Shown here: piece by piece, positions 1 through 64,000 of the stretch
How positions within the stretch are numbered: the first letter of the stretch is position 1
Layout of the letters: each line of letters begins with the position of its first letter
Assembly (NCBI GenBank): GCA_913778905.1
Contig: CAJYYA010000016.1
Coordinates: 186,001 to 250,000 of the forward strand
DNA length: 64,000 nt
Reading direction: 5' to 3'
Origin: an uncultured Naasia sp.
Lineage (GTDB): Bacteria; Actinomycetota; Actinomycetes; Actinomycetales; Microbacteriaceae
Notes under the pieces: generated by a model
Databases searched by the model: none
Seen by the model: the letters and a program-made list of their open reading frames with translations, nothing else
Told to the model about the DNA's origin: nothing
Program-made: the position numbers and the translations under genes

Positions 1-758
1 AATCCCTCACCCGCAACCCTCTCGCGAGCCCCGACGTCATCGGACTCACATCCGGGTCGTATGCGGGCGGTCTCATCGCCATCATCCTCTTCGGGGCCGG
101 GGCAGGCTCCCTTCCCGTCGCGGCGGGATCGATCGCGGGCGGTCTGGGCGCCGCGGCGCTCGTCTACGCTCTCGCCTACCGTCGCGGCATCCAGGGCTTC
201 CGCCTCATCGTCGTCGGAATCGCCGTCTCGGCCGTATTCGCCGCGCTCAGCACCTACCTGCTTCTGCGTACCCGGGTGGAGATCGCGATGACAGCGTCGA
301 TCTGGGGAACCGGATCCCTCACCTCTGTCGGATGGGCCCAGCTCGGCCCCGCCGTCGCGGTGATCGTCGCCTCCTCGCTCGTCCTGGCGCTCCTCGCCCG
401 GCCGATGCGCCAACTCGAGCTCGGCGACGACAGCGCCCGAGCGCTCGGAACATCGGTGGAACGCTCCCGGCTGTCGCTCGTCGCCTTCGCCGTCGCCCTC
501 ACAGCCGCGGTGACGGCGGTCGCGGGTCCCATCGCATTCGTCTCCCTCGCCGCTCCCCAGATCGCGCGCCGTCTGACCCGTTCCGCCGGAGTGCCGCTCG
601 CGACGTCAGCCGTCGTCGGCGCAGCCGGCCTGCTCGGCTCCGACCTCGTCGCCCAACACGTCCTCCCGACGCCCCTCCCGGTCGGCGTCGTCACGGTCGT
701 CGTGGGCGGCATCTACCTCGTCGGCCTCCTGATCCATGAAGCACGGAGACTCCCATGA
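1..758 (+). CDS. FecCD-type iron-siderophore ABC permease (5' end cut by window)
   Basis: The reading frame is open from base 3, so the N-terminus lies outside the window. The visible part begins with TRNPLASPDVIG, the loop typical of BtuC/FecCD permeases, and continues through several hydrophobic helices. The end, with LTRSAGVPLATSAVVGAAGL and LPTPLPVGVVTVVVGGIYLV, is the normal C-terminus of the family. The protein would form the membrane channel that moves ferric siderophores into the cytoplasm. Its stop overlaps the ATG of the ATPase gene (ATGA), so the two are translated together. The binding protein and the other permease are presumably to the left. The substrate cannot be read from this part. 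Confidence 0.9.
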   Translation, partial: SLTRNPLASPDVIGLTSGSYAGGLIAIILFGAGAGSLPVAAGSIAGGLGAAALVYALAYRRGIQGFRLIVVGIAVSAVFAALSTYLLLRTRVEIAMTASIWGTGSLTSVGWAQLGPAVAVIVASSLVLALLARPMRQLELGDDSARALGTSVERSRLSLVAFAVALTAAVTAVAGPIAFVSLAAPQIARRLTRSAGVPLATSAVVGAAGLLGSDLVAQHVLPTPLPVGVVTVVVGGIYLVGLLIHEARRLP

Positions 759-1561
759 CCGCTTCCTCGCGACTCGTCGCGCACGACCTGACGGTGGCGT
801 ACGAACGCCGGGTCATCTCGGAGAACCTCTCGGTGGAGATCCCAGACGGGTCCTTCACGGTCATCGTGGGCCCCAATGCATGCGGAAAGTCGACACTTCT
901 CCGGGCGCTCTCGCGACTGCTCACCCCTCGCGCCGGAGAGGTGCTCCTCGACGGGCGGGCCCTCGCGACCTTGCGGCCGAAGGAGACGGCGCGGATCATC
1001 GGACTGCTTCCTCAGAGCTCGATCGCGCCGGACGGCATCACGGTCGCCGACCTCGTGGCGCGCGGGCGCTACCCGCATCAGGGACTCCTGCGCACATGGT
1101 CGCCGGACGACGAGGCCGCGGTGTCCCGAGCGATGGCGGCGACGGGCGTCGGCGACCTGTCCGGCCGGCCGGTCGACGAGCTGTCCGGCGGGCAGCGCCA
1201 GCGGGTGTGGATCGCGATGGTGCTCGCCCAGCAGACGCCCCTGCTGCTCCTCGACGAGCCGACCACGTTCCTCGACATCTCGCACCAGATCGACCTGATG
1301 GAGCTGCTCACCGATCTGCACGAGCAGGGCACCACTCTGGTCGCCTCGCTCCACGACCTCAATCAGGCGGCCCGATACGGCACTCACCTCATCGCCATGA
1401 AGGACGGCACGATCGTGGCGCAGGGCCGACCGGACGACATCCTCACCGCCGAACTGGTCGAGGAGGTGTTCGGCCTGCGCTGCGTCGTCGTGCCGGATCC
1501 GGTGACGGGCACTCCCCTCGTCTCCCCGGTCGGGCGCTCCCGGGAACGTCCACGTCGATGA
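755..1561 (+). CDS. Iron-siderophore ABC transporter ATP-binding protein (FecE/FepC type)
   Basis: 268 residues, the usual length for a FecE-like importer ATPase. Walker A is GPNACGKST (residues 39-47), the signature is LSGGQRQR near residue 145, and Walker B is LLLLDEPTTFLD, followed by a D-loop and an H-loop in SLHDLN. DEPTTFLDI and HDLNQAARY are typical of the siderophore/B12 ATPase subfamily. It powers uptake through the permease encoded just upstream, with which it overlaps by 4 bases, and its own stop overlaps the next ATG. The coupling to an exporter pair downstream suggests that uptake and a second iron-linked transport step are made together. Confidence 0.93.
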   Translation: MTASSRLVAHDLTVAYERRVISENLSVEIPDGSFTVIVGPNACGKSTLLRALSRLLTPRAGEVLLDGRALATLRPKETARIIGLLPQSSIAPDGITVADLVARGRYPHQGLLRTWSPDDEAAVSRAMAATGVGDLSGRPVDELSGGQRQRVWIAMVLAQQTPLLLLDEPTTFLDISHQIDLMELLTDLHEQGTTLVASLHDLNQAARYGTHLIAMKDGTIVAQGRPDDILTAELVEEVFGLRCVVVPDPVTGTPLVSPVGRSRERPRR

Positions 1562-3180
1562 GTCGACGCTTCCTGCACGTCCCCGACACTCCTCTCGACG
1601 CGGGTCCGATCCGTCTGGGCCCCGCGACGACCCCCGCCCGTCTCACCCTCTCCGTCATGGGCGCCGCACGCCGTTACACGATCCCGGCCACGGCGCTCGC
1701 CGTCACCCACCAGATCGGCGAGGCACTCGTGCCCGTCCTGGTCGGAGTCGCTATCGAGCGGGCCGTGTCGACCGGGGACCCCGCTCAGCTCGTCCTGTGG
1801 CTCGCCCTCCTCGCCGCCGACTTCGCGCTCCTGTCGTTCTCCTGGCGGTTCGGATCCCGGTTCGCCGAGCTCGGCCGACTCGTCGTGCAGCACCGTCTGC
1901 GCACCCTGGTCGCCGAACACCTCGTGCTGCGAGCGCCCGGCGGACGGCGTGCGTCGAATCAGCCGGGTGTCGCGCTCTCCCTCGCGACGGCCGATGTCAA
2001 CCGCCTGTCGGGAGCCGTCGAGGTGAGCGTCTTCCCCGTCGGTCAATTCGCCGCCGTGCTGTTCGGGGGGATCGTATTGCTCACCCTCTCGTGGCCGCTC
2101 GGGCTGGCCGTGCTCGTCGGCGCACCGCTGCTACTGGGCGCCACCGAGTTCGTCGGTCGCGGCCTTCAGCGCGCGAGCGGTGACGAGCAAGCGTCCGCGG
2201 CGGCCGCCACCGGACGTGCGGCCGACCTCCTCGCCGGGTACCGGGTCATCCGCGGGATCGGTGACACGGCCGCCGACGAGGCCGTACGCCGCTATCGCTT
2301 TTCGAGCCGGGACGCCCTGGATCGGACCCTTCACGCACGCCGTGCAGACGGGGTCTACAGCGGTGCGATGTCGATGGCGACCGGGCTCTTCGTCGCCGGC
2401 GTCTCGATCGCGGCGGCCGTCCTCGCGGTGACCGGCGGTCTCGGCGTCGGAGAGTTCATCACCGTCGTCGGGCTCACCCAGTTCCTCATCGAGCCGCTGC
2501 AGTACGCGGCTCGAGCAGCCGGCTCCGGCTGGGCGACGGCGAAAGCGTCGGCGGCCCGGCTGCTGGCGCTGATCGGCGAGTCGGAGGGAGGGGACGCCGA
2601 CGGCCCGTCGGTCGCCGGCCGTCGCACCGATGCCGATGGCCGCGTGCTGCAGGCGCGCTCCTTCGCGGCGACCGTCTCGCACCTCACACCAGGCGCTCTC
2701 GTCGTCGTCTCCGCGGACCACGAGATCGAGGACGCGCTGGTCGAGGCGCTTCGCGTGCTTCATCCCGACGCCCTCTTCGCCCCGCGTGCGGCTCACCTCT
2801 TCCCCGGCAGCGTGCGGGACAACGTGGCACTCCCCGGAACCGAGGAGAGCGACATCGAGCGCGCCCTCACCGCCGCGGGGTGCGACGAACTGATCGAGAA
2901 CCTCCCGCGCGGCCTCGACACGGAGGTCGGTACGGGGGGATCGGCCCTGTCCGGCGGTCAGCGACAGCGGATCGCGCTCGCGCGGGCGCTCGCACAGCAC
3001 CCTCCTCTGATCGTGTTGCGTGACCCGTTGACCGCCGTCGACACGGTCACCGAGGCGGCCGTCGCGACCCGTATCCGTGGCCTGCGGAGAGAGCAGCGCA
3101 CGATCGTGATCACGCGTTCGCCCGCCTTCGCAGCGGTCGCCGATCGCATCGTGGGATCACCGAGCGAGGTGGACGGATGA
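1558..3180 (+). CDS. ABC exporter half-transporter with degenerate ATPase domain (subunit 1)
   Basis: 540 residues: a six-helix type IV exporter membrane domain (about 30-330), then a shortened nucleotide-binding domain. The signature ALSGGQRQRIALARAL (LSGGQ at 464-468) and the D-loop are intact. Walker A is gone: GALVVVSADHEIED at 379-392 stands where the P-loop should be. The Walker B Asp is Arg488 (IVLRDP), the Q-loop Gln is lost and the H-loop His is Arg520. It can therefore not form its own ATP site but can lend its signature motif to the partner. The ATG overlaps the ATPase stop before it, and the stop overlaps the next gene (ATGA both times). Export or import of a siderophore is inferred from context only. 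Confidence 0.88.
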   Translation: MSRRFLHVPDTPLDAGPIRLGPATTPARLTLSVMGAARRYTIPATALAVTHQIGEALVPVLVGVAIERAVSTGDPAQLVLWLALLAADFALLSFSWRFGSRFAELGRLVVQHRLRTLVAEHLVLRAPGGRRASNQPGVALSLATADVNRLSGAVEVSVFPVGQFAAVLFGGIVLLTLSWPLGLAVLVGAPLLLGATEFVGRGLQRASGDEQASAAAATGRAADLLAGYRVIRGIGDTAADEAVRRYRFSSRDALDRTLHARRADGVYSGAMSMATGLFVAGVSIAAAVLAVTGGLGVGEFITVVGLTQFLIEPLQYAARAAGSGWATAKASAARLLALIGESEGGDADGPSVAGRRTDADGRVLQARSFAATVSHLTPGALVVVSADHEIEDALVEALRVLHPDALFAPRAAHLFPGSVRDNVALPGTEESDIERALTAAGCDELIENLPRGLDTEVGTGGSALSGGQRQRIALARALAQHPPLIVLRDPLTAVDTVTEAAVATRIRGLRREQRTIVITRSPAFAAVADRIVGSPSEVDG

Positions 3181-4925
3181 GAGACGACGGCCGCTTCCCC
3201 GTCGCACCTCGACGGGTGGTCCTCCGAGAATCGTGGCGGTCGCTGGGCAGGCGCCGGTGGATGTTCCTCCCCGTGGTGCTCGTGCTCACCGCCGCCGCGG
3301 CCGCCGGCGTGACCCCGCCCCTCGTGCTCGGCGCCATGGTCGACGTCATCGAGGAACACTCCGCGGGCGATGCCGATGTGGGCGGGCTCTTGCTGCTCGG
3401 CACGGTGCTGCTCCTGGCGGTGCTGTGCGGGGCGGTGCTGTCGGCGGTCGGGACCGTCGCGACGACGCAGCTGTTCGAGCGCATGCTCGCCGAGCTTCGG
3501 GAGCGGATGGTCCAGGCCGTCTTCCGTCTGCCTCAGGCGAGGGTGGAACGGGCGGGGACCGGCGATGTGGTCGCCCGAGCCGGAGACGACGTCGCCGAGG
3601 TCTCCGACGCGATCCCGAACGTCGTGCCGGCCTTGAGCGGTTCGTTGTTCACCATCGTGGCCACCCTTGTCGGCATGACCGCGATCGACCCCCGGTACGG
3701 GGTCGCGATGCTCGTCGTCGTACCGGTGCACGTCTTCGCGGTCCGTTCCTACCTCCGCACCGCGCCGGGCGTCTACGCGGCCGAGCGCGAGGCCATGGCT
3801 CGACGCACCCGACACCTGCTCGACGCGTTGCACGGCATCGAGACCCTGCATGCGTTCCGCCTCGGCCGCCGGCACGTCGGTCTCATCGGTTCCGCCTCGT
3901 GGGCCGTCGTCCGGCTGAGCATGCAGGCGCGCACCATCCAGAACATCTTCTTCGCACGCCTCAACCTCGCCGAGCTCCTCGGCATCGGCGCGATCCTCGT
4001 CACGGGATTCGTGTCGGTCGCGTCCGGGACCGGCTCGCTCGGCGGAACGACCGCCGCCGCGCTCCTCTTCCTCCGCCTGTTCGGACCCATCAACCAACTG
4101 CTCTTCGTGGTCGACGATCTGCAGTCGGCTCTCGCGTCTCTGGGTCGCATCATCGGCGTGGTCACGGCGGATACCGACCCCGACGCGACGAGGACCACCG
4201 GATCCGCAACGGAGCCGTCGGAGTCGGAAGGCGGTCTGCATCTCGTCGACGTCCACCACTCCTATGAGACGGGTCATCGAGTCCTCTCGGGCATCGACCT
4301 CACCGTCGAGGCGGGCCGATCAGCGGCGGTGGTGGGCGCTTCGGGAGCCGGGAAGAGCACCCTCGCGGGCCTCGCCGCCGGGGTCCACATCCCCCTCGCC
4401 GGTCGCATCGTCCGGCCGCACCGGGTCATGCTCGTCACGCAGGAGACGCATGCCTTCGACGGGACCCTGCGGGACAACCTGACCCTGGCGAGGCCCGCCG
4501 CAACGGACGCGGAACTGACCGCCGCCCTCGACCGAGTCCACGCCGGCCCGCTCCACGACCGGATCGGCCTCGACGGCCTTCTCGGAGCGCCCGGCGAGCG
4601 CCTCTCCCCGGCTGACATCCAGCGGATCGCCCTCGCGCGCGTGATCCTCGCCGACCCTGAACTGGTGATTCTCGATGAAGCCACCGCGGAGGCGGGCTCG
4701 CGCGACGCCGGGTCCCTGGACGGCGCCGCGTCGGAGGTGCTTCGGGGCAGGACGTGCCTGATCGTCGCTCACCGACTCAGCCAGGCGCGCGGTGCCGACC
4801 TCATCGTGGTGATGGAGTCGGGGCGCATCGCGGAGAGGGGCCGTCACGAAACCCTCATCGAACAGGGCGGCCTCTATGCGCAGCTGTGGCAGACGTGGCA
4901 CAGGCGGTTCGGTCAGGATGGATGA
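3177..4925 (+). CDS. ABC exporter half-transporter with catalytic ATPase domain (subunit 2)
   Basis: 582 residues with an N-terminal six-helix domain and a C-terminal ATPase domain. Walker A GASGAGKST (387-395, Lys393), the Q-loop, Walker B VILDEAT (Asp500, Glu501) and the switch His532 are all present. The signature is broken: LSPAD (476-480) replaces LSGGQ. These defects are the exact complement of subunit 1, so the pair should form one working composite ATP site (P-loop from this protein, LSGGQ from the other) and one dead site. The gene is translationally coupled to subunit 1. A heterodimeric exporter in a siderophore operon usually handles siderophore secretion or recycling; the substrate here is not shown. 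Confidence 0.9.
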   Translation: MRDDGRFPVAPRRVVLRESWRSLGRRRWMFLPVVLVLTAAAAAGVTPPLVLGAMVDVIEEHSAGDADVGGLLLLGTVLLLAVLCGAVLSAVGTVATTQLFERMLAELRERMVQAVFRLPQARVERAGTGDVVARAGDDVAEVSDAIPNVVPALSGSLFTIVATLVGMTAIDPRYGVAMLVVVPVHVFAVRSYLRTAPGVYAAEREAMARRTRHLLDALHGIETLHAFRLGRRHVGLIGSASWAVVRLSMQARTIQNIFFARLNLAELLGIGAILVTGFVSVASGTGSLGGTTAAALLFLRLFGPINQLLFVVDDLQSALASLGRIIGVVTADTDPDATRTTGSATEPSESEGGLHLVDVHHSYETGHRVLSGIDLTVEAGRSAAVVGASGAGKSTLAGLAAGVHIPLAGRIVRPHRVMLVTQETHAFDGTLRDNLTLARPAATDAELTAALDRVHAGPLHDRIGLDGLLGAPGERLSPADIQRIALARVILADPELVILDEATAEAGSRDAGSLDGAASEVLRGRTCLIVAHRLSQARGADLIVVMESGRIAERGRHETLIEQGGLYAQLWQTWHRRFGQDG

Positions 4926-4964
4926 GCGCCCGAACCGATCGCGGGTCGAGGGGAGCGGGTGGTC

Positions 4965-5684
4965 ATGCATCGACGATCGGCCGCCTGGACGGGTGCCGTG
5001 GTCGCGGTGATCCTCGACGGCGGCATCGCAGTCGGCCTCATCTCGACGGGCACCCCTTCCTCTCCGCCGCCTGCGCGGTCCCCGATCGAGTCCCCCGGGT
5101 CGGTTCCGCCCTCGGTCGGCGACGAAGTCGCTGCGGATGGTGCGTGCGCAGCACCGGACGGCCAGGACAGCACCTCCGCCCTTCCTCCCGAAGACATCCG
5201 TTGGACGACGAACGAGTCCTCCACGGCGACCTGGCCGGTGTCCGACATCGTCGGGCCGACCGGGATGCGAGACGGCCTGCCCGCGTGCTTCGCGCCGTCG
5301 CCGATCGGGGCGGTCCTCGCCGCGGTCACGTTCCTCTTCGAGCAGACCGATCGTTCGCCGCTGCAGACCTACCCCACCTATGCCGCGAACACCTCCGGCA
5401 AGGAAGTGGCGATACAGACTCTCAACGGGCACTCGGACGGCGCAGTGCAGGAGGTGATGCGGACGCCCGGAGTCGAGACGGCCGGCTACCGGGTCGACTC
5501 GTGGAGCGCCGAACGAGCCGTCGTGACCATCGCGATTCGGCTGCCGGACGGCGACGGCGTCACAGGGTGGCCCATCGAGCTCGTCCGAGTGGGCGGCGAC
5601 TGGCTGGTCAAGCTCCGGGCGGACGGCGCTGTCGGAGACCCTGCGCCGGTCGGCATGGCCGACATCCGGGAGTGGCCCCGCTGA
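4965..5684 (+). CDS. Hypothetical membrane-anchored extracytoplasmic protein
   Basis: About 239 residues from ATG 4965, which has a GAGGGGAG ribosome site 10 bases upstream; GTG 4959 is an alternative. The N-terminus has a positive start and one hydrophobic segment (AAWTGAVVAVILDGGIAVGL), then a Ser/Pro-rich stretch, so the rest is probably outside the membrane. The middle carries LPACFAPSPIGAVLAAVTFLF, which resembles a motif of actinobacterial single-pass proteins that occur near conjugation genes. That likeness is from memory and weak. It starts 39 bases after the exporter and is followed within 18 bases by the ligase gene. No function is assigned. Confidence 0.65.
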   Translation: MHRRSAAWTGAVVAVILDGGIAVGLISTGTPSSPPPARSPIESPGSVPPSVGDEVAADGACAAPDGQDSTSALPPEDIRWTTNESSTATWPVSDIVGPTGMRDGLPACFAPSPIGAVLAAVTFLFEQTDRSPLQTYPTYAANTSGKEVAIQTLNGHSDGAVQEVMRTPGVETAGYRVDSWSAERAVVTIAIRLPDGDGVTGWPIELVRVGGDWLVKLRADGAVGDPAPVGMADIREWPR

Positions 5685-5690
5685 ACGACA

Positions 5691-5696
5691 TAGTCT
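5691..5696 (+). promoter_or_regulatory. Leaderless -10 box before the AMP-ligase gene
   Basis: TAGTCT lies 6 bases before GTG 5703, where no ribosome site is seen. This is the TANNNT arrangement of actinobacterial leaderless transcripts, so the ligase may have its own promoter inside the operon. Confidence 0.4.
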
Positions 5697-5702
5697 CCTG
5701 AG

Positions 5703-7100
5703 GTGATCGCGCCACTCGCCCACCTGCAACGTCACGCATCGGAGCAGCCCGGGTCGCTCGCGATCGTCACGCCCACCTACTCGCTGACCTTCCGTCAGCT
5801 CGCCGATGCGGTCGCCGCGGCGGCCGCAGCCCTTCTCACTCGCGGTGTACGGCCGGGTCAGCTCGTCGCGCTCGATCTGCCCGCGGGCGCGGAATGGGTC
5901 GTCGATCTCGCCCTGCTGCATCTCGGTCTCGCAAGCGTGTCTTTGCGCGGAGTGAGCGACAAGCGGGCGATCCGCTTCGACCACCTCGTGGGCGAGGCGA
6001 GCGGGTTCAACGCCCCCGGCACGGCCGGGCCGCATCCCCTGCCACCGGGCGGATCCTTCGACGGGCCGGACGCGATCTTCCGCTACCTCCTCACGAGCGG
6101 AACGACCGGCGCTCCCCGCTCCGCCGCATACTCACTCCGGGCTTTCGAGTACCGGATGGCCGACGGCGCCGCGCACTGGACGGACGGTCGCCCCGAACTG
6201 ACGCTCATCGGACTGTCCACCACGGGTGGCTTCCACGCTGCCGCCGCCTCGCTCGAACTGGGCGTGCCCTATCTCGCGGTGGACGCGATCGATGCCGCGT
6301 CCCTCCGTCTCGCAGCGCGGCACGGCATCCGAGTCCTCTGCGGATCGCCCGCGCAGGTCGCGCGTGCGCTGCAGGTCATGCAGGCCGAGAGCATCGAGCT
6401 GCCCGAGCTCGAGGAGATCCGTCTGGCAGGGGCCCTGCCGAGCACGCTGCTGCTCGACTTCATCGCCTCGACCGTCGGCGTCGAGGTGCGCAACGTCTAC
6501 GGCTCGACCGAAGGCGGCGGGGTCAGCCAGATCCGGCTCACCGCTGAGACGGATCGCGAAGACGTGGGCACGGTCCTCCCCGACGTCGAGCTGCAGATCG
6601 TCGATCCGTCCGGGCGCCCGGTCGAGCCGGGGGTGGAGGGGTCGATCCGCTACCGCACGCCCGGGCAGGTGTCCGGCTACCTCGTCGACGGCATCGTCGA
6701 ACCGTTCGAAGACGGCTGGTTCATGCCCGGCGATCGTGGGCGGCTGACCCCGGAGGGGCATCTCGTGCTCGCAGGGCGGGAGTCGGAGCTCCTCAACCTG
6801 GGCGGCGTCAAAGTCGACCCGCAACGCATCGACGATATCGCCGCGGGCTTTCCCGGGCTGATCGACTCCGCCGCATTCGCGATCGAGCGGCGGCCGGGTA
6901 TCCCGGAAGCCGCCCTCGCCGTCGTGTCGACGCCCGAGTGCGACCTCCGCGGACTCGACCGACTGCTCCGTACGCAGATGCCTACCGGGCACCCGACCGC
7001 CTTCTGGCGTATCGACGGGATTCCGCGCAGCCGACTGGGCAAGCCGTTCCGTGGGCAACTCACCGAGGCTTACGACCGGGTCGTGCTCAAGCGGGTCTGA
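5703..7100 (+). CDS. AMP-forming acyl/aryl ligase (ANL superfamily)
   Basis: 465 residues, shorter than most acyl-CoA synthetases. The ANL motifs are in order: YLLTSGTTGAPRSA (P-loop, with Arg where Lys is usual), VYGSTEGGG (A5), WFMPGDRGRLTPEGHLVLAG (A7/A8) and IPRSRLGKPFRG (A10, with the catalytic Lys). It should activate a carboxylic acid as the acyl-adenylate and pass it to CoA or a carrier. Being next to siderophore transport genes, it could activate a siderophore building block, but no carrier protein or NRPS is in view. GTG 5703 is the first start after an in-frame stop at 5691. Confidence 0.82.
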   Translation: MIAPLAHLQRHASEQPGSLAIVTPTYSLTFRQLADAVAAAAAALLTRGVRPGQLVALDLPAGAEWVVDLALLHLGLASVSLRGVSDKRAIRFDHLVGEASGFNAPGTAGPHPLPPGGSFDGPDAIFRYLLTSGTTGAPRSAAYSLRAFEYRMADGAAHWTDGRPELTLIGLSTTGGFHAAAASLELGVPYLAVDAIDAASLRLAARHGIRVLCGSPAQVARALQVMQAESIELPELEEIRLAGALPSTLLLDFIASTVGVEVRNVYGSTEGGGVSQIRLTAETDREDVGTVLPDVELQIVDPSGRPVEPGVEGSIRYRTPGQVSGYLVDGIVEPFEDGWFMPGDRGRLTPEGHLVLAGRESELLNLGGVKVDPQRIDDIAAGFPGLIDSAAFAIERRPGIPEAALAVVSTPECDLRGLDRLLRTQMPTGHPTAFWRIDGIPRSRLGKPFRGQLTEAYDRVVLKRV

Positions 7101-7129
7101 TCACGCCCCGGGGAGCGTGACCGATCGGG

Positions 7130-8386
7130 TCAGCGGCCCTTGGCGATACGACGCGTCTGGCGGCACCCGAACAGCAGAAGCGAACCTGCCGCCGCGAAGA
7201 GCGCTGCACCCGTCGCGAGGAAGGGGGTCGAGTCGACTCCCGTCTCCGCCAGGGCCGGGGTCACCGGATCCGCGGCCGGGATCGGCACCGGCTCCGTTTC
7301 GATGTACTCGTAGGCGCCCGCATCGGCCGGGAGGGTCCGTCGCTCGCCCCGCTGATCCACGGGCGGCACACCCGTCACGACGGCGCCGATCGCGGGGCCG
7401 AGCGGGTTGAGCGCGACCGTCTGAGTGCGGCCACCGTTGTCGGCCAGCTCGCCGGTGGCGAAGACGTCGGCCACCGACTGACCGAAGAGGGTGCTGGGAG
7501 CGGGTGCAGTCATAGCCACCTCGGACGAGGCGGTGGTGGAGAACACGTTGCCACCCTGGTCGCCGACCTGAACATCGGGCGCGGACGCGATCTGAGCGGT
7601 GCTACTCGATCGACTCGCGAAGATGTTGCCTCTGAACACCGCCTCGCTCCTTGTACGGACCGACGTCGTGTTGTCGAGGAACGTGGAAAGGGACACGTCA
7701 CCTCCCGACATGTCGACGGCCGCGGGTCCCCGGTTGCCCACGAAGGTGGAGTTGACGATCGAACCGCTGCCGGAGAGGTCGACGGCCGAGGCCCCGGAGT
7801 CCGACGAGTTGTCTTCGAAAGTGGAGGAATCGATGGTCGCACCCCCGTACCCCCAGATGGCCCCGCCCGTCTCGGTGGCAGTGTTGCCCCGGAACGTGGA
7901 CGATGACGCGATGATCATCCCCCGGGCCTCGATCGCGGCCCCATAATCGCCCCGGTTGCCGCTGAAGAGCGTGTCGAGGACGGTGACAGCACCGTTCGAG
8001 TAGACGGCGCCGTCCCGGCCGCCGACCACATTGAGATTGACGAGGGAAAGGCCGGTCACCTCCTGGCGGATCGCCTCGATGATGCGCGTCGTCCCGTTAC
8101 CGTCGAGCGTCGCACCGGTCCCGACGCCCTTGAAGGTGACCGGGGCGGAGACCTGAAGCGCGCCGCTGAGCACGAAGTCACCGGAGAGGCAGACCACGTC
8201 GACGCTGTCGTCGAGCAGGTTCTGGATCTCGTAGGCGGACCCGGTAGATGCGTCGACCGTGTTGCTGGCCGTGCAGTCGTCGTCGGCGAGCGCCGGTGTC
8301 GCGGCGAAGAACGAGAAGCCGGCGACCATGCCGACCGAAGCGAGACCTGCGGCGGCGCGGGCGGCTCGGCGTGACCGTGTACTCAA
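7130..8386 (-). CDS. Secreted beta-helix surface protein with LAETG sortase signal
   Basis: The frame is open further upstream, but the best start is TTG at 8386: GGGGGA lies 8 bases before it and the product then begins MSTRSRRAARAAAGL, a clean signal peptide ending at PALA-DDD. About 418 residues. The body has repeated short strands with GNxA, SxF and GGA patterns (SSTFRGNTATETGGAIWG, DSSTFEDNSSDSGASA), as in polymorphic-membrane-protein and right-handed beta-helix folds. The C-terminus is LAETG, a hydrophobic helix and a basic tail (RQTRRIAKGR). LAXTG is the motif used by class E sortases, so the protein is probably cell-wall anchored. It converges with the ligase gene. Target or ligand unknown. 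Confidence 0.82.
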   Translation of the reverse strand: MSTRSRRAARAAAGLASVGMVAGFSFFAATPALADDDCTASNTVDASTGSAYEIQNLLDDSVDVVCLSGDFVLSGALQVSAPVTFKGVGTGATLDGNGTTRIIEAIRQEVTGLSLVNLNVVGGRDGAVYSNGAVTVLDTLFSGNRGDYGAAIEARGMIIASSSTFRGNTATETGGAIWGYGGATIDSSTFEDNSSDSGASAVDLSGSGSIVNSTFVGNRGPAAVDMSGGDVSLSTFLDNTTSVRTRSEAVFRGNIFASRSSSTAQIASAPDVQVGDQGGNVFSTTASSEVAMTAPAPSTLFGQSVADVFATGELADNGGRTQTVALNPLGPAIGAVVTGVPPVDQRGERRTLPADAGAYEYIETEPVPIPAADPVTPALAETGVDSTPFLATGAALFAAAGSLLLFGCRQTRRIAKGR

Positions 8387-8584
8387 GTGCGGAGTCCCCC
8401 GATGCCTGACCCGTCGATGAGTCCGGAGCGAGTGTATGCGGCCGCCAGCCGGTTCGTGAGGATTGGCTGCGCTCGGCGGAGACCTCTCGAGCGCCCTCGT
8501 CCCCGGGCTCGGATTCACACCGGGTCATATGGATTCCGTGAGCGCGACCGTCTCCTCCGCCCGGGCAGGCGTAGACCTGCATCC

Positions 8585-9130
8585 GTGACTCTCACCCGCC
8601 TCCTCCCCACTCTTCGCGCCAGCATCCCCGATCCCCTCGACCTCCGCGTGTGGCCCCTCGGCACGACGGCCACGACCGTCGACGTGGCGGTGGGCGGCGT
8701 CTCCCTTCTCCACGTCGCGCAGGTCTGCGGCACTCCGACCTCGTCGAGCGGCAGGACGTCCGACTCGCTGGACTCGACGTGGTCGGTCATGGTCGTGCGG
8801 GTGGCCGCGGTGGCGGAGCATCCGGACGGCGAACCGGTCGTCCTCGTCGACGGCGATCCGGATGCCTCCGGCGCGATCTGGCGGGAGGCGCGTCTGATCG
8901 GTCGGATCTCCACCGTGCGCGATCGGGTCTCGGTCATTCGTCCCGCACCGCCCTACGGGACGTCGCGCAGCCGATCCTTCGTCGAGTTGCCGCGCGATGT
9001 GCGTGAGGGCGATCTGATCGCGGTGCCCTGCTCGGCACCGGTGCCCTCTCCCGTCGCCGCGACCGCGGCCGCGCTGATCGGCCCCGGCACGGGCGCGCTC
9101 CGCCTGGGGGTTCGAACACGAGGGGCATGA
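8585..9130 (+). CDS. Conserved-looking hypothetical protein
   Basis: 181 residues from GTG 8585 (MTLTRLLPTLRASIPDPLD). The frame is open upstream to 8387, but the extra peptide is Arg/Pro-rich and non-protein-like, so the later start is preferred. TAGACC lies 7 bases before the GTG and could be a leaderless -10 box. The sequence has no signal peptide or membrane helix. It looks like an all-beta protein with alternating Val/Asp strands (WSVMVVRVAAVAEH, EPVVLVDGDPDA). It ends 28 bases before the helicase gene on the same strand. I recognise only a loose likeness to small Microbacteriaceae proteins of unknown function. Confidence 0.65.
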   Translation: MTLTRLLPTLRASIPDPLDLRVWPLGTTATTVDVAVGGVSLLHVAQVCGTPTSSSGRTSDSLDSTWSVMVVRVAAVAEHPDGEPVVLVDGDPDASGAIWREARLIGRISTVRDRVSVIRPAPPYGTSRSRSFVELPRDVREGDLIAVPCSAPVPSPVAATAAALIGPGTGALRLGVRTRGA

Positions 9131-9146
9131 TGTCGGACCCTGCTGG

Positions 9147-9152
9147 CAGGCT
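9147..9152 (+). promoter_or_regulatory. Leaderless -10 box before the RecQ gene
   Basis: CAGGCT, one base from the TAGGCT seen before two other genes here, lies 6 bases before ATG 9159, where there is no ribosome site. Confidence 0.35.
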
Positions 9153-9158
9153 TTCCGC

Positions 9159-11270
9159 ATGGACACCCGCACCACCGCCGAGACCGCGCTCCGCGAGCTG
9201 GTCGGTCGCCCCGATGCCGTCTTCCACGATGGTCAGTTCGAGGCGATCAGCGCGCTCGTCGACGATTCGCGTCGGGCTCTGGTCGTGCAGCGCACCGGAT
9301 GGGGCAAGTCCGCGGTGTACTTCGTCTCGACCCGTCTGCTTCGCGATCGTGGGGCCGGTCCGACGCTGCTCGTCTCCCCCCTTCTCGCGCTCATGCGCGA
9401 TCAGGTCGCGGCAGCCGCCCGCGCTGGGGTGCGCGCGGTGGCGATCAACTCGACCAACGCCCACGAATGGGACGACGTGCGGGACCGGATGGGGCGCGAT
9501 GAGGTCGACGTGCTGCTGGTGTCGCCGGAGCGCCTCAACAATCCGACCTTCCGCGACGAGCAGCTGCCCGAGCTGGTGAACCGGACGGGACTGGTCGTCG
9601 TCGACGAGGCGCACTGCATCTCAGACTGGGGCCACGATTTCCGCCCCGACTACCGCCGCCTGCGCGAGCTCATCGAGCGCACTCCCGCCGGCGTTCCCGT
9701 GCTCGCGACCACGGCGACGGCCAATGCGCGCGTCGTGGCGGATGTGGCCGAGCAGCTCGGTGCAGCCGGGCCGGCCGCCGGTGACGTGCTGACCATCCGC
9801 GGGCCCCTGGCACGCAACTCACTGCGGCTCGGAGTCCTGCGTCTCCCGTCCGCCGGGGCACGGCTCGGCTGGCTGCTGGCGCACATCGACGAGCTGCCCG
9901 GCAGCGGCATCATCTACGCGCTCACCGTCTCCGCCGCAGAGGACACGGCGCGACTCCTGCGCGAGGCGGGCCACGAAGTGCTCCCCTACACCGGGCAGAC
10001 CGATCCGGAGCAGCGCGAGCAGGCCGAGAACCTCCTGAAGGAGAACAGGGTCAAAGCCCTCGTGGCCACCAGTGCGCTCGGGATGGGATTCGACAAGCCC
10101 GACCTCGGCTTCGTGCTGCACCTGGGGGCGCCGAGCTCCCCCGTCGCCTACTACCAACAGGTCGGTCGAGCCGGGCGTGCGACCGAGAACGCCGACGTCC
10201 TCCTGCTGCCGGGCCCCGAGGATCCGGAGATCTGGAAGTACTTCGCGACCGCTTCGATGCCGACGCAGGAGCGGGCCGAGGCCATCCTGCGCGAGCTGAG
10301 CACCGACCGGCCGATGTCGACACCCGCTCTGGAGGCGCTCGTCGACATCCGCCGCTCGCGCCTCGAGCTGCTGCTCAAGGTGCTCGATGTCGATGGTGCG
10401 GTGCAGAGGGTGCGGGGCGGGTGGGTCTCGACGGGTGTTCCGTGGACCTACGACCGGGAACGGTACGACCGCATCGCGGCGGCGCGCGATGCGGAGCAGC
10501 AGAACATGCTCGACTACGAGACCACGACCGGGTGCCGCATGGAGTTCCTGCAACGCACCCTCGATGATCCGACGGCCGAGCCGTGCGGACGCTGCGACCG
10601 GTGCGCGGGGGTCTGGTATCCCGTCGAGGTGCCGGAGGAGTCGAGCCGGCAGGCCGACGCATCGATCGACCGGGTCGGCGTGCCCATCGAACCCCGGGCG
10701 CAGTGGCCCACCGGCGCGAGCAGCCGCGGTGTGCAGGTGAAGGGCAATCTGCCGAAGGGTGAACGCGCCGCCGAAGGCCGAGCGCTCGCTCGCCTCACCG
10801 ACCTCGGCTGGGGCGGGCCCCTTCGTGAGCTGTTCGCCGCTGGAGCGCCGGACGCCCCCGTGACGAAGCCGATGCTCGACGCCTGCGTGCGTGTGCTGGC
10901 CGAGTGGAAGTGGGAGGAACGTCCGGTCGGTATCGTCGTCATGCCGAGCCGCAGCCGCCCGCTGCTCGTCAACTCGATCGCCGACGGCATCGGGCGCATC
11001 GGCCGGCTTCCGATCCTGGGCTCACTGGAACGCACCGGCGAGGGCGGCGCGTCGGGCGAGACGGGCAACAGCGCCTACCGCCTGGGGTCGGTGTGGCCCG
11101 CGTTCCGTGTCGGCGACGAGCTGGCCGCCGCCGTTTCGTCGGCTATCGGGCCCGTGCTGCTCATCGACGACCTCGCGGACAGCCGCTGGACCCTGACCGT
11201 GGCCGCGCGGCTCTTGCGCCAGGCCGGCGCACCTGCGGTGCTCCCGTTCGTGCTCGCGCTCCGCAGCTGA
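9159..11270 (+). CDS. RecQ-like DNA helicase fused to a phosphoribosyltransferase-like domain
   Basis: 703 residues. The helicase core has motif I QRTGWGKS (44-51, Lys50), motif II DEAH (149-152) in the RecQ-style context CISDWGHDFRPDYR, motif III ATTATAN and motif VI in YYQQVGRAGRA. A RecQ zinc site follows: Cys459, Cys476, Cys479 and Cys482. The HRDC domain of classical RecQ is absent. Instead, residues about 560-703 form a PRTase-like domain with LLIDDLADSRWTLT (Asp670, Asp671), the PRPP-binding pattern seen in ComF and orotate PRTases. It should unwind DNA 3' to 5' in repair. The role of the PRTase-like part is unknown; it may bind a nucleotide ligand. Similar fusions are common in actinobacteria. 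Confidence 0.9.
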   Translation: MDTRTTAETALRELVGRPDAVFHDGQFEAISALVDDSRRALVVQRTGWGKSAVYFVSTRLLRDRGAGPTLLVSPLLALMRDQVAAAARAGVRAVAINSTNAHEWDDVRDRMGRDEVDVLLVSPERLNNPTFRDEQLPELVNRTGLVVVDEAHCISDWGHDFRPDYRRLRELIERTPAGVPVLATTATANARVVADVAEQLGAAGPAAGDVLTIRGPLARNSLRLGVLRLPSAGARLGWLLAHIDELPGSGIIYALTVSAAEDTARLLREAGHEVLPYTGQTDPEQREQAENLLKENRVKALVATSALGMGFDKPDLGFVLHLGAPSSPVAYYQQVGRAGRATENADVLLLPGPEDPEIWKYFATASMPTQERAEAILRELSTDRPMSTPALEALVDIRRSRLELLLKVLDVDGAVQRVRGGWVSTGVPWTYDRERYDRIAAARDAEQQNMLDYETTTGCRMEFLQRTLDDPTAEPCGRCDRCAGVWYPVEVPEESSRQADASIDRVGVPIEPRAQWPTGASSRGVQVKGNLPKGERAAEGRALARLTDLGWGGPLRELFAAGAPDAPVTKPMLDACVRVLAEWKWEERPVGIVVMPSRSRPLLVNSIADGIGRIGRLPILGSLERTGEGGASGETGNSAYRLGSVWPAFRVGDELAAAVSSAIGPVLLIDDLADSRWTLTVAARLLRQAGAPAVLPFVLALRS

Positions 11271-11292
11271 GAGGACCGGCGCCGGATGCACA

Positions 11293-11327
11293 GCGGGCCG
11301 GATGCGCCCGATGCGCATCCGGCCCGC
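11293..11327. terminator. Bidirectional terminator hairpin between recQ and the GH31 operon
   Basis: A perfect 15-bp stem (11293-11307 with 11313-11327) around the loop CCGAT. It lies between two convergent genes, 23 bases after the helicase stop and 16 bases after the GH31 stop on the other strand. Confidence 0.75.
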
Positions 11328-11342
11328 TCGGCAGACATCCGG

Positions 11343-14264
11343 TCAGAAGCCCCCGCTCGTCGTGCTGGTTCCACCCGACGCGGACGTGGTGAAGCTGTTG
11401 TTCGCCCCCGGTTGCCACTGATCAGCGGTGGACGGGTAGTTGGCTTCCGCGCGTTTGATGCATTTCCATTCGAACGTCGTGCTCGGCGGGAGGTCGTCGA
11501 TGACCCGCCTCCAGGTCGGGTAGGCGGTGGCGTCGAGCTTCACAGCGCTGGCGACGTTCCACGAGCCGAGCTGCGGAATGCTTCCGACGACGTAAACCGA
11601 CTGCCCCGGGGTGGTCTGCCCGTTGGTGCACTGGAACGTGGCCTTGGCGGTCGCCTCGCCCAGTGTGAAGGCGAAGGTCTTCGCCGCGGTTACGGCGGAC
11701 GGCGCCGCTTTCGCCACGACCAGATTGCCTCCGGCGTTGTACCAGCCCGATGTGGCCGCGTCGAAAGCCGCCTTGTCTGCGTGACGGGTGAGGGCCTGCC
11801 CCCCGAGGGTGACAGCGGAGGCCTGGGAGTCGCCGACCACCAGTTCGACGACCGTGCCCCGGGTACTCGGCGCTCCTGCATAGGTGCCGGCTGCGGCCTT
11901 CACCGTCACGGTCGCCGTCGCACCGGATCGTTGCTGCGTGACCTCGGTTGTGCGCACTGCGCCACCCGCATAGGCGGTGCTCGCGCCGTCGTCATCAAAG
12001 ACGGTGAAGGAACTCGCGGTCGCGGCCGGGTAGACGCGGGTGATCAGCTCGTTGCGGGTCGTCCCGTCGCTGCGCTTACCGACGATGTTCATCGTCGCGT
12101 CGTCGACGTACGCCTTCGGGATTATCGCTCCCGCCCGGACGTAGGCGGGCAGAGTGAAGACGCCTTCCCGGTACAGGGGCACATCGTTGATCCACTGACC
12201 CGTGCTGCTGATGACGTCGTTGGAGTGATAGTCGACCCACTCCCCCGCCGGTAGATACATGTTGCGCTGGCGTTCGCCCTCTGCCGCGACGACCCCGACG
12301 ATGATGTCCTTGCCGATCATCTTCTGATGACCCATCTCGCGGACGTTCTGATCGTTCTGGTAATTGAAGACCAGCGGCGGCACGATCGGTTCTCCGTAGA
12401 GGTTTGCCCGATGCGCGAGCGAGTAGTAATAGGGAGCGAGCTCGTAGCGTTGACGGATGTTCTCGCGGTTGCTCGCGATGTCGCCGATGCTGTCGGGCGC
12501 CACCTCGAGGCAGTTGCAGAGGTTCTCGGTGTGAGGCCGCACCGGGGTGTCGAACCACGCACTGTTGGCGAACCACTGCGTGTAGAGCTCATCGACGTCC
12601 CCCGTCGCCATCTCGCGACGGAAGCCGCCGATGTCCGATCCGTAGTAGTCGATCCCCGACATCGCCATGTGCATCTGCACGTTCTGCTGTGCCGCCAGTG
12701 CGCTGTACTTCGAGCCGATGTCCGCCGACCACATGGCGGTCCCGAACCTTTGGATACCGGCGGCTCCGGCACGTGCGAGCAGGAACGGACGGTTCGTCTC
12801 GTTGCCCCGCGCGTAGCCGTCGGAGATGCTCTGCGCCCACTCGAGCCCGTAGAGGTTGTGGTAGTCCGCGTGGGCGTGCTTGCCGGGGAGGACGCCCGCC
12901 GTCCAGTCACCGGCGTCGTACATCTCGGGTTCGCCCAGGTCGAGCCAGTGGCCGGTCACGCCGTCGTCGATGAGCGGGGCGCGCTTCTGATCGTGCCAAT
13001 AAGCGGAACCGGCGTCGTTCGTCCAGTCGATCATGCCGCCCTTGCCCCACCAGGGGTTGCCCGTCAGATAGACGGGCGCGCAGGTCGCGCAGCCCGCTCG
13101 AACCAGGTACCCCCGATTCTGCAGATCCTGGTGCTCGCTCAGCGCCTTGCCGACGTAGCTCTCCTCGATCGGGATCACACCGACCCCCTGCGAGGACTGC
13201 AGGTCGGCGATCTTCGCCGCGGGATTCGGGAACTTGGCCGTGTCCCACGACAGAGTGCCCATCCGAGTCGAGTCCGAGTTCGCCTGGACCCCGCCGAACC
13301 ACTGCAGATCGAGCATGACTCCATCGACCGGCATCTTGGCGTTCCGGAGTCCGGCGACGGTCTGATCCACCTCGCTCCAGCTGTCGAACCCGAACTCGGA
13401 CGCCCACAGACCGAGTGCCTTCTTGGGCGGCACGGGCGGCCGGCCGGTCAGCTCGAGATAGTCCTTTCGGAGGTCTAGCAGGTCGGGACCGGTCATCGTG
13501 TACCAGCGGATCTGGTCTCCGAACGTGTCGACCGTCCAGGGGTCGCCCTGGAGGTTCCACTCCTGCTTGTAGACGTGATCGAGCAGCATCCCGTAGTTCG
13601 CGTTCGAAGCGCCCACTGCGAACAGCACAGGGATCTGCGTGTTCCCGACGGGCCCGTTGTCGGAGTCGTAGACCATCGCGTTGCCGTACTCGCCGCCGGG
13701 GGTGCGCGATCGCCCCACCCAGTCGCCGTCGGCGCTGCCGCCCGGGAAGAACTGCGAGCCGAGTCCGTACGCGTTCTGCATGGAGGACTTCGTGATCGAG
13801 AGCCCCTTCCACGCCTGCGTCAGGTTACGAGGACAGACGGTGTGCAGCACGAGCGCGGGATTTCTCGTCGTGTCGGTCACCGTGGCGCAGAGCGTGCTCG
13901 CGTCCACCGAGACCGACATCGCGGCCGTGGTGAGGACGTTGCCCGAACGCGAGTAGGTGCTGGGCCCCGCGTAGTCCTTCTTCAACACCTGATCAGTGCT
14001 GAAGATCTGGGTCGCGGTCCCGGGGGAGGATCCCACGGCGGACAGCTCGAAATGGGCGAGGTCGTCGTCGAGCATCTCGACGACGAGGTAGCTCGACCCC
14101 GAGATGAACTCCGCACGTTGCACCCCCACCGCTGCCATCGCGGGAGTCGGGGTCTGGGCGAGCCCGACCCCCGCCGCTGCCACGAGGATCGCGACCCCCA
14201 GGGCGACCGAGCGGCCGAGTTCGCCCGTCGTCATCGACCGGGTCCGTCCTCTCCGCCCGTTCAT
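11343..14264 (-). CDS. ctsZ: Secreted GH31 enzyme with CBM20, probable 6-alpha-glucosyltransferase
   Basis: 973 residues with a long signal peptide (hydrophobic core SVALGVAILVAAAGVGLA, cleavage near AMA-AV). The GH31 barrel has the nucleophile in GHWLDLGEPEMYD (Asp442) and the acid/base in MWSADIGSKYSAL (Asp515). Residues about 872-960 are a CBM20 starch-binding domain (YVVGSIPQLGSW, FEWKCIKR, WQPGANNSF). In Bacillus and Arthrobacter, 6-alpha-glucosyltransferase (CtsZ) puts an alpha-1,6 glucose on starch chains and 3-alpha-isomaltosyltransferase (CtsY) makes the cyclic tetrasaccharide. Starch binding plus the tandem GH31 partner favour CtsZ for this one. The ATG overlaps the partner's stop (ATGA), fixing the start. 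A plain secreted alpha-glucosidase is the alternative. Confidence 0.75.
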   Translation of the reverse strand: MNGRRGRTRSMTTGELGRSVALGVAILVAAAGVGLAQTPTPAMAAVGVQRAEFISGSSYLVVEMLDDDLAHFELSAVGSSPGTATQIFSTDQVLKKDYAGPSTYSRSGNVLTTAAMSVSVDASTLCATVTDTTRNPALVLHTVCPRNLTQAWKGLSITKSSMQNAYGLGSQFFPGGSADGDWVGRSRTPGGEYGNAMVYDSDNGPVGNTQIPVLFAVGASNANYGMLLDHVYKQEWNLQGDPWTVDTFGDQIRWYTMTGPDLLDLRKDYLELTGRPPVPPKKALGLWASEFGFDSWSEVDQTVAGLRNAKMPVDGVMLDLQWFGGVQANSDSTRMGTLSWDTAKFPNPAAKIADLQSSQGVGVIPIEESYVGKALSEHQDLQNRGYLVRAGCATCAPVYLTGNPWWGKGGMIDWTNDAGSAYWHDQKRAPLIDDGVTGHWLDLGEPEMYDAGDWTAGVLPGKHAHADYHNLYGLEWAQSISDGYARGNETNRPFLLARAGAAGIQRFGTAMWSADIGSKYSALAAQQNVQMHMAMSGIDYYGSDIGGFRREMATGDVDELYTQWFANSAWFDTPVRPHTENLCNCLEVAPDSIGDIASNRENIRQRYELAPYYYSLAHRANLYGEPIVPPLVFNYQNDQNVREMGHQKMIGKDIIVGVVAAEGERQRNMYLPAGEWVDYHSNDVISSTGQWINDVPLYREGVFTLPAYVRAGAIIPKAYVDDATMNIVGKRSDGTTRNELITRVYPAATASSFTVFDDDGASTAYAGGAVRTTEVTQQRSGATATVTVKAAAGTYAGAPSTRGTVVELVVGDSQASAVTLGGQALTRHADKAAFDAATSGWYNAGGNLVVAKAAPSAVTAAKTFAFTLGEATAKATFQCTNGQTTPGQSVYVVGSIPQLGSWNVASAVKLDATAYPTWRRVIDDLPPSTTFEWKCIKRAEANYPSTADQWQPGANNSFTTSASGGTSTTSGGF

Positions 14265-17200
14265 CGCGAGAGTCCGATGCTGTCGAGGTTGATGCCGGTC
14301 GAGTTGCCTTGTGCGTATCCCACACGCAGCTTCTGTGCCCCCGCGGTGAGGTTAACCGGCAGGCTGGCGGTACCCCATGTGGCCCATCCGCCGGTGGGTG
14401 GCAGGGTCAGGGTTCCGACAGCCGTTCCGTTTCGATAGACGGTGCGGGTCGCGTTCGTCCCCGAGCCGTTCGAGTAACGCAGCACGACATCGTGGCTCGC
14501 CGCCGACTCAGCGAAGACATCCACCTCGACCGAGTCGCCGACCGATTCGAAGCCGTCCACGAAGCCCGTTCCGGTGTAGCCCGCATGGTTGGTGTTCGTC
14601 GAGACGCCGTTTCCGGCACCGAACTCGGCCTCGTAGGCGGCCTTGTCGACCCCGTTGAGGACGACGGAGCGCGCGGTGGTCGACGCGGTCGTCTTGACGA
14701 GCGTCAATTGCTGCGCCGGATCCCAGAACCAGCCCTGCGTCGCCGACTTCAATGCCGAGAGGGAGGCCGCTTGCGACACCGTCGCCCCGCCCACGGTGAC
14801 GCTCGACGGTTTGGTACCGGACACCTGGAGCGTGCTCTTCGTGGTCAGCGCGGGGAGCCCGACGGTCACCGTGTTGGCAACCCGGTCGGCGACCTGGGTG
14901 ATCTGCTTCGTCGTATCGGTGTCGTCGTCGAAGTAGCCGTAAGAGCTCGCCGACTGAGACGGGTAGACGCGGAACGTCAGGTTCGCGTACTGCTCGACGG
15001 AGTTGCCGATCGTCCCGCCCAGCTGATAGTCGGCATTGAGGTTGAGCGGGAGAACCGCGCCCGCCTTGGCGTAGACCGGGATGGTGTCGAGACCGGCGTT
15101 GTAGGTCTTGGCGCCCCCGGTCGCCCGGCCGCCGTTCCACAGGTCGTACCACTCGCCCTGGGGAAGGTAGAGATCCTTGCTCGTCGTCCCCTGCGACGTG
15201 ATCGGGGCGACCAGGAGGTTGCGGCCGTAGAGGTACTGCTGGTCCCGGCTCGCGGCCTGGGAATCCGACGGATAGGCGTAGGCCATGGCCTGCATCATCG
15301 GCGCCCCCGTCGCCGCCGAGTTGGTCGCTTCCGTGTAGGTGTAGGGCAGCAGGTTCATCCGCACGTTCGCGAATTTCGTGAAGGTAGGTACCACCGACGT
15401 GTCGCCGGTGCGGGCCTGGACGTTCCAGGGGGTCCGTGCCTCCGAGGGCGACGGATCGGCCTTCTCGGAGTGGTACTGCATGACCGGCGAGAAGGTCGCC
15501 TGCGCCGCCGAACGAAGGTAGAGCTCGGAGCTCGGGAAGCTGCCGGTGAAGCCGGCCAGGTCCCACGACCAGAACGGCACGCCGCTCTGACCTGCGCTCT
15601 GCCCCGCCCGCACGGCCTCCTGGAAGGCACCGAACGTCGACGACTGGTCGCCCGCCCAGAAGATCGAATTGCCCTGCGCGCCCGAGGTACCGGCGCGGCT
15701 GAAGAGCGCTCCGTCCGGACCGATCTTGTCGGCCACGTAATCCGCGTAGGCCCCGGTGTACTCGTTCGGGTAGGCGTTGTGCATCTCGTCACCCTTCCGC
15801 CCGTCGGCGAACTGGACGTCGCGACCGAAGACCGCCTCGCTGCCGTCCGTCTTGAAGCCGTCGATGCCCATTTCGTCCACCAGGTAGTCGCGCTTCGACA
15901 TCCACCAGTCGGTGGCCGCTTGCGAGGTGTAGTCGGGGATGGTGCTGTCGCCGAACCACTGCCCGGACGGGATCCGATAGGGCGATCCGTCGGCGTTCTT
16001 CGCGAGATACCCCTGCGCCGCCGCGTAGGAGCGGTCGTTCACGTGCTGCTGCGGCGCGGTCGACGGATTGCTGCTGAAGTTCTCCTTGAGCACAGGGATC
16101 TGCCAGAGCAAGACCTTGACCCCCTGCGCATGCGCCTGGTCGATCATCGCCTTCGGATCGGTCCACGGTCCGTTGGACGGGAACGAGAGATCGCTCGAGG
16201 AGAACTTGGCACTCCCTGCCTTCGGCGTGTAGTTCGCGCCCTTCCAGAGGTAGAAGGTGGCCTCATCGCTCCACTGCTCGAGCACCATCGCGGTGTGGGG
16301 GATGCCGGTCTGGTTCATCTTGGCCAGCTCGCCCTCCACCTCCGCCTGCGTGTTCCATTCGTTCGCCGAGCCCCAGAGCCCGAACGCCCACTTGGGCGGG
16401 AGAGCCGGACGCACGGTCGAGGCGGTGTAGTCGTCGAGCATCTCGGCGGGGGTACCGGTGAAGAACTGATAGGTGAGCGTGGAGCCGAGTGCTCCCGAGG
16501 TGTCGACCGTGAAACCGGCCATGTCGGACCGGGCGGTCGCGAGGTTGAAGATCGCGTTGCGGGTACTGGGTACGTGGACTCCGTATCCGGCCGAGTTCGT
16601 GAAGTAGGGGATCGACAGGTAGGTGCGCTTGCTCGCACCCTGGTCCTGATACTGGTTGTAGACGTAGTTGAGGACGTCGGAGCCCCGGTGATCGAGCCGG
16701 TCGTACCTCTCGCCGAACCCTTCGAAGCGCTCTCCGCTCGGGGTCAGCAGGTGGTCTTCGATCTTCGTGACGGTCGTCTCCCCGTCGCTCGCCCAACCGA
16801 TGTTCCGGAACTGCGTCGGATCGTACTGGCGGGTGATCAGAGTGGTGCCGTCACCCTTGTAGACGGATAGGCGGTACGGGTTCTTCTGGATCTTCAGCTG
16901 GAGGGCGGAGGTCGCGATGGTGACCGTGGACGAGTCCTGAGACACCGTGTAGGGCGCCGTGCCGCTGAGGGTCAGACCCGACCCGGTCGGCGAGATCTGG
17001 GTGTCGAATCCGTCCGCACGGGGGAACGCGTAGCGGATTCGGGGAGTGAAGTCACCGGCGCTGTCTCCCGTGACCAGGTCGACCGAAGTGCCGTTGTCGA
17101 CCACGTTCGTGATGCCGGTCACCTGGCTCCACGAGGTGGTGGAGAACGAGAACGGCGACGTCCTCTTCTGGTTGCCGCCGTTGACGTCGGCGTTCACGGT

Positions 17201-17611
17201 GTAGGAGATTCGATCGCCGCGGGCGAAGCTGCCGAGGTCGACGGTCCAATAGGTGTTGTTTCCCGAGTTGTAGGCGTACTGCGCTCCGATCGGGGTCTGG
17301 TCGACTCCGTTCTTCGACCAGGTCACCCATACGGTCTGGCCCGGGGCGATGGGCCAAGTCGTGGCGTTGATACGCACGGCTTCACCGGCCATCGGGTCGC
17401 GGGGCGCCCGCTCCGTCGCCGCTTGCGCGTAGACCTCGTCGTTGCCGTACGGGGAGTGGAACACCCCGTCGAGTCCCCCGGCCGCATAGGCGGGCGGAGC
17501 CGTCAGTGCGCCGATCGCGAGGCCGATCGCGGTGACGATGGCCGCGACGGATACCCGACGCTTGCCCCGCCGCGCGGTCGCGCGTCGCCCGGACTTTGTT
17601 ATCAACACCAT
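14261..17611 (-). CDS. ctsY: Secreted GH31 enzyme with CBM35, probable 3-alpha-isomaltosyltransferase
   Basis: 1116 residues, close to the Bacillus globisporus enzyme in size. Signal peptide up to PAYA-AGG; beta-sandwich domains; GH31 barrel with nucleophile Asp589 (GFKTDGSE) and acid/base Asp655 (WAGDQSSTF). The C-terminal 130 residues (AYEAEFGAGNGVS onward, NLDSIGLS at the end) are a CBM35. The catalytic region is much closer to the cytoplasmic GH31 of this locus than to the CBM20 enzyme, as expected if both act on isomaltosyl-1,3 links. It would join two isomaltosyl-1,3 units into a ring (CNN, cycloalternan). SD AAAGGGG sits 6 bases before ATG 17611. First gene of a two-gene operon. Confidence 0.77.
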   Translation of the reverse strand: MVLITKSGRRATARRGKRRVSVAAIVTAIGLAIGALTAPPAYAAGGLDGVFHSPYGNDEVYAQAATERAPRDPMAGEAVRINATTWPIAPGQTVWVTWSKNGVDQTPIGAQYAYNSGNNTYWTVDLGSFARGDRISYTVNADVNGGNQKRTSPFSFSTTSWSQVTGITNVVDNGTSVDLVTGDSAGDFTPRIRYAFPRADGFDTQISPTGSGLTLSGTAPYTVSQDSSTVTIATSALQLKIQKNPYRLSVYKGDGTTLITRQYDPTQFRNIGWASDGETTVTKIEDHLLTPSGERFEGFGERYDRLDHRGSDVLNYVYNQYQDQGASKRTYLSIPYFTNSAGYGVHVPSTRNAIFNLATARSDMAGFTVDTSGALGSTLTYQFFTGTPAEMLDDYTASTVRPALPPKWAFGLWGSANEWNTQAEVEGELAKMNQTGIPHTAMVLEQWSDEATFYLWKGANYTPKAGSAKFSSSDLSFPSNGPWTDPKAMIDQAHAQGVKVLLWQIPVLKENFSSNPSTAPQQHVNDRSYAAAQGYLAKNADGSPYRIPSGQWFGDSTIPDYTSQAATDWWMSKRDYLVDEMGIDGFKTDGSEAVFGRDVQFADGRKGDEMHNAYPNEYTGAYADYVADKIGPDGALFSRAGTSGAQGNSIFWAGDQSSTFGAFQEAVRAGQSAGQSGVPFWSWDLAGFTGSFPSSELYLRSAAQATFSPVMQYHSEKADPSPSEARTPWNVQARTGDTSVVPTFTKFANVRMNLLPYTYTEATNSAATGAPMMQAMAYAYPSDSQAASRDQQYLYGRNLLVAPITSQGTTSKDLYLPQGEWYDLWNGGRATGGAKTYNAGLDTIPVYAKAGAVLPLNLNADYQLGGTIGNSVEQYANLTFRVYPSQSASSYGYFDDDTDTTKQITQVADRVANTVTVGLPALTTKSTLQVSGTKPSSVTVGGATVSQAASLSALKSATQGWFWDPAQQLTLVKTTASTTARSVVLNGVDKAAYEAEFGAGNGVSTNTNHAGYTGTGFVDGFESVGDSVEVDVFAESAASHDVVLRYSNGSGTNATRTVYRNGTAVGTLTLPPTGGWATWGTASLPVNLTAGAQKLRVGYAQGNSTGINLDSIGLSR

Positions 17612-17619
17612 GTGAAACC

Positions 17620-17629
17620 CCTTTGTTCA
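17620..17629 (-). promoter_or_regulatory. TGAACAAAGG box, copy 1 (candidate ROK operator, overlaps SD)
   Basis: TGAACAAAGG on the minus strand, overlapping the ribosome site of the secreted GH31 gene. The same ten bases occur in the same place relative to the divergent ROK gene (17765-17774). It could be the binding site of the ROK repressor on both transcripts; part of the match (AAAGG) may simply be the SD. Confidence 0.4.
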
Positions 17630-17645
17630 CGGCTGTACGGAGAAA

Positions 17646-17674
17646 GTCGTAGTCGACGCCTCAACCCCTGTCAA
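17646..17674 (-). promoter_or_regulatory. Promoter of the secreted GH31 operon
   Basis: On the minus strand a perfect -35 TTGACA (17674-17669) is followed after 17 bases by TACGAC (17651-17646). Transcription would start near 17640, leaving a leader of about 30 bases with the SD of the first gene. Confidence 0.55.
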
Positions 17675-17729
17675 CAGGTAGACGGCGAGTCTCGCAGTAA
17701 GAATTTGTCCACCAGATCCGCACCAGGAC

Positions 17730-17758
17730 TTGCATCGCTAACCCGACCTGTGTTTATT
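17730..17758 (+). promoter_or_regulatory. Candidate promoter of the ROK-transporter-hydrolase operon
   Basis: TTGCAT (17730-17735), a 17-base spacer and TTTATT (17753-17758) lie in the most AT-rich part of the divergent region. The predicted start site falls at the TGAACAAAGG box. Confidence 0.4.
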
Positions 17759-17764
17759 TACTCC

Positions 17765-17774
17765 TGAACAAAGG
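17765..17774 (+). promoter_or_regulatory. TGAACAAAGG box, copy 2 (candidate ROK operator, overlaps SD)
   Basis: TGAACAAAGG, whose AAAGG is the ribosome site of the ROK gene (7 bases before ATG 17782). It also forms an imperfect inverted repeat with TGTTTA just upstream (TGTTTA, 8 bases, TGAACA). Confidence 0.4.
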
Positions 17775-17781
17775 TGTTGCG

Positions 17782-19035
17782 ATGAAGACTCGATTCTCCC
17801 GATCCGCCGACGTGCGCCGATCGGCGATCCTCGCCCAGGTGGGCGCCCAGGGCCCGGCCTCCCGCGCTGATCTCGCCCGAGCCCTCGGGGTCTCCCGGGC
17901 TCTGGTCACCCAGCTGACCAGAGAACTGCTCGCCGACGGATTCATGGTCGAGCTCGAGACCGCGTCCTCCCAGGGCGGGCGCCCGGGGCGCCTGCTCGGC
18001 CTGGCCTCCGCCGCAGGTCACTCGGTCGGCGTCAAGATCGCATCCGACCACGTGGCTTTCGTCGAGGCCCGCATCGACGGCGCTGTCCTCCGCAGCGCCA
18101 TCGAGCAGTTCGACGCGAGCTCCCCGGACGCACTCGATGCACTCGTCGCCCTCCTCGCGAGCTTCATCGCCGCCGGGGGCGGCGATCAGATCCTCGGGAT
18201 CGGGGTCGGACTCCCGGGGACCGTTGACGACCAGGGCGAGGGGCTCGTCGAGTCGACCCAGCTCGGCTGGAGCGGCGTGGCTCTCGGCGCCGCCCTGCGC
18301 AACGGCCTCGACCTCCCCGTCCTCATCGACAACAACGTCAGCGCCCTCAGCATGGCGGAGCTCCTCTACGGCGAGGGCCGTGCTTTCTCCTCCTTCCTGG
18401 TCGTCACCGTCGGCACCGGTATCGGCAGCGGCATCGTCTACGACGGCTCCGTCATGCGCGGGCATCGAGGCGGAGCCGGAGAGATCGGCCACATCCCCAC
18501 TATCGAGGACGGCCGCGCATGCCAGTGCGGCAACCAGGGGTGCCTCGAGGCCATCATCGGCGAGGCCGCCCTGGTCGAGAGGGCACGTGAGCTGGGGGTA
18601 ATCGGTCGCCTGTCGACCATGGCGTCACTGCTGGCGGAGGCGAATGCAGGCAACGCCGTCGCCCAGAAGGTCTTCGGCGATGCGGGCCATCTGCTCGGCC
18701 GCGCCCTGGCCGGCGTCGTGAACCTGCTCGACCCCGAGGCCGTGCTGCTGCTCGGCGAGGGAATCCCCGCGTGGCAGCACTGGGCGTTCGGCTTCGAGCC
18801 GGCCTTCCGGTCGTCGCTCATTCCGGCGAAACGTGATCTGCCCGTCATCGTCGAGTCCTGGCAGGACGACCGATGGGCACAGGGCGCAGCCGCGCTCGTG
18901 CTGGCGACCCCGTTCGACGTCGGGAACATCGCGGGCGACCAGGGCGAGCTGGTCCGTCAACGACTGAATGCGTCGGTGACCGACGACGGCGCTCTCGAGA
19001 CCACCGTCGAGAACGGCGCGGAGGCACTGAGATGA
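17782..19035 (+). CDS. ROK-family transcriptional regulator of the cyclic-glucan locus
   Basis: 417 residues. Residues 1-80 are a winged helix-turn-helix (ASRADLARALGVSRALVTQLTRELLADGFM). The rest is an ROK sugar-binding fold with LGIGVGLPGTVD, VTVGTGIGSG and the zinc motif GEIGHIP..CQCGNQGCLE. ROK repressors of this layout bind a sugar and release DNA. This one heads the import and breakdown operon and is divergent from the secreted enzymes, so it most likely controls both sides in response to an intermediate such as isomaltose or glucose. The TGAACAAAGG boxes are candidate sites. Its stop overlaps the permease ATG (ATGA). Confidence 0.9.
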   Translation: MKTRFSRSADVRRSAILAQVGAQGPASRADLARALGVSRALVTQLTRELLADGFMVELETASSQGGRPGRLLGLASAAGHSVGVKIASDHVAFVEARIDGAVLRSAIEQFDASSPDALDALVALLASFIAAGGGDQILGIGVGLPGTVDDQGEGLVESTQLGWSGVALGAALRNGLDLPVLIDNNVSALSMAELLYGEGRAFSSFLVVTVGTGIGSGIVYDGSVMRGHRGGAGEIGHIPTIEDGRACQCGNQGCLEAIIGEAALVERARELGVIGRLSTMASLLAEANAGNAVAQKVFGDAGHLLGRALAGVVNLLDPEAVLLLGEGIPAWQHWAFGFEPAFRSSLIPAKRDLPVIVESWQDDRWAQGAAALVLATPFDVGNIAGDQGELVRQRLNASVTDDGALETTVENGAEALR

Positions 19036-20000
19036 CTGCTCTCCAATCCCCTCCCGCCTCCGTCGTCGTTCGCGGCGCTCCGGTCCGAGCCCAGCGGCCC
19101 ACGGCCCGGGGCCTGGGACGTCCTCGCCGATCCCGTCTCCGCTACGCGCTCATCGTGCTCGCCTTCCTGCTTCCGAGCGCCGTCCCGCTGACCCTGTTCA
19201 CGCTCGTGCCGATGGGGGCCGCGTTCTGGGTCAGCCTTCACGAGTGGAACCTCATCGGCCCCATGAAGTGGGTCGGTCTGGACAATTACGTCTCGCTGGC
19301 CGGAGATCCCGACACCCGCCGTGCCTTCGGGAACACCGTCTACTACATCGTGGGTTATCTGCCGCTCGTCTACATCGGCGGTCTCGCCATCGCGCTCGCC
19401 CTGAACTCGCGCATGCCGGCGCGCGCTTTCCTACGCGGCATCTACTTCCTGCCCGTGGTCACCAGCTGGATCGTCGTCGCCCTCGTCTGGCGCTGGTTGC
19501 TGAACCCCGAGTACGGCGTCGTGAACTACGCGCTCGGTCTTGTCGGAATCGACGGGCCCGGCTGGTGGACCGACCCGGCCTGGGCGATGCCCTCGATCAT
19601 CCTCGCCTCGGCGTGGAAGGACCTCGGCTTCGTGATGGTCATCCTGCTCGCGGGCCTGCAGGCCATTCCCCGCGACCTGTACGAAGCCGCGACGGTCGAC
19701 GGCGCGGGCTGGTGGCGGCGGCTCTTCTCCATCACGCTTCCCATGCTCTCGCCCTCGACGTTCTTCGTGATCGTCATCTCGCTCATCAACGGATTCCAGG
19801 TCTTCGATCAGGTCTACGCCATGACCGGGGGTGGACCGGCGGGATCGAGCCAGGTCGTCGTCCAGCAGGTCTACGACCTCACGTTCCGCTACGGACGAGC
19901 CGGAGAGGCCTCCGCGCTCTCCTGGATGCTCTTCGTCGTCGTCCTCGCCATCACCATCGTGCAGCTGCGCGGACAGAAGAAGTGGGTCAATTATGCGTAA
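19032..20000 (+). CDS. ABC sugar importer permease, MalF type
   Basis: 322 residues from ATG 19032, chosen because it overlaps the ROK stop (ATGA). Six membrane helices follow a basic N-terminus. The cytoplasmic EAA loop, which docks the ATPase, is DLYEAATVDGAGWWRRLFSITLP. NGFQVFDQVYAMTGGGPAGSS is the usual MalF-family end. It pairs with the MalG-type protein encoded next, overlapping it by 8 bases. Given its place between the ROK regulator and the cytoplasmic glucosidases, the expected cargo is the cyclic tetrasaccharide or its linear fragments. Confidence 0.92.
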   Translation: MTALQSPPASVVVRGAPVRAQRPTARGLGRPRRSRLRYALIVLAFLLPSAVPLTLFTLVPMGAAFWVSLHEWNLIGPMKWVGLDNYVSLAGDPDTRRAFGNTVYYIVGYLPLVYIGGLAIALALNSRMPARAFLRGIYFLPVVTSWIVVALVWRWLLNPEYGVVNYALGLVGIDGPGWWTDPAWAMPSIILASAWKDLGFVMVILLAGLQAIPRDLYEAATVDGAGWWRRLFSITLPMLSPSTFFVIVISLINGFQVFDQVYAMTGGGPAGSSQVVVQQVYDLTFRYGRAGEASALSWMLFVVVLAITIVQLRGQKKWVNYA

Positions 20001-20805
20001 GCCCGCCGTCCTGACCCTCACCATCGTCGTAGCCGTCGGCGCGGTGGCGATGTTCTTCCCCTTCCTCTGGACCCTCGTCACCTCGGTCTCGAGCGGGGCC
20101 GGGCTGTCGGCGACACCTCAGCTGATCCCTGCCGACCCGTCGCTGGACGCTTACGGCGAACTCTTCGACAACACGCCCTTCCTCCAGGTGGTCCTCAACA
20201 GCCTGGGACTCGCGGTCGCCACGACGCTCGCGCAACTGACGACCAGCGCCCTGGCCGCCTATGCCTTCAGCAGGCTGCCGTTCCGCGGCAGCAACCTGGT
20301 GTTCGGCATCTACCTCGCCACCATGATGATTCCGATCCAGGTCCTCATCGTCCCGCTCTTCGTAGAGATCAAGACCCTGGGGCTGCTGAACACGCACCTC
20401 GGCGTGCTGCTCCCCGGCATCGCCTCGGCCTTCGGGGTGTTCCTGCTCCGCCAGGCCATGAGCGCGGTCCCGCGTGAGCTCGACGAGGCAGCGACCATCG
20501 ACGGGGCCGGCCACTTCCGCATCTTCGGCACGATCGTGCTCCCCCTCATCGGCCCGGCCCTCGCGACGCTGACGGTGTTCGCATTCATGAGCAGCTGGAA
20601 CAGCTTCCTGTGGCCGCTCATCGTGCTCCGCACTCCCGAACTGCAGACCCTGCCCATCGCCCTCGCGGGCCTGCAAGGGCAATACACGACCGAGTGGGAC
20701 GTGCTCATGGCGGGCTCCGTCATCAGCGTCCTCCCCATGGTCGCCATCTACGTCTTCGCCCAACGGTTCGTCATCCAGGGCGTCGCCAACACCGGGATCA
20801 AATAG
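19993..20805 (+). CDS. ABC sugar importer permease, MalG type
   Basis: 270 residues with six helices, starting at ATG 19993, which overlaps the end of the previous gene by 8 bases. The EAA loop is ELDEAATIDGAGHFRIFGTIVLP. The ending FVIQGVANTGIK is the normal MalG-family C-terminus (usually GLTAGAVKG). It forms the channel with the MalF-type partner. No ATP-binding subunit is encoded anywhere in the locus, so the transporter must borrow a shared ATPase of the MsiK type encoded elsewhere, as is usual for sugar importers in actinobacteria. Confidence 0.92.
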   Translation: MRKPAVLTLTIVVAVGAVAMFFPFLWTLVTSVSSGAGLSATPQLIPADPSLDAYGELFDNTPFLQVVLNSLGLAVATTLAQLTTSALAAYAFSRLPFRGSNLVFGIYLATMMIPIQVLIVPLFVEIKTLGLLNTHLGVLLPGIASAFGVFLLRQAMSAVPRELDEAATIDGAGHFRIFGTIVLPLIGPALATLTVFAFMSSWNSFLWPLIVLRTPELQTLPIALAGLQGQYTTEWDVLMAGSVISVLPMVAIYVFAQRFVIQGVANTGIK

Positions 20806-20867
20806 CGCACCGGCGTAACAGTCACCACCGCAGTACCTGTCACGACAATCGAAGGAGATTGCACAGC

Positions 20868-22121
20868 ATGTTCCGTTCCACCCACCTGACCGCCGCGGCC
20901 GCCGCGGCCGCCGTCATCGCTCTCGCCCTCGCCGGCTGCTCTTCGGGGGACTCCGGGAACGCGAGCGACGGACCGGTGACGATCACGTACTCGAACTTCA
21001 TCTCGAACGGCGGCAACGAGGAGAACCTCGAAACCATCGTGAGCGCATTCGAAGCCGAGAACCCCGACGTCACGGTCGAAGTCACGACCCTCCCCTACGC
21101 CGACTACTTCACGACCCTGCAGACCGACCTGGCGGCCGGCACCCAGGCCGACGTGTTCGACATCGAGTACGCGAACTTCGGCACGTACGTCAAGGACGGC
21201 GTCATCGCGCCCCTCGAGGGAGTCGACACGAGCGTCTACCGCGAGTCGCTGGCGGAGGCCTACGCATCCGACGGTACGCAGTACGCACTGCCGAGCTCGT
21301 TCTCCGATGTGGTCCTCTTCTACAACTCCGACCTGTTCGACAAGGCGGGGCTCGACTACCCGACCTCAGACTGGACCTGGGCCGACGAGAAGGCCGCCGC
21401 GGCGAAGCTGACCGATCAGGCCGCGGGCGTCTGGGGCGACTATCAGCCCATCACCTTCTACGAGTACTACAAGGCCGTCGCGCAGGCCGGGGGCGACTTC
21501 CTCTCGGCCGACGGCACCGCCACCGCGTTCGACTCCCCCGAGGGCATCGCCGCCGCGGAGTGGCTGGTCGGCAAGAGCGGAACAGTCATGCCGACAACCG
21601 AACAGGGTGCGGGCACCCCCGACTACGACAGCGGCCTCTTCCTCGAAGGGAAGCTCGCCATGTGGCACTCGGGTATCTGGATGTTCGGCGCGATGGCCGA
21701 TGCGCCCTTCACCTGGGACATCGCCGTCGAACCGGGCGACACCGAGAAGGCCAGCGCGCTCTTCTCCAACGCCGTCGCGGTCTCGGCCACCTCGGCTCAG
21801 AAGGAGGCCGCCCAGGACTTCGCCGAGTTCCTCACCTCTTCGAAGACCATGGTGGAGACCCGCCTCGACGCTGGATGGGAACTGCCGCCCGTCGCCGACG
21901 ACAGCCTGCTGACCTCGTACCTCGACAAGGGTGCTCCCGCCAACCGTCAGGCCGTCTTCGACTCGCTCGAGGCCGTCGCCCTGCCCCCGATCGCCGCTAC
22001 CGGCCAGACCGAGATGCAGGACATCGTCACGGAGGAGCTGTCCGAGGCTGCGGCCGGTCGCAAGACCGTCGAGGAGGCCGTCTCGTCAGCCGCGCAGCGC
22101 GTCGACGCAGTCATCGGCTGA
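20868..22121 (+). CDS. Sugar-binding lipoprotein of the ABC importer
   Basis: 417 residues. The start ATG 20868 follows GAAGGAG at 20851. The leader ends in a lipobox LALAGC with the lipidated Cys24, then a Ser/Gly/Asp linker. The body is a family 1 extracellular solute-binding protein (ITYSNFISNGGNEENLETIV, LAAGTQADVFDIEYANFG, LEGKLAMWHSGIWMFG). It would capture the sugar at the outer face of the membrane and deliver it to the two permeases. It belongs to the same operon, 62 bases after the MalG-type gene and 45 before the GH15 gene. Confidence 0.93.
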   Translation: MFRSTHLTAAAAAAAVIALALAGCSSGDSGNASDGPVTITYSNFISNGGNEENLETIVSAFEAENPDVTVEVTTLPYADYFTTLQTDLAAGTQADVFDIEYANFGTYVKDGVIAPLEGVDTSVYRESLAEAYASDGTQYALPSSFSDVVLFYNSDLFDKAGLDYPTSDWTWADEKAAAAKLTDQAAGVWGDYQPITFYEYYKAVAQAGGDFLSADGTATAFDSPEGIAAAEWLVGKSGTVMPTTEQGAGTPDYDSGLFLEGKLAMWHSGIWMFGAMADAPFTWDIAVEPGDTEKASALFSNAVAVSATSAQKEAAQDFAEFLTSSKTMVETRLDAGWELPPVADDSLLTSYLDKGAPANRQAVFDSLEAVALPPIAATGQTEMQDIVTEELSEAAAGRKTVEEAVSSAAQRVDAVIG

Positions 22122-22166
22122 GCCGAGCCCCGACTTCCCCACCGATCATCAGCAGGAGAACCTCTC

Positions 22167-23279
22167 GTGACACTCGCCCCTCCCCGCGGCTACGACACCC
22201 TGACCGCGGCATCCATCGACCTCATCTCGAGTCTGCAGGAGCCGAGCGGCGCTTATCCGGCGTCGCCCGACTTCTCGGCCTACACCGGCTACAGCTGGTT
22301 CCGGGACGGCGCGTTCATCGCGGACGGGATGTCGGCCGCGGGGCAGCGCGAATCGGCCGAGCGCTTCTTCGACTGGTGCGCCGGGATCCTCCACCGGTAC
22401 CGCTCGACGGTCGATGAGATCGTCGAGCGGGCCGACGGGGACGACCCGGTCGACGGCGAGCACATGATGCCGGCCCGGTTTCTCTTCGACGGGACCGTCG
22501 GCGAGGAGGAATGGGGCAATTTCCAGCTTGACGGCTACGGGACCTGGGTCTGGGCCGCCGTCGCCCACGGCGCTCGACACAACGCGTCACTCGATCGTTG
22601 GGCCGACGCGATCGTCGCCACCTGCGAATACCTCGCCAGTTCCTGGCATCGCGAGTGCTGGGACTGGTGGGAGGAACATCCCGAACGCATCCACGTGTCG
22701 ACGCTCGGCTGCGTGGGCGCAGGGTTGCAGGCCGGCATCGACTCCGGAGTGCTGGGGGACGCTCTCGTTACGCGCTGCGAGGCGGCGATCATCGGGATCC
22801 GCAAGCTCATCGAGCACCGCGGCATCCGGAACGGGCACCTCGTCAAATGGCTCGACGACGATGCCGTCGATGCGAGCACCCTCGCGATCATCGCCCCGCT
22901 CGGCTTCATCGATCCGGCGGGCGAAGTAGCCGCCCGGACCATCGTCGCGGTCCGGTCGCAACTCGAGGTCGACGGCGGGATGCACAGGTTCCTGGCCGAC
23001 GAGTTCTTCGGCGGCGGTCGCTGGCCGCTGCTCACCTGCTTCCTGGGGCTGTGCCTGGCGCGACGCGGAGATCTCGACGGCGCCCGTGCAGCACTCGCCT
23101 GGGCCTCCTCGACGGCACTCGCCAGCGGGGACCTGCCCGAGCAGGTCGGCGGGCACCTCCTGAACCCCGAGTTCGAGCAGTTCTGGATCGACAAATGGGG
23201 TCCGGTGGCGACACCGCTGCTGTGGAGCCACGCCATGTTCCTGCGTCTCGACGCGGCGGTCGTGGAGCTCGAGGCGTGA
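22167..23279 (+). CDS. Cytoplasmic GH15 enzyme, probable isomaltose glucohydrolase
   Basis: 370 residues without signal peptide, from GTG 22167 with CAGGAG 8 bases upstream. The fold is the GH15 alpha-barrel: YTGYSWFRDGAFIADGM and DGYGTWVWA line the glucose site. Glu169/Glu170 in WWEEHPERIHVSTLG are the candidate acid, and Glu335 in LLNPEFEQFW is the candidate base. In Kribbella flavida a cytoplasmic GH15 beside a GH31 is isomaltose glucohydrolase (EC 3.2.1.205), which finishes CNN breakdown. Same size, same neighbours and no secretion signal support that role. The alternative is a trehalase or dextran glucosidase of GH15. Its stop overlaps the next GTG (GTGA). Confidence 0.8.
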   Translation: MTLAPPRGYDTLTAASIDLISSLQEPSGAYPASPDFSAYTGYSWFRDGAFIADGMSAAGQRESAERFFDWCAGILHRYRSTVDEIVERADGDDPVDGEHMMPARFLFDGTVGEEEWGNFQLDGYGTWVWAAVAHGARHNASLDRWADAIVATCEYLASSWHRECWDWWEEHPERIHVSTLGCVGAGLQAGIDSGVLGDALVTRCEAAIIGIRKLIEHRGIRNGHLVKWLDDDAVDASTLAIIAPLGFIDPAGEVAARTIVAVRSQLEVDGGMHRFLADEFFGGGRWPLLTCFLGLCLARRGDLDGARAALAWASSTALASGDLPEQVGGHLLNPEFEQFWIDKWGPVATPLLWSHAMFLRLDAAVVELEA

Positions 23280-25525
23280 TCCGGCACACCGCAGGCGGAT
23301 CCGGACACCCGTACTCGATCGACACCGGTCAGCGGGATCCGGTCGTCCCCGTCGCGGGCGCGCCCGTCCGCCTCGGGGTACGGACATCGGCGGATGTGGA
23401 ATCGGTCGTCTGCGACATCGCCATCACCTCGGCGAGCGGAGAAAGCCGGCACCTCGAGGCGGCCCTCTCCCCCGCCGCGAACACCTCCCGGGGGCGTACC
23501 GTCGACGGGGGCCACCTCGCATCGGCGCAGGCCCGACTCGCCCGCGCCCAGGCCGGATGGTCGGTATCAGTCAGCGATCTGCACCCCGACGACTCCGTCG
23601 AGTACCGCTTCGCGGCGACGACGTCCTCGGGCGCGACGCAGCGGACGCGGACCTTCACGACTCGGGTCGCCGGATGGCGACCGTTCGACGGAGCGGTGAA
23701 AGTGGACGGTACGGTCGACCGGCTCGTGCCGGGCAGCGTCGAAGTGCTCGACGACGGAGCGCGTATCAGTAGAGCGCGGTTCGCGCTGTCACTGGACGCG
23801 GCCGAACGAGTCACGGGACTGGGCGAGCGCTACGACCGTCTCGAGCACCGCGGACAGACCCTCGACTCGGTCGTGTTCGAGCAGTACAAGAGCCAGGGCG
23901 CAGAGCGGAAGACCTACCTCCCGATGCCGTTCGCCCATGTCGTGGGCGGCGAGGGGTGGGGCTTCCACGTGCGTTCATCCCGTCGCGTGTGGTTCGACAT
24001 CGGGGCCACCCGATCCGATCGGCTCGTCGTGGAGGCAGCGGTCGATGCCCCGTCCGAGGCGCCCACCGTGCTCGACCTCGCCGTGTACTCAGGTACGCCC
24101 ACCGAGGTGCTCCGGTCGTTCCTCGACGAAGTCGGACGCCCGGAGGAGCTGCCCGAATGGGTCTTCTCCCTGTGGGCCAGCGGCAACGAATGGAACACCC
24201 AGGCCGAGGTCGAGCGCCAGATGGCTCTGCACCGCGAGCATCGGATCCCCGTCGGCTCGGTGGTGATCGAGGCCTGGAGCGATGAGAGCACCTTCACGGC
24301 GTTCCGCGACGCCCGCTACGAGGTCTCCGAGGACGGCGCACCGCATCGCCTCGGCGACTTCACGTTCCCGGCCGACGGTGCATGGCCGGATCCGAAGGGG
24401 ATGATCGACGCTCTGCACGAGCAGGATGTGCGCGTCCACCTCTGGCAGATCCCGCTGATCAAGCTGCGTCCCCACCCCCGAGGGCAAGCCGCTGCCGATG
24501 CCCGATCGGCGATCGAGGAGAAGGTGCTCATCGAGGAGCCGACTCCCACCGGCGGAACCCGCCCCTACCGGAATCGCGGCTGGTGGTTCCCGCTCTCCCT
24601 CATGCCCGACCTCACGGACGACGTCGCGGCGGCCTGGTGGACCGAGAAGCGCCGCTACCTCGTCGAAGAACTCGGAGTCGACGGCTTCAAGACCGACGGT
24701 GGGGAGCATGCGTGGGGTGACGAGCTCGTCTACCTCGACGGGCGGCGCGGAGGTGAGAAGAACAACCTGTTCCCGGTCCACTACGCCAAGGCCTACGGCG
24801 ATCTGCTGAGATCCGCCGGCAAAGCCCCCGTGACCTTCAGCCGGGCCGGATTCACGGGCTCGCAAGCCCACGGGGCGTTCTGGGCGGGCGACGAGAACTC
24901 CACCTGGCAGGCGTTCCGGTGGTCGATGCTCGCCGGCCTGTCCGCCGCCGCTTCGGGCATCGTCTACTGGGGATGGGACATCGCAGGCTTCTCCGGAGAG
25001 ATCCCGGACAGCGAGCTCTACCTGCGGGCGATGGCCGCCTCGGCGTTCGTTCCGATCATGCAGTACCACTCGGAGTTCAACCACCATCGCAGCCCGTCGG
25101 TCGACCGGACTCCGTGGAACATCCAAGAACGCACGGGCGACGACCGCGTCATTCCGATCACCCGGTCGATCGTGGAGCTGCGCGAGCGCCTGAAGCCCTA
25201 TCTGGTCGCTCAGACCCGGACCGCCATCGAGACCGGCGCCCCGCTCATGCGCCCGCTCTATTTCGATCACCCCGGTGACACGGCCGTCTGGGATCACCCT
25301 CTGCAGTGGCTGCTGGGCGACGACCTTCTGGTCGCGCCCGTCGTCGAGCCCGGCGCGACCTCGTGGGACGTCTACGTGCCCGCCGGCGACTGGGTGGACG
25401 GCCGCGACGGGTCGTCGTGCGCGAACGGCGTCATCACGGTGGATGCGCCGATCGAGCACCCCGTCGTGCTGTGTCGTCGCACGGCATGGGAGGCGGGATT
25501 ACGGGAGGTGCTGCGCCAGGACTGA
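23276..25525 (+). CDS. Cytoplasmic GH31 enzyme, probable 1,3-alpha-isomaltosidase
   Basis: 749 residues, GTG start overlapping the GH15 stop, no signal peptide. GH31 barrel with nucleophile Asp474 (GFKTDGGE) and acid/base Asp539 (WAGDENSTW). The motifs YDRLEHRG, ASGNEWNTQAEVE and MQYHSEFNHHRSPS parallel the secreted CBM35 enzyme of this locus, so both probably read an isomaltosyl-1,3 substrate. In Kribbella the corresponding enzyme (EC 3.2.1.204) cuts CNN and its linear form to isomaltose, which the GH15 then hydrolyses. Last gene of the operon, ending inside a terminator stem. It could instead be a general alpha-glucosidase or xylosidase of GH31. Confidence 0.8.
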   Translation: MIRHTAGGSGHPYSIDTGQRDPVVPVAGAPVRLGVRTSADVESVVCDIAITSASGESRHLEAALSPAANTSRGRTVDGGHLASAQARLARAQAGWSVSVSDLHPDDSVEYRFAATTSSGATQRTRTFTTRVAGWRPFDGAVKVDGTVDRLVPGSVEVLDDGARISRARFALSLDAAERVTGLGERYDRLEHRGQTLDSVVFEQYKSQGAERKTYLPMPFAHVVGGEGWGFHVRSSRRVWFDIGATRSDRLVVEAAVDAPSEAPTVLDLAVYSGTPTEVLRSFLDEVGRPEELPEWVFSLWASGNEWNTQAEVERQMALHREHRIPVGSVVIEAWSDESTFTAFRDARYEVSEDGAPHRLGDFTFPADGAWPDPKGMIDALHEQDVRVHLWQIPLIKLRPHPRGQAAADARSAIEEKVLIEEPTPTGGTRPYRNRGWWFPLSLMPDLTDDVAAAWWTEKRRYLVEELGVDGFKTDGGEHAWGDELVYLDGRRGGEKNNLFPVHYAKAYGDLLRSAGKAPVTFSRAGFTGSQAHGAFWAGDENSTWQAFRWSMLAGLSAAASGIVYWGWDIAGFSGEIPDSELYLRAMAASAFVPIMQYHSEFNHHRSPSVDRTPWNIQERTGDDRVIPITRSIVELRERLKPYLVAQTRTAIETGAPLMRPLYFDHPGDTAVWDHPLQWLLGDDLLVAPVVEPGATSWDVYVPAGDWVDGRDGSSCANGVITVDAPIEHPVVLCRRTAWEAGLREVLRQD

Positions 25526-25552
25526 GCGGGCAATCGGTCCGACTCAGTCCTG
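25517..25552. terminator. Bidirectional terminator containing both stop codons
   Basis: A perfect 10-bp stem, CAGGACTGAG (25517-25526) with CTCAGTCCTG (25543-25552), and a 16-base loop. The stop codons of the convergent GH31 and xanthine dehydrogenase genes are both part of the stem. Confidence 0.65.
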
Positions 25553-28504
25553 CACGCTGCTCCAGGGGGCGTCAGCGACCTCGGGGACGGGGGCGTTCAC
25601 GAGGCGCCAGACGCGGTCGCGCGTGAACGGGGTCTCATAGGGCCGGGTTCCCAAGGCGTGGCGGATGGCGTTACCGAGAGCGGCGGCGACAGGGTTGTAG
25701 GGCGACTCGCTCATCGACTTCGCGCCGAACGGACCGAGGTCGTCGCTCGTCTCGGCGAAGTACACCTCGGTCTCGGGGATGTCCGCCATCTGAGGCACCC
25801 GATAGGTGCGGAAAACCGGGTTCTGCACCAATCCCTCACCGTCGAGCATGACCTCCTCGAGCATGGCGCCGCCGATCGCCTGCGCCACCCCGCCCTCGAC
25901 CTGGCCGCGGCACTGCTCGGGGTTCATGACCGTGCCCGCATCGGCGGACTGGATGCTCTGCAGAATCCGCACCGTGCCCGTCCCTGTGTCGACGGCGACG
26001 CGGAACGCCTGCACATTGAAGGCCAAGGAACGCCACTCGCCGATCTCACTACCGTCGGCGACGAGACCGTCGCCGATCCGGCGCTGCTCGGGGCCCGCCG
26101 CGATGACCTCGGCGAACGAGACGAGCTGCTCACCCGCGCGGACACCGTCGGGCTCGAGCACGCAGTCGGTGACCGAGACGTCGGCGATCCGCGACGCCGT
26201 CGCGAGCATCTCGGCGCGGAGGGCCGTCGCCGCGACGAACAGCGCCTTACCCGCGACCGTGATGCCGGCCGAGGCGAAGGCGCCCGTGTCGTAGCGGGCA
26301 GCATCCGTGTCGGACTGGCGGATCCGGATCCGCTCGACCGTGGTCCCGAGGACGGTCGACACGATCTGCCCGTGGACGGTCGTGGTGCCGTTGCCGAACT
26401 CCGTCGTGCCGACGCCGAGGTCGTAGTGACCGTCGGGGCGGAGCGTCACCGTGACCTGCGACATGTGTCCGCGCGGGGCGAGCGTTGCGATCATGGAGGC
26501 GGCCATTCCCTCGCCGACCCTCCAACGCTCCCCCGTCGGTGCCTCGACGCCGTTGCCGCGCCGCAGGGCGGTTTCGGCCAGATCGAGACACTGATCGAGT
26601 CCGTAGCTACCCCAGACGAGGTCGTGCTCGGCCTCGCCGGAGTTACCGACGACCGGGTCGCCGTCGCGCAGCGCGTTGATGCGGCGCATCTCGAAAGGGT
26701 CGATGCCGAGGCGGTGGGCGAGTTCGTCCATCGCGGACTCGACACCGAGAATCAGCTGCCCGAGACCGTAGCCGCGGAACGCGCCGGAGGGGACGTTGTT
26801 CGTGTAGACCACCTCGGCGTCGACGCGCCGCACCGGTGAACGGTAGAGCGCGAGCGACTCGGAGACGCCGTGGAACATGACGCCGCGCGAATGGTTGCCA
26901 TAGGCGCCGGTGTCGCTCAAGACGTCGACGGCCATGGCGGTGAGGCGGCCGTCCCTCCTCGCGCCCAGCGTGACCTTCACCCGCATCGGGTGTCGGACGC
27001 TCGTGCGCTGGAACTCGTCGGTGCGGCTCATCTCCCACGCGACCTTGCGGCCCAGCTTGAGGACGGCGAAACCGACGAGATCCTCGGTGAACATCTCCTG
27101 CTTGCCGCCGAACCCGCCGCCGACGCGCGCCGTGAACACGCGGACCTTCTCGCGGGGCAGCTCGAGAAGGTTCGCGAGTTCATCGCGGACGAGGAAGGGC
27201 ACCTGCGTGCTCGTGCGCAGAACGAGTCGTCCGTCGTCGTCGAGCCAGCCGATGGATCCGTGGGTCTCGAGCTGGGCGTGCGAGACCCGCTGGGTCCGCC
27301 ACGTGCCGGTGACGACCTCGTCGGCCTCGGCGAGACCCGCGTCGAGGTCGCCGAATCCGGTGTGCAGAGCGACGATGACGTTGCGCATCGCGTCGTCGAC
27401 CCGATCGTCGACCGTGCGGTCGGCATGCAGAACGGGTGCGCCCGGCTGGCGGGCTTCCTCCGGGTCGAAGACCGCGGGGAGCACCTCGTATTCGACATCG
27501 ATGAGGCGGCAGGCGAGCTCCGCCGTGGCGACGGAGTCGGCGACGACGGCGGCGATCCGCTGGCCCTTGAAGCGCACCACGTCGTCGAGCATCCGCGTGT
27601 CGTCGGGATCGTCGTCCCGGTGCTCGTGGCGGGCGGTCGAGTAGCGCTTCGCGGGCACGTCGTGATGCGTGAGCACGAGCTCCACCCCGGGGAGACCCTC
27701 GGCGAGCCTGGTGTCGATCCGGACGATGCGCGCGTGGGCGTGCGGGCTGCCGAGCACGCGGAGATGCAGTGCGTCGGTGAGGTCGGTGTCGAAGGTGAAG
27801 GGTTCGGATCCGTTCACGACTCGGCGTGATGCGGGGGGCAGCGGCGAGGTGCCGACCGCACCCGCGTGGTTGTACGGGTGTTCCGGCTCAGTTGGTACGC
27901 CGGAACGTTCGCATTCGGCCGGAATACCCGTGGAAGGGGTGGGGGTGGGGCAGCAGGAGTCCGCACGTTTCGGCGAGACGGGCTCGCCGGAACGTGCGGT
28001 CTGGGCCGGAACATCCGATCGAGGGGGGAGGCCGGTGCTGCCGAGGTTCTGGGCGCCGCGGCGGCGGGTGCTCTCGGCGACGCCGGCGTGGATCGAGTCG
28101 CGGATCGATCGGTAGCCCGTGCAGCGGCAGAGGCTTCCCTTCATCCGGCGCGGAAGGTCGGCGAGGTCCTCCTCGCCCAGCGTCGAGGCGGTCACGATCA
28201 TGCCCGGCGTGCAGAATCCGCACTGGAAGCCGAAATGCTCGCTGAAGGCCTCCTGCATCGGGTGCAGCTCATCGCCGTCCGCCAAGCCCTGAACGGTCGT
28301 GACGGTGCGGCCCTCGACACGGGGCGCGGGGTAGATGCAGGAGTGGACGGGCTGACCGTCGACCAGGACGGCGCAGGCCCCGCAGTCGCCGGCGTCGCAG
28401 CCCTTCTTGACCTCGAACCGCCCTTGTTCACGCAGCAGCGTCCGCAGAACCTGGCCCGGGCGCGGCTCGGCCTCGACACCCTCGCCGTTGACCTCGAACC
28501 TCAT
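25544..28504 (-). CDS. Xanthine dehydrogenase: [2Fe-2S] and molybdenum domains fused in one chain
   Basis: 986 residues from ATG 28504, which overlaps the FAD-subunit stop (ATGA). Residues 1-140 are the iron-sulfur part: Cys36, 41, 44 and 56 bind the plant-type cluster, and Cys95, 98, 126 and 128 the second one. Residues about 228-986 are the molybdopterin domain, with [23 protein letters not shown] and [12 protein letters not shown] carrying the catalytic Glu. In most bacteria these are separate subunits. The joining segment (about 145-225) is low-complexity, encoded by a palindromic repeat region. It should oxidise hypoxanthine/xanthine to urate; aldehyde or other purine substrates are possible. 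XdhC and a MocA-like protein nearby fit a molybdenum enzyme. Confidence 0.9.
27880..28018. repeat. Palindromic repeat cluster inside the xanthine dehydrogenase gene
   Basis: A near-perfect 17-bp inverted repeat (27961-27977 with 27983-27999, loop ACGGG), a smaller one (27880-27887 with 27899-27906), and an imperfect direct repeat starting CGCCGGAACGT at 27898 and 27985. The array is read in frame and gives a duplicated peptide ([26 protein letters not shown]) in the linker between the two enzyme domains. Confidence 0.7.
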
Positions 28505-29313
28505 GCGCCCATCTCCAGCTCTGAACGGATCTCTTCGAGCAGCACCCGTGAGACGCCGAGGCGCCAGTCTGCGCTGCCCAGGGGGTCGCTGTAGTAACCG
28601 TCCGCGGCCGTGACGTCTGCAGCCAGGGCCGCTGCGCCCGGCAGAGCCGAGTAGCGCAGGACGACCGGAGTGAGAGTCGCAGCGGTGATGCTGAAGACCG
28701 CGGATCCGTCCGCGTCGACGCGGCCGGTCAGCACCGCGCCGGACCGCCCCAGCTCGGCGAGAGCGATCTTCCGGTACCCGGTGCGGGCCCGCAGGGCGTG
28801 CTCGGGGATGTGGATGCTGCGCAGCACGTCGCCGGGGCGCAGGTGGTTCTCCGCGTTGCCGGCCATGAGGTCGACGACGGAGACGGTGTAGTCCGATCCG
28901 TCGGCGGACCACACGAATGCGGTCGCGTCGAGCGCCGCGCTCAGCGACACCATCCCGGCCGCGGCGAACGACTGGCAGATGTTGCCGCCGACGGTCGCGG
29001 TGTTCCAGATCTTGAAGGATGCGAGCAGCGCCGAGGCGCACTGGGCGAAGAGCGGCTGAGCGTGCCAGCCGTCCTGTTGGGGAAGGGCGAGGAGGTCGGC
29101 GATCGTGCAGGTGGCCGCGACGATGAGCCCGCCGTCCTCCGGCAATTCCAGCGGCGTCCACCCCATGGACGTGATGTCGACGAATCCGCTCGTCTCGAGC
29201 TGAGGCTCGGAGTACAGCCAGGTGCCGCCGCCGAGGATCTTCTCGCCCTGCTCGAGAGCGAGATCCGCCCGGGTGGTGGCGCGGCGGTAGGTCGTGACCG
29301 TATTCAGATCCAT
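28501..29313 (-). CDS. Xanthine dehydrogenase FAD-binding subunit
   Basis: 270 residues, the usual size of the medium subunit. [12 protein letters not shown] and the stretch [21 protein letters not shown] are the two FAD-binding signatures of the CoxM/XdhB family, followed by the CO-dehydrogenase flavoprotein C-terminal domain. The FAD subunit takes electrons from the iron-sulfur clusters and passes them to NAD or oxygen. Translation is coupled to the fused Fe-S/Mo gene by an ATGA overlap. The upstream gap to the phosphorylase gene (219 bases) holds a long inverted repeat rather than a gene. Confidence 0.9.
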
Positions 29314-29427
29314 GCCGACTCCGTCCGCTTCGATGCCATCCGTCTCGACCGCGATGCCGCGGGCGTCCTGTCAGTGAACACCACCCGGGTGACGCGGGTG
29401 TTACGGCCCTCCCGCCCCGCGCGGTCA

Positions 29428-29515
29428 CTTCCCGAATCACGGAGATTTCGGGTCCGATTCACACCTTCATGCCGATCCGGGCCTCTGAGGAACACAATCT
29501 CCGTGATTTGGGAAG
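29428..29515. repeat. Long inverted repeat, copy 2 of the variable-arm class
   Basis: Arms of 19 bases (29428-29446 and 29497-29515) pair with one G:U-type exception across a 50-base interior. The interior has CCGATTC and TCATGCCGATCCGGG, shared with the copy at 30468. Lies between the nucleoside phosphorylase and xanthine dehydrogenase FAD genes. Confidence 0.7.
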
Positions 29516-29532
29516 GACGGGGGCCGAGCGGG

Positions 29533-30300
29533 TCAGAGCTCGAGGGTGACCGCGGTGTCGAGAGCGACCTGGATGCTGCGCATCCAGCCGGCCTTGAGGG
29601 CGTCGCCGTGGCCGTCATAGAGGCTCGCGCCGTCGACGAGATTGCTGGACGTCGCGCAGATCATGCCCGCGCGAAGGCCTCGGAGACGGGCGACCACGTA
29701 GAGCGCCGAGCTCTCCATCTCGACGTTCAGAACCCCCAAACCCTGGAGTTGAGCGATCCACTCGGGAGTCTCCGCGTAGAACGCGTCGTCACTCGCGTTG
29801 ACCCCCGCGAAACTGCTGGTTCCGGTGCCGGCGACGGCCTCCTCGGCGAGGCGGCGCAGGGTGAGCGCGATCTCGAGATCGGGGACGGCGGGGAAACCGT
29901 GGTGCGCGTAGGCCGGGGTCGTGCCGTCATTGCGGAGCGTGCCCTCGCTCACGAGCAGGTCACCGGGGCGGATCCCCGGTTGCAACGCCGCCGAGCTGCC
30001 GACCCGGATGAACGAGGTGACGCCGACCCGTGCGAGCTCCTCGACGGCGATCGCGGTCGACGGGCAGCCCATCCCGGTGGAGGTCGCGGTGATGAGCCGC
30101 CCCTTGTACATCCCCGTCATCGTGCGGTGCTCGCGGTTGTGCGCGACCTCGCGGACGTCGGTGAGGAACTCCGCGATCATCGGCACGCGGAAGGGATCGC
30201 CCGGCAGGAGCGCGACCGTCGAGACCTCGCCCGGGGCGATGCCGATGTGGTACTGCCGGGCTGTGGTTCCGGCGGCGGATTTGTCGACGATGGTGGTCAT
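29533..30300 (-). CDS. Nucleoside phosphorylase, uridine phosphorylase-like
   Basis: 255 residues from ATG 30300, with GAAGGAG 7 bases upstream; the open frame continues further but without protein character. YHIGIAPGEVSTVALLPGDPFRV holds the phosphate-binding GD, STGMGCPSTAIAVEEL the ribose site, and NVEMESSALYVVA the family signature Met-Glu that contacts the sugar. It splits a nucleoside with phosphate into base and ribose-1-phosphate. The sequence is nearer Udp than DeoD, but the purine gene setting leaves inosine or guanosine possible. It stands in a run of leftward purine genes. Confidence 0.82.
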   Translation of the reverse strand: MTTIVDKSAAGTTARQYHIGIAPGEVSTVALLPGDPFRVPMIAEFLTDVREVAHNREHRTMTGMYKGRLITATSTGMGCPSTAIAVEELARVGVTSFIRVGSSAALQPGIRPGDLLVSEGTLRNDGTTPAYAHHGFPAVPDLEIALTLRRLAEEAVAGTGTSSFAGVNASDDAFYAETPEWIAQLQGLGVLNVEMESSALYVVARLRGLRAGMICATSSNLVDGASLYDGHGDALKAGWMRSIQVALDTAVTLEL

Positions 30301-30467
30301 GCGTGCTCCTTCGACAGGGCGGGCACAAGCGCACCCGCCAGGGGTTCGCCCCCGCCTGGTGCCGTCGCGACGAGCGCTACCGCACGGTGATAGGACACGT
30401 GATGCGGCTGACATTACAGCCGGGTTGTGACGCCCGTGTTTCCCGCTGGCGCACGCGCCCACGGCGG

Positions 30468-30555
30468 CTGACCGAATGAAGGAGAAAACGGCCGATTCGA
30501 ACCCGCTCATGCGGATCGGGGGCCTTGACGGGCGTTTTCTCCTTCATTCGGTCAG
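30468..30555. repeat. Long inverted repeat, copy 3 of the variable-arm class
   Basis: Perfect 23-bp arms (30468-30490 and 30533-30555) around 42 bases. The interior has CCGATTCGAACCCGC and TCATGCGGATCGGGG, matching the core of the copy at 29428 although the arms are unrelated. Lies between the nucleoside hydrolase stop and the phosphorylase gene. Confidence 0.75.
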
Positions 30556-30598
30556 TGACCAGCGCGTGGGGTCCTGCCGGCGGCGGACCGAGACCGGG

Positions 30599-31567
30599 TC
30601 AGGCCTTGAGGAGCTCCTGCAGCAGCTGCGGACCGAACGGCTCGTCGACCGTGAGCACGACCGTGTGACGAGCGCCCTCGACAGGCGGGTTCCCGCGGTA
30701 CATGCCGCGAAGGTCGGCGACAGTGGCTCCGCGCGCGGGGCCGGATCCGGTCTCCACCTCGACCTTCACGACCGGGGCGAGCGACGGAACGACGTCGCCT
30801 GTGGCGATGGCGACGGCCAGTGGGTCGTGCAGCGTGCACTCGCGGACACCGAGGATCGTGTCGTAGAAGCGGTAGTAGGTCTCGAGGATCGCGGCGACCG
30901 TCTGCTGCAGCTCACCTTCGGCGGCCGCGAGCTGCTCCCGGTCGTCGTGCGTGAGTCGGTGGTGCATGGTGACATCGAGGCCGACCATGGTGACGGGCCA
31001 CGCGGCCTCGAAGACCGCCGCCGCGGCCTCGGGATCGTGCGCGATGTTGGCCTCGGCGGCGGGCGACAGGTTTCCCGGCGCGAGGGCCGCGCCGCCCATG
31101 ATCGTCACGCGGGCGACGCGCGACCCGAGCGACGGGTCGCGCTCGAGCGCGATGGCGAGGTTCGTGAGCGGTCCGATCGCGATGATCTCGAGAGCTCCGT
31201 CGTGCTCGTGCGAGAGGCGGATGAGCAGGTCGGCCGCGTCCTCGGCGATGGGCTCGCCACCACGGTCCAGGTCGACGTCGCCGACCCCGTTGACGCCGTG
31301 GATGTGCGCCGGTCCCCCGGCGTAGGGCGCGCGGAAGTGGTCGAACTGGCCCACGGCGACCGGGATGTCCTCGAAGCCCTGAAGCTTCAGGAGGTCGAGG
31401 GTGTTGCGGGCGCCCTGCTCAGCCGAGACGTTGCCACTGACGGTGCCGATGCCGACTGTGCGGTGAGTGGTCCGCGAGAGGAGGTAGACGAGCGCCAATG
31501 TGTCGTCGATGCCCGTGTCGCAGTCGAAGTAGACGGGAACGCGGGTGTCGGAAGCGGAGGTGGTCAT
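30599..31567 (-). CDS. Inosine/uridine-preferring nucleoside hydrolase
   Basis: 322 residues from ATG 31567, which overlaps the deaminase stop (ATGA). VYFDCDTGIDDTLAL is the calcium-binding DxDxxxDD signature of the family, and IAIGPLTNLAIAL, VTIMGGA and LHDPLAVA complete the active site. It hydrolyses the N-glycosidic bond of nucleosides to free base and ribose, feeding bases into the deaminase and xanthine dehydrogenase steps encoded around it. Substrate preference among inosine, uridine and others cannot be read from the sequence. Confidence 0.88.
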   Translation of the reverse strand: MTTSASDTRVPVYFDCDTGIDDTLALVYLLSRTTHRTVGIGTVSGNVSAEQGARNTLDLLKLQGFEDIPVAVGQFDHFRAPYAGGPAHIHGVNGVGDVDLDRGGEPIAEDAADLLIRLSHEHDGALEIIAIGPLTNLAIALERDPSLGSRVARVTIMGGAALAPGNLSPAAEANIAHDPEAAAAVFEAAWPVTMVGLDVTMHHRLTHDDREQLAAAEGELQQTVAAILETYYRFYDTILGVRECTLHDPLAVAIATGDVVPSLAPVVKVEVETGSGPARGATVADLRGMYRGNPPVEGARHTVVLTVDEPFGPQLLQELLKA

Positions 31568-32922
31568 GCGAGTCCTGCCAGTCGTTCGGCGGCGAGCGCC
31601 CCGCGCCGCGCGAGGGCTCTCCGATCGGTCTTCGTGAGGTCGCCCTGATGGACGACCGTGTCGCCGCCGACGAGCAGAAGCTCGAGGGGCGGCGTGGCGC
31701 CGAGGGTGAGTGCGGCGACGGGGTCGGCGATCCCGGCGTGCTCGACGTCGTCGATCCGCCAGGCGGCGATGTCGGCGAGCTTGCCGACTTCGAGCGAGCC
31801 GATCTCGGCCTCTCGGCCCAGCACCCGGGCGCCGCCCATGGTAGCCAGTCGCAGGGCCGATCTTCCTGTCATCCGGTCGGCGCCCGCGCCGAGACGGCCG
31901 ACGAGGACGGCCTGGCGGATCTCGTCCCCGAGCCGGCCCGACTCGTTCGACGCCGCCCCATCGACGCCGAGCCCGACTTTCACCCCGGCGGCGATCATCG
32001 CCGGCACGGGCGCGATGCCCGCGGCGAGACGTGCGTTCGACGACGGGCAGTGGGCGACCCCGGTGCCGGTCCGGGCGAACGTGCGGATGTCGCGCTCGTC
32101 GAGGTGCACGCAGTGCGCCATCCACACGTCCTCTCCCAGCCATCCGAGGCCCTCGAGGTAGTCGGTCGGCCCCATCCCGAACCGTTCGCGGCAGAACGCC
32201 TCCTCCTCCACCGTCTCGGCTCCGTGCGTGTGCAGACGAACGCCGAGCTCACGACCGAGCACTGCGGACTCGCGGAGCAGATCCGCAGTCACGGAGAAGG
32301 GCGAGCACGGTGCGAGCGCGATGCGCACTCGGGAGTCGAAGCTCGGATCGTGGAGGCGGGCCACCGCGTCGGCACTCGCCGTGAGGATCGCATCGGTGGT
32401 CTCGACGGCGAAGTCGGGCGGGAGACCGCCCTGCGAACGGCCGAGATCCATGGAACCGCGGGTCGCGTGCAGCCGGATCCCGATGTCGCTCGCCGCGTGG
32501 ACGATGCCGCCCAGGATGTCGCCGCCCCCGCGAGGGAAGACGTAGTGATGGTCGGCGACCGTGGTGCAACCGGACCTCGCCAGCACCGCCATCGCCGCAG
32601 CGGCCCCCGCCTCGACGAGGTCCGCGTCGATGCGCGCCCACGTCGGGTAGAGCGCCACGAGCCAGTCGAACAGGATGGAGTCCTGCGCCCAGCCTCGGGT
32701 CAGCCACTGGTAGAGGTGGTGGTGCGTGTTGACCAGGCCGGGTGTGACGAGGCAGCCGCCGGCATCGGTGACGTCGGCGCCGTCCCGCAGTTCATCGGGG
32801 GCGGCACCGGGGCCGACGTGCGTGATGCGCCCGTCCTCGACGACGACGTAGCCCGCGCTGTGCTCGGTCTCGGAGGCATCGATGGTGGCGACATAGCCGC
32901 CCTCGATGATGCGTCGGGTCAT
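31564..32922 (-). CDS. Amidohydrolase, probable 8-oxoguanine/guanine deaminase
   Basis: 452 residues from ATG 32922, overlapping the XdhC stop (ATGA). TPGLVNTHHHLYQWLTRGWA holds the metal HxH, with further ligands in LHTHGAE, AHCVHLD and LGVDGAASNESG. The segment SILFDWLVALYPTWARID is characteristic of 8-oxoguanine deaminases within the AtzA/TrzN-like group. The reaction would give urate from 8-oxoguanine (or xanthine from guanine), fitting the purine operon. A cytosine-deaminase-fold guanine deaminase is encoded separately at 41577, so an 8-oxoguanine role here would avoid redundancy. Triazine-type amines are a less likely alternative. Confidence 0.82.
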   Translation of the reverse strand: MTRRIIEGGYVATIDASETEHSAGYVVVEDGRITHVGPGAAPDELRDGADVTDAGGCLVTPGLVNTHHHLYQWLTRGWAQDSILFDWLVALYPTWARIDADLVEAGAAAAMAVLARSGCTTVADHHYVFPRGGGDILGGIVHAASDIGIRLHATRGSMDLGRSQGGLPPDFAVETTDAILTASADAVARLHDPSFDSRVRIALAPCSPFSVTADLLRESAVLGRELGVRLHTHGAETVEEEAFCRERFGMGPTDYLEGLGWLGEDVWMAHCVHLDERDIRTFARTGTGVAHCPSSNARLAAGIAPVPAMIAAGVKVGLGVDGAASNESGRLGDEIRQAVLVGRLGAGADRMTGRSALRLATMGGARVLGREAEIGSLEVGKLADIAAWRIDDVEHAGIADPVAALTLGATPPLELLLVGGDTVVHQGDLTKTDRRALARRGALAAERLAGLA

Positions 32923-34100
32923 GGGCGGCTCCTGTCGAGGCTGTCGGATTCGGGTTCCGGGCCCTCGAGGCGGGCCGAGGTGGCACGGTGGATGGGGCCG
33001 TCGAGGTCGCGCAAGGGGAGGCCGCTTCCGCCGGCCTTCGCCGCGATGATCTCGGCGAGGATCGCGACCGCGGTCTCCTCGGGGCTGCTCGCGCCGAGGT
33101 CGAGGCCGATGGGCGATCGGAGGCGGGCGATCGCGTGATCGGGGACCCCCGCCTCGCGGAGGGCGCGGACGCGACGCTCGTGCGTGCTGCGCGACCCGAG
33201 GGCTCCGACGAAGCCGGCCGGCGACAGGAGCGCCTCGCGGAGCACGGGGAGATCGAAGCGATCGTCGTGGCTGAGGACGCATAGGGCGCTGCGGTGGTCG
33301 AGTGAGTCGGCGATGCCGGCCAAGTAGAGATTCGGCCACTCGACCACGACCTCGTCGGCGGCCGGGAAGCGGATAGTGGTCGCGAACGCGGGCCGAGCGT
33401 CGCAGACGATGATCCGGTATCCCAGCGGCCGGGCGGCGACGGCGAGCGCCGCAGCGAATTCGACCGCTCCGATGAGGATCAGCAGCGGAGCCGCGGCTCG
33501 GCTCTCGATGAGCAGCTCCAGGGTCGAATCGCCGCAATCCACGGTGCGACGACCCGTGATACCGGACGCGACGTCGCCGACGACGAGCGCCCTCAACGAG
33601 GAGATCGACGGGGCTGAGACGGAATCGTGGAGCGCCGCGTCGACTTCCTGCTCGGTCAGGTCGCCTTCGAGTCCGGAGCCGGAAGCTCCCGCGAGGGTGC
33701 GCCCCAGCAACGCCGCCGGTCCCCCGATGACCGTCGCGATGCCGGCCGGCCGACCGGCTCGCGCGGCCTCGAGCTCGGCGCGGACTGACGGGGATCCCAC
33801 GCGCATGACGATGACGTCGAGTTCCCCGCCGCAGCTGAGGCCGACCGCGAAAGCGTCCTCATCGGTGAAGCCGAAGCGCGCCGCCTCGGGCCGGCCGGTG
33901 TCGAGAACCCGTTCGCAGGCGTCCACGGCCGCGCCCTCGACGCACCCGCCCGAGATGCTGCCGATGACGTCTCCGTCTGCGACGGCCATCGAGGTGCCGA
34001 CGGTACGCGGGGCACTGCCGAGCACTCCGCTGACGGTCGCCACCGTCACGGTCCGCCCGGCGTCGAGCGCGGCGAGGAGCCGATCGGCGATCTCGAGCAT
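32919..34100 (-). CDS. xdhC: XdhC/CoxI-family molybdenum cofactor maturation protein
   Basis: 393 residues from ATG 34100 (MLEIADRLLAALD). The N-terminal XdhC domain has SAPRTVGTSMAVADG and GSISGGCVEGA. The C-terminal Rossmann part has LIGAVEFAAALAVAARPLGY and VVVEWPNLYL. XdhC proteins bind sulfurated molybdenum cofactor and insert it into xanthine dehydrogenase. First gene of the xdhC-deaminase-hydrolase operon, all coupled by ATGA overlaps, and divergent from allantoinase. The two Cys residues kept (GGCVEG and LSCGGEL) match the usual positions. Confidence 0.88.
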   Translation of the reverse strand: MLEIADRLLAALDAGRTVTVATVSGVLGSAPRTVGTSMAVADGDVIGSISGGCVEGAAVDACERVLDTGRPEAARFGFTDEDAFAVGLSCGGELDVIVMRVGSPSVRAELEAARAGRPAGIATVIGGPAALLGRTLAGASGSGLEGDLTEQEVDAALHDSVSAPSISSLRALVVGDVASGITGRRTVDCGDSTLELLIESRAAAPLLILIGAVEFAAALAVAARPLGYRIIVCDARPAFATTIRFPAADEVVVEWPNLYLAGIADSLDHRSALCVLSHDDRFDLPVLREALLSPAGFVGALGSRSTHERRVRALREAGVPDHAIARLRSPIGLDLGASSPEETAVAILAEIIAAKAGGSGLPLRDLDGPIHRATSARLEGPEPESDSLDRSRP

Positions 34101-34271
34101 GCTGGCGACCCCTCGCGAGAGCGTCGGCGTGTAACACCCCGGACGCATGGGACTGGTTCACTTCGTGGAGCGGCTGGGCTCACGCGGTCATAGCGACGCA
34201 AGCACCCCTCATCTGAACGATAGGCGTCCGATGTTTCGCGCAGGAACACGGACCGGCGAAAGGCGACCGAC

Positions 34272-35624
34272 GTGAGCGACGACACCTCGAACGACCGGGC
34301 GACCCACGCGGTTCTGGATCTCGTGATCGCGGCGGACCGGGTGCTGGTCGACGGCGTGTTCCGCCCCGCCGAGGTCGGAGTGCGCGGCGGGCTCATCGCC
34401 GAGGTCGCGACGGACGGGTCGCGGCTCACCGGCGCCCACCGAGTCGAGCTCGCCGCCGACGAGGTGCTGATCCCCGGTCTCGTCGATACCCACGTGCACA
34501 TCAACGAGCCGGGCCGCACCGAGTGGGAGGGCTTCGCTACCGCTACCTCCGCCGCTGCCGCCGGTGGGGTGACGACCCTGCTCGACATGCCCCTCAATTC
34601 GATCCCGCCCACCGTCGACGTCGACTCCCTGCATGTCAAGCAGGAAGCCGCTAAGGGTGCGATCTCGGTCGATGTCGGCTTCTGGGGTGGTGCGATCCCC
34701 TCCTCGCTCGGCCGACTCGACGAGTTGTGGAAGGCCGGCGTCTTCGGCTTCAAAGCGTTCCTCGCCCCCAGCGGGGTCGACGAGTTCCCCCACCTCGACC
34801 GCACCCAGCTGCGCCTGGCGCTCGAAGAGATCGCGTCGTTCGGCGGGCTGTTGATCGTGCACTGCGAGGACCCGGCGGTGCTCGAACGGTTCGCGACCGC
34901 GGGCAGCCCGACCTACCGGCTCTTCGAGGACTCCCGCCCGCCCGAGGCGGAACTCGACGCCATCGCGGCCGTCATCGACGGGGTGCGCGCCACCGGAGCG
35001 CGAGCGCACATCCTGCACCTGTCGACCGCCGCCGCGCTCCCGCTCATCGCGGCCGCGAAGGCGGAGGGACTGCCGGTGACGGCGGAGACCTGCCCCCACT
35101 ACCTCTCACTCGACGATTCGCGGATCCCGGACGGCGCCACGCAGTACAAGTGCTGCCCTCCCATCCGTGACGCCGCCAATCAGGACGCGCTCTGGGAGGG
35201 GCTTCTCGACGGAACGATCGACTTCATCGTGACCGACCACTCGCCCAGCACGCAGGCGATGAAGTTCGCCGGCGACGGGGACTTCCAGGTCGCGTGGGGC
35301 GGGATCGCCGGGCTGCAGCTCGGTCTGTCGGCCGTGTGGACGGAGGCGACGCGGCGGGGGATCCCCCTCTCCCGTGTGGTCGAGTGGATGTCCGGCGCGA
35401 CCGCAGCGTTCGCGAACCTCACGGATCGAGGCGCGATCGAGGCGGGTCGGCGTGCCGACCTCGCGGTCTTCGCTCCCGACGAGACGTTCGGGGTGGTGGC
35501 GGCCGAACTGCAGCACAAGAACCCCGTGACCGCCTACGACGGGCACCGGCTCACGGGTCGCGTCCGCCGCACCTGGCTGGCTGGCGGCGCCCCGGCGGAC
35601 GGCGCGCTGCTGCGACGGCCGTGA
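34272..35624 (+). CDS. allB: Allantoinase
   Basis: 450 residues from GTG 34272 (GAAAGGCG 8 bases upstream). LIPGLVDTHVHINEPGRTEWEGF holds the metal HxH, GFKAFLAPSGVDEFP the carbamylated Lys, and further ligands are in LIVHCED, HILHLST and IVTDHSPS. This is the full allantoinase pattern, distinct from dihydroorotase and hydantoinase. It opens allantoin to allantoate. It stands alone on the plus strand, divergent from xdhC across 171 bases, and converges on the MscS gene. It links urate oxidation (40633-44609) with allantoate use (45341-50568). Confidence 0.92.
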   Translation: MSDDTSNDRATHAVLDLVIAADRVLVDGVFRPAEVGVRGGLIAEVATDGSRLTGAHRVELAADEVLIPGLVDTHVHINEPGRTEWEGFATATSAAAAGGVTTLLDMPLNSIPPTVDVDSLHVKQEAAKGAISVDVGFWGGAIPSSLGRLDELWKAGVFGFKAFLAPSGVDEFPHLDRTQLRLALEEIASFGGLLIVHCEDPAVLERFATAGSPTYRLFEDSRPPEAELDAIAAVIDGVRATGARAHILHLSTAAALPLIAAAKAEGLPVTAETCPHYLSLDDSRIPDGATQYKCCPPIRDAANQDALWEGLLDGTIDFIVTDHSPSTQAMKFAGDGDFQVAWGGIAGLQLGLSAVWTEATRRGIPLSRVVEWMSGATAAFANLTDRGAIEAGRRADLAVFAPDETFGVVAAELQHKNPVTAYDGHRLTGRVRRTWLAGGAPADGALLRRP

Positions 35625-35636
35625 GCTCCCCCGGAG

Positions 35637-37028
35637 CTACGCCGGCTGCTCGGTCGTGGTGCGGATCGCGCGACGACGCAGGTCGATGGCCTTGCCGATC
35701 GTGCGGGCGAACGCGGGGACCCGGGTCAGCAACGGGTCGAGATGATCGGAGGGCAGCCTGACCACGGTGACCTCGTCGACCGCCACGTAGCGGCCCAGCG
35801 CCGTCTCCCGGGTGAGCGCCGTCTGACCGAGGAACTCGCCCTCGGCGAGGGTCAGCACCGGGCGGAAGAACTCGCCGACGGGCGCCTCGAAACGGATGTG
35901 GCCCGCGAGCACCACACGGATCGAGTCCGCGACGACACCGCTGTGCTGGATGATCTCGCCGGGTGCGAAGACCTCGATGACGGCGCCGGGGGCGAGCACG
36001 TCGCGGTGGTCTTCGGAGAGGAACAGCGCGTCGCACGCGCGTGCCACGCCGGCATCGACCACCTCCTGATCCACTTTCGGGACCTGGCCGTCGAGGGTGA
36101 GCCCTGCCCTCCTCGCCGCGTACCAGACCCACTCGTGCAGCGTCGCCGTGGAGGGTCCGACCGCTGCCGCGGCCACGACGGGCACCGTGACGGTGTAGAC
36201 CCCGCCGCCCGTGTACTCGGCCGTCGGCTCGCCTCCGGGACGTCGACCCGGCAGATCGCGGCCGAGCGCTTCGAGGAGGTCCATGACGCGACGAGGTTGA
36301 TCGTCCTTGCCGAACGTGAAGTCGACCACCGCGACGAAGCCCTCCGTCGTGCGCGAGTGGTTGTTGAACACGGCCGTCGCCAGAACCGAGTTCGGGATGA
36401 TCTCGATGCCCTCGGGGGTCTGCACGTGCACCGAGCGCCAGTTGACCTCGACGACGCGTCCTCTGGTGCGGCTCGTGTCGATGACGTCCCCCGTTCGGAA
36501 CGGCTGCTCGAAGAGCAGCAGCAGTCCCGACACGATGGCGCCGATCGATCCCTGCAGCGCGATGCCGAGAACGATCGAGGTGACGCCCAGGGCGGCGAAG
36601 ACGCCGCCGATGTTGGTGCCCCACACCACCGCGAAGAGCACGGCGATGCCGACGATGCCGAGCAGGAGTCGGACGATGCTGACGAAGATGGAGGGGATCC
36701 GCGCCCGCCAGGTGCCCTCCGCCGGGGTTCCGAAGAGGGCCGCGTTGAACGAGGACAGGACCAGCAGGATGAGGAGGAATCCCACGATCGTCGCGACGAT
36801 CCGGACTCCAGTGAGATCGTCGGACTTCCCCTGTGCGATGAGCATCAGGGCCAGGAGCGCGGTCGCCGGGATGACGAGGTTCCGGAGCAACCGCAGAGGC
36901 TTGACCGCCGGGTTGTTACGCCGCGTCAGCGTCCCGATGACCTCGGTGAGAACCACGACGAGGATCGGTACGGCGATCGCGACGACGACGGCACCGAGGA
37001 ACCATGGTTCCTGCCAGAAGGGGAGCAT
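35637..37028 (-). CDS. MscS-type channel with C-terminal cyclic-nucleotide-binding domain
   Basis: 463 residues from ATG 37028 (MLPFWQEPWFLGA). Four to five membrane helices lead into the MscS pore and beta domain (LGIALQGSIGAIVSGLLLLFEQPFRTGD, VVEVNWRSVHVQTPEG, IIPNSVL). Residues about 320-450 are a cNMP-binding barrel (APGEIIQHSG, LAEGEFLGQTALTRETALGRYVA). The upstream gene, 5 bases away, encodes a cyclase-like receptor. The same pairing exists in Mycobacterium tuberculosis (Rv2434c-Rv2435c, from memory). It probably opens or closes in response to a cyclic nucleotide or to the receptor. It has no evident link with purine catabolism. Confidence 0.88.
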   Translation of the reverse strand: MLPFWQEPWFLGAVVVAIAVPILVVVLTEVIGTLTRRNNPAVKPLRLLRNLVIPATALLALMLIAQGKSDDLTGVRIVATIVGFLLILLVLSSFNAALFGTPAEGTWRARIPSIFVSIVRLLLGIVGIAVLFAVVWGTNIGGVFAALGVTSIVLGIALQGSIGAIVSGLLLLFEQPFRTGDVIDTSRTRGRVVEVNWRSVHVQTPEGIEIIPNSVLATAVFNNHSRTTEGFVAVVDFTFGKDDQPRRVMDLLEALGRDLPGRRPGGEPTAEYTGGGVYTVTVPVVAAAAVGPSTATLHEWVWYAARRAGLTLDGQVPKVDQEVVDAGVARACDALFLSEDHRDVLAPGAVIEVFAPGEIIQHSGVVADSIRVVLAGHIRFEAPVGEFFRPVLTLAEGEFLGQTALTRETALGRYVAVDEVTVVRLPSDHLDPLLTRVPAFARTIGKAIDLRRRAIRTTTEQPA

Positions 37029-37033
37029 GGTCT

Positions 37034-39175
37034 CTACTTCTCCTCGACGCGCCAGACGTCGACCGGGCCGTCGGGCCCGTCGACCGGCAGGGCGGGCTGA
37101 AGGCGGTAGACGTCGCCCAACAGCTCTCTTGCGTGCGCGGTGATGAAGACGCCCTCGTCCTTGGCCGAGTCGTGCACGGCGTGTGCGAGGACGACCGCGC
37201 CGCCCCACAGGTCGTAGGCGAGCGTTCCCCGACCGACGAGACCGCTGATGACCTGGCCGCTGTCGATGCCCGCCCGAACCTCGAGCGACGACCCGTGTGC
37301 ATGGTTGTAGCGGTCGACGATGCGCGCCATCTCCACCGCGAAGTCCACCATCCGTCGGACGTTGTCGACGCGCGGTGTGCTGATGCCGCTACTGGCGAGG
37401 TAACCGCTGCGCAGTGCTCGGACGTTCTCCACACCCAGCCGGTCCGCGGCCGAGGAGAAGGAGCGGAGGAGTTCGTTGACGACCTCGACGCCGCGTTCGG
37501 CCGAGAGGTCGAGCGTGTGCTCGTCCAGCCCCGCGATGTCCGCATAGACGACCGCCGCGTTCTCGTGCACGTCGGCGATGTTGCTCTCGCCCGCCCTGAA
37601 CCGGGCGGCGACGTCGGCGGGCATGAGACTCGCCAGCAGGTCGTCGTGCTCGCGCCGCTGCTGGTCGATGACCTCCTCCTTCGCGCGAAGGCCCCGACTG
37701 AGCTCGTTGAAGGAGTGGGTGAGGTCGCCGACCTCGTCGCGCGATGTGACGGGGACGGACGCGTCGAGATCGCCGGCTCGCACCTCCCGGACACCCTCCG
37801 CGAGAGCGCGGATGGGCCGGGTGAGGTACCGGGCGAGGACGAGCGACAGCAGCGCGACGGCGACCAGCAGGCCCGCGGCCGTGATGAAGATCGTCCGGGT
37901 GAGGGTCGCGATCGGAGCGAATGCTTCCGAGGTGTCGATGCTCGCGACGATCCCCCAGTCCGCCCCCTGGGTCTTCACCGGGGCATACGCCGAGAGGACT
38001 TCGTGCCCGAGATAGTTGCGCTCGATGACGGTGCCCGACTCGTTCCGCCCGATGGCTTGCGCGGAGTCGCTGCGGACGGGCTGGAGGAGCACACTGTCGC
38101 CCGATTGCACGATACGGTCGGCGACGCTCGCCTCCAGTCCGTCGACGACCGCCTGCGCCTTGTAGGCGTCGGGCTGCGAGACCAGTTCTCTCGAGATGCT
38201 GCGCATGTTGGAGTCCGGTCCGACGAGGTAGGTCTCGCCCGTCTCGCCGAGTCCTTCCTGCTGCCACTGGCTCTCATCGGTCATGAGGTTGTTGATGGCC
38301 TTGTCGGGGAACTGCACGGCGAGCGCGCCGACGACCGTGCCGCGATCGCTGACCGGGGTCACACCCCAGGCGGTCGGGGATCCGTAGCTCGCCTCGTAGG
38401 GCTCGAAGTCGGAGAAGACGACCTGATCCGCCGTGCTCGACCGCATGGCCTGGTTGTAGGCGTCGGCGAGTCCGCTACGCGAGAAGGGCCCCGTCGTGAG
38501 GTCGGCGCCGAGGTCGATGCCCTTGTAGAGCGTGTAGACGACGTGTCCCTTCGTGTCGAGGAGCACCACGTCGTCGTAGACGAACCGCTGAGCCATGTGA
38601 CGCAGGAACGGGTTGACGTCGGCGCTCACCTGAGACCAGGCGCTCCCGTCACCGGCGTCGTCCTGCTGGGCGGCCGCGTCGAAGTCGGCGAACGGCGCGG
38701 TGTAAAGGGCCTGGAGTCGGATGGCCGCCGGGGAGGTCGGCATGAAGAGTCCGGCGTCGGCGGTCGCGCCCGTACGGCTCTCATACGTAGGAACGAACGT
38801 GTCCCGGTAGTACGCCGCGACCTTGGCGGTGTCGGCGGTGTCCGCGGGGGTGCCCTCCATCTCGGCGTACGCCGAGGAGAAGCCCTTGGTCGCGTCGATG
38901 ACCGCCCGCCCCTCGCTGGTGAGCATGACGTTGTAGGTGATCCCGTCGAACAGGTTCGCGATCTCCGAGGCGCGCGCATCGCGCAGGCTGGTCAGCTGGT
39001 CGTAGACCGCGGCGCGCAGGCTGTCGGTTCCCGAGATGTACCCGATGGTGCCGATGACTCCGATGCTGACCGCGCTGACGGCGATGAGCATGGCGAGCAG
39101 CTTCGACTGCAGGCTCGTTCCCGGTCGCTTGCGCGGCCGGGCTGCGCGCGCGGCGCGGCGCGACTGTGCCTCCAT
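37034..39175 (-). CDS. dCache-HAMP receptor with degenerate nucleotide-cyclase domain
   Basis: 713 residues from ATG 39175 (AGGGGGTGG just upstream; GTG 39202 is possible). One helix near residue 30, a large extracytoplasmic dCache sensor (about 55-420), a second helix (IFITAAGLLVAVALLSLVLA), HAMP, a short coiled coil, then a class III cyclase homology domain. The first metal Asp is kept (VVYADIAGL), but the second is Ser (RSGYLASSG where IGD-x-x-M is usual). The transition-state Asn and Arg are gone (YDLWGGAVVLAHAVHD versus WGDTVNLAARM). It is probably not an active cyclase; it may bind a nucleotide or act by contact on the MscS-cNMP channel encoded next. Confidence 0.85.
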   Translation of the reverse strand: MEAQSRRAARAARPRKRPGTSLQSKLLAMLIAVSAVSIGVIGTIGYISGTDSLRAAVYDQLTSLRDARASEIANLFDGITYNVMLTSEGRAVIDATKGFSSAYAEMEGTPADTADTAKVAAYYRDTFVPTYESRTGATADAGLFMPTSPAAIRLQALYTAPFADFDAAAQQDDAGDGSAWSQVSADVNPFLRHMAQRFVYDDVVLLDTKGHVVYTLYKGIDLGADLTTGPFSRSGLADAYNQAMRSSTADQVVFSDFEPYEASYGSPTAWGVTPVSDRGTVVGALAVQFPDKAINNLMTDESQWQQEGLGETGETYLVGPDSNMRSISRELVSQPDAYKAQAVVDGLEASVADRIVQSGDSVLLQPVRSDSAQAIGRNESGTVIERNYLGHEVLSAYAPVKTQGADWGIVASIDTSEAFAPIATLTRTIFITAAGLLVAVALLSLVLARYLTRPIRALAEGVREVRAGDLDASVPVTSRDEVGDLTHSFNELSRGLRAKEEVIDQQRREHDDLLASLMPADVAARFRAGESNIADVHENAAVVYADIAGLDEHTLDLSAERGVEVVNELLRSFSSAADRLGVENVRALRSGYLASSGISTPRVDNVRRMVDFAVEMARIVDRYNHAHGSSLEVRAGIDSGQVISGLVGRGTLAYDLWGGAVVLAHAVHDSAKDEGVFITAHARELLGDVYRLQPALPVDGPDGPVDVWRVEEK

Positions 39176-39323
39176 GAAGTCCACCCCCTGTGACGACACC
39201 ACGGCGGCTCGTCGAGAACGCCCACGCGTGGCGGGTGATCCCCCTCACCCGTGCTTCACGCTAGCGAGTGGGGCGGCCGGAGCGATTCCCCCACTTGTGG
39301 GCGCGGAACGGCCGGGACGTCGC

Positions 39324-39704
39324 TCAGACGGCTGCGGTCGCGACCCCCGGCACGTCGGCCAACGAGAAGTAGACGGGCAGGCCCCGCTCGCGGGCGATCC
39401 GGACGTCCTGATCCGCACCGCGGGAATCCCCGGGGAGGCGCAGCACCGCGTCGCAGCGCTGGAGGAGGCGATCGGCGGTGGGATACATCACCTGTTCGGC
39501 GAGCGGATCGGTCGGTCCGGTGGCCCCCGCGCTCGAGAGGACGGGCAGAGCGACCCACTCGCCGATCATCGGGATGTGCCCCGCTTGAAAAAGGGGCCAG
39601 GCCGCTTCTTCGAGCCTGGCGAGGTTGCGGCGCATGAGTTCGAGGTCGCCGCCCGTCCCGGAGGCGTAGGGGCCGGCGATCAGAATCATCAGTGGAGTGG
39701 TCAT
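39324..39704 (-). CDS. DUF4406-like small protein
   Basis: 126 residues from ATG 39704. MILIAGPYASGTGGDLELMRRNL and the later RLLQRCDAVLRLPGDSRGADQD form the pattern of DUF4406, a Rossmann-like family related to nucleoside 2-deoxyribosyltransferases. No reaction is established. TATTGT sits 7 bases before the ATG, suggesting a leaderless transcript. It is divergent from the DeoR-type regulator with only 47 bases between start codons, a layout that often means direct control by that regulator. Confidence 0.75.
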   Translation of the reverse strand: MTTPLMILIAGPYASGTGGDLELMRRNLARLEEAAWPLFQAGHIPMIGEWVALPVLSSAGATGPTDPLAEQVMYPTADRLLQRCDAVLRLPGDSRGADQDVRIARERGLPVYFSLADVPGVATAAV

Positions 39705-39751
39705 GAGGCCGACAATAGTGCAGAATCGTGCATAAACGTGAAGGAGTAAGA

Positions 39752-40510
39752 ATGCTGGCTGCCGCACGCAAGGATCTCCTGCTCGCCCGGCTGCGGACGG
39801 AGGGGCGCATCGTGGCGAAGGATCTCGCCGCGGAGCTCGGCCTCTCCGAGGACAGCATCCGACGCGATCTGCGCGAGTTGGATGCGGCCGGATTGGCGGT
39901 CCGCGTGTACGGCGGGGCATTGCCCGCCTCGCCGGCCGTGGCCGACTACGCCGCCCGACAGACGCTCGCCACGTCGAGCAAGAAGCGCATCGCCCTACGA
40001 GCCGCATCGCTCATCGAACCCGGCAGCACCGTGATCCTCGACGGCGGAACGACCACCCTGGCGACCGTCGAGGCGCTCGACCGCTCGCTCGAGTGCACGA
40101 TCATCACCCACAGCCCGACGATCGCCGCCGCACTGCTGCATCATGCCGCCGAGGTCGTGATCCTGGGCGGGCGACTGTTCAAGCACTCCGCGGTCGCCAG
40201 CGGCGCGGCCGCCGTCGAAGCCGCCATGGCCGTCAGCGCGGATCGCTTCCTCCTGGGTGTGACCGGAATCCACAACGAGTCCGGTCTGACGACGGGCGAC
40301 TCCGATGAGGCCGCCATGAAACGAGCCCTCGCCTCTCGCGCCGCCGAGACGTTCGTGCTCGGCAGCGCCGAGAAGGTCGGTGCGGTATCGAGATACCGGG
40401 TGCTCCCGCTCGACGGGGTCACCGCCGCGGTCGTCGACCCGACCGAGACCTCCGGCGACGAGCTTGCGCGGCTAGGTTCGGCGGGACTCCAACTCCTGCG
40501 GGCAGACTGA
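39752..40510 (+). CDS. DeoR/GlpR-family transcriptional regulator
   Basis: 252 residues from ATG 39752, with GAAGGAG 5 bases upstream. The N-terminal helix-turn-helix is GRIVAKDLAAELGLSEDSIRRDLRELDAAG, the classic DeoR signature. The effector domain keeps GSTVILDGGTTTLA and VTGIHNESGLTTGDSDEAAMKRAL, which bind a sugar phosphate or related ligand. It precedes a small membrane-peptide ORF, uricase and guanine deaminase on the same strand, so it may control urate breakdown or the DUF4406 gene. The region before it has two GTGCA-type motifs (GTGCAGAATCGTGCATAA) that could be its site. Confidence 0.88.
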   Translation: MLAAARKDLLLARLRTEGRIVAKDLAAELGLSEDSIRRDLRELDAAGLAVRVYGGALPASPAVADYAARQTLATSSKKRIALRAASLIEPGSTVILDGGTTTLATVEALDRSLECTIITHSPTIAAALLHHAAEVVILGGRLFKHSAVASGAAAVEAAMAVSADRFLLGVTGIHNESGLTTGDSDEAAMKRALASRAAETFVLGSAEKVGAVSRYRVLPLDGVTAAVVDPTETSGDELARLGSAGLQLLRAD

Positions 40511-40516
40511 ATCGCC

Positions 40517-40633
40517 ATGGACGCGGAATGGCTGTCCCCTCGGAGCCTCGTCGCGATCATCGGCCTCATCGTGGCGATCCCCGCCGCCTTCGTCTTCATC
40601 TGGAGGGGACGAGGCGGGCGCCCCCGCGACTGA
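40517..40633 (+). CDS. Small single-helix membrane protein between the DeoR gene and uricase
   Basis: 38 residues: a short acidic start (MDAEWLSPRS), one clear membrane helix (LVAIIGLIVAIPAAFVFIW) and a basic tail (RGRGGRPRD). Third codon positions are almost all G or C, as in real genes here. It begins 6 bases after the DeoR stop and its TGA overlaps an ATG of the uricase frame (TGATG). A ribosome site is not obvious, so it probably depends on readthrough from the gene before. Function unknown; it could anchor or regulate uricase. Confidence 0.5.
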   Translation: MDAEWLSPRSLVAIIGLIVAIPAAFVFIWRGRGGRPRD

Positions 40634-41577
40634 TGCTCATGGAAACGTGCCCGACACACGTGGGTGTGAGCATGTACGACATGGCGATCAGACTCGGGCA
40701 CAACCAGTACGGCAAGGCGGAGACGCACCTCGTCCGCATCATGCGCGACACCCCGCGTCACGAGATCGTCGACCTCAACGTCACCACGTCGCTGAGGGGC
40801 GACTTCGCGGCCGCGCATACCGCGGGCGACCAGACCAAGGTGCTGCCCACCGATACGCAGAAGAACACGGCCTACGTGTGGGCGAAGAAGCACTCGCCGG
40901 ACCCCATGGAGGCCTACGGTCTGAGCCTCGCCCGCCACTTCCTCACCTACGAGCCGGTCGCTCAGGCCCGCATCGAGATCGAGCGGTTCGCCTGGTCGCG
41001 CGCCACTGTCGACGGCGAGCCCCACGACCACACCTTCGTACGGACGGGTCCGGAGGTACGTACGGCGGCGATCACCTCGGACACCGAGGCGAGCCATGTG
41101 ATCCAGGGCCTCAAGGACCTCACGCTGCTCAAGTCGACGGGGTCGGCATTCAAGGACTTCCTCGTCGACCAGTACACGACCCTGAAGCCGACGGACGACC
41201 GTGTCATGGCCACGTCGCTCGTCGCCAGATGGCGGATCACGGACCCGGGCGACGGGCTCGATTGGAACGCGGTCTACGACCGGGTCAAGCGGATCCTCGT
41301 GGCGCGCTTCGCGACCGTCGAGTCGCTCGCTTTGCAGCAGACTCTGTTCGAGATGGGCAGCGCTGTGCTCGAAGAGTTCCCCGAGATCGCCGAGATCCGC
41401 CTGTCGGCCCCCAACAAACACCATTTCGACGTCGACTTCTCATCGTTCGACGAGGACAACAGAGGCGAGGTGTTCCACGCCGACGACCGCCCGTACGGAC
41501 TCATCCAGGTGACCGTCGAGCGTGACGACGTCGCCTCCGCCCCTGACGCCTGGGTGGCATCGGCGGGACTCGCCTGA
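40633..41577 (+). CDS. Urate oxidase (uricase)
   Basis: The frame starts at ATG 40633 (overlapping the small ORF stop) and gives 314 residues. ATG 40672 (MYDMAIRLGHNQYGKAE) would give 301, nearer the usual length, and is a fair alternative. The family motifs are complete: NQYGKAE with the catalytic Lys, HTAGDQTKVLPTDTQKNTAY with the Thr, LKSTGSAF, QQTLFEMG and LPNKHHF-like APNKHHFDVD. It oxidises urate to 5-hydroxyisourate, the substrate of the UraH protein encoded at 43785. Its stop overlaps the guanine deaminase start (TGATGA). Confidence 0.93.
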   Translation: MLMETCPTHVGVSMYDMAIRLGHNQYGKAETHLVRIMRDTPRHEIVDLNVTTSLRGDFAAAHTAGDQTKVLPTDTQKNTAYVWAKKHSPDPMEAYGLSLARHFLTYEPVAQARIEIERFAWSRATVDGEPHDHTFVRTGPEVRTAAITSDTEASHVIQGLKDLTLLKSTGSAFKDFLVDQYTTLKPTDDRVMATSLVARWRITDPGDGLDWNAVYDRVKRILVARFATVESLALQQTLFEMGSAVLEEFPEIAEIRLSAPNKHHFDVDFSSFDEDNRGEVFHADDRPYGLIQVTVERDDVASAPDAWVASAGLA

Positions 41578-42071
41578 TGATCGAGACGACTCCCGTGGGC
41601 GCGGCGGACGATGCGCGCTGGCTGGCCCGGGCGATTCAGCTCGCCGTCGAGAACGTCGCCGATGGCGGCGGCCCGTTCGGAGCCGTGATCGTTCGCGACG
41701 GTGAGCTGGTGGCCGAGGGCCAGAACCGGGTCACCGCGAATCTGGACCCCACCGCGCACGCGGAGGTGCAGGCCATCCGCAACGCGTGCCAGGCGATCGG
41801 CGACTTCTCGCTCGCGGGCTGCGTGCTCTACACCTCGTGCGAGCCGTGTCCCCTCTGCCTCTCCGCGTCGCTGTGGTCACGCATCGATCGGGTCGTCTAC
41901 GCGGGCGACCGTCACGATGCGGCGAAAGTCGGGTTCGACGACAGCGCGTTCTACGAGCTCCTCGAGAAGCCCCGGTCGGAGTGGTACATGGCCGTCGATG
42001 AGGTGCGGCCCGTCAACGCGACCGCCCCCTTCGACGCCTGGGACGCGAACCAATCCCGCACCCACTACTGA
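41577..42071 (+). CDS. Guanine deaminase (cytidine-deaminase fold)
   Basis: 164 residues. The zinc motif is HAEVQAIRNAC (His61, Glu63) with SCEPCPLCLSA (Cys88, Cys91). GGGPFGAVIVRDGELVAEGQNRV is the substrate strand of GuaD-type deaminases, and the C-terminus keeps the Tyr (RTHY) found in that group. It turns guanine into xanthine for xanthine dehydrogenase. The ATG overlaps the uricase stop. The gene is followed by a palindromic repeat that probably ends the transcript. Confidence 0.9.
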   Translation: MIETTPVGAADDARWLARAIQLAVENVADGGGPFGAVIVRDGELVAEGQNRVTANLDPTAHAEVQAIRNACQAIGDFSLAGCVLYTSCEPCPLCLSASLWSRIDRVVYAGDRHDAAKVGFDDSAFYELLEKPRSEWYMAVDEVRPVNATAPFDAWDANQSRTHY

Positions 42072-42099
42072 GCTCAGCCGCCACCCGCCCGCCGCCTGC

Positions 42100-42127
42100 C
42101 CGCCCGTCGAGCGAAGCGAAACGCAGG
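42100..42127. repeat. Palindrome-family arm at a convergent gene end (copy 1)
   Basis: A 28-base unit starting CCGCCCGTCGAGCGAAGCG, a diverged copy of the arm of the perfect palindrome at 45263. It lies between guanine deaminase and the VOC gene, which converge, and is likely part of a terminator. Confidence 0.6.
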
Positions 42128-42148
42128 GTGGATCCGCGGGCACCCCGC

Positions 42149-42517
42149 TCAGGCCCTGTCGTGGAGCGTTACCAGATACCCGTCGGGGTCGCGAAGCGTG
42201 AACGTGCGACCGAAGGGCCCGTCGACGGGCGCGGACGCGATCGGATGCCCGTCGGCGGCGAGCGCGTCGTGGATCTCCTGGACATCGGTGGCATGCAGCC
42301 AGAGCGCAACGCCAAGGCCGGGCTGCGGGAGCGAATCCAAGTCGGTCCCGGGGACGAGATCGCGAAGCGCGAATGCGATCGGGCTGGTGGCGAATACCAC
42401 GGCGTGCGGCGGTCCGGCCGGTGACCGGACGAGGCCGAGGTACTTCTCGTAGAACGCCTGCGACGCGGCGAGGTCGCGAACCTGCAGGGAGATGAAATCG
42501 GGACCGGTGACCACCAT
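42149..42517 (-). CDS. VOC-superfamily (glyoxalase-like) protein
   Basis: 122 residues from ATG 42517, chosen because AAAGGA lies 6 bases upstream. The two-fold betaalphabetabetabeta pattern is visible: DFISLQVRDLAASQAFYEKYLGL, then VALWLHATDVQEIHDALAADG, with the end GRTFTLRDPDGYLVTLHD carrying the metal-site Glu/Asp region. Proteins like this include glyoxalase I and resistance or dioxygenase enzymes; the substrate is unknown. It is divergent from a MarR regulator with two matching operators between them, so it is probably that regulator's target. Confidence 0.82.
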   Translation of the reverse strand: MVVTGPDFISLQVRDLAASQAFYEKYLGLVRSPAGPPHAVVFATSPIAFALRDLVPGTDLDSLPQPGLGVALWLHATDVQEIHDALAADGHPIASAPVDGPFGRTFTLRDPDGYLVTLHDRA

Positions 42518-42532
42518 GGCCATTCCTTTCGT

Positions 42533-42552
42533 CATGTCAGCTATCTGACATG
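42533..42552. promoter_or_regulatory. MarR operator O1
   Basis: A perfect palindrome with 8-base arms CATGTCAG and CTGACATG around CTAT, 16 bases upstream of the VOC start codon. Shares its half-site with O2. Confidence 0.7.
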
Positions 42553-42561
42553 GACGACTGT

Positions 42562-42579
42562 ATGTCAGAATACTGACAT
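42562..42579. promoter_or_regulatory. MarR operator O2, overlapping the marR start codon
   Basis: ATGTCAG-AATA-CTGACAT, the same half-site and 4-base spacing as O1, with centres 28 bp apart. It covers the first bases of the MarR start codon and the CAGAAT that could be a leaderless -10 box, so binding would block the gene's own expression. Confidence 0.7.
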
Positions 42580-43024
42580 GGCGCAAGAGCAGAACGGCAT
42601 CGACCTCGAGACGTCCCTCGGCTATCTGATCAAGGAGGCGTCGAGTGCTCTTCGTGTCGCGATGGAGAAGGCCCTCCGCCCACTCGACATGACCATCACG
42701 CACTACTCCTGCCTCGAACTGCTCTCGCAACGCCCGGGGCTGTCCAATTCGGAGCTCGCCCGGGGCACTTTCGTGACCCGCCAATCGATGAACGTCCTGC
42801 TGCAGACGCTCGAGCAGAGCGGCGACGTCTCCCGGGCACCCGCGCCGACGTCCGGGCGGGTGCTGCCCACTCAGCTCACCGATCAGGGCCGCGAACGCCT
42901 GGTCCTTGCCACGGGCGCCGTGCGGGACGTGGAGGAACGAATGCTCGCCGACCTGTCGGAAGCGGACCGTGCCACGGCGCGCCGCATCCTCCGCAGCATG
43001 AAGGCGTCCCTGTCCGACGGATAG
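42578..43024 (+). CDS. MarR-family transcriptional regulator
   Basis: 148 residues. The winged helix (ITHYSCLELLSQRPGLSNSELARGTFVTRQSMNVLLQTLEQ in part, then the wing VSRAPAPTSGRVLPTQLT) and the flanking dimerisation helices are typical. ATG 42578 has no ribosome site, so translation is likely leaderless. The two palindromes in the 60-base divergent region, one covering its start codon, point to autorepression and control of the VOC gene. The ligand is unknown. Confidence 0.9.
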   Translation: MAQEQNGIDLETSLGYLIKEASSALRVAMEKALRPLDMTITHYSCLELLSQRPGLSNSELARGTFVTRQSMNVLLQTLEQSGDVSRAPAPTSGRVLPTQLTDQGRERLVLATGAVRDVEERMLADLSEADRATARRILRSMKASLSDG

Positions 43025-43034
43025 ACGTGCGACG

Positions 43035-43040
43035 TAGGCT
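43035..43040 (+). promoter_or_regulatory. Leaderless -10 box
   Basis: TAGGCT 6 bases before ATG 43047, with no ribosome site; the same hexamer precedes the aminotransferase gene at 60697. Confidence 0.4.
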
Positions 43041-43046
43041 CCAGTG

Positions 43047-43436
43047 ATGGCCGACGAGCATCGCGTGTTGGACCCGGTTACCCAGGAGGAGTTGATCGTC
43101 CCGGAGTGGTCCGACGACGACGCGACGATCGCGCGCGCCGCAGCCCGGCGAGACGGGCTCCTCCGTCAGATCCGGTTCTTCACCGACTACTCGGCGGCGC
43201 TGCCGCTCTGGGGCTCGAACGGCTACGGCGGCGAGGAGGAAGGCCTGTCGGCCGCACTGATCCGCGACCTGCGGGATTGGGTCGCTCGCTGGGAGCGCGC
43301 TTTCGACCCGTTCGACGGCTGGCGTGATGCATCCCTCCGCGACCCGTGGGTGGTGGAGGGGCATCTGCTCGCCGATCGAGTCGAGCGGGAGTTGTGGACG
43401 ACCGCGGTCGTCACCCGCGAGCACGACTGGGTATGA
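43047..43436 (+). CDS. Hypothetical protein, Trp- and Asp-rich
   Basis: 129 residues from ATG 43047 (MADEHRVLDPVTQEELIVP). No signal peptide or membrane helix. It is helical and acidic, with many Trp and Asp (EWSDDDATIARAAARRDGLLRQIRFF, RDLRDWVARWERAFDPFDGW). It starts 22 bases after the MarR gene but appears to have its own leaderless promoter. I do not recognise a family. It is followed by a palindromic repeat at the convergent end. Confidence 0.65.
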   Translation: MADEHRVLDPVTQEELIVPEWSDDDATIARAAARRDGLLRQIRFFTDYSAALPLWGSNGYGGEEEGLSAALIRDLRDWVARWERAFDPFDGWRDASLRDPWVVEGHLLADRVERELWTTAVVTREHDWV

Positions 43437-43450
43437 GATGCCGCGCCCGC

Positions 43451-43507
43451 CCGCCCATTGAGCGGAGCGAAATGAAGGGCCTGCGTCTCGCTTCGCCGGA
43501 CGGACGG
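43451..43507. repeat. Palindrome-family pair at a convergent gene end (copy 2)
   Basis: Two 28-base arms of the 45263 family, 43451-43478 and a diverged inverted arm at 43480-43507, nearly touching. They lie between two convergent genes and probably form a terminator. Confidence 0.6.
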
Positions 43508-43530
43508 ACGGGTGGATGGGTGACGCGGGA

Positions 43531-43782
43531 CTAGTCGGCGTCGGGGCGGCTCGCGTTGTTGCCGACGGTCCAGGCGATCGTCCACAGCAATGTCAGGAGT
43601 CCGATAAGGAGGAGAACGACACCCCACAGCCCCTGCGCGGCGACGGCGAAGACCGGGTCGGGCTGATCCATCCCGAAGCTTCCGAAGCTCACCGGGAAGC
43701 TGGTGGAGGTCACCGCGATACCGCCGATGACCAAGGCTAGTCCCACGATGCCGGCGTTGAGGGCCCATCGGCGGATCCGCAA
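43531..43782 (-). CDS. Small two-helix membrane protein downstream of uraH
   Basis: 83 residues with two membrane helices (ALNAGIVGLALVIGGIAV, LWGVVLLLIGLLTLLWTIAW). The start is a TTG at 43782: GGGGGAG lies 6 bases before it and it begins 2 bases after the uraH stop, so it is almost certainly co-translated. No family is recognised. It is the last gene of the uraD-uraH operon; a link with urate or allantoin transport is only a guess. Confidence 0.65.
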   Translation of the reverse strand: MRIRRWALNAGIVGLALVIGGIAVTSTSFPVSFGSFGMDQPDPVFAVAAQGLWGVVLLLIGLLTLLWTIAWTVGNNASRPDAD

Positions 43783-43784
43783 GG

Positions 43785-44117
43785 TCAGCTCCCCCGGTAG
43801 GTGCTGTAGGCGAACGGGCTCAGCAGGATTGGCACGTGATAGTGGTCGCTCGACGTCACCCGGAACGCGACCGTGATCTCGGGATAGAACGTCTCCCGGC
43901 CCGAGCGGGTGAAGTAGGGGCCCGTCTCGAAGACGAGGCGGTAGTCACCGTCGTCGAGGCTCGTCGGTCCGAGGTCGCCGATGCGGCCGTCGCTGTCCGT
44001 TGTCCCCGACGCGACGGCGACCCAGCCCGTCTCGGAGCGGCGCTCTAGCACGATATCGATGTCGACGGCGGGGATCCCGAGCCCCGCGTCGAGGACGTGC
44101 GTGGTGATCTGGCTCAT
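43785..44117 (-). CDS. uraH: 5-Hydroxyisourate hydrolase
   Basis: 110 residues, the normal length of the transthyretin-related hydrolases. ITTHVLDAGLGIPA contains the first catalytic His, YHVPILLSPFAYSTYRGS the second His and the invariant C-terminal YRGS. It hydrolyses 5-hydroxyisourate from uricase to OHCU. The ATG directly follows the uraD stop (no gap), so the two enzymes are made together and OHCU is passed on. Confidence 0.95.
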   Translation of the reverse strand: MSQITTHVLDAGLGIPAVDIDIVLERRSETGWVAVASGTTDSDGRIGDLGPTSLDDGDYRLVFETGPYFTRSGRETFYPEITVAFRVTSSDHYHVPILLSPFAYSTYRGS

Positions 44118-44609
44118 CTACTTCTCCTCGTCGGCGAACAGGCCCGCGAGCCGCAGCTCCATGATCTGCCGCAGCTGCTCGGTCGCCTCGTCGGCCTCCG
44201 CATCCGGGTCGGCGCCGAGGCGCCGGGTCAGCTCGGTGAGGATCTCGGGCCGGGTGCGGCCGGCCGCCCGGATGAGGAAGACGCGGCCGAAGCGCTCCTC
44301 ATAGGAGACGTTGCCCGCGGCGATGGCGGCATCGACGTCCGCGTCGGCTGAGCCGAGGCCCCCTTGCTCGCTCCGTGAGAGGTCCGCGGACGTGCCGGCT
44401 CCGGCAGGGCGTTCACCGATCCGCGGATGATGCGAGACGGCTTCGTCGAGCTCGGCTCGCGACAGCGGCGTGGCGAGCCGGCGTCCCGTCGCGACCATCT
44501 CGTCGAGAGAATCGAACGGGGCTGCCTGTTCCATCGCGCGCACCCAGCGTTCCACGCCGAGGGCGGCAGTGAGGCGTTCGCGCAACGGCTCCGCTTCGAT
44601 GTCGATCAC
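44118..44609 (-). CDS. uraD: OHCU decarboxylase
   Basis: 163 residues from GTG 44609, which has AGGGG 6 bases upstream; the frame is open a little further. SHHPRIGERP carries the catalytic His and is the family hallmark, with NVSYEERFGRVFLIRAAGRT next. It decarboxylates OHCU to (S)-allantoin. First gene of the uraD-uraH-membrane protein operon and divergent from the MocA-like gene. Confidence 0.93.
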   Translation of the reverse strand: MIDIEAEPLRERLTAALGVERWVRAMEQAAPFDSLDEMVATGRRLATPLSRAELDEAVSHHPRIGERPAGAGTSADLSRSEQGGLGSADADVDAAIAAGNVSYEERFGRVFLIRAAGRTRPEILTELTRRLGADPDAEADEATEQLRQIMELRLAGLFADEEK

Positions 44610-44667
44610 ATGCCACCCCTGTCGCCCGGACCCGCGGAGCACCGCGGACTGGCTGTTAACTGTAGTG

Positions 44668-45246
44668 ATGACGGACGTGACGGCGCTGGTGCTGGCGGCC
44701 GGCGCGGGCCGGCGCTACGGCGGTCCCAAGGCACTGGCCCGATCGGTCGACGGAGGCCCGTGGCTGACCGCCGTGACCGTCACCCTTGCGTCCATCGGGC
44801 TCGAATCCGTCGCCGTGCTCCCGCACACGCATACCGAGGCGGCCGACCTGCTGCATCCCGGCGCGCAGCCGCTCTTCGTGGACACCTTCGACGAGGGCAT
44901 CGGCGCCTCGCTCCGTGCCGCCCTCGCCTGCCTCTCCTCGAGCGACGCCCAGGCGGCCCTCATCGTGCTCGTCGACCAACCGACACTCCCCGGCGCCGTC
45001 ATCGCGCGCCTCCTCAGCCCCTCCGACGGGCCAGGATTCAGGCCCCAGACGGTGCTGCGCAGGGCGGTGTTCGACGGCCGACCTGGGCACCCGGTGCTGA
45101 TCGGGCGGGAGCACTGGGGAGAGCTGATCGACTCACTGCAAGGCGACGAGGGTGCGGGACCCTACTTCCGCGAACACGACGGCGACCGCATCGAATGCTC
45201 CGACCTGTGGGACGGGACGGATATCGACGAGCGGGCGGGCGGCTGA
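44668..45246 (+). CDS. MocA/MobA-like nucleotidyltransferase
   Basis: 192 residues. LVLAAGAGRRYGGPKAL is the nucleotide-binding loop of the MobA/MocA family and VLVDQP the metal site. MocA adds CMP to the molybdenum cofactor, the form used by xanthine dehydrogenases. The neighbouring XDH and XdhC genes make that the likely role. TTAACT lies 6 bases before ATG 44668 without a ribosome site (leaderless). The gene is divergent from uraD and converges on allC across a perfect palindrome. Confidence 0.85.
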   Translation: MTDVTALVLAAGAGRRYGGPKALARSVDGGPWLTAVTVTLASIGLESVAVLPHTHTEAADLLHPGAQPLFVDTFDEGIGASLRAALACLSSSDAQAALIVLVDQPTLPGAVIARLLSPSDGPGFRPQTVLRRAVFDGRPGHPVLIGREHWGELIDSLQGDEGAGPYFREHDGDRIECSDLWDGTDIDERAGG

Positions 45247-45262
45247 GTCGACACTCGGCGAC

Positions 45263-45327
45263 CCTTCATTTCGCTTCGCTCAATGGGCGGGGCGCTGGTC
45301 CGCCCATTGAGCGAAGCGAAATGAAGG
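45263..45327. repeat. Perfect 28-bp palindrome between convergent genes (copy 3, likely terminator)
   Basis: Arms 45263-45290 and 45300-45327 are exact reverse complements with a 9-base loop. The unit contains TTCGCTTCGCTCAATGGGCGG. It separates mocA and allC and would end both transcripts. Confidence 0.75.
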
Positions 45328-45340
45328 ACCCGGCGACGCG

Positions 45341-46609
45341 TCAGCGGGCGCGGTACCCGTCCGCCACCGCGAGGACCGCGGCTTCGAAGGCGTCGAGGGC
45401 GGCGGCCACGTCGGCCGACGACACGATCTCGTCGGGGTGGTGGCTGATGCCGTCGTTGCCGCAGCGGAGGAAGAGCATCGCAAAGCCCGTGACCGCGGCG
45501 ACCGCCATGCCGTCGTGGCCCGCGCGGCTCCACATGACCATCGGATCGGGATCGCCCGTCGCACGGATCCCGTCGGCGACGGCGTCGCGCAGAACCGGGT
45601 CGCAGACCACGGCGTCGGCGCGGTAGAACTCCTCCGCCTCCCAGGCCAGGCCCCGCTCGGCGCACACCCGGCGAGCGAAGTCCTCGATCTCGTCGAAGGC
45701 GGCGTCACGGTCGGCGTCGAACTCGGCGCGGAGGTCGAGCGAGAAGCGTGCGACGCCGGGAACGACGTTCACACCGCCGGGGAACGCGCGCACGCGCCCC
45801 ACGGTGGCCACCGTTCCGGTGCGCTTCGCGATCCGCTCGATCTCCACGATGATCTCGGACGCTCCGACGAGTGCATCGCGGCGGCGGGCGTACGGGGTGC
45901 CGCCCGCATGCCCGGCACGGCCCGTGACGGTGAGCGCGAAGCGGCGGGCACCCGCGATCGACGACACCACGGCGAGCGGGCGATCGGCATCGATGAGGTG
46001 CGGCCCCTGCTCGATGTGGGTCTCGAGGTAGCCCACCAGGTCATCAGGCCGCCGGGCGGCGCCGCCGATCGCCGCAGGGTCCAGCCCGAAGGTTCGAGCC
46101 GCCTGTCGGACGGTGACCCCTTTGCGGTCATCGAGGTCCCACCAGGCGTCGTCCCACTCTCCCGCGAAGGCGCGTGAGCCGAGGAGCGCGTTCCCGAACC
46201 GGGTGCCCTCCTCGTCCGAGAAGCCGATGACCTCGAGCGCGAAGGGCAGTGCGCGACCGCTGTGGCGGATCCGGTCGACGACCTCGATCGCGAGCATCAC
46301 GCCGAGCATGCCGTCGAAGGCGCCCGCGTCGGTCACGGTGTCGAGGTGACTGCCGAGCACGAGCGCCGGGGAGCCGGGCTCAGGCCCTTCGAGGCGCCCG
46401 CACTGGTTGCCTGCCTCGTCCTGCCAGGTCTCGAGGCCGACCTCCTGCATCCACGCGGCCGCGAGGGCGTTCGCGATCTTGTGCTCCGGGGAGAGGTGGA
46501 CGCGCTCGATCGCCCCCTCGAGGGAGCTGATGCGGGTCAGTTCGGCGCAGTGCGCCAACGCCCGCTCGACACCCGCCGCCGGGGTCGGGCTGTGCTGGTG
46601 CGGACTCAT
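45341..46609 (-). CDS. allC: Allantoate amidohydrolase (M20 family)
   Basis: 422 residues. The two-metal site of M20 carbamoylases is clear: LGSHLDTVTDAGAFDG (His, Asp), FSDEEGTRFG (Glu-Glu), YLETHIEQGPHL, and GHAGGTPYARRRDAL in the lid domain. The closing His is in NDGISHHPDE. It converts allantoate to ureidoglycine with release of ammonia and CO2. The ATG overlaps the aminotransferase stop (ATGA). An N-carbamoyl-amino-acid hydrolase is the generic alternative, but the neighbours favour allantoate. Confidence 0.9.
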   Translation of the reverse strand: MSPHQHSPTPAAGVERALAHCAELTRISSLEGAIERVHLSPEHKIANALAAAWMQEVGLETWQDEAGNQCGRLEGPEPGSPALVLGSHLDTVTDAGAFDGMLGVMLAIEVVDRIRHSGRALPFALEVIGFSDEEGTRFGNALLGSRAFAGEWDDAWWDLDDRKGVTVRQAARTFGLDPAAIGGAARRPDDLVGYLETHIEQGPHLIDADRPLAVVSSIAGARRFALTVTGRAGHAGGTPYARRRDALVGASEIIVEIERIAKRTGTVATVGRVRAFPGGVNVVPGVARFSLDLRAEFDADRDAAFDEIEDFARRVCAERGLAWEAEEFYRADAVVCDPVLRDAVADGIRATGDPDPMVMWSRAGHDGMAVAAVTGFAMLFLRCGNDGISHHPDEIVSSADVAAALDAFEAAVLAVADGYRAR

Positions 46610-47829
46610 GAGGCGTAGACGTCCTGGGCGGCGGACGCCCCCGCCCCGGCGGTGACGCGCACACCCGCACGCCGCAGCACCTGCTCGAGCGAGGCCAGGG
46701 TCACGAGCACGGCGTCCTTACGGGCGTTGTAGCCCATGGTGCCGATGCGCCAGATCTTGCCGTGGAGCGGCCCGAACGACGTGCCGATCTCGATGCTGTA
46801 GTCGTGCAGCAGCTCCGAGCGGATGGCCTCGCCGTCGACCCCGTCGGGGATGTACACGCCGACGACGTTGGTCATCTTGTGGTCGAGGTCGCCGAACGGC
46901 TCGAGGCCCAGAGCGCGAACGCCCTCCAGCATCGCGGTCCCGTGCAGGCGGTGCCTCGCGATCGAGTCGTCGAGGCCCTCTTCGACGAGGATCCGAGCGC
47001 ATTCACGTGCTCCGTAGAGCATCGTGGTCGCCTCGGTGTGGTGGTTGAGCCGCTTCGGGCCCCAGTAATCGAGGATCATGCCGAGGTCGAAGTAGTTGCT
47101 GCGGATCGGATCCGCTCGGACCTCATCGGAGCCGTCGGCCGCGCGGAGCCCGGCCTCGATGCTCTTCCGGCTCTCGATGACCTCGACGGCCCGCGGCGAC
47201 AGGCTGATGGGCGAGGATCCCGACGGCCCGGCGAGGCATTTCTGCAAGCCTGCGGTCACGGCGTCGATGCCCCACGCGTCGGTCTCGAACTCGTTGCCGC
47301 CGAGGCTCGCGGTGACGTCGGTGTAGAGCAGCACGTCGTGCGCCCGGCAGATGGCGCCGATGTCCTCGAGCGGCTGGGCGAGGGTCGTGGACGTGTCGCC
47401 GTGGACGACCGCGAGGATCTTGGGCTTCACCTCCGCGACGGCCGTCTCGATCTGCTCGGGGGTGAACACGGTGCCCCACTCGGTCTCGATGGTGTGAACC
47501 TCGGCCCCGCAGCGGGTCGCGATCTCGACGAGCAGGTGCCCGAAGCGACCGAAGACGGGGACCAGGACGCGATCGCCCGGGACGATGAGCGAGACGAGGG
47601 CCGCCTCGATCCCCGCACGGCTCGTGCCGTCGACGAGCAGGGTCGCGTCGTTCGCAGTGCGGAACACCTCGCGGTAGAGCGCCTGGGTCTCGGCCATGTA
47701 CGCCGTCATCGAGGGGTCGTACTGACCGACGAGCTGCGCCGACATCGCCCGCAGCACCCGCGGGTCGGCATTGATCGGACCGGGCCCCATGAGCAGGCGG
47801 GCGGGCGGATCGATCTGCAGTGCGGTCAC
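46606..47829 (-). CDS. pucG: (S)-Ureidoglycine-glyoxylate aminotransferase
   Basis: 407 residues from GTG 47829 with GAGGAG 6 bases upstream. A class V PLP aminotransferase: LLMGPGPINADPRVL at the start, SLGG and the PLP Lys in AGLQKCLAGPSG, and NYFDLGMILDYWGPKRLNHHTEAT in the substrate region, all as in PucG. It moves the amino group of ureidoglycine to glyoxylate, giving oxalurate and glycine. It lies between allC and an amidase gene in one leftward operon. Alanine-glyoxylate aminotransferase is the closest alternative. Confidence 0.9.
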   Translation of the reverse strand: MTALQIDPPARLLMGPGPINADPRVLRAMSAQLVGQYDPSMTAYMAETQALYREVFRTANDATLLVDGTSRAGIEAALVSLIVPGDRVLVPVFGRFGHLLVEIATRCGAEVHTIETEWGTVFTPEQIETAVAEVKPKILAVVHGDTSTTLAQPLEDIGAICRAHDVLLYTDVTASLGGNEFETDAWGIDAVTAGLQKCLAGPSGSSPISLSPRAVEVIESRKSIEAGLRAADGSDEVRADPIRSNYFDLGMILDYWGPKRLNHHTEATTMLYGARECARILVEEGLDDSIARHRLHGTAMLEGVRALGLEPFGDLDHKMTNVVGVYIPDGVDGEAIRSELLHDYSIEIGTSFGPLHGKIWRIGTMGYNARKDAVLVTLASLEQVLRRAGVRVTAGAGASAAQDVYAS

Positions 47830-47924
47830 TGTCGTCTCCTCGGGATGTGGGCTTCTCATCCGAGCCTAGGCAACGCGCGTTACCCGTAGGTTTCCCGTCC
47901 GCGCCGACCCCACTCGCCGGAGCT

Positions 47925-49493
47925 CTAAACCCGGTCGTCGACGAGGGTGCGTGCTCCCGCGACGAGAGATGCGTCCGATCCGCGCGGTCCGACGAGGGCG
48001 ATACCGAGCGGCGCGCCCGCGACCGAGAAGGCGGGGGCCGCCACACTCGGGGCGCCGAGGATGCCGGCCAGGCAGGTGATGCGGAGCGTGGCGGTCCGGA
48101 TCCTGTCGACCTCGGCTGCGCCCGCCGTCGTCTGCGGCGCGACCGACGCGGCCGCGGGCAGCATCAGGACTGCGCCGTCGAGCGCCGTCTCGAGCTCGAC
48201 ACGGAACCGGGCGACGGCATCGCGTGCCCGTCGCTCCTCGGTGTCGGTGATCGCTGCAGCCGCCCGGAAACGCTCCGACACGGCGCCGCTGACGGCCTGC
48301 GGATGGGCGGTCAGGAACTCGCCGTGCTCGCGCCACGCCTCCGCGGCCTGGACCGTGCGGAACGCGGCATGGACCTCGGCGAGGTCGGGCAGCCCGACCT
48401 GACTCGGGCGCTCGACACGGCCGTCGGCGACCATGCGCTCGATCCCCTCCGTGAAGGCCTCGGCCGTCGCGTCGTCGAGCTCGGCCAGGACGGCGCTGCT
48501 CGTGACCCGGGCCCGCGGCAGCTCGGCGGAGGGCGGCAGCTGACCGGTCGCCACCCGCTCGAGGAGCGCGCCGGTGCGCGTGAGCCAGCCGACCGTGTCG
48601 AAGCTGGGCGCGAGCGGGAGGACACCGTCCACCGGGACGGCCCCGTGCGTCGGGCGCAGACCCCACAAGCCCTGGTACGAAGCGGGGACACGGATCGACC
48701 CGGCGGTGTCCGTGGCCAACGCGATGGTCACCTGCCCGGACGCGACCGCGGTCGCCGGGCCGCTCGACGATCCGCCCGGCAGGGCGCCGGGGACCATCGC
48801 GTTCGGCGGGGTCCCGTAGTGGGGGTTCGCGCCGGCGATGCTGTAGGCGAACTCGTCGGTCTGCGCGATCCCGGTGATCGCCGCACCCTCAGCGAGAAGC
48901 GAGGCGACGGCGGCTGCGGTGATGTGGGATGCCCGCGCGGCCGCCAGGTAGTCGGGGACTCCCCCGCCGATCCGGTGACCTTGGATGGCGAACAGGTCCT
49001 TGACCGCGACGGTCTCTCCGTCGAGGCGACCCGACGCCGTCGGCCGCACGAGCGGGGTCCCGGCGATACGCCACACGCGAGGATCCACGGCCGGCGTCGG
49101 ACCACTGACGTGCGCCGCCGTGATCTGCCATCCCTCGCCCACACGTCGCCACAGCTGCGTCTGCTGGCCCGCTCCGCCGATCGCGGGCGCGAGGACCGCC
49201 ACGATCAGAGCGGAATCCGCATCGATCACCCGGACCTCGACACGCGCGATCCGCCGCTTCGGAGCACCGCCGCGGCCCTTGCGGAACGCCGAGATGGCAT
49301 CGTGCCCGACGAGCAGTCCGCCCGCATCACCCCGCATGGTCGACGGGCCGGGGGCGAAGAGCCGGTCGAGCTCGGCCACATCGTCGGCCATGAGCGCCCG
49401 CTCGTAGCGCCAGAACGACGCCAGCAGGCCGTCGGGGATGTCCGCGTCCGACGACACGGGCGCATCCGTCTGCACCACGAAGCGCTCAGCCAC
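47925..49493 (-). CDS. AtzH-amidase fusion, candidate oxalurate amidohydrolase
   Basis: 522 residues from GTG 49493. Residues about 20-135 are an AtzH/DUF3225 domain (LLASFWRYERALMADDVAELDRLFA, LLVGHDAISAFRKGR, RVGEGWQITAAHVS). The rest is an amidase-signature enzyme: AVKDLFAIQG with Lys165, PGGSSSGPATAVASG with the cis-Ser, and DTAGSIRVPAS with the nucleophile. In Klebsiella the HpxY amidase and HpxZ (DUF3225) act on oxalurate, so a fused HpxZ-HpxY protein directly after PucG, which makes oxalurate, fits well. It overlaps the acetamidase gene by 8 bases. Another ureido-amide is possible. Confidence 0.82.
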   Translation of the reverse strand: MAERFVVQTDAPVSSDADIPDGLLASFWRYERALMADDVAELDRLFAPGPSTMRGDAGGLLVGHDAISAFRKGRGGAPKRRIARVEVRVIDADSALIVAVLAPAIGGAGQQTQLWRRVGEGWQITAAHVSGPTPAVDPRVWRIAGTPLVRPTASGRLDGETVAVKDLFAIQGHRIGGGVPDYLAAARASHITAAAVASLLAEGAAITGIAQTDEFAYSIAGANPHYGTPPNAMVPGALPGGSSSGPATAVASGQVTIALATDTAGSIRVPASYQGLWGLRPTHGAVPVDGVLPLAPSFDTVGWLTRTGALLERVATGQLPPSAELPRARVTSSAVLAELDDATAEAFTEGIERMVADGRVERPSQVGLPDLAEVHAAFRTVQAAEAWREHGEFLTAHPQAVSGAVSERFRAAAAITDTEERRARDAVARFRVELETALDGAVLMLPAAASVAPQTTAGAAEVDRIRTATLRITCLAGILGAPSVAAPAFSVAGAPLGIALVGPRGSDASLVAGARTLVDDRV

Positions 49494-50568
49494 CGAAGTC
49501 CGCCTTCCGGATCTTCGCGTGCACACCCTTCACGCGATCCACCACCTGGGAGATGTCGAAGTCGGTCGCGGCCGACAGGTAGGCGAGCGCGTGCGAGCGG
49601 TCCATGCCGTACCGGGCCTCGAGCAGGTCGATGGCCGCTCGAACGCCGTGTTTGACGGCCTCGTCCAGATCGACGTCGAGCCCGGTCGGTGCGAGGAACT
49701 CGTCCGTCTCGACGAGCGGACCGGCGAGTTCGCCGAAGCGTTCACGAGCCTCGTCAGCCGGAACGACCGTGAAGCGGATGGTCGCGCGGAGCGACGCCTC
49801 GACGGCGGTCAGCGCGACCTCGCCGTCGCCCTGCGCGAAGTGAGGGTCGCCGACATAGGCGAGCGCTCCCTGGACCTGCACGGGCAGATGCAGGCGAGCA
49901 CCCACGGTGAGCAGCTTGATGTCGATGTTGCCGCCGAAGTCCCCGGGCGGAACGGAATGCGGGCGCTCGGAGGACGCCGTCGCGACCCCCATCACGCCGA
50001 GGAACGGAGCGAGCGGGAAACGGGCCACCTCTTTCGATCCGGCGCGCAGCGGCATGACTCCGACAGGCCCGTCCGGGCCGTCCTCCGCGCGGACGAAGAC
50101 GCTGAACGAGGGGCCCTCGAGGGGGAACTCCCCGGGCAGAGCGCCACGGCCGTGGCGATTCGACACGACCCCGTAGGGCACGCGCGGCTCGAGGGCCACG
50201 ACCTCGAAGGTGAGCACGTCGCCGGGCAGGGCGCCCTCGACCGCGACCGGCCCCGTCACGACGTGCGGGCCGTCCGTCTCCGAGTCGCGCGGGTGATCCG
50301 ACGCGGCGAGCGCCACGGCGTCGGTCAGCACCTCGTCGTCCACCACACCGTGGCGGGCGAAGAAAGCGCGGGGATCGCGACCCTGGTCCTCGAGGATGCC
50401 CTCGTGGCTGAGGGTGTCGAAGGTGACCGTCTCGCCCGAGCGGATCGTCAGCAGCGGCGCATCCCCGGAGGCGGGCAGGCGCCCCCAGAAGACCTCGTCG
50501 ACCCGAGCGGGCAGGTAGTGATCGCCGAGGACGTGCTCCGGGTCCGGCTGCAGAACGGGGAATGGCAT
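49486..50568 (-). CDS. Acetamidase/formamidase family protein
   Basis: 360 residues from ATG 50568 (MPFPVLQPDPEHVLGDHYL), with AGAGGG 5 bases upstream. The AmdA/FmdA pattern is present: SGETVTFDTLSHEG, VTGPVAVEGALPGDVLTFEVV, PPGDFGGNIDIKLLTVGARLHLPV and AQGDGEVALTAVE. These enzymes hydrolyse small amides such as acetamide and formamide with a metal. As first gene of the operon with the amidase fusion, pucG and allC, it may handle an amide end product of the pathway, for example oxamate; this is inference only. Confidence 0.87.
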   Translation of the reverse strand: MPFPVLQPDPEHVLGDHYLPARVDEVFWGRLPASGDAPLLTIRSGETVTFDTLSHEGILEDQGRDPRAFFARHGVVDDEVLTDAVALAASDHPRDSETDGPHVVTGPVAVEGALPGDVLTFEVVALEPRVPYGVVSNRHGRGALPGEFPLEGPSFSVFVRAEDGPDGPVGVMPLRAGSKEVARFPLAPFLGVMGVATASSERPHSVPPGDFGGNIDIKLLTVGARLHLPVQVQGALAYVGDPHFAQGDGEVALTAVEASLRATIRFTVVPADEARERFGELAGPLVETDEFLAPTGLDVDLDEAVKHGVRAAIDLLEARYGMDRSHALAYLSAATDFDISQVVDRVKGVHAKIRKADFGG

Positions 50569-50655
50569 GGCGTCCCTCTCGACCTTCTCGACCGTCCGGT
50601 CGCCCTCGACGATATCCACCCCACGTTTCCACGAGAACACACGCCACTCACCCTG

Positions 50656-50737
50656 TCCCCCGCGACTGCGGAGTGTCGCACCGACTTCGCCCCGTGAACG
50701 CACCGCAATGGGCGCAACACTCCGCAGTCGCGGGGGA
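50656..50737. repeat. Long inverted repeat, copy 4 of the variable-arm class
   Basis: Perfect 21-bp arms (50656-50676 and 50717-50737) around a 40-base interior, which has its own small CGCCC/GGGCG hairpin. Lies in the divergent gap upstream of the acetamidase operon and the DUF998-like gene. Confidence 0.75.
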
Positions 50738-50819
50738 TGACGGCGGTGTCCCGGCGGGCTCCGGGCCCAGTACGGTGGCAGGCGAGCCGAGTGCGGCGAA
50801 GGGATGGAGGAAGTCTCGA

Positions 50820-51554
50820 GTGACCACCGTCGTGTCCGCCCTGCCGCCCGACCGAAGCCGGGCTCGGATCGTCCTGGGGACGCTCGCCGCCGTCGCGGCC
50901 CTCGCCTCGCTCACGGTGATCTGGTGGGCGCGGATGTCGCTGTGGCCCCGCACCGTCTACGTGAGCGAGCTGGGCAGCCCGGCACTTCCCACCGCTGACG
51001 CGTTCAACTCGGCACTGCTCCTCCTCGCGGTGGGCGGCCTGCTCGGCGGTCTGAGCGGGAGGGGGCTGCGCAGCCCGCTGCGGGTGCTCGGTGCGTGGAC
51101 GGTGACCGCGTCCCTCGTCACGGCCGGCCTGATGTTCGCGTTCGCGTCGCGCGTGACCTGCACCCCCGGCTGCCCGGTGCCCTTCACTCCCTTTTCGACA
51201 CTGCAGGATCTGCTGCACACGGCCGCCGCGGTGATCGGTTTCGCGGCCGCGAGCTGGGCCATGCTGCAGGTGGCATGGGCCGACCCGCTGCGCGGAATCC
51301 GCCTCTACTCCCGAACCACCGCCGTCGTGGTCGCCGTCGTGGCGACTACCGGCGGAATGTTCTCGATCCTGCGGTTCCGCACCGACATCGGCGGGATGCT
51401 CGAGCTCATCGCGACCTCGTTCGCGGTGCTCTGGCTCGCCGTCTTCGCCGCATCGCGCGCCGCCCGACGAGACGGCGTCACCTCCCCCGTCTTGAACGCG
51501 TCGACGCTCACCGTGCCCGTCGTCGCCGACTCCGGGAGCGGACGCACATGTTGA
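50820..51554 (+). CDS. DUF998-like multi-pass membrane protein
   Basis: 244 residues from GTG 50820, with GGAGG 9 bases upstream. About six membrane helices, with the loop SRVTCTPGCPVPFTPFSTLQDLLHTAAAVIGF. The conserved His in this loop (DLLHTAAA) and the general spacing are typical of DUF998 proteins, whose function is unknown. It overlaps the next gene by 7 bases and is therefore co-expressed with it. Confidence 0.78.
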   Translation: MTTVVSALPPDRSRARIVLGTLAAVAALASLTVIWWARMSLWPRTVYVSELGSPALPTADAFNSALLLLAVGGLLGGLSGRGLRSPLRVLGAWTVTASLVTAGLMFAFASRVTCTPGCPVPFTPFSTLQDLLHTAAAVIGFAAASWAMLQVAWADPLRGIRLYSRTTAVVVAVVATTGGMFSILRFRTDIGGMLELIATSFAVLWLAVFAASRAARRDGVTSPVLNASTLTVPVVADSGSGRTC

Positions 51555-52258
51555 ATCGGCTTCGCGGCGACCAGGCCCGCCTGCACACCACGCTCATGCT
51601 GTCGCTCACCTTCTCGACGGGGGTGGTCGACGCCGTCGGCTACCTGGGCCTCGATCGAGTCTTCGTCGGCAACATGACCGGCAACGTCGTGATCCTCGGC
51701 ATGGCGCTTACCGGCGCTGACGGCCTGCCGATCATCGGCCCTGTCGTGGCACTGCTGGCTTTCATCGTGGGTGCCGTCGTGGGCGGGCGAGTGCTCCGCT
51801 CCTCACCGAAGGGGTGGACGCCGCGAGCCACGACCCTCCTCGGGGTGGTGGCTCTGCTCATCGTCTGCAGCCTGGTCCCGCCGTCTCTGTCGAGCGCACC
51901 GTATCCGGATCTCGTGCTCTACTCCGTGACGGGTCTACTGGGCTCGGCGATGGGCCTTCAGGCCGCCGTCGCCCGACACATCGCGGTGGGGGATGTCACG
52001 ACCGTGGTCGTCACCTCGACCCTCGTGGGCCTCGCCTTCGATTCCTGGCTCGGGCGCCGGATCGGCCAGCCGTGGGTGCGGCGGTTCCTCGCCGTCCTGT
52101 TGATCGCGCTGGGCGCGCTGTGCGGGGCGTTGCTCCTCCGCGTCGGTCTCGCGTGGGGCATCGGTCTCGCGGCCGTCATCACGGTCACCGTCGCGCTGCT
52201 CGGTCAGATCGGCTCCCCGCGTCCGGCGGCGGCCGCCGAGGAGCCGGCCCAGGGGTGA
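51548..52258 (+). CDS. YoaK-like DUF1275 membrane protein
   Basis: 236 residues with six membrane helices. SLTFSTGVVDAVGYLGLDRVFVGNMTGNVVILG is the DUF1275 signature (YoaK family), followed by LGSAMGLQAAVARHIAVGDVTTVVVTSTL. Function is not established; small-molecule transport is assumed for the family. ATG 51548 lies inside the end of the DUF998-like gene. The gene converges on an SDR gene. Confidence 0.88.
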   Translation: MLNRLRGDQARLHTTLMLSLTFSTGVVDAVGYLGLDRVFVGNMTGNVVILGMALTGADGLPIIGPVVALLAFIVGAVVGGRVLRSSPKGWTPRATTLLGVVALLIVCSLVPPSLSSAPYPDLVLYSVTGLLGSAMGLQAAVARHIAVGDVTTVVVTSTLVGLAFDSWLGRRIGQPWVRRFLAVLLIALGALCGALLLRVGLAWGIGLAAVITVTVALLGQIGSPRPAAAAEEPAQG

Positions 52259-52282
52259 CCCGGGCCGGCCGAACCGCGTAGG

Positions 52283-53122
52283 TCAGTCGCGCCAGGAGTG
52301 CTCGGGTTCGAAGCCCAGCACCTCACGAGCGTGGTCGATGGCGAGCAGAGTCTCCCGACCCGACACGGGGCGGGTGAGCTCGACATTCGGGAACACCTCG
52401 GCGAGCAGATCCGCGCTGTCGCGGTTCATGACGGTGTCGGCGGCCGCGATGATGAAGGTGTCGAGGCCCGTGAAGGTGGCCTCGAGCGCGCGCTCGACGG
52501 CCTGGGCGCCGTCGCGGGCGTCGATGTAGCCCCACAGGTTCCACTTGCGGATCATGGCGTCGCTCTGGTGGGCATCCCATCCGCTGTACTCGGCGGGGTC
52601 GATGACGTTGGAGAAGCGGAGGGCCGCGACCTTGAGGTCCGGGTGCCAGCGGCAGAACTGCGCGAGCATCTCCTCCTCCATCGTCTTCACGAGCGAGTAG
52701 GTGCTCTCGGGACGGGGGTGGTACTTCTCGTCGACGGGCGCATAAGGCGGGTCGATGTCGAACGGGAGGCCGAGCACGGTCTCGCTGGAGGCCCACACGA
52801 TGTTGCGTATCCCGAGTCGGGTCGCCGCGTTGATCACGTTGAAGCTCGACACCATGTTGTTGGCGAACGTGTGCGCGTTCGGAGCCAGCCCCGGCGCGGG
52901 GATGGCTCCCAGGTGCACGATGGCCTCGACGGGCTCGCCGTGCTCCTCGGTGCCGAGCAGAACGTCGACGACCTGGCCGAAGTCGGTGAGATCGACGGGC
53001 ACGAAGTCGGCCGTGCGCTGACCGGTGACGTCGAGGACCTCGACGTGGTGCCCGGCGCCTCGAAGCCGATCGACGACGAAGCGTCCCAGCTTGCCGTTAC
53101 CACCCGTGACCGCTACTCGCAT
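52283..53122 (-). CDS. NAD-dependent epimerase/dehydratase (extended SDR)
   Basis: 279 residues from ATG 53122 (GAGGGAG 6 bases upstream). VAVTGGNGKLGRFVVDRL is the NAD-binding loop, VHLGAIPAPG the NNAG-like turn, and YSLVKTMEE the catalytic Tyr-Lys pair, with Ser in IVWASSETV. The layout resembles uronate dehydrogenases and short nucleotide-sugar epimerases. Substrate unknown. It stands alone, preceded on its strand by no close gene and followed by the convergent YoaK gene. Confidence 0.85.
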   Translation of the reverse strand: MRVAVTGGNGKLGRFVVDRLRGAGHHVEVLDVTGQRTADFVPVDLTDFGQVVDVLLGTEEHGEPVEAIVHLGAIPAPGLAPNAHTFANNMVSSFNVINAATRLGIRNIVWASSETVLGLPFDIDPPYAPVDEKYHPRPESTYSLVKTMEEEMLAQFCRWHPDLKVAALRFSNVIDPAEYSGWDAHQSDAMIRKWNLWGYIDARDGAQAVERALEATFTGLDTFIIAAADTVMNRDSADLLAEVFPNVELTRPVSGRETLLAIDHAREVLGFEPEHSWRD

Positions 53123-53197
53123 GCCTGACTCCCTCGTCGCCGGCCGGACGCCGGATCAGCCGCCCACGTTACCGGCCCGCCCCTGACCCCCGGCTGC

Positions 53198-53340
53198 TGA
53201 ACGAATGCAGGAGCCCGAAAATCGAATGCAGGAAATCCGGGATTCCTCACGGCGCGTGCTCCCGGAATCATGCGGATCCGACTGACCGCCCCCTGCATTT
53301 GGATAGCCGAATCCTGCATCCGTCAGCGAGATCCTGCATG
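53198..53340. repeat. Complex inverted-repeat array, copy 5 of the variable-arm class
   Basis: CTGAACGAATGCAGGA (from 53198) and a second ATGCAGGA are mirrored by TCCTGCATCCGTCAG (53312-53326) and another TCCTGCAT further on. The interior holds TCATGCGGATCCG, close to the core of the copies at 29428 and 30468. Lies between the histidine kinase stop and the SDR gene. Confidence 0.6.
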
Positions 53341-53347
53341 TGTTGCG

Positions 53348-54934
53348 TCAGCGGGGGTCGGGCCGAGTCGTTTCGGCGGACGTCTCGGCGGAGTCGTGCA
53401 GCTCGTCGGCCTCGGACGCCTCGGGAGTATCGTCGGCCAGCGCCGACGACACCGCGGCCGGCAGGCGGACCGTGAAGGTCGTGTCGCCGGGGACGCTCTC
53501 GACCGAGACGGTCCCGCCGTGCGCCTGGGCCACGGCCGAGACGATGGACAGACCGAGCCCGGTGCTTCCCGTGGTGCGGGCACGCGAGGTGTCGGCACGC
53601 GTGAACCGCTCGAAGAGCGTGTCGGCGATGCTCGGATCGATACCCGGCCCGTTGTCGTGCACCCGCAACAGCACCTCCTCGCCCTCCTGGGCGACCGACG
53701 CCTCGATCTCGGTGCCGGGCGGAGTGTGCGTGCGCGCGTTGGCGAGCAGGTTCACGATGACCTGCCGCAGTCGAGGGTCGTCGCCGAGCACCGCGACGGG
53801 CTCCTCGGGGATGTCCACGCTCCAGATGTGATCCGGCCCAGCGGCGTGGGCGTCGCCCACGGCTTCGACGACCATGAGCGACACGTCGACCTCGTCACGG
53901 CGCAGCTCGGGTTGCGAATCGAGACGCGCGAGGAGCAGCAGGTCCTCGACGAGGCTCGTCATGCGGACGGCCTCGGACTCGATGCGTCCGAGGCTGCGCG
54001 TCACCTCGTCGGGCAGATCCTTCTGGGTGCGGCGGGTCAGCTCGGAGTAACCGCGGATGCTCGCGAGCGGCGTCCGCAGTTCATGACTCGCGTCGGCGAC
54101 GAAGCGTCGCACCTTGTCCTCGCTGCGCTGGCGGGCGGCGAGCGCCGACTCGACATGGCCGAGCAGGGTGTTGAGCGCCGATCCGACCTTGCCGACCTCC
54201 GTCTCGGTGTCGGTGTACTCCCCCGGCACGCGTGCGGAGATGTCCACGTCGCCACGATCCAGGGGAAGGCGCGACACCGTCATGGCCGTCCCCGCCACGC
54301 GGTTGAGGGGCCGCAGCGCAGCGGAGACCACGACGGTTCCCGCCGCCGCGGCGAATGCGAGGCCTGCGAGCGCGAGGAAGGTGATGACGAGTGCGACCTG
54401 ACGGGTCACGGCCTCGACGTTCGACATCGGCAGACCCGTGATGATGAGGTCGCCGTTGCTGCTCGGAGCGCCCGCGATGACGCGGTACTCGCCGAGGTCG
54501 TCGCCGAGGTCGAGGGTGTGCGGCGCACCGTCGACCGTGATCCCGGCGAGACGCGTGAGTTCGTTCTGAGTCAGGAAGTGCAGAGTGCCCTTGGCGTCGG
54601 TGTAGGCCGCGCGCTTGAGCACAGCGTCGGTCTGCGAGGAGTCGTTGGAGTCGGGCAGCTTCACGTAGCCGAGGATCGTGAACGCCGCCTGGCCCGCGCG
54701 CTGGAACTGCCCGCTCGATGCGTCGTTGTTCTCGGGAATCGCGAAGTTCGCCGAGATCTGAGCCGAGTCGAGGAGCGACTCGTCCAGCTGCTGCAGCAGA
54801 TAGCTGCGCAGCAGCGCCACGCTGGCCACACCGATGAGCAGGCTGACCGCCGCCATGAGGGCGACGACGATCAGCACGAGCCGCACTTTCAGGGTGCGGG
54901 GCCTGCCCCTCGTCGTGAAGGACCCGGCTTTCAC
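53348..54934 (-). CDS. PhoR-like sensor histidine kinase
   Basis: 528 residues from GTG 54934, overlapping the regulator's stop (GTGA). Helix near residues 17-40, an extracytoplasmic sensor of about 130 residues, a second helix (ALVITFLALAGLAFAAAAGTVVVS), HAMP, then DHp with the phospho-His284 (FVADASHELRTPLASI) and the catalytic domain: N box NLLANARTH, DNGPGID and TGLGLSIV. The C-terminal tail is acidic and disordered. Together with the response regulator it resembles PhoR/PhoP of mycobacteria. The signal is unknown. Confidence 0.93.
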   Translation of the reverse strand: MKAGSFTTRGRPRTLKVRLVLIVVALMAAVSLLIGVASVALLRSYLLQQLDESLLDSAQISANFAIPENNDASSGQFQRAGQAAFTILGYVKLPDSNDSSQTDAVLKRAAYTDAKGTLHFLTQNELTRLAGITVDGAPHTLDLGDDLGEYRVIAGAPSSNGDLIITGLPMSNVEAVTRQVALVITFLALAGLAFAAAAGTVVVSAALRPLNRVAGTAMTVSRLPLDRGDVDISARVPGEYTDTETEVGKVGSALNTLLGHVESALAARQRSEDKVRRFVADASHELRTPLASIRGYSELTRRTQKDLPDEVTRSLGRIESEAVRMTSLVEDLLLLARLDSQPELRRDEVDVSLMVVEAVGDAHAAGPDHIWSVDIPEEPVAVLGDDPRLRQVIVNLLANARTHTPPGTEIEASVAQEGEEVLLRVHDNGPGIDPSIADTLFERFTRADTSRARTTGSTGLGLSIVSAVAQAHGGTVSVESVPGDTTFTVRLPAAVSSALADDTPEASEADELHDSAETSAETTRPDPR

Positions 54935-55683
54935 GCCGCGGGCTTGATGAGGTAGCCCGCTCCGCGAACCGTGTGGATCATGGGCGCACGCCCGGCGTCG
55001 ACCTTGCGGCGGAGATAGGAGATGTAGATCTCGACGACGCTGGACTTGCCGCCGAAGTCGTAGCTCCACACTCGGTCGAGGATCTGCGCCTTGCTGAGCA
55101 CCCGACGCGGGTTGCGCATGAGGTAGCGCAGCAGCTCGTACTCGGTGGCCGTGAGCTCGATGGGCTCGCCGGCGCGGTAGACCTCGTGGCTGTCCTCGTC
55201 GAGCGAGAGGTCGCCGACGCGGATCACGGGATCGTTCTCGCTCGTGACCGACGCGATGGAGCGGCGGATGAGCCCGCGCAGACGAGCCACCAGCTCCTCG
55301 AGGCTGAACGGCTTGGTGACGTAGTCGTCGCCGCCCGCGGTGAGGCCGGCGATGCGGTCGTCGAGCGAGTCCTTCGCGGTGAGGAAGAGCACCGCGGTGT
55401 CGCCGCCGTCCGAACGGACACGCTGGAGCACCTGCAGGCCGTCGATGTCGGGGAGCATGATGTCGAGCACGATCGCGTCGGGCTTGAAGTCGCGCGCCAG
55501 CGCGATCGCGGCGCGGCCATCGGGAGCGGTCTTCACCTCCCAGCCCTCATAGCGGAGAGCCATGGAGAGCAGGTCGGTCAGGGTGGGCTCGTCGTCGACG
55601 ACGAGGACCCTGATCGGCGAGCCGTCTGCACGGCGCATCGGGGCGGTGGGGATGCGGGTCGCGGTCTCGGCAGATGAAGTCAT
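54931..55683 (-). CDS. PhoP-like OmpR-family response regulator
   Basis: 250 residues. Receiver domain with Asp30, Asp31, phospho-acceptor Asp74 (IVLDIMLPD) and Lys in YVTKPF. DSLDDRIAGLTAGGDDYVTK and the DNA-binding part LDRVWSYDFGGKSSVVEIYISYLRRK match mycobacterial PhoP closely. It is translated together with the kinase. ATG 55683 has CATACT 7 bases upstream and no ribosome site, suggesting a leaderless transcript; a start at Met16 is also possible. Confidence 0.93.
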   Translation of the reverse strand: MTSSAETATRIPTAPMRRADGSPIRVLVVDDEPTLTDLLSMALRYEGWEVKTAPDGRAAIALARDFKPDAIVLDIMLPDIDGLQVLQRVRSDGGDTAVLFLTAKDSLDDRIAGLTAGGDDYVTKPFSLEELVARLRGLIRRSIASVTSENDPVIRVGDLSLDEDSHEVYRAGEPIELTATEYELLRYLMRNPRRVLSKAQILDRVWSYDFGGKSSVVEIYISYLRRKVDAGRAPMIHTVRGAGYLIKPAA

Positions 55684-55839
55684 GACTCTTAGTATGCGCA
55701 GAAGTCTATGAACTCTCAGAGACGCGTCTATGTGCGGTCGGAGACATTGCTGGCACTCGTCCCGCGTTCAGCTCGCGTATAGCCGAGCCTCGAGGTCACT
55801 CCTCGACGCCCGATCACCCGCGGCAAGAAGGAGTCCCCG

Positions 55840-55932
55840 TGTTCACCACGTACCTGAGACACGAGCTGTCGCGCCGAGCCTCCCGGCGACTGCGGATCAA
55901 GGCCCGCACGGTCACGGAGCACACCGGGTGAT
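55840..55932 (+). CDS. 30-residue ORF with strong ribosome site, possible permease remnant
   Basis: GTG 55840 follows AAGAAGGAG by 6 bases and gives MFTTYLRHELSRRASRRLRI and ten more residues before TGA. A strong hairpin terminator starts 6 bases after the stop, so this looks like a complete small transcription unit. The first residues recall the N-terminus of FtsX-type ABC permeases (MFxTYLRRELSRRR), which often lie beside such two-component systems, so it could be what remains of a lost permease gene. It may equally be a genuine small basic peptide. Confidence 0.4.
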
Positions 55933-55938
55933 CCCGCA

Positions 55939-55976
55939 TGCGATCCCGAGCTCCTCAGGAGATGCTCGGGATCGCA
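55939..55976 (+). terminator. Hairpin terminator after the small ORF
   Basis: A perfect 13-bp stem, TGCGATCCCGAGC (55939-55951) with GCTCGGGATCGCA (55964-55976), and a 12-base loop that can itself fold (TCCTCAGGAG). No U-run follows, as is common in high-GC actinobacteria. The remaining gap sequence on either side shows nothing else. Confidence 0.65.
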
Positions 55977-56077
55977 CGACCGCCCGAAAACCACACGTAA
56001 CACCGCCGAATCATTGCCGCGATTGACTGGACGTCACGGCCCCGGGGGTATTCGCGGGCCGGCGAGAGGGGTCAATA

Positions 56078-57097
56078 GTGTCGTTCACCAGCTCAGAGTC
56101 CACCGGACACGCCACCGTGTTGGCGGGTCCGCCGGCGAGCATGCGTGCGGCCGTCGCCCTCGCTCCGGGAGGCACGGAGCTGCTGAGCGTGCGCGAGGTC
56201 CCCGTCCCTGTCCGTGTGGGGCACGAGGTCCTGGTTCGGGTCATCGCCGCCGGAGTGAATCCCATCGACGCGAAGACCCGCGCCGGTGGCGGAGTCGCGA
56301 AAGCCCTCGGCGCCTGGCCGACGGTCCTCGGATACGACTTCAGCGGCGTCGTCGTCGAGTCCCCCTTCGGCGCGTTCGGCCTCAAGCCGGGCGACGAGGT
56401 CTTCGGCATGTCGGCGTTCCCTCGCGGCGGTGGCACGTATGCCGAATACGTCTCGGTCCCGGCTCTGAGCGTCGCCCCCAAGCCCAAGCTGCTCTCCCAC
56501 ACCGACGCCGCGGCCATCCCGCTCGCGGCGTTGACCGCCTGGGGATCGGTGGTCGAGGTTGCCAAGGCGCACGAGGGCCAGAAGATGCTCATCCACGCCG
56601 CCTCGGGCGGAGTCGGACACTTCGCGGTGCAGTTCGCCGCCTACTTCGGCGCCGAGGTCACCGCGACCTGCTCGACGGCGAATGTCGGCTGGGTCCGCTC
56701 GCTGGGCGCTCGGCATGTCGTCGACTACACCGCCGACCGCTTCGAGTCGGTGGTCGGAGAGATGGACGTCGTGATCGACGCTGTTGGCGACGCCCAGTTC
56801 TCCACCGCAACGCGCTCCATCGACGCCCTCCGGCCCGGCGGACTCCTCGTCACACTGCCGAGCGCGGGCGCTCCGGCTGTCGTCGAGGCGGCGGAGAGCC
56901 GCGGACGCCGTGCCACCGGATACTCCGTCTCCCCCGACGCGGGAACGCTCGGTGTCATCTCACGGCTGATCTCATCGGGAGACGTCAAGGTCTCGGCCGA
57001 CTGCGTCTTCGACCTCTCGCGCGTCGCCGAAGCCCACGCGCTCATCGAAACCGGGCATGTGCGCGGCAAGGTGGTCCTGCAGATCAGCGACTACTGA
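56078..57097 (+). CDS. MDR-family NADP-dependent oxidoreductase (quinone reductase-like)
   Basis: 339 residues from GTG 56078 with GAGAGGGG 6 bases upstream. The zinc-free MDR pattern is clear: AAGVNPIDAKTRAGGG, PTVLGYDFSGVVVE, AIPLAALTAW and the NADP loop MLIHAASGGVGHFAVQFAAYFGA. Such enzymes reduce quinones or activated alkenes with NADPH. The substrate is unknown. It converges on the GNAT gene, with the 3' ends overlapping by 7 bases. Confidence 0.9.
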   Translation: MSFTSSESTGHATVLAGPPASMRAAVALAPGGTELLSVREVPVPVRVGHEVLVRVIAAGVNPIDAKTRAGGGVAKALGAWPTVLGYDFSGVVVESPFGAFGLKPGDEVFGMSAFPRGGGTYAEYVSVPALSVAPKPKLLSHTDAAAIPLAALTAWGSVVEVAKAHEGQKMLIHAASGGVGHFAVQFAAYFGAEVTATCSTANVGWVRSLGARHVVDYTADRFESVVGEMDVVIDAVGDAQFSTATRSIDALRPGGLLVTLPSAGAPAVVEAAESRGRRATGYSVSPDAGTLGVISRLISSGDVKVSADCVFDLSRVAEAHALIETGHVRGKVVLQISDY

Positions 57098-57738
57098 CCG
57101 TCCTCCCTGCGCTGGGGACGTATCTCTGCGCTGAAGACGTGCTCGCGGACGAAGTCGTGCTCCCACACGTCGCCGACGAGGAACCGCTTGGTTCCCACCC
57201 GGGAGAAGCCGCACTTCGCATAGAACGCGTTGGCGCGATCGTTGAGCTGGTTGACGCCCAACCAGACCGACGCGATACCCTCGTCGGCCGCCACGCGCAG
57301 GGTCGCCTCGACCAGTCGCCGGGCGGCTCCGCCACCGTGATGCTCGGGCAGGACGTAGACCTTGCTGAGTTCCGCAGTCGGCCGGACGGTGACTGCGGCG
57401 GCGACGTCACTGTCCGCAGGGCCCGTCGAGGGCTCGGCCGGGAGCACGAGCATCGTGTAGCCGATGACTCCGCCGTTCCGCTCCGCCACCAGGAGTCGCC
57501 GCATCGGATCGCGGAGGTACTCCTTGAAACGGTCGGGAGCGAGGTTCGCAGCGATGAAGGCCGCCTTCGCCTCGTCCGTCGTCGTCGGCGGGCACGCGAG
57601 CGGGAAGGTGATCGCCGCCACGGCAGCGATCCTGTGCGCGTCCTCCGGTGTGGCCGCACGCACCGCGAACGACGAAGCGCCCGGCCCCGTCACCGCTCCG
57701 TGAGGAGAGGATCGGGAACCGAGCGCTTCGGTGCTCAC
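57091..57738 (-). CDS. GNAT-family N-acetyltransferase
   Basis: 215 residues from GTG 57738. After a variable N-terminus (about 25 residues) comes FAVRAATPEDAHRIAAVAAI, the first GNAT strand-helix. The acetyl-CoA site is in LSKVYVLPEHHGGGAARRLVEATL, and the last motif is VWLGVNQLNDRANAFYAKCGF. The acceptor is unknown; ribosomal proteins, amines or drugs are all possible. It lies just upstream of no gene on its strand and 19 bases from the L1 stop. The 3' end overlaps the oxidoreductase. Confidence 0.88.
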   Translation of the reverse strand: MSTEALGSRSSPHGAVTGPGASSFAVRAATPEDAHRIAAVAAITFPLACPPTTTDEAKAAFIAANLAPDRFKEYLRDPMRRLLVAERNGGVIGYTMLVLPAEPSTGPADSDVAAAVTVRPTAELSKVYVLPEHHGGGAARRLVEATLRVAADEGIASVWLGVNQLNDRANAFYAKCGFSRVGTKRFLVGDVWEHDFVREHVFSAEIRPQRREDGQ

Positions 57739-57757
57739 CTTGTCAGGAGGAAGCGAC

Positions 57758-58447
57758 TCAGATCGCGTTGACGTCGAGCGGGATGCCCGGGCCGAACGTG
57801 GTCGAGACGGCGCCCTTCTGGATGTAACGGCCCTTCGAGGAGGACGGCTTGAGGCGGAGGACCTCGTCGAGGGCAGCCTTGAGGTTCTCGCTCAGCTGCT
57901 CCTGCGAGAAGGCCGCCTTGCCGACCACGAAGTGGACGTTGGCGTGCTTGTCGGTGCGGAACTCGATCTTTCCGCCCTTGATGTCCGTGACAGCCTGCGC
58001 CGCGTTGGGCGTGACGGTACCGGTCTTGGGGTTCGGCATGAGGCCGCGGGGTCCGAGGACCTTTCCGAGGCGTCCGACCTTGCCCATCATGTCGGGCGTG
58101 GCGACGGCCGCGTCGAACGCGGTCCATCCGCCGGCGACCTTCTCGATGAGCTCGTCCGAGCCCACCTCGTCGGCGCCGGCAGCGATCGCGGCCTCAGCGG
58201 CGGGACCCTGGGCGAACACGATGACGCGGGCGGTCTTGCCGGTGCCGTGAGGCAGCAGGACGGTGCCACGAACCATCTGGTCGGCCTTGCGGGGGTCGAC
58301 GCCCAGCTTCAGCGCGACCTCGACGGTCGAGTCGAACTTCGCCGAACCGGTCTGCTTGGCCAGCTCGACAGCCTCGACGGGCGTGTACAGCTTGCCTTCT
58401 TCGATCTTCTCCGCTGCGGCGCGGTAAGCCTTGCTCTTCTGTGCCAT
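57758..58447 (-). CDS. rplA: Ribosomal protein L1
   Basis: 229 residues, full length. [30 protein letters not shown] and [21 protein letters not shown] are L1 hallmarks. It binds 23S rRNA in the L1 stalk and, in many bacteria, its own mRNA to control the L11-L1 operon. It lies 11 bases after rplK in the conserved secE-nusG-rplK-rplA order. Confidence 0.98.
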
Positions 58448-58458
58448 GTTCCTCGTCC

Positions 58459-58890
58459 TCAGCCTTCGACCGTGATGCCCATGGAACGCGCGGTGCCGGC
58501 GATGATGTTCGCGGCGGCGTCGACGTCGTTCGCGTTGAGGTCGGGCTGCTTCTGCAGCGCGATCTCACGGACCTGCTCGCGAGTCAGCTTCGCGACCTTG
58601 ACGGTGTGGGGAGTCGAAGAGCCCTTGGCGATGCCGGCGGCCTTCTTGATGAGCTCAGCCGCCGGGGGCGTCTTGAGCACGAACGTGAAGGAGCGGTCCT
58701 CGTAGACGGTGATCTCGACGGGGATGACGTTGCCGCGCTGGGCCTCGGTCGCCGCGTTGTACGCCTTGCAGAACTCCATGATGTTGACGCCGTGCTGACC
58801 CAGCGCCGGCCCGATGGGCGGTGCGGGGTTGGCGGCGCCGGCCTTGATCTGAAGCTTGATCAGACCCGTGACCTTCTTCTTCGGTGCCAT
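58459..58890 (-). CDS. rplK: Ribosomal protein L11
   Basis: 143 residues, full length. [37 protein letters not shown], in part, is the conserved N-terminal domain that contacts elongation factors, and [22 protein letters not shown] is the usual C-terminus. The ribosome site GGAAAAG lies just before ATG 58890. First gene of the L11-L1 pair. Confidence 0.98.
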
Positions 58891-58906
58891 TTCTTTTCCT
58901 TTCCTC

Positions 58907-58928
58907 GAGACACACGGCAGCGTGTCTC
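58907..58928 (-). terminator. Small hairpin between nusG and rplK
   Basis: GAGACACAC and GCGTGTCTC (one mismatch) with a 4-base loop, 17 bases before the rplK start. It could end part of the nusG transcripts or serve as a processing site ahead of the ribosomal genes. Confidence 0.4.
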
Positions 58929-58997
58929 TCCCGCCTTTCCGGCCGATCCGGAATGCGGTGATCTGTGCGAGCTAGAAGCTCAGGAGAGCTGCGTAGC

Positions 58998-60017
58998 TTA
59001 GAGCTTGGTGACCTGATCGAAGCTGAGCTCGACCGGGGTCTCGCGCTCGAAGAGCGAGACGAGGACCGTGAGCTTGCCGCTCTCGGGCTTGATCTCGCTG
59101 ATCGTGCCGGGCAGGCCCGCGAACGAGCCCTCCTTGATCGTGATGGTCTCACCGATCTCGAAGTCCACCTCGGCGGGGATGGCACGGGCCTGCGTGGGCG
59201 AACCCTTCGCGGCACCGGCCTTCGCGGGAGCCTCGGCGATCTGCACGGTGCTCTTCAGCATGTTGAACGCCTCTTCGAAACGGAGCGGCGTCGGGTTGTG
59301 CGCGTTGCCGACGAAGCCGGTCACACCGGGGGTGTGACGGACGACCGACCACGATTCCTCATTGAGGTCCATGCGGACCAGCACGTAGCCGGGGATACGG
59401 ACGCGGTTGACCAGCTTGCGCTGACCGTTCTTGATCTCGACCACGTCTTCCATCGGGACCTGGACTTCGAAGACCGAATCCTCCTGGCCCAGGCTGCCCT
59501 TGCGCTGCTCGATGTTCTGCTTGACGCGCTTCTCGAAGCCGGCGTACGAGTGGATGACGTACCACTTGCCGAACTTCGCACGCAGCTCCTTGCGGAACTC
59601 CTCGTACGGGTCGACGTCGCCGGCGTCCTCCTCGGACACACCCTCGGTCGACTCGTCCTGGAGGTCGGACTCGACGTCCTCGAGAACCGACTCGGGCCGC
59701 TCGACGAGGTGGTCCTCTTCTTCGTCCTCGGTCGCCTCGACAGCGGCCTCGGCCTCGTCGATGGTGTGCACCTCGAGGGCTTCATCGACCGCCGCGTCGG
59801 CCTCGGGGTCTGCCGCCTCTTCGATGGCTTCCAGGGCCTCGTCGAGGTCCTCGTCGCCGTCGGAGTCGATGTGCAGAGCCGCGTGCTCGGCGGGAGCCGC
59901 GTCGCGCTCATCGTGCTCGTAGACGTCGCCCTCCTGGGCCTCGTCCACCTCTGACCCCTGCTCTGCAGCGGGGGCGAGATCGATGTCGTCGCGCGGGTCG
60001 CGCTGGTCGTTCGCCAC
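58998..60017 (-). CDS. nusG: Transcription elongation/termination factor NusG with acidic extension
   Basis: 339 residues. The NGN domain starts near Lys151 ([20 protein letters not shown]) and the KOW domain covers about 286-339 ([22 protein letters not shown]). The first 150 residues are a very acidic, probably disordered extension, longer than in most bacteria but usual in high-GC actinobacteria. NusG binds RNA polymerase, supports Rho action and couples to the ribosome. It follows secE and precedes rplK. Confidence 0.97.
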
Positions 60018-60099
60018 TGTCTAGCTCTCTTCTGGTCGGGTACTGCGCGTCAGCCGCACGCATACCGATGAAGGGCTCGCGCGAGCGGCGGGAAGTCTC

Positions 60100-60375
60100 T
60101 TACTGTCCGGGATCGCCGAAGACGAAGATCGCCAGGGCGCTGAACACGTAGTCCAGGGCTCCCACGATCGCCATCATGATGATGACGAAGATCAGGACGA
60201 CCGTGGTGAAGCTGATGAGCTCACGACGCGTGGGCGTCACGACCTTCTTCAGCTCGTTGATCACCTGGCGGATGAACAGCGCGATCCGCGCGAACGGCGA
60301 CCGACGCGCCTGGCGCTGAGCCCGAGCACTCGCTACGACGTCCTCGCTGGGTTCGTCGACGACCTTTCGAGCCAC
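60100..60375 (-). CDS. secE: Preprotein translocase subunit SecE
   Basis: 91 residues with a basic N-terminal part and one membrane helix (TVVLIFVIIMMAIVGALDYVFS), the single-helix form of bacterial SecE. FIRQVINELKKVVTPTRRELISFTTVVL is the conserved amphipathic region in part. SecE clamps SecY in the protein export channel. It lies between tRNA-Trp and nusG, the standard order. Confidence 0.97.
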   Translation of the reverse strand: MARKVVDEPSEDVVASARAQRQARRSPFARIALFIRQVINELKKVVTPTRRELISFTTVVLIFVIIMMAIVGALDYVFSALAIFVFGDPGQ

Positions 60376-60463
60376 GTGGCGACCTCACATCGTTCGTCGT
60401 TCATCTGCGTTCCGGCCGCTTCGGCGAAGCGTCCTCCCCGCGTCGGGTGCAACGCGGGACGAG

Positions 60464-60536
60464 CAGGGCGGACAGGACTCGAACCTGCAACCTGCGGTTT
60501 TGGAGACCGCTGCTCTACCAATTGAGCCACCGCCCT
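60464..60536 (-). tRNA. tRNA-Trp (anticodon CCA)
   Basis: 73 bases on the minus strand. The acceptor stem AGGGCGG (60536-60530) pairs with CCGCCCT (60471-60465), followed by discriminator G. The D arm, an anticodon loop CTCCAAA with CCA, and a T arm with GGTTCGAGTCC are all intact. No encoded CCA end is seen. tRNA-Trp directly before secE is a conserved arrangement in actinobacteria. Confidence 0.97.
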
Positions 60537-60683
60537 AAGGCGATCAGAGGCCGCCTCGACCCTGCGCGACGAGCGCGACAAAGTCTGGCTACTTCCGACC
60601 AGTGTGCTCCAGCCTAACAGTCAACACCCGTATCGGGCCACCGACCCCCAGGATTCCGCCGATCAGACGGCTGTAGCACGCCC

Positions 60684-60689
60684 TAGGCT
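60684..60689 (+). promoter_or_regulatory. Leaderless -10 box before the aminotransferase gene
   Basis: TAGGCT, 7 bases before ATG 60697, with no ribosome site between. Confidence 0.45.
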
Positions 60690-60696
60690 AGCTCGC

Positions 60697-61923
60697 ATGA
60701 GCGCCGAAAAGTCCCGCATCTCGTCCCGTCTCGCCGCCATCGCGCCGTCCGCGACGCTGAAGGTCGACTCGAAGGCGAAGGCTCTTCAGGCTCAAGGCCG
60801 CCCCGTCATCAGCTACGCCGCCGGTGAGCCCGACTTCCCCACCCCTGGTTTCATCGTCGAAGCGGCCGAGAAAGCCGTCCGCGACCCGAAGAACCACCGT
60901 TACACGGCGGCCGCGGGCCTGCCCGACCTGCGGGAGGCGATCGCGGCGAAGACGCTGCGTGACAGTGGACTCGAGGTCGACCCGTCGCAGATCATCGTCA
61001 CCAACGGCGGCAAGCAGGGCGTCTACCAGGCGTTCCAGGCCATCGTCGACGAGGGCGACGAGGTTCTGCTGCCCGCTCCGTACTGGACGACGTACCCCGA
61101 GGTCACCAAGCTCGCGGGCGGCGTCCCCGTCGAGGTCTTCGCCGGCGCCGACCAGGACTACCTCGTCACGGTCGAGCAGCTGGAGGCGGCGCGAACGTCC
61201 CGCACCAAGGCCCTGCTCTTCGTGTCGCCGTCCAACCCGACCGGGTCCGTCTACTCCTACGAGCAGACCAAGGCCATCGGCGAGTGGGCCGACGCCAACG
61301 GCCTGTGGGTGATCACCGACGAGATCTACCAGAACCTCGTCTACCCCGGGGGCCTCGCAGCGGGCGAGACGCCCAAGGCCGCGATCTCGATCGTCGAGGC
61401 GGTACCCTCTCTCGCCGACCGCACGATCCTCGTCAACGGTGTCGCCAAGTCGTACGCGATGACCGGGTGGCGTCTCGGCTGGATGATCGGTCCCGCCGAC
61501 GCCATCAAGGCGGCGAACAACCTGCAGTCGCACCTGTCGAGCAACGTGTCGAACGTTTCGCAGCGCGCCGCGATCGCTGCTCTCACCGGCCCGCAGGACG
61601 AGGTGGAGGCCATGCGCCGGGCCTTCGACCGTCGCCGCAAGATCATGGTCGCCGAGCTCAACAAGATCGACGGCGTCACGACCCCCACCCCGGAGGGCGC
61701 GTTCTATGTGTATCCGGACGTGTCGGGACTGCTGGGTCGGGAGTGGGGCGGCGTCACACCGCAGACCTCACTCGAACTGGCCGACCTGATCCTCGACCAG
61801 GCCGAGGTCGCCGCGGTCCCCGGCGAGGCCTTCGGTCCCGGCGGTTTCCTGCGCTTCTCGTACGCCCTCGGCGACGACGCCCTTCTCGAGGGCGTCCAGC
61901 GCCTTCAGCGCCTCTTCGGCTGA
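60697..61923 (+). CDS. Class I pyridoxal-phosphate aminotransferase, aspartate type
   Basis: 408 residues from ATG 60697. The fold I motifs are present: [31 protein letters not shown], the PLP Lys in [17 protein letters not shown], and [10 protein letters not shown]. The ending [18 protein letters not shown] holds the Arg that binds the substrate carboxylate. It is closest to the type Ib aspartate aminotransferases (AspC/AatA), which make aspartate and glutamate from the oxoacids; prephenate or other activity is possible. The upstream sequence fits a leaderless transcript. It converges on the ABC exporter across a repeat array. Confidence 0.92.
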
Positions 61924-61958
61924 GGCGGGCGGAACAGGGCCTCGGGCGTCGAGTTCGC

Positions 61959-62086
61959 TCTCGATACGCTTCGCTACTCGAGCCGTCTCGGTAGTCGCTC
62001 CGCTCCTACTCGACGACCGTGGAATGCACGGAGGTCGAGTAGCGGAGCGTACCGAGACCGGCCGAGTAGCGGAGCGTATCGAGGCC
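61959..62086. repeat. GTCGAGTAGCGGAGCG-family palindromic array at a convergent gene end
   Basis: Four related units: two in one direction (61959-61982 and 61985-62018, CTCGATACGCTTCGCTACTC type) and two in the other (62033-62059 and 62060-62086, CGAGTAGCGGAGCGTATCG type). They can fold into long stems. Units of this type are widespread in Microbacteriaceae. Placed between convergent genes, they probably stop both transcripts. Confidence 0.75.
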
Positions 62087-62097
62087 CCCAGTAGGAC

Positions 62098-62925
62098 CTA
62101 CGAGTTCTCCTTGCGGAAGGTGCGGGTGCCGGCCCAGATCGCGAGGCCGGTCAGGACGAGCGTCCACACGATGCCCCACAGCACGTTGGCGGTGGCGAAG
62201 TCGGAGGCGAACGCGTCGCGGGTGGCGTTGACGATGTACTTCGTGGGCATGAAGTCGCTGAGGGTGATCAGCCAGTCGGGAGCTCCGCTCTGCGCACTGA
62301 TCGGCAGCAGGATGCCGGACAGCAGCAGCACGGGCAGTGCGATGCTGTTGATGAGCGGCGCCATGACGTCCTCGCTCTTGGTCGTCAGCGCGAGCGCGTT
62401 GGAGGCGCAGGCGCAGGCGGTGCCGAGCAGCACCACGATGACGAGGCCGAGCAGCATGCCGCCGACCGAGGCGCGGAGTCCGAACAGGAACGCCATCGCG
62501 ATCAGCACGACGCCCTGCACGAACAGCTGCAGGACGTCGCGCAGCACGCGCCCGATCAGGAGCGCCGTGCGGTTCGCCGGGGTCACCCGCTCGGCCTCGA
62601 TCACGCCGGAGCGCCACTCCGAGATGAGTGAGAAGCCCGCGAAGAACGCACCGAAGATCCCGAGCTGCACCAGCAGACCCGGCACGAAGAACGTGTACGC
62701 GTTCTCGGCGCCGATCTGCCCGGCGAGCGGCTCGAGCAGCGGTCCGAACAGCACCAGGTAGAGGATCGGCTGCATCAGGCCGATGATCACCCAGGCGGGG
62801 TTGCGGACCGCGAGGCGGAACTGGCGGCGGAAGATGATGAGGGTGTCGCGGAAGAAGTTGGGACCCTTGGCGGGCTGAGGGGCCGGCATCGCGGTGGCGG
62901 ATACACGGTTCTGCTGAGTGGTCAC
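62098..62925 (-). CDS. ABC-2 type exporter permease (DrrB-like)
   Basis: 275 residues from GTG 62925, overlapping the ATPase stop (GTGA). Six membrane helices; the family's first helix PAWVIIGLMQPILYLVLFGPLL and the segment FFVPGLLVQLGIFGAFFAGFSLISEWRSGVIE, in part, are those of DrrB and daunorubicin-type permeases, and PLINSIALPVLLLSGILLPI is the ABC-2 signature region. With the ATPase it should expel a hydrophobic compound or lipid. The substrate is unknown. Confidence 0.92.
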   Translation of the reverse strand: MTTQQNRVSATAMPAPQPAKGPNFFRDTLIIFRRQFRLAVRNPAWVIIGLMQPILYLVLFGPLLEPLAGQIGAENAYTFFVPGLLVQLGIFGAFFAGFSLISEWRSGVIEAERVTPANRTALLIGRVLRDVLQLFVQGVVLIAMAFLFGLRASVGGMLLGLVIVVLLGTACACASNALALTTKSEDVMAPLINSIALPVLLLSGILLPISAQSGAPDWLITLSDFMPTKYIVNATRDAFASDFATANVLWGIVWTLVLTGLAIWAGTRTFRKENS

Positions 62926-63890
62926 GCGCCCTCCCGGAGCGAGCGGCCGGTCACGGTGAGGAACACGTCGTCGAGCGTGGGCCGACGGACGTCGATGGAG
63001 ACGAGGCGCACATCCGCCCCGTCGAGCTCGCGCACGAGCCCCGGAAGGATCGTCGCGGCGGCGGGCACGCGCGCACTCACGGTGTGGCCGTCGACTTCGG
63101 GATCCGAGGATCCCGCGGCGCGGAGTTGCCGGACCGCCGCCTCGACCTCGTGCGGCGCGCTGACCTCGAGGAGCACGAGGTCGCCCGAGATCTGCTGCTT
63201 CAGCGCCTCGGGGGTGTCGCTCGCGACGATCACGCCCTTGTCGATCACGAGGATCCGATCGCAGAGGGCGTCGGCCTCGTCGAGGTAGTGCGTCGTGAGG
63301 AAGACGGTGTTGCCGCGCACGTTCCGCAGGTCGGAGATGTGCGTCCAGAGATTGGCACGCGCCTGCGGGTCGAGGCCCGTGGTGGGCTCGTCGAGGAAGA
63401 CGAGCTTCGGGTCGTGCACGAGGCCCATCGCGATGTCGAGGCGCCGACGCTGGCCCCCGGACATGGCCTTCGGCTGCCGCTCCCAGAGGCCGCCGAGGTC
63501 GAGCTGCTCGAACAGCTCCTTGCCGCGGGCTTCTGCCCGGGCCTTGCTGATGCCGTAGAGCAGGCCGTGATCGACGACCTCCTCTCCGGCGCGCGCTTCG
63601 GGGGCGGTGGATCCGCTCTGCGAGACGTAGCCGATGTTGCGGCGGACGTCGACGGGGTTGGTGGCGACGTCGTATCCCGCGACGGTCGCGGATCCCGATG
63701 TCGGTTTGAGCAGCGTGGTCAGCATGCGCAGGGTCGTCGTCTTGCCCGCTCCGTTGGGGCCGAGGAAGCCGACGATCTCGCCCTCCTCGACGGTGAGGTC
63801 GACGCCCGCGACGGCGACCACGTCTTCCGCGTTGCGCCCCCGCTTGGCGGGGAAGGTACGCGCCAGAGCGCGTGCTTCGATGATGGCCAT
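62922..63890 (-). CDS. Daunorubicin-type ABC exporter ATPase (DrrA-like)
   Basis: 322 residues from ATG 63890 (GAGGAG 4 bases upstream). Walker A GPNGAGKTT, signature MSGGQRRRLDIAMGLV, Walker B LVFLDEPTTGLDPQARANLW and switch His in TTHYLDEAD. The C-terminal part (about 225-322, ending RPTLDDVFLTVTGRSLREG) is the DrrA-specific regulatory domain. First gene of the two-gene exporter operon. About 110 bases upstream of it, to the window end, contain no recognisable gene. Confidence 0.94.
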   Translation of the reverse strand: MAIIEARALARTFPAKRGRNAEDVVAVAGVDLTVEEGEIVGFLGPNGAGKTTTLRMLTTLLKPTSGSATVAGYDVATNPVDVRRNIGYVSQSGSTAPEARAGEEVVDHGLLYGISKARAEARGKELFEQLDLGGLWERQPKAMSGGQRRRLDIAMGLVHDPKLVFLDEPTTGLDPQARANLWTHISDLRNVRGNTVFLTTHYLDEADALCDRILVIDKGVIVASDTPEALKQQISGDLVLLEVSAPHEVEAAVRQLRAAGSSDPEVDGHTVSARVPAAATILPGLVRELDGADVRLVSIDVRRPTLDDVFLTVTGRSLREGA

Positions 63891-64000
63891 CCGGCTCCTC
63901 GCTCGTCTTCTCTGCTGACAGGACGCACTCATCGCGATCCACGGCGCGCCCATTCTGGACCTCCAGCGGGGGCGCGAGCAACACTGAAATGGGGCGCCCG

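What the first reader, a model, noticed from the sequence alone, without database searches (positions are those of the whole stretch)
11343..25525. A complete make-import-degrade locus for the cyclic tetrasaccharide CNN in one place
Two secreted GH31 enzymes (one with CBM20, one with CBM35), a ROK regulator, an ABC sugar importer, a cytoplasmic GH15 and a cytoplasmic GH31 lie in two divergent operons. All catalytic Asp/Glu residues are present. Known: in Bacillus and Arthrobacter, 6-alpha-glucosyltransferase and 3-alpha-isomaltosyltransferase make cyclic nigerosylnigerose from starch; in Kribbella flavida a separate cluster (regulator, transporter, GH31 1,3-alpha-isomaltosidase, GH15 isomaltose glucohydrolase) degrades it. 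Here both halves are joined. Inference: the cell turns starch into a private ring sugar and takes it back.
Basis: partly seen in the sequence, partly recalled or inferred. Interest (0 to 1): 0.85.

Follow-up and report, generated by a model that had tools for sequence, protein, structure and literature searches.

The report
Make-and-eat locus for a ring sugar
This bacterium most likely carries, side by side, the genes that turn starch fragments into a small ring-shaped sugar outside the cell and the genes that take the ring back in and digest it; the pathway is already known, but among its relatives genomes that can only eat the ring seem commoner than those that also make it.

Summary
Window 11343-25525 carries two divergent operons: a secreted GH31-CBM20 and a secreted CAFE-type GH31; and ROK, two permeases, SBP, GH15 and a cytoplasmic GH31. 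Four parts have direct solved relatives: CAFE Lmo2446 (1128 bits, 49%), the CNN-binding SBP Lmo0181 (307 bits, next 89), 1,3-alpha-isomaltosidase (857) and isomaltose glucohydrolase (344). The 6-alpha-glucosyltransferase role of GH31-CBM20 rests on context: it directly follows CAFE in 16 of 16 named actinobacterial loci, but is a deep branch whose kinship to the Firmicute 6GT is unsettled. The importer lacks its own ATPase. A 14-base element preceding both operons occurs exactly twice in the genome, supporting joint control. The pathway is known: Listeria makes and binds CNN, and the 'exclusive ring' idea is in print for CMM. Added here: the 16 actinobacterial relatives join both halves; the halves have conflicting trees; of 349 genomes of the window's family, 1 has the maker genes, while 32 others match CAFE only partly, as consumer-type GH31 (21 read; 20 have the whole consumer set, none the maker genes nearby). 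So the ring is probably not private. Ordinary membership, interesting distribution.

The parts
11343..14264 (-). secreted GH31 with C-terminal CBM20; proposed 6-alpha-glucosyltransferase (P0001)
   Evidence: Pfam; directly follows CAFE in 16 of 16 named actinobacterial loci; CBM20 in 16 of 16 members of alignment A2, i.e. P0001 and 15 of the 16 loci; no relative over 32% identity in the other genomes of a 396-genome phylum sample at E <= 1e-30
14261..17611 (-). secreted CAFE-type GH31, 3-alpha-isomaltosyltransferase / cycloalternan-forming enzyme (P0002)
   Evidence: Lmo2446/CAFE 1128 bits over residues 42-1113, 49% identity; Lmo2446-like_N and CBM6/CBM35
17616..17629 (-). 14-base element TGAACAAAGGGGTT, 4 bases before the P0002 start codon; candidate operator (GAAC-N6-GTT)
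   Evidence: one of only two copies in the genome at up to 1 mismatch; kept in 5 of 5 single-ROK divergent relatives
17765..17778 (+). 14-base element TGAACAAAGGTGTT, 3 bases before the ROK start codon; second copy of the candidate operator
17782..19035 (+). ROK-family transcription regulator (P0003)
   Evidence: Pfam ROK 166 bits plus MarR-like N-terminus just under its cut-off
19032..20000 (+). ABC sugar permease 1 (P0007)
   Evidence: BPD_transp_1
19993..20805 (+). ABC sugar permease 2 (P0008)
   Evidence: BPD_transp_1
20868..22121 (+). sugar-binding protein, CNN-binding type (P0009)
   Evidence: best solved match Lmo0181 5f7v, 307 bits, next 89 bits; 41% identity
22167..23279 (+). GH15 isomaltose glucohydrolase type (P0005)
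   Evidence: its five solved matches are all Kribbella isomaltose glucohydrolase 5z3a and variants, best 344 bits
23276..25525 (+). cytoplasmic GH31 1,3-alpha-isomaltosidase type (P0006)
   Evidence: AIMA-like_N; 5x3i 857 bits, 5f7s 817 bits

Best explanation
The locus encodes the cyclic nigerosyl-nigerose (CNN, cycloalternan) route of starch use. Outside the cell, the GH31-CBM20 enzyme binds starch or maltodextrin and moves single glucose units from 1,4 to 1,6 linkage, leaving isomaltosyl ends (inferred). The CAFE enzyme moves isomaltosyl groups onto the 3-OH of another and closes the tetrasaccharide ring (strong homology). The SBP catches the ring, and the two permeases with a shared MsiK-type ATPase bring it in (SBP specificity by homology; ATPase inferred). 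Inside, the GH31 1,3-alpha-isomaltosidase opens the ring and cuts isomaltose units, and the GH15 splits isomaltose to glucose (strong homology). The ROK protein controls both divergent operons through the paired element (inferred). Shown here: gene content, intact active sites, homology, co-inheritance, the unique paired element. Not shown: any activity, binding or product.
For: CAFE identity: 1128 bits full length, 49%, one clade with Listeria, Cohnella and Clostridiaceae CAFE (97/99; 98/96). SBP: Lmo0181, which PMC7676653 describes as the CNN-binding protein, far ahead of all other solved SBPs. Degraders. CBM20 starch-binding domain on the proposed 6GT in 16 of 16 members of A2. 16 of 16 named actinobacterial loci keep CAFE plus GH31-CBM20 beside consumer genes. 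In two searches not seeded with CAFE (396 phylum and 349 family genomes) close relatives of P0001 were found only in the window's genome, plus one truncated tail in G547. The shared element occurs exactly twice in the 3.2 Mb assembly.
Against: P0001 is not shown to belong with the Firmicute 6GT (23-25% identity): with Agd31B in the tree it joins Agd31B (98/95; AU p 0.0395 against P0001+CtsZ; 98/94 and 0.0345 on core columns); without Agd31B it joins CtsZ weakly (65/52). Agd31B transfers to the 4-OH (PMC9061262). P0001's best solved matches by sequence are a dextranase and Agd31B, with the known 6GT lower. The predicted fold does not discriminate. No ATPase in the cluster. No secreted amylase was identified in the genome (not exhaustive). 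The element overlaps the likely ribosome-binding site, a consensus promoter scan found nothing, and the element is missing from functional positions in 9 of 16 relatives.
Confidence: 0.82

Rival explanations
1. The GH31-CBM20 enzyme is not a 6-alpha-glucosyltransferase but a disproportionating 4-alpha-glucosyltransferase or alpha-glucosidase that only trims starch; the isomaltosyl donors come from elsewhere (panose, partly degraded alternan or dextran), and CAFE makes the ring from those.
For: Groups with Agd31B when Agd31B is in the tree, and shares its DLGEPEM active-site stretch; dextranase and Agd31B are the best solved matches.
Against: It stands directly after CAFE in 16 of 16 actinobacterial loci. 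A 1,284-1,313-aa GH31 stands there in 6 of 6 distinct Firmicute loci; four of these six were put in the tree and fall with the solved 6GT, and the one searched directly matches it at 1891 bits. P0001's family was not found as an intact gene in the other genomes of two samples, and it carries a starch-binding domain. Long branches make the Agd31B grouping unsure (warning).
Confidence: 0.2
2. The locus makes and uses a related but different ring or oligosaccharide (a pentasaccharide, or 1,3/1,6 alternating open chains) rather than CNN itself.
For: A cyclic pentasaccharide made with 6GT and isomaltosyltransferase is cited in PMC4616184; product identity cannot be read from sequence.
Against: The best solved match of the SBP is Lmo0181, described with bound CNN in PMC7676653; the degraders match CNN-degrading enzymes (the CNN role of the Kribbella pair is from a reference title and recall).
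Confidence: 0.1
3. The two operons are separately regulated neighbours: a general starch-attack operon and a scavenging operon for rings made by others.
For: The halves have conflicting trees, and consumer-only loci are common in the family; 8 of 16 relatives have a second ROK beside CAFE.
Against: The same 14-base element precedes both operons and is found nowhere else in the genome at up to 1 mismatch, and both copies are kept in 5 of 5 single-ROK relatives.
Confidence: 0.1

Closest known systems
Cycloalternan pathway of Listeria monocytogenes (Light et al. 2016; seen only as a reference and as discussed in PMC7676653)
   Same: CAFE (Lmo2446), CNN-binding SBP (Lmo0181), making from maltodextrin by 6GT and isomaltosyltransferase; ROK regulator (recalled)
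   Different: In four other Listeria species the gene after CAFE is a 1,297-1,313-aa GH31 (CBM35 and no CBM20 in the one scanned, L054), here a 973-aa GH31-CBM20. Here the degraders are the Kribbella pair and all parts lie in one locus. Listeria costaricensis also keeps CAFE, 6GT-type GH31, ROK and transporter together
Kribbella flavida CNN catabolism: 1,3-alpha-isomaltosidase and isomaltose glucohydrolase (Tagami et al. 2016, seen as a reference in PMC12446779)
   Same: P0006 and P0005 have these as closest solved relatives (that 5x3i is the Kribbella enzyme is recalled)
CtsY/CtsZ of Bacillus globisporus (Sporosarcina globispora) and Arthrobacter globiformis A19
   Same: Secreted isomaltosyltransferase and 6GT that make the cyclic tetrasaccharide; B. 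globisporus activities noted in PMC4616184; gene order and the A19 strain are recalled
CMM pathway of Arthrobacter globiformis M6 (cmmA-G, PMC7676653)
   Same: Same logic: make a cyclic tetrasaccharide from starch outside, import, degrade inside
   Different: GH13 enzymes, one maker enzyme, 1,4/1,6 linkages
Cycloisomaltooligosaccharide pathway (Paenibacillus 598K, Tepidibacillus; PMC13084667)
   Same: A 6-alpha-glucosyltransferase (Paenibacillus 598K; solved as 5x7o) feeds ring formation from 1,4-glucan; ring-binding SBP; Tepidibacillus also has an isomaltose glucohydrolase gene
   Different: The ring former is cycloisomaltooligosaccharide glucanotransferase (GH66, PMC5408701), rings of seven or more glucoses

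Membership tests
CNN/cycloalternan pathway | CAFE / 3-alpha-isomaltosyltransferase | tested here: met
   full-length 1128 bits to Lmo2446, 49% identity, same clade 97/99; by homology only
CNN/cycloalternan pathway | 6-alpha-glucosyltransferase orthologous to the characterised Firmicute enzyme | tested here: inconclusive
   23-25% identity to six Firmicute CtsZ-type proteins; AU p 0.0395 and 0.0345 against a joint clade, but joined at 65/52 when Agd31B is left out
CNN/cycloalternan pathway | CNN-specific binding protein | tested here: met
   by homology: Lmo0181 307 bits against 89 for the next; binding itself not testable
CNN/cycloalternan pathway | complete importer including ATPase in the locus | tested here: not met
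   no ATPase among the eight genes; one MalK-type OB domain elsewhere in the genome. Shared MsiK ATPases are usual for actinobacterial sugar importers (established knowledge), so this does not exclude the pathway
CNN/cycloalternan pathway | ring-opening 1,3-alpha-isomaltosidase | tested here: met
   AIMA-like_N domain and 857 bits to 5x3i; by homology only
CNN/cycloalternan pathway | isomaltose glucohydrolase (GH15) | tested here: met
   344 bits to 5z3a; all five solved hits are this protein or variants; by homology only
CNN/cycloalternan pathway | CNN formed from starch | not testable with these tools
   needs enzyme assay
Agd31B-type 4-alpha-glucosyltransferase | P0001 in the Agd31B clade | tested here: inconclusive

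The most novel reading that the evidence does not exclude
In Actinobacteria the CNN maker genes (CAFE plus a CBM20-bearing 6GT of its own GH31 branch, recruited independently of the Firmicute 6GT) are an add-on that has joined a commoner ring-scavenging operon more than once. Makers then run both under one operator-regulator system, and CNN is a contested public good rather than a private sugar.
Probability: 0.3. Interest if true: 0.6.

Novelty: new member of a known kind. Interest (0 to 1): 0.45.

Why it matters
The pathway itself is known, but the genomes give a clean, testable setting for a question usually asked of siderophores: who pays for an extracellular product and who merely collects it. 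Relatives differ by whether they carry the maker genes; one genome without them (L125) has a consumer half 76-87% identical to the window's. The CBM20-bearing enzyme may also be a second route to a 6-alpha-glucosyltransferase within GH31.

Tried and rejected
A first AlphaFold model of P0001 on a 16-sequence alignment was poor (pLDDT 49.9) and was not searched. A second on 30 sequences was good (pLDDT 80.0, pTM 0.86), but the comparison with solved structures does not separate GH31 activities: top rows are an alpha-N-acetylgalactosaminidase, lysosomal alpha-glucosidase, dextranase FjDex31A and the Paenibacillus 6GT 5x7o, the last with an unusable rmsd of 26.9. The plain Foldseek 'pdb' table was not obtained.

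Recent transfer of the maker genes as judged by composition: not supported. GC3 of the maker genes (0.869, 0.884) lies within the range of the other six genes (0.857-0.923); their lower overall GC comes from first codon positions.

Consensus promoters near the paired element: none found. By eye there is TTGACA with a TACGAC 17 bases on before CAFE, which the scan's rule excludes; it is not used as evidence.

PF22681 (Lmo2446-like_N) passed its cut-off in 3 of 396 phylum genomes; apart from the window's own (115 bits), G069 (34 bits) lies on an isomaltosidase-type gene and G214 (34 bits) overlaps a sub-threshold AIMA-like_N match (not followed further). The weak hits in G150 and G007 also fall on isomaltosidase-type genes. 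None was counted as CAFE. L059 (29% to the CAFE tail only) was dropped, and L055 was counted together with L050 (same contig, same match).

Secreted amylase: reading the longest ORF of eight GH13 loci was inconclusive.

In print: nothing found on an actinobacterial combined CNN locus or on makers versus consumers, in searches of an open-licence library only, of which listings were seen; subscription papers, including those on A. globiformis A19, Kribbella and the Listeria pathway, could not be read. Read: abstract, outline and sections 3, 11, 12 and 15 of PMC7676653; passages only of PMC9061262, PMC12446779, PMC13084667, PMC5408701 and PMC4616184.
Full report
What is there. The window lies in a genome of 3.2 Mb in 23 contigs. 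Eight intact genes form two divergent operons between a DEAD-box helicase gene and a xanthine-dehydrogenase-like gene. The two minus-strand genes overlap by 4 bases, as do ROK and permease 1, and GH15 and the cytoplasmic GH31; the permease genes overlap by 8 (coordinates).

Ring closing. P0002 matches the cycloalternan-forming enzyme Lmo2446 over residues 42-1113 with 1128 bits, 49% identity over the aligned part, including the Lmo2446-like N-terminal domain. Solved variants of CAFE (5f7u) and of the Trueperella degrading enzyme (5i0g) replace exactly the aspartates that align with D589 and D655. In the careful trees it sits in one clade with Listeria, Cohnella and Clostridiaceae CAFE (97/99; 98/96 on core columns).

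Uptake. The best solved match of the binding protein is Lmo0181 (307 bits; next 89 bits; 41% identity). PMC7676653 lists Lmo0181 as the CNN-binding protein and shows its complex with CNN. P0009 passes no NCBIfam cut-off. The cluster lacks an ATPase; one MalK-type OB domain lies on another contig in a 393-aa frame, so a shared ATPase is inferred.

Breakdown. P0006 carries the AIMA-like N-terminal domain and matches 5x3i (857 bits) and the Trueperella enzyme 5f7s (817 bits). P0005 matches only the isomaltose glucohydrolase 5z3a and its variants (344 bits). That 5x3i is the Kribbella 1,3-alpha-isomaltosidase is recalled; that 5z3a is from Kribbella is in PMC12446779.

The weak link. The GH31-CBM20 protein P0001 is assumed to be the 6-alpha-glucosyltransferase. 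The gene that follows CAFE in Cohnella (L051) matches the Paenibacillus 6GT 5x7o with 1891 bits (the entry's title is), so the Firmicute 6GT is clear. P0001 matches 5x7o with only 147 bits, below the dextranase FjDex31A (212) and the 4-alpha-glucosyltransferase Agd31B (192). In trees with Agd31B, P0001's clade joins Agd31B (98/95; 98/94), and a joint clade with the Firmicute 6GT is weakly rejected (AU p 0.0395 and 0.0345); the tool warns of long branches. Without Agd31B it joins the Firmicute 6GT at 65/52. A good predicted fold does not decide. The positive case is contextual. P0001's homolog directly follows CAFE in 16 of 16 named actinobacterial loci at 62-81% identity. All 16 members of alignment A2 (P0001 and 15 of the 16 loci, L047 left out) carry CBM20, whereas the Firmicute 6GT-type proteins scanned (2 of 6) have CBM35 and no CBM20. 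In the other genomes of a 396-genome phylum sample no relative above 32% identity appears at E <= 1e-30, two candidates per genome being scored.

Comparison of gene order. The named scan (two peptide patterns only, so not exhaustive) gave 24 loci: 16 actinobacterial CAFE loci, 6 distinct Firmicute ones (L050 and L055 counted once), and L059, dropped. All 16 actinobacterial loci have CAFE, GH31-CBM20, ROK, both permeases and SBP; 15 have complete GH15 and isomaltosidase matches, and in L040 the fetched flank ends inside GH15. Three layouts occur: divergent with one ROK (5, plus the window), divergent with a second ROK beside CAFE (8), and all on one strand (3).

Regulation. TGAACAAAGGNGTT occurs exactly twice in the genome at up to one mismatch, against none for the backward control: 17616-17629 minus, 4 bases before the CAFE start codon, and 17765-17778 plus, 3 bases before the ROK start codon. 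In the window 0.13 matches at up to two mismatches are expected and 3 were found, the third with 2 mismatches at 28417. Both copies, with at most 1 mismatch, are kept in 5 of 5 single-ROK divergent relatives; L042 has one before CAFE (1 mismatch) and L048 one before ROK (2). The other 9 of 16 have none in such a place (L041 has one inside CAFE). Of 27 stretches from genomes without maker genes, 6 have a copy at up to 1 mismatch of a slightly looser pattern, with L125 an exact one before ROK. The GAAC-N6-GTT half-sites suit a ROK operator (inference), but the element overlaps the likely ribosome-binding site, so part of the conservation may be translational.

Different histories. A tree of CAFE plus GH31-CBM20 and a tree of the two permeases, SBP, GH15 and isomaltosidase over the same 17 loci disagree: the consumer tree groups Arthrobacter with the Microbacteriaceae and the Propionibacteriaceae MAG (100/100), the maker tree groups it with Kribbella and Kibdelosporangium and their like (100/100); the maker data reject the consumer grouping (AU p 0.0016). 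The group was chosen after seeing the identities, so the p-value is optimistic.

Makers and consumers. Among 349 genomes of the window's family, full-length CAFE and an intact P0001-type gene were each found in 1, the window's own (two candidates per genome were scored); one more (G547) has only the tail of a P0001-type gene. Another 32 have a GH31 that matches CAFE only over its middle (within residues 254-890) at 39-44%. Neighbourhoods of 17-19 kb were read for 21 of these 32 (19, two): 20 of 21 hold the ROK-permease-permease-SBP-GH15-isomaltosidase set (in L101 with three genes in pieces), 1 (L122) has GH15 and isomaltosidase with a different transporter, and 0 of 21 has CAFE or a P0001-type gene there. 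Five loci from farther genomes also lack maker genes; one of them (L104) lacks GH15, and in three (L105-L107) the ROK match is only 33-41%. L125 is 76-87% identical to the window's consumer half. At phylum depth both halves are rare: of 396 genomes the isomaltosidase domain passes its cut-off in 4, own included, and CAFE's domain in 3, only the window's own being strong. Hence, in this family at least, rings can be collected by more genomes than make them, which argues against 'private'. Consumer loci could in principle serve another 1,3/1,6 glucan fragment, but 18 of 19 SBPs keep 49-84% identity to the window's.

Known or new. PMC7676653 says that CNN is formed from maltodextrin by two L. monocytogenes enzymes and argues that a ring is an exclusive form of starch carbon for the related CMM pathway; PMC9061262 lists the two makers and the degrading enzyme. 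The pathway and the idea are therefore known. The locus is a new member of that kind, with an actinobacterial first enzyme of unsettled ancestry.

Noticed in passing
window 25544-34148: Downstream neighbours look like purine breakdown: xanthine-dehydrogenase-like protein, phosphorylase, nucleoside hydrolase, XdhC.
   Followed up: no
   Followed up: partly
   Followed up: no
L050 and L055 (contig DUMB01000040.1): The two ends of this Clostridiaceae MAG contig give the same 19 kb match in opposite orientation; perhaps an assembly artefact.
   Followed up: no
L050 4242-7994 and L051 6339-9899: A further Firmicute GH31 on the same stretch as CAFE and sister to it (86/88 to 95/93), in L051 with an Lmo2446-like N-terminal domain; perhaps the Firmicute ring-opening enzyme.
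   Followed up: partly
   Followed up: no
L058 9998-13073: CAFE of Listeria marthii is split into two frames; whether real or a sequencing error was not tested.
   Followed up: no
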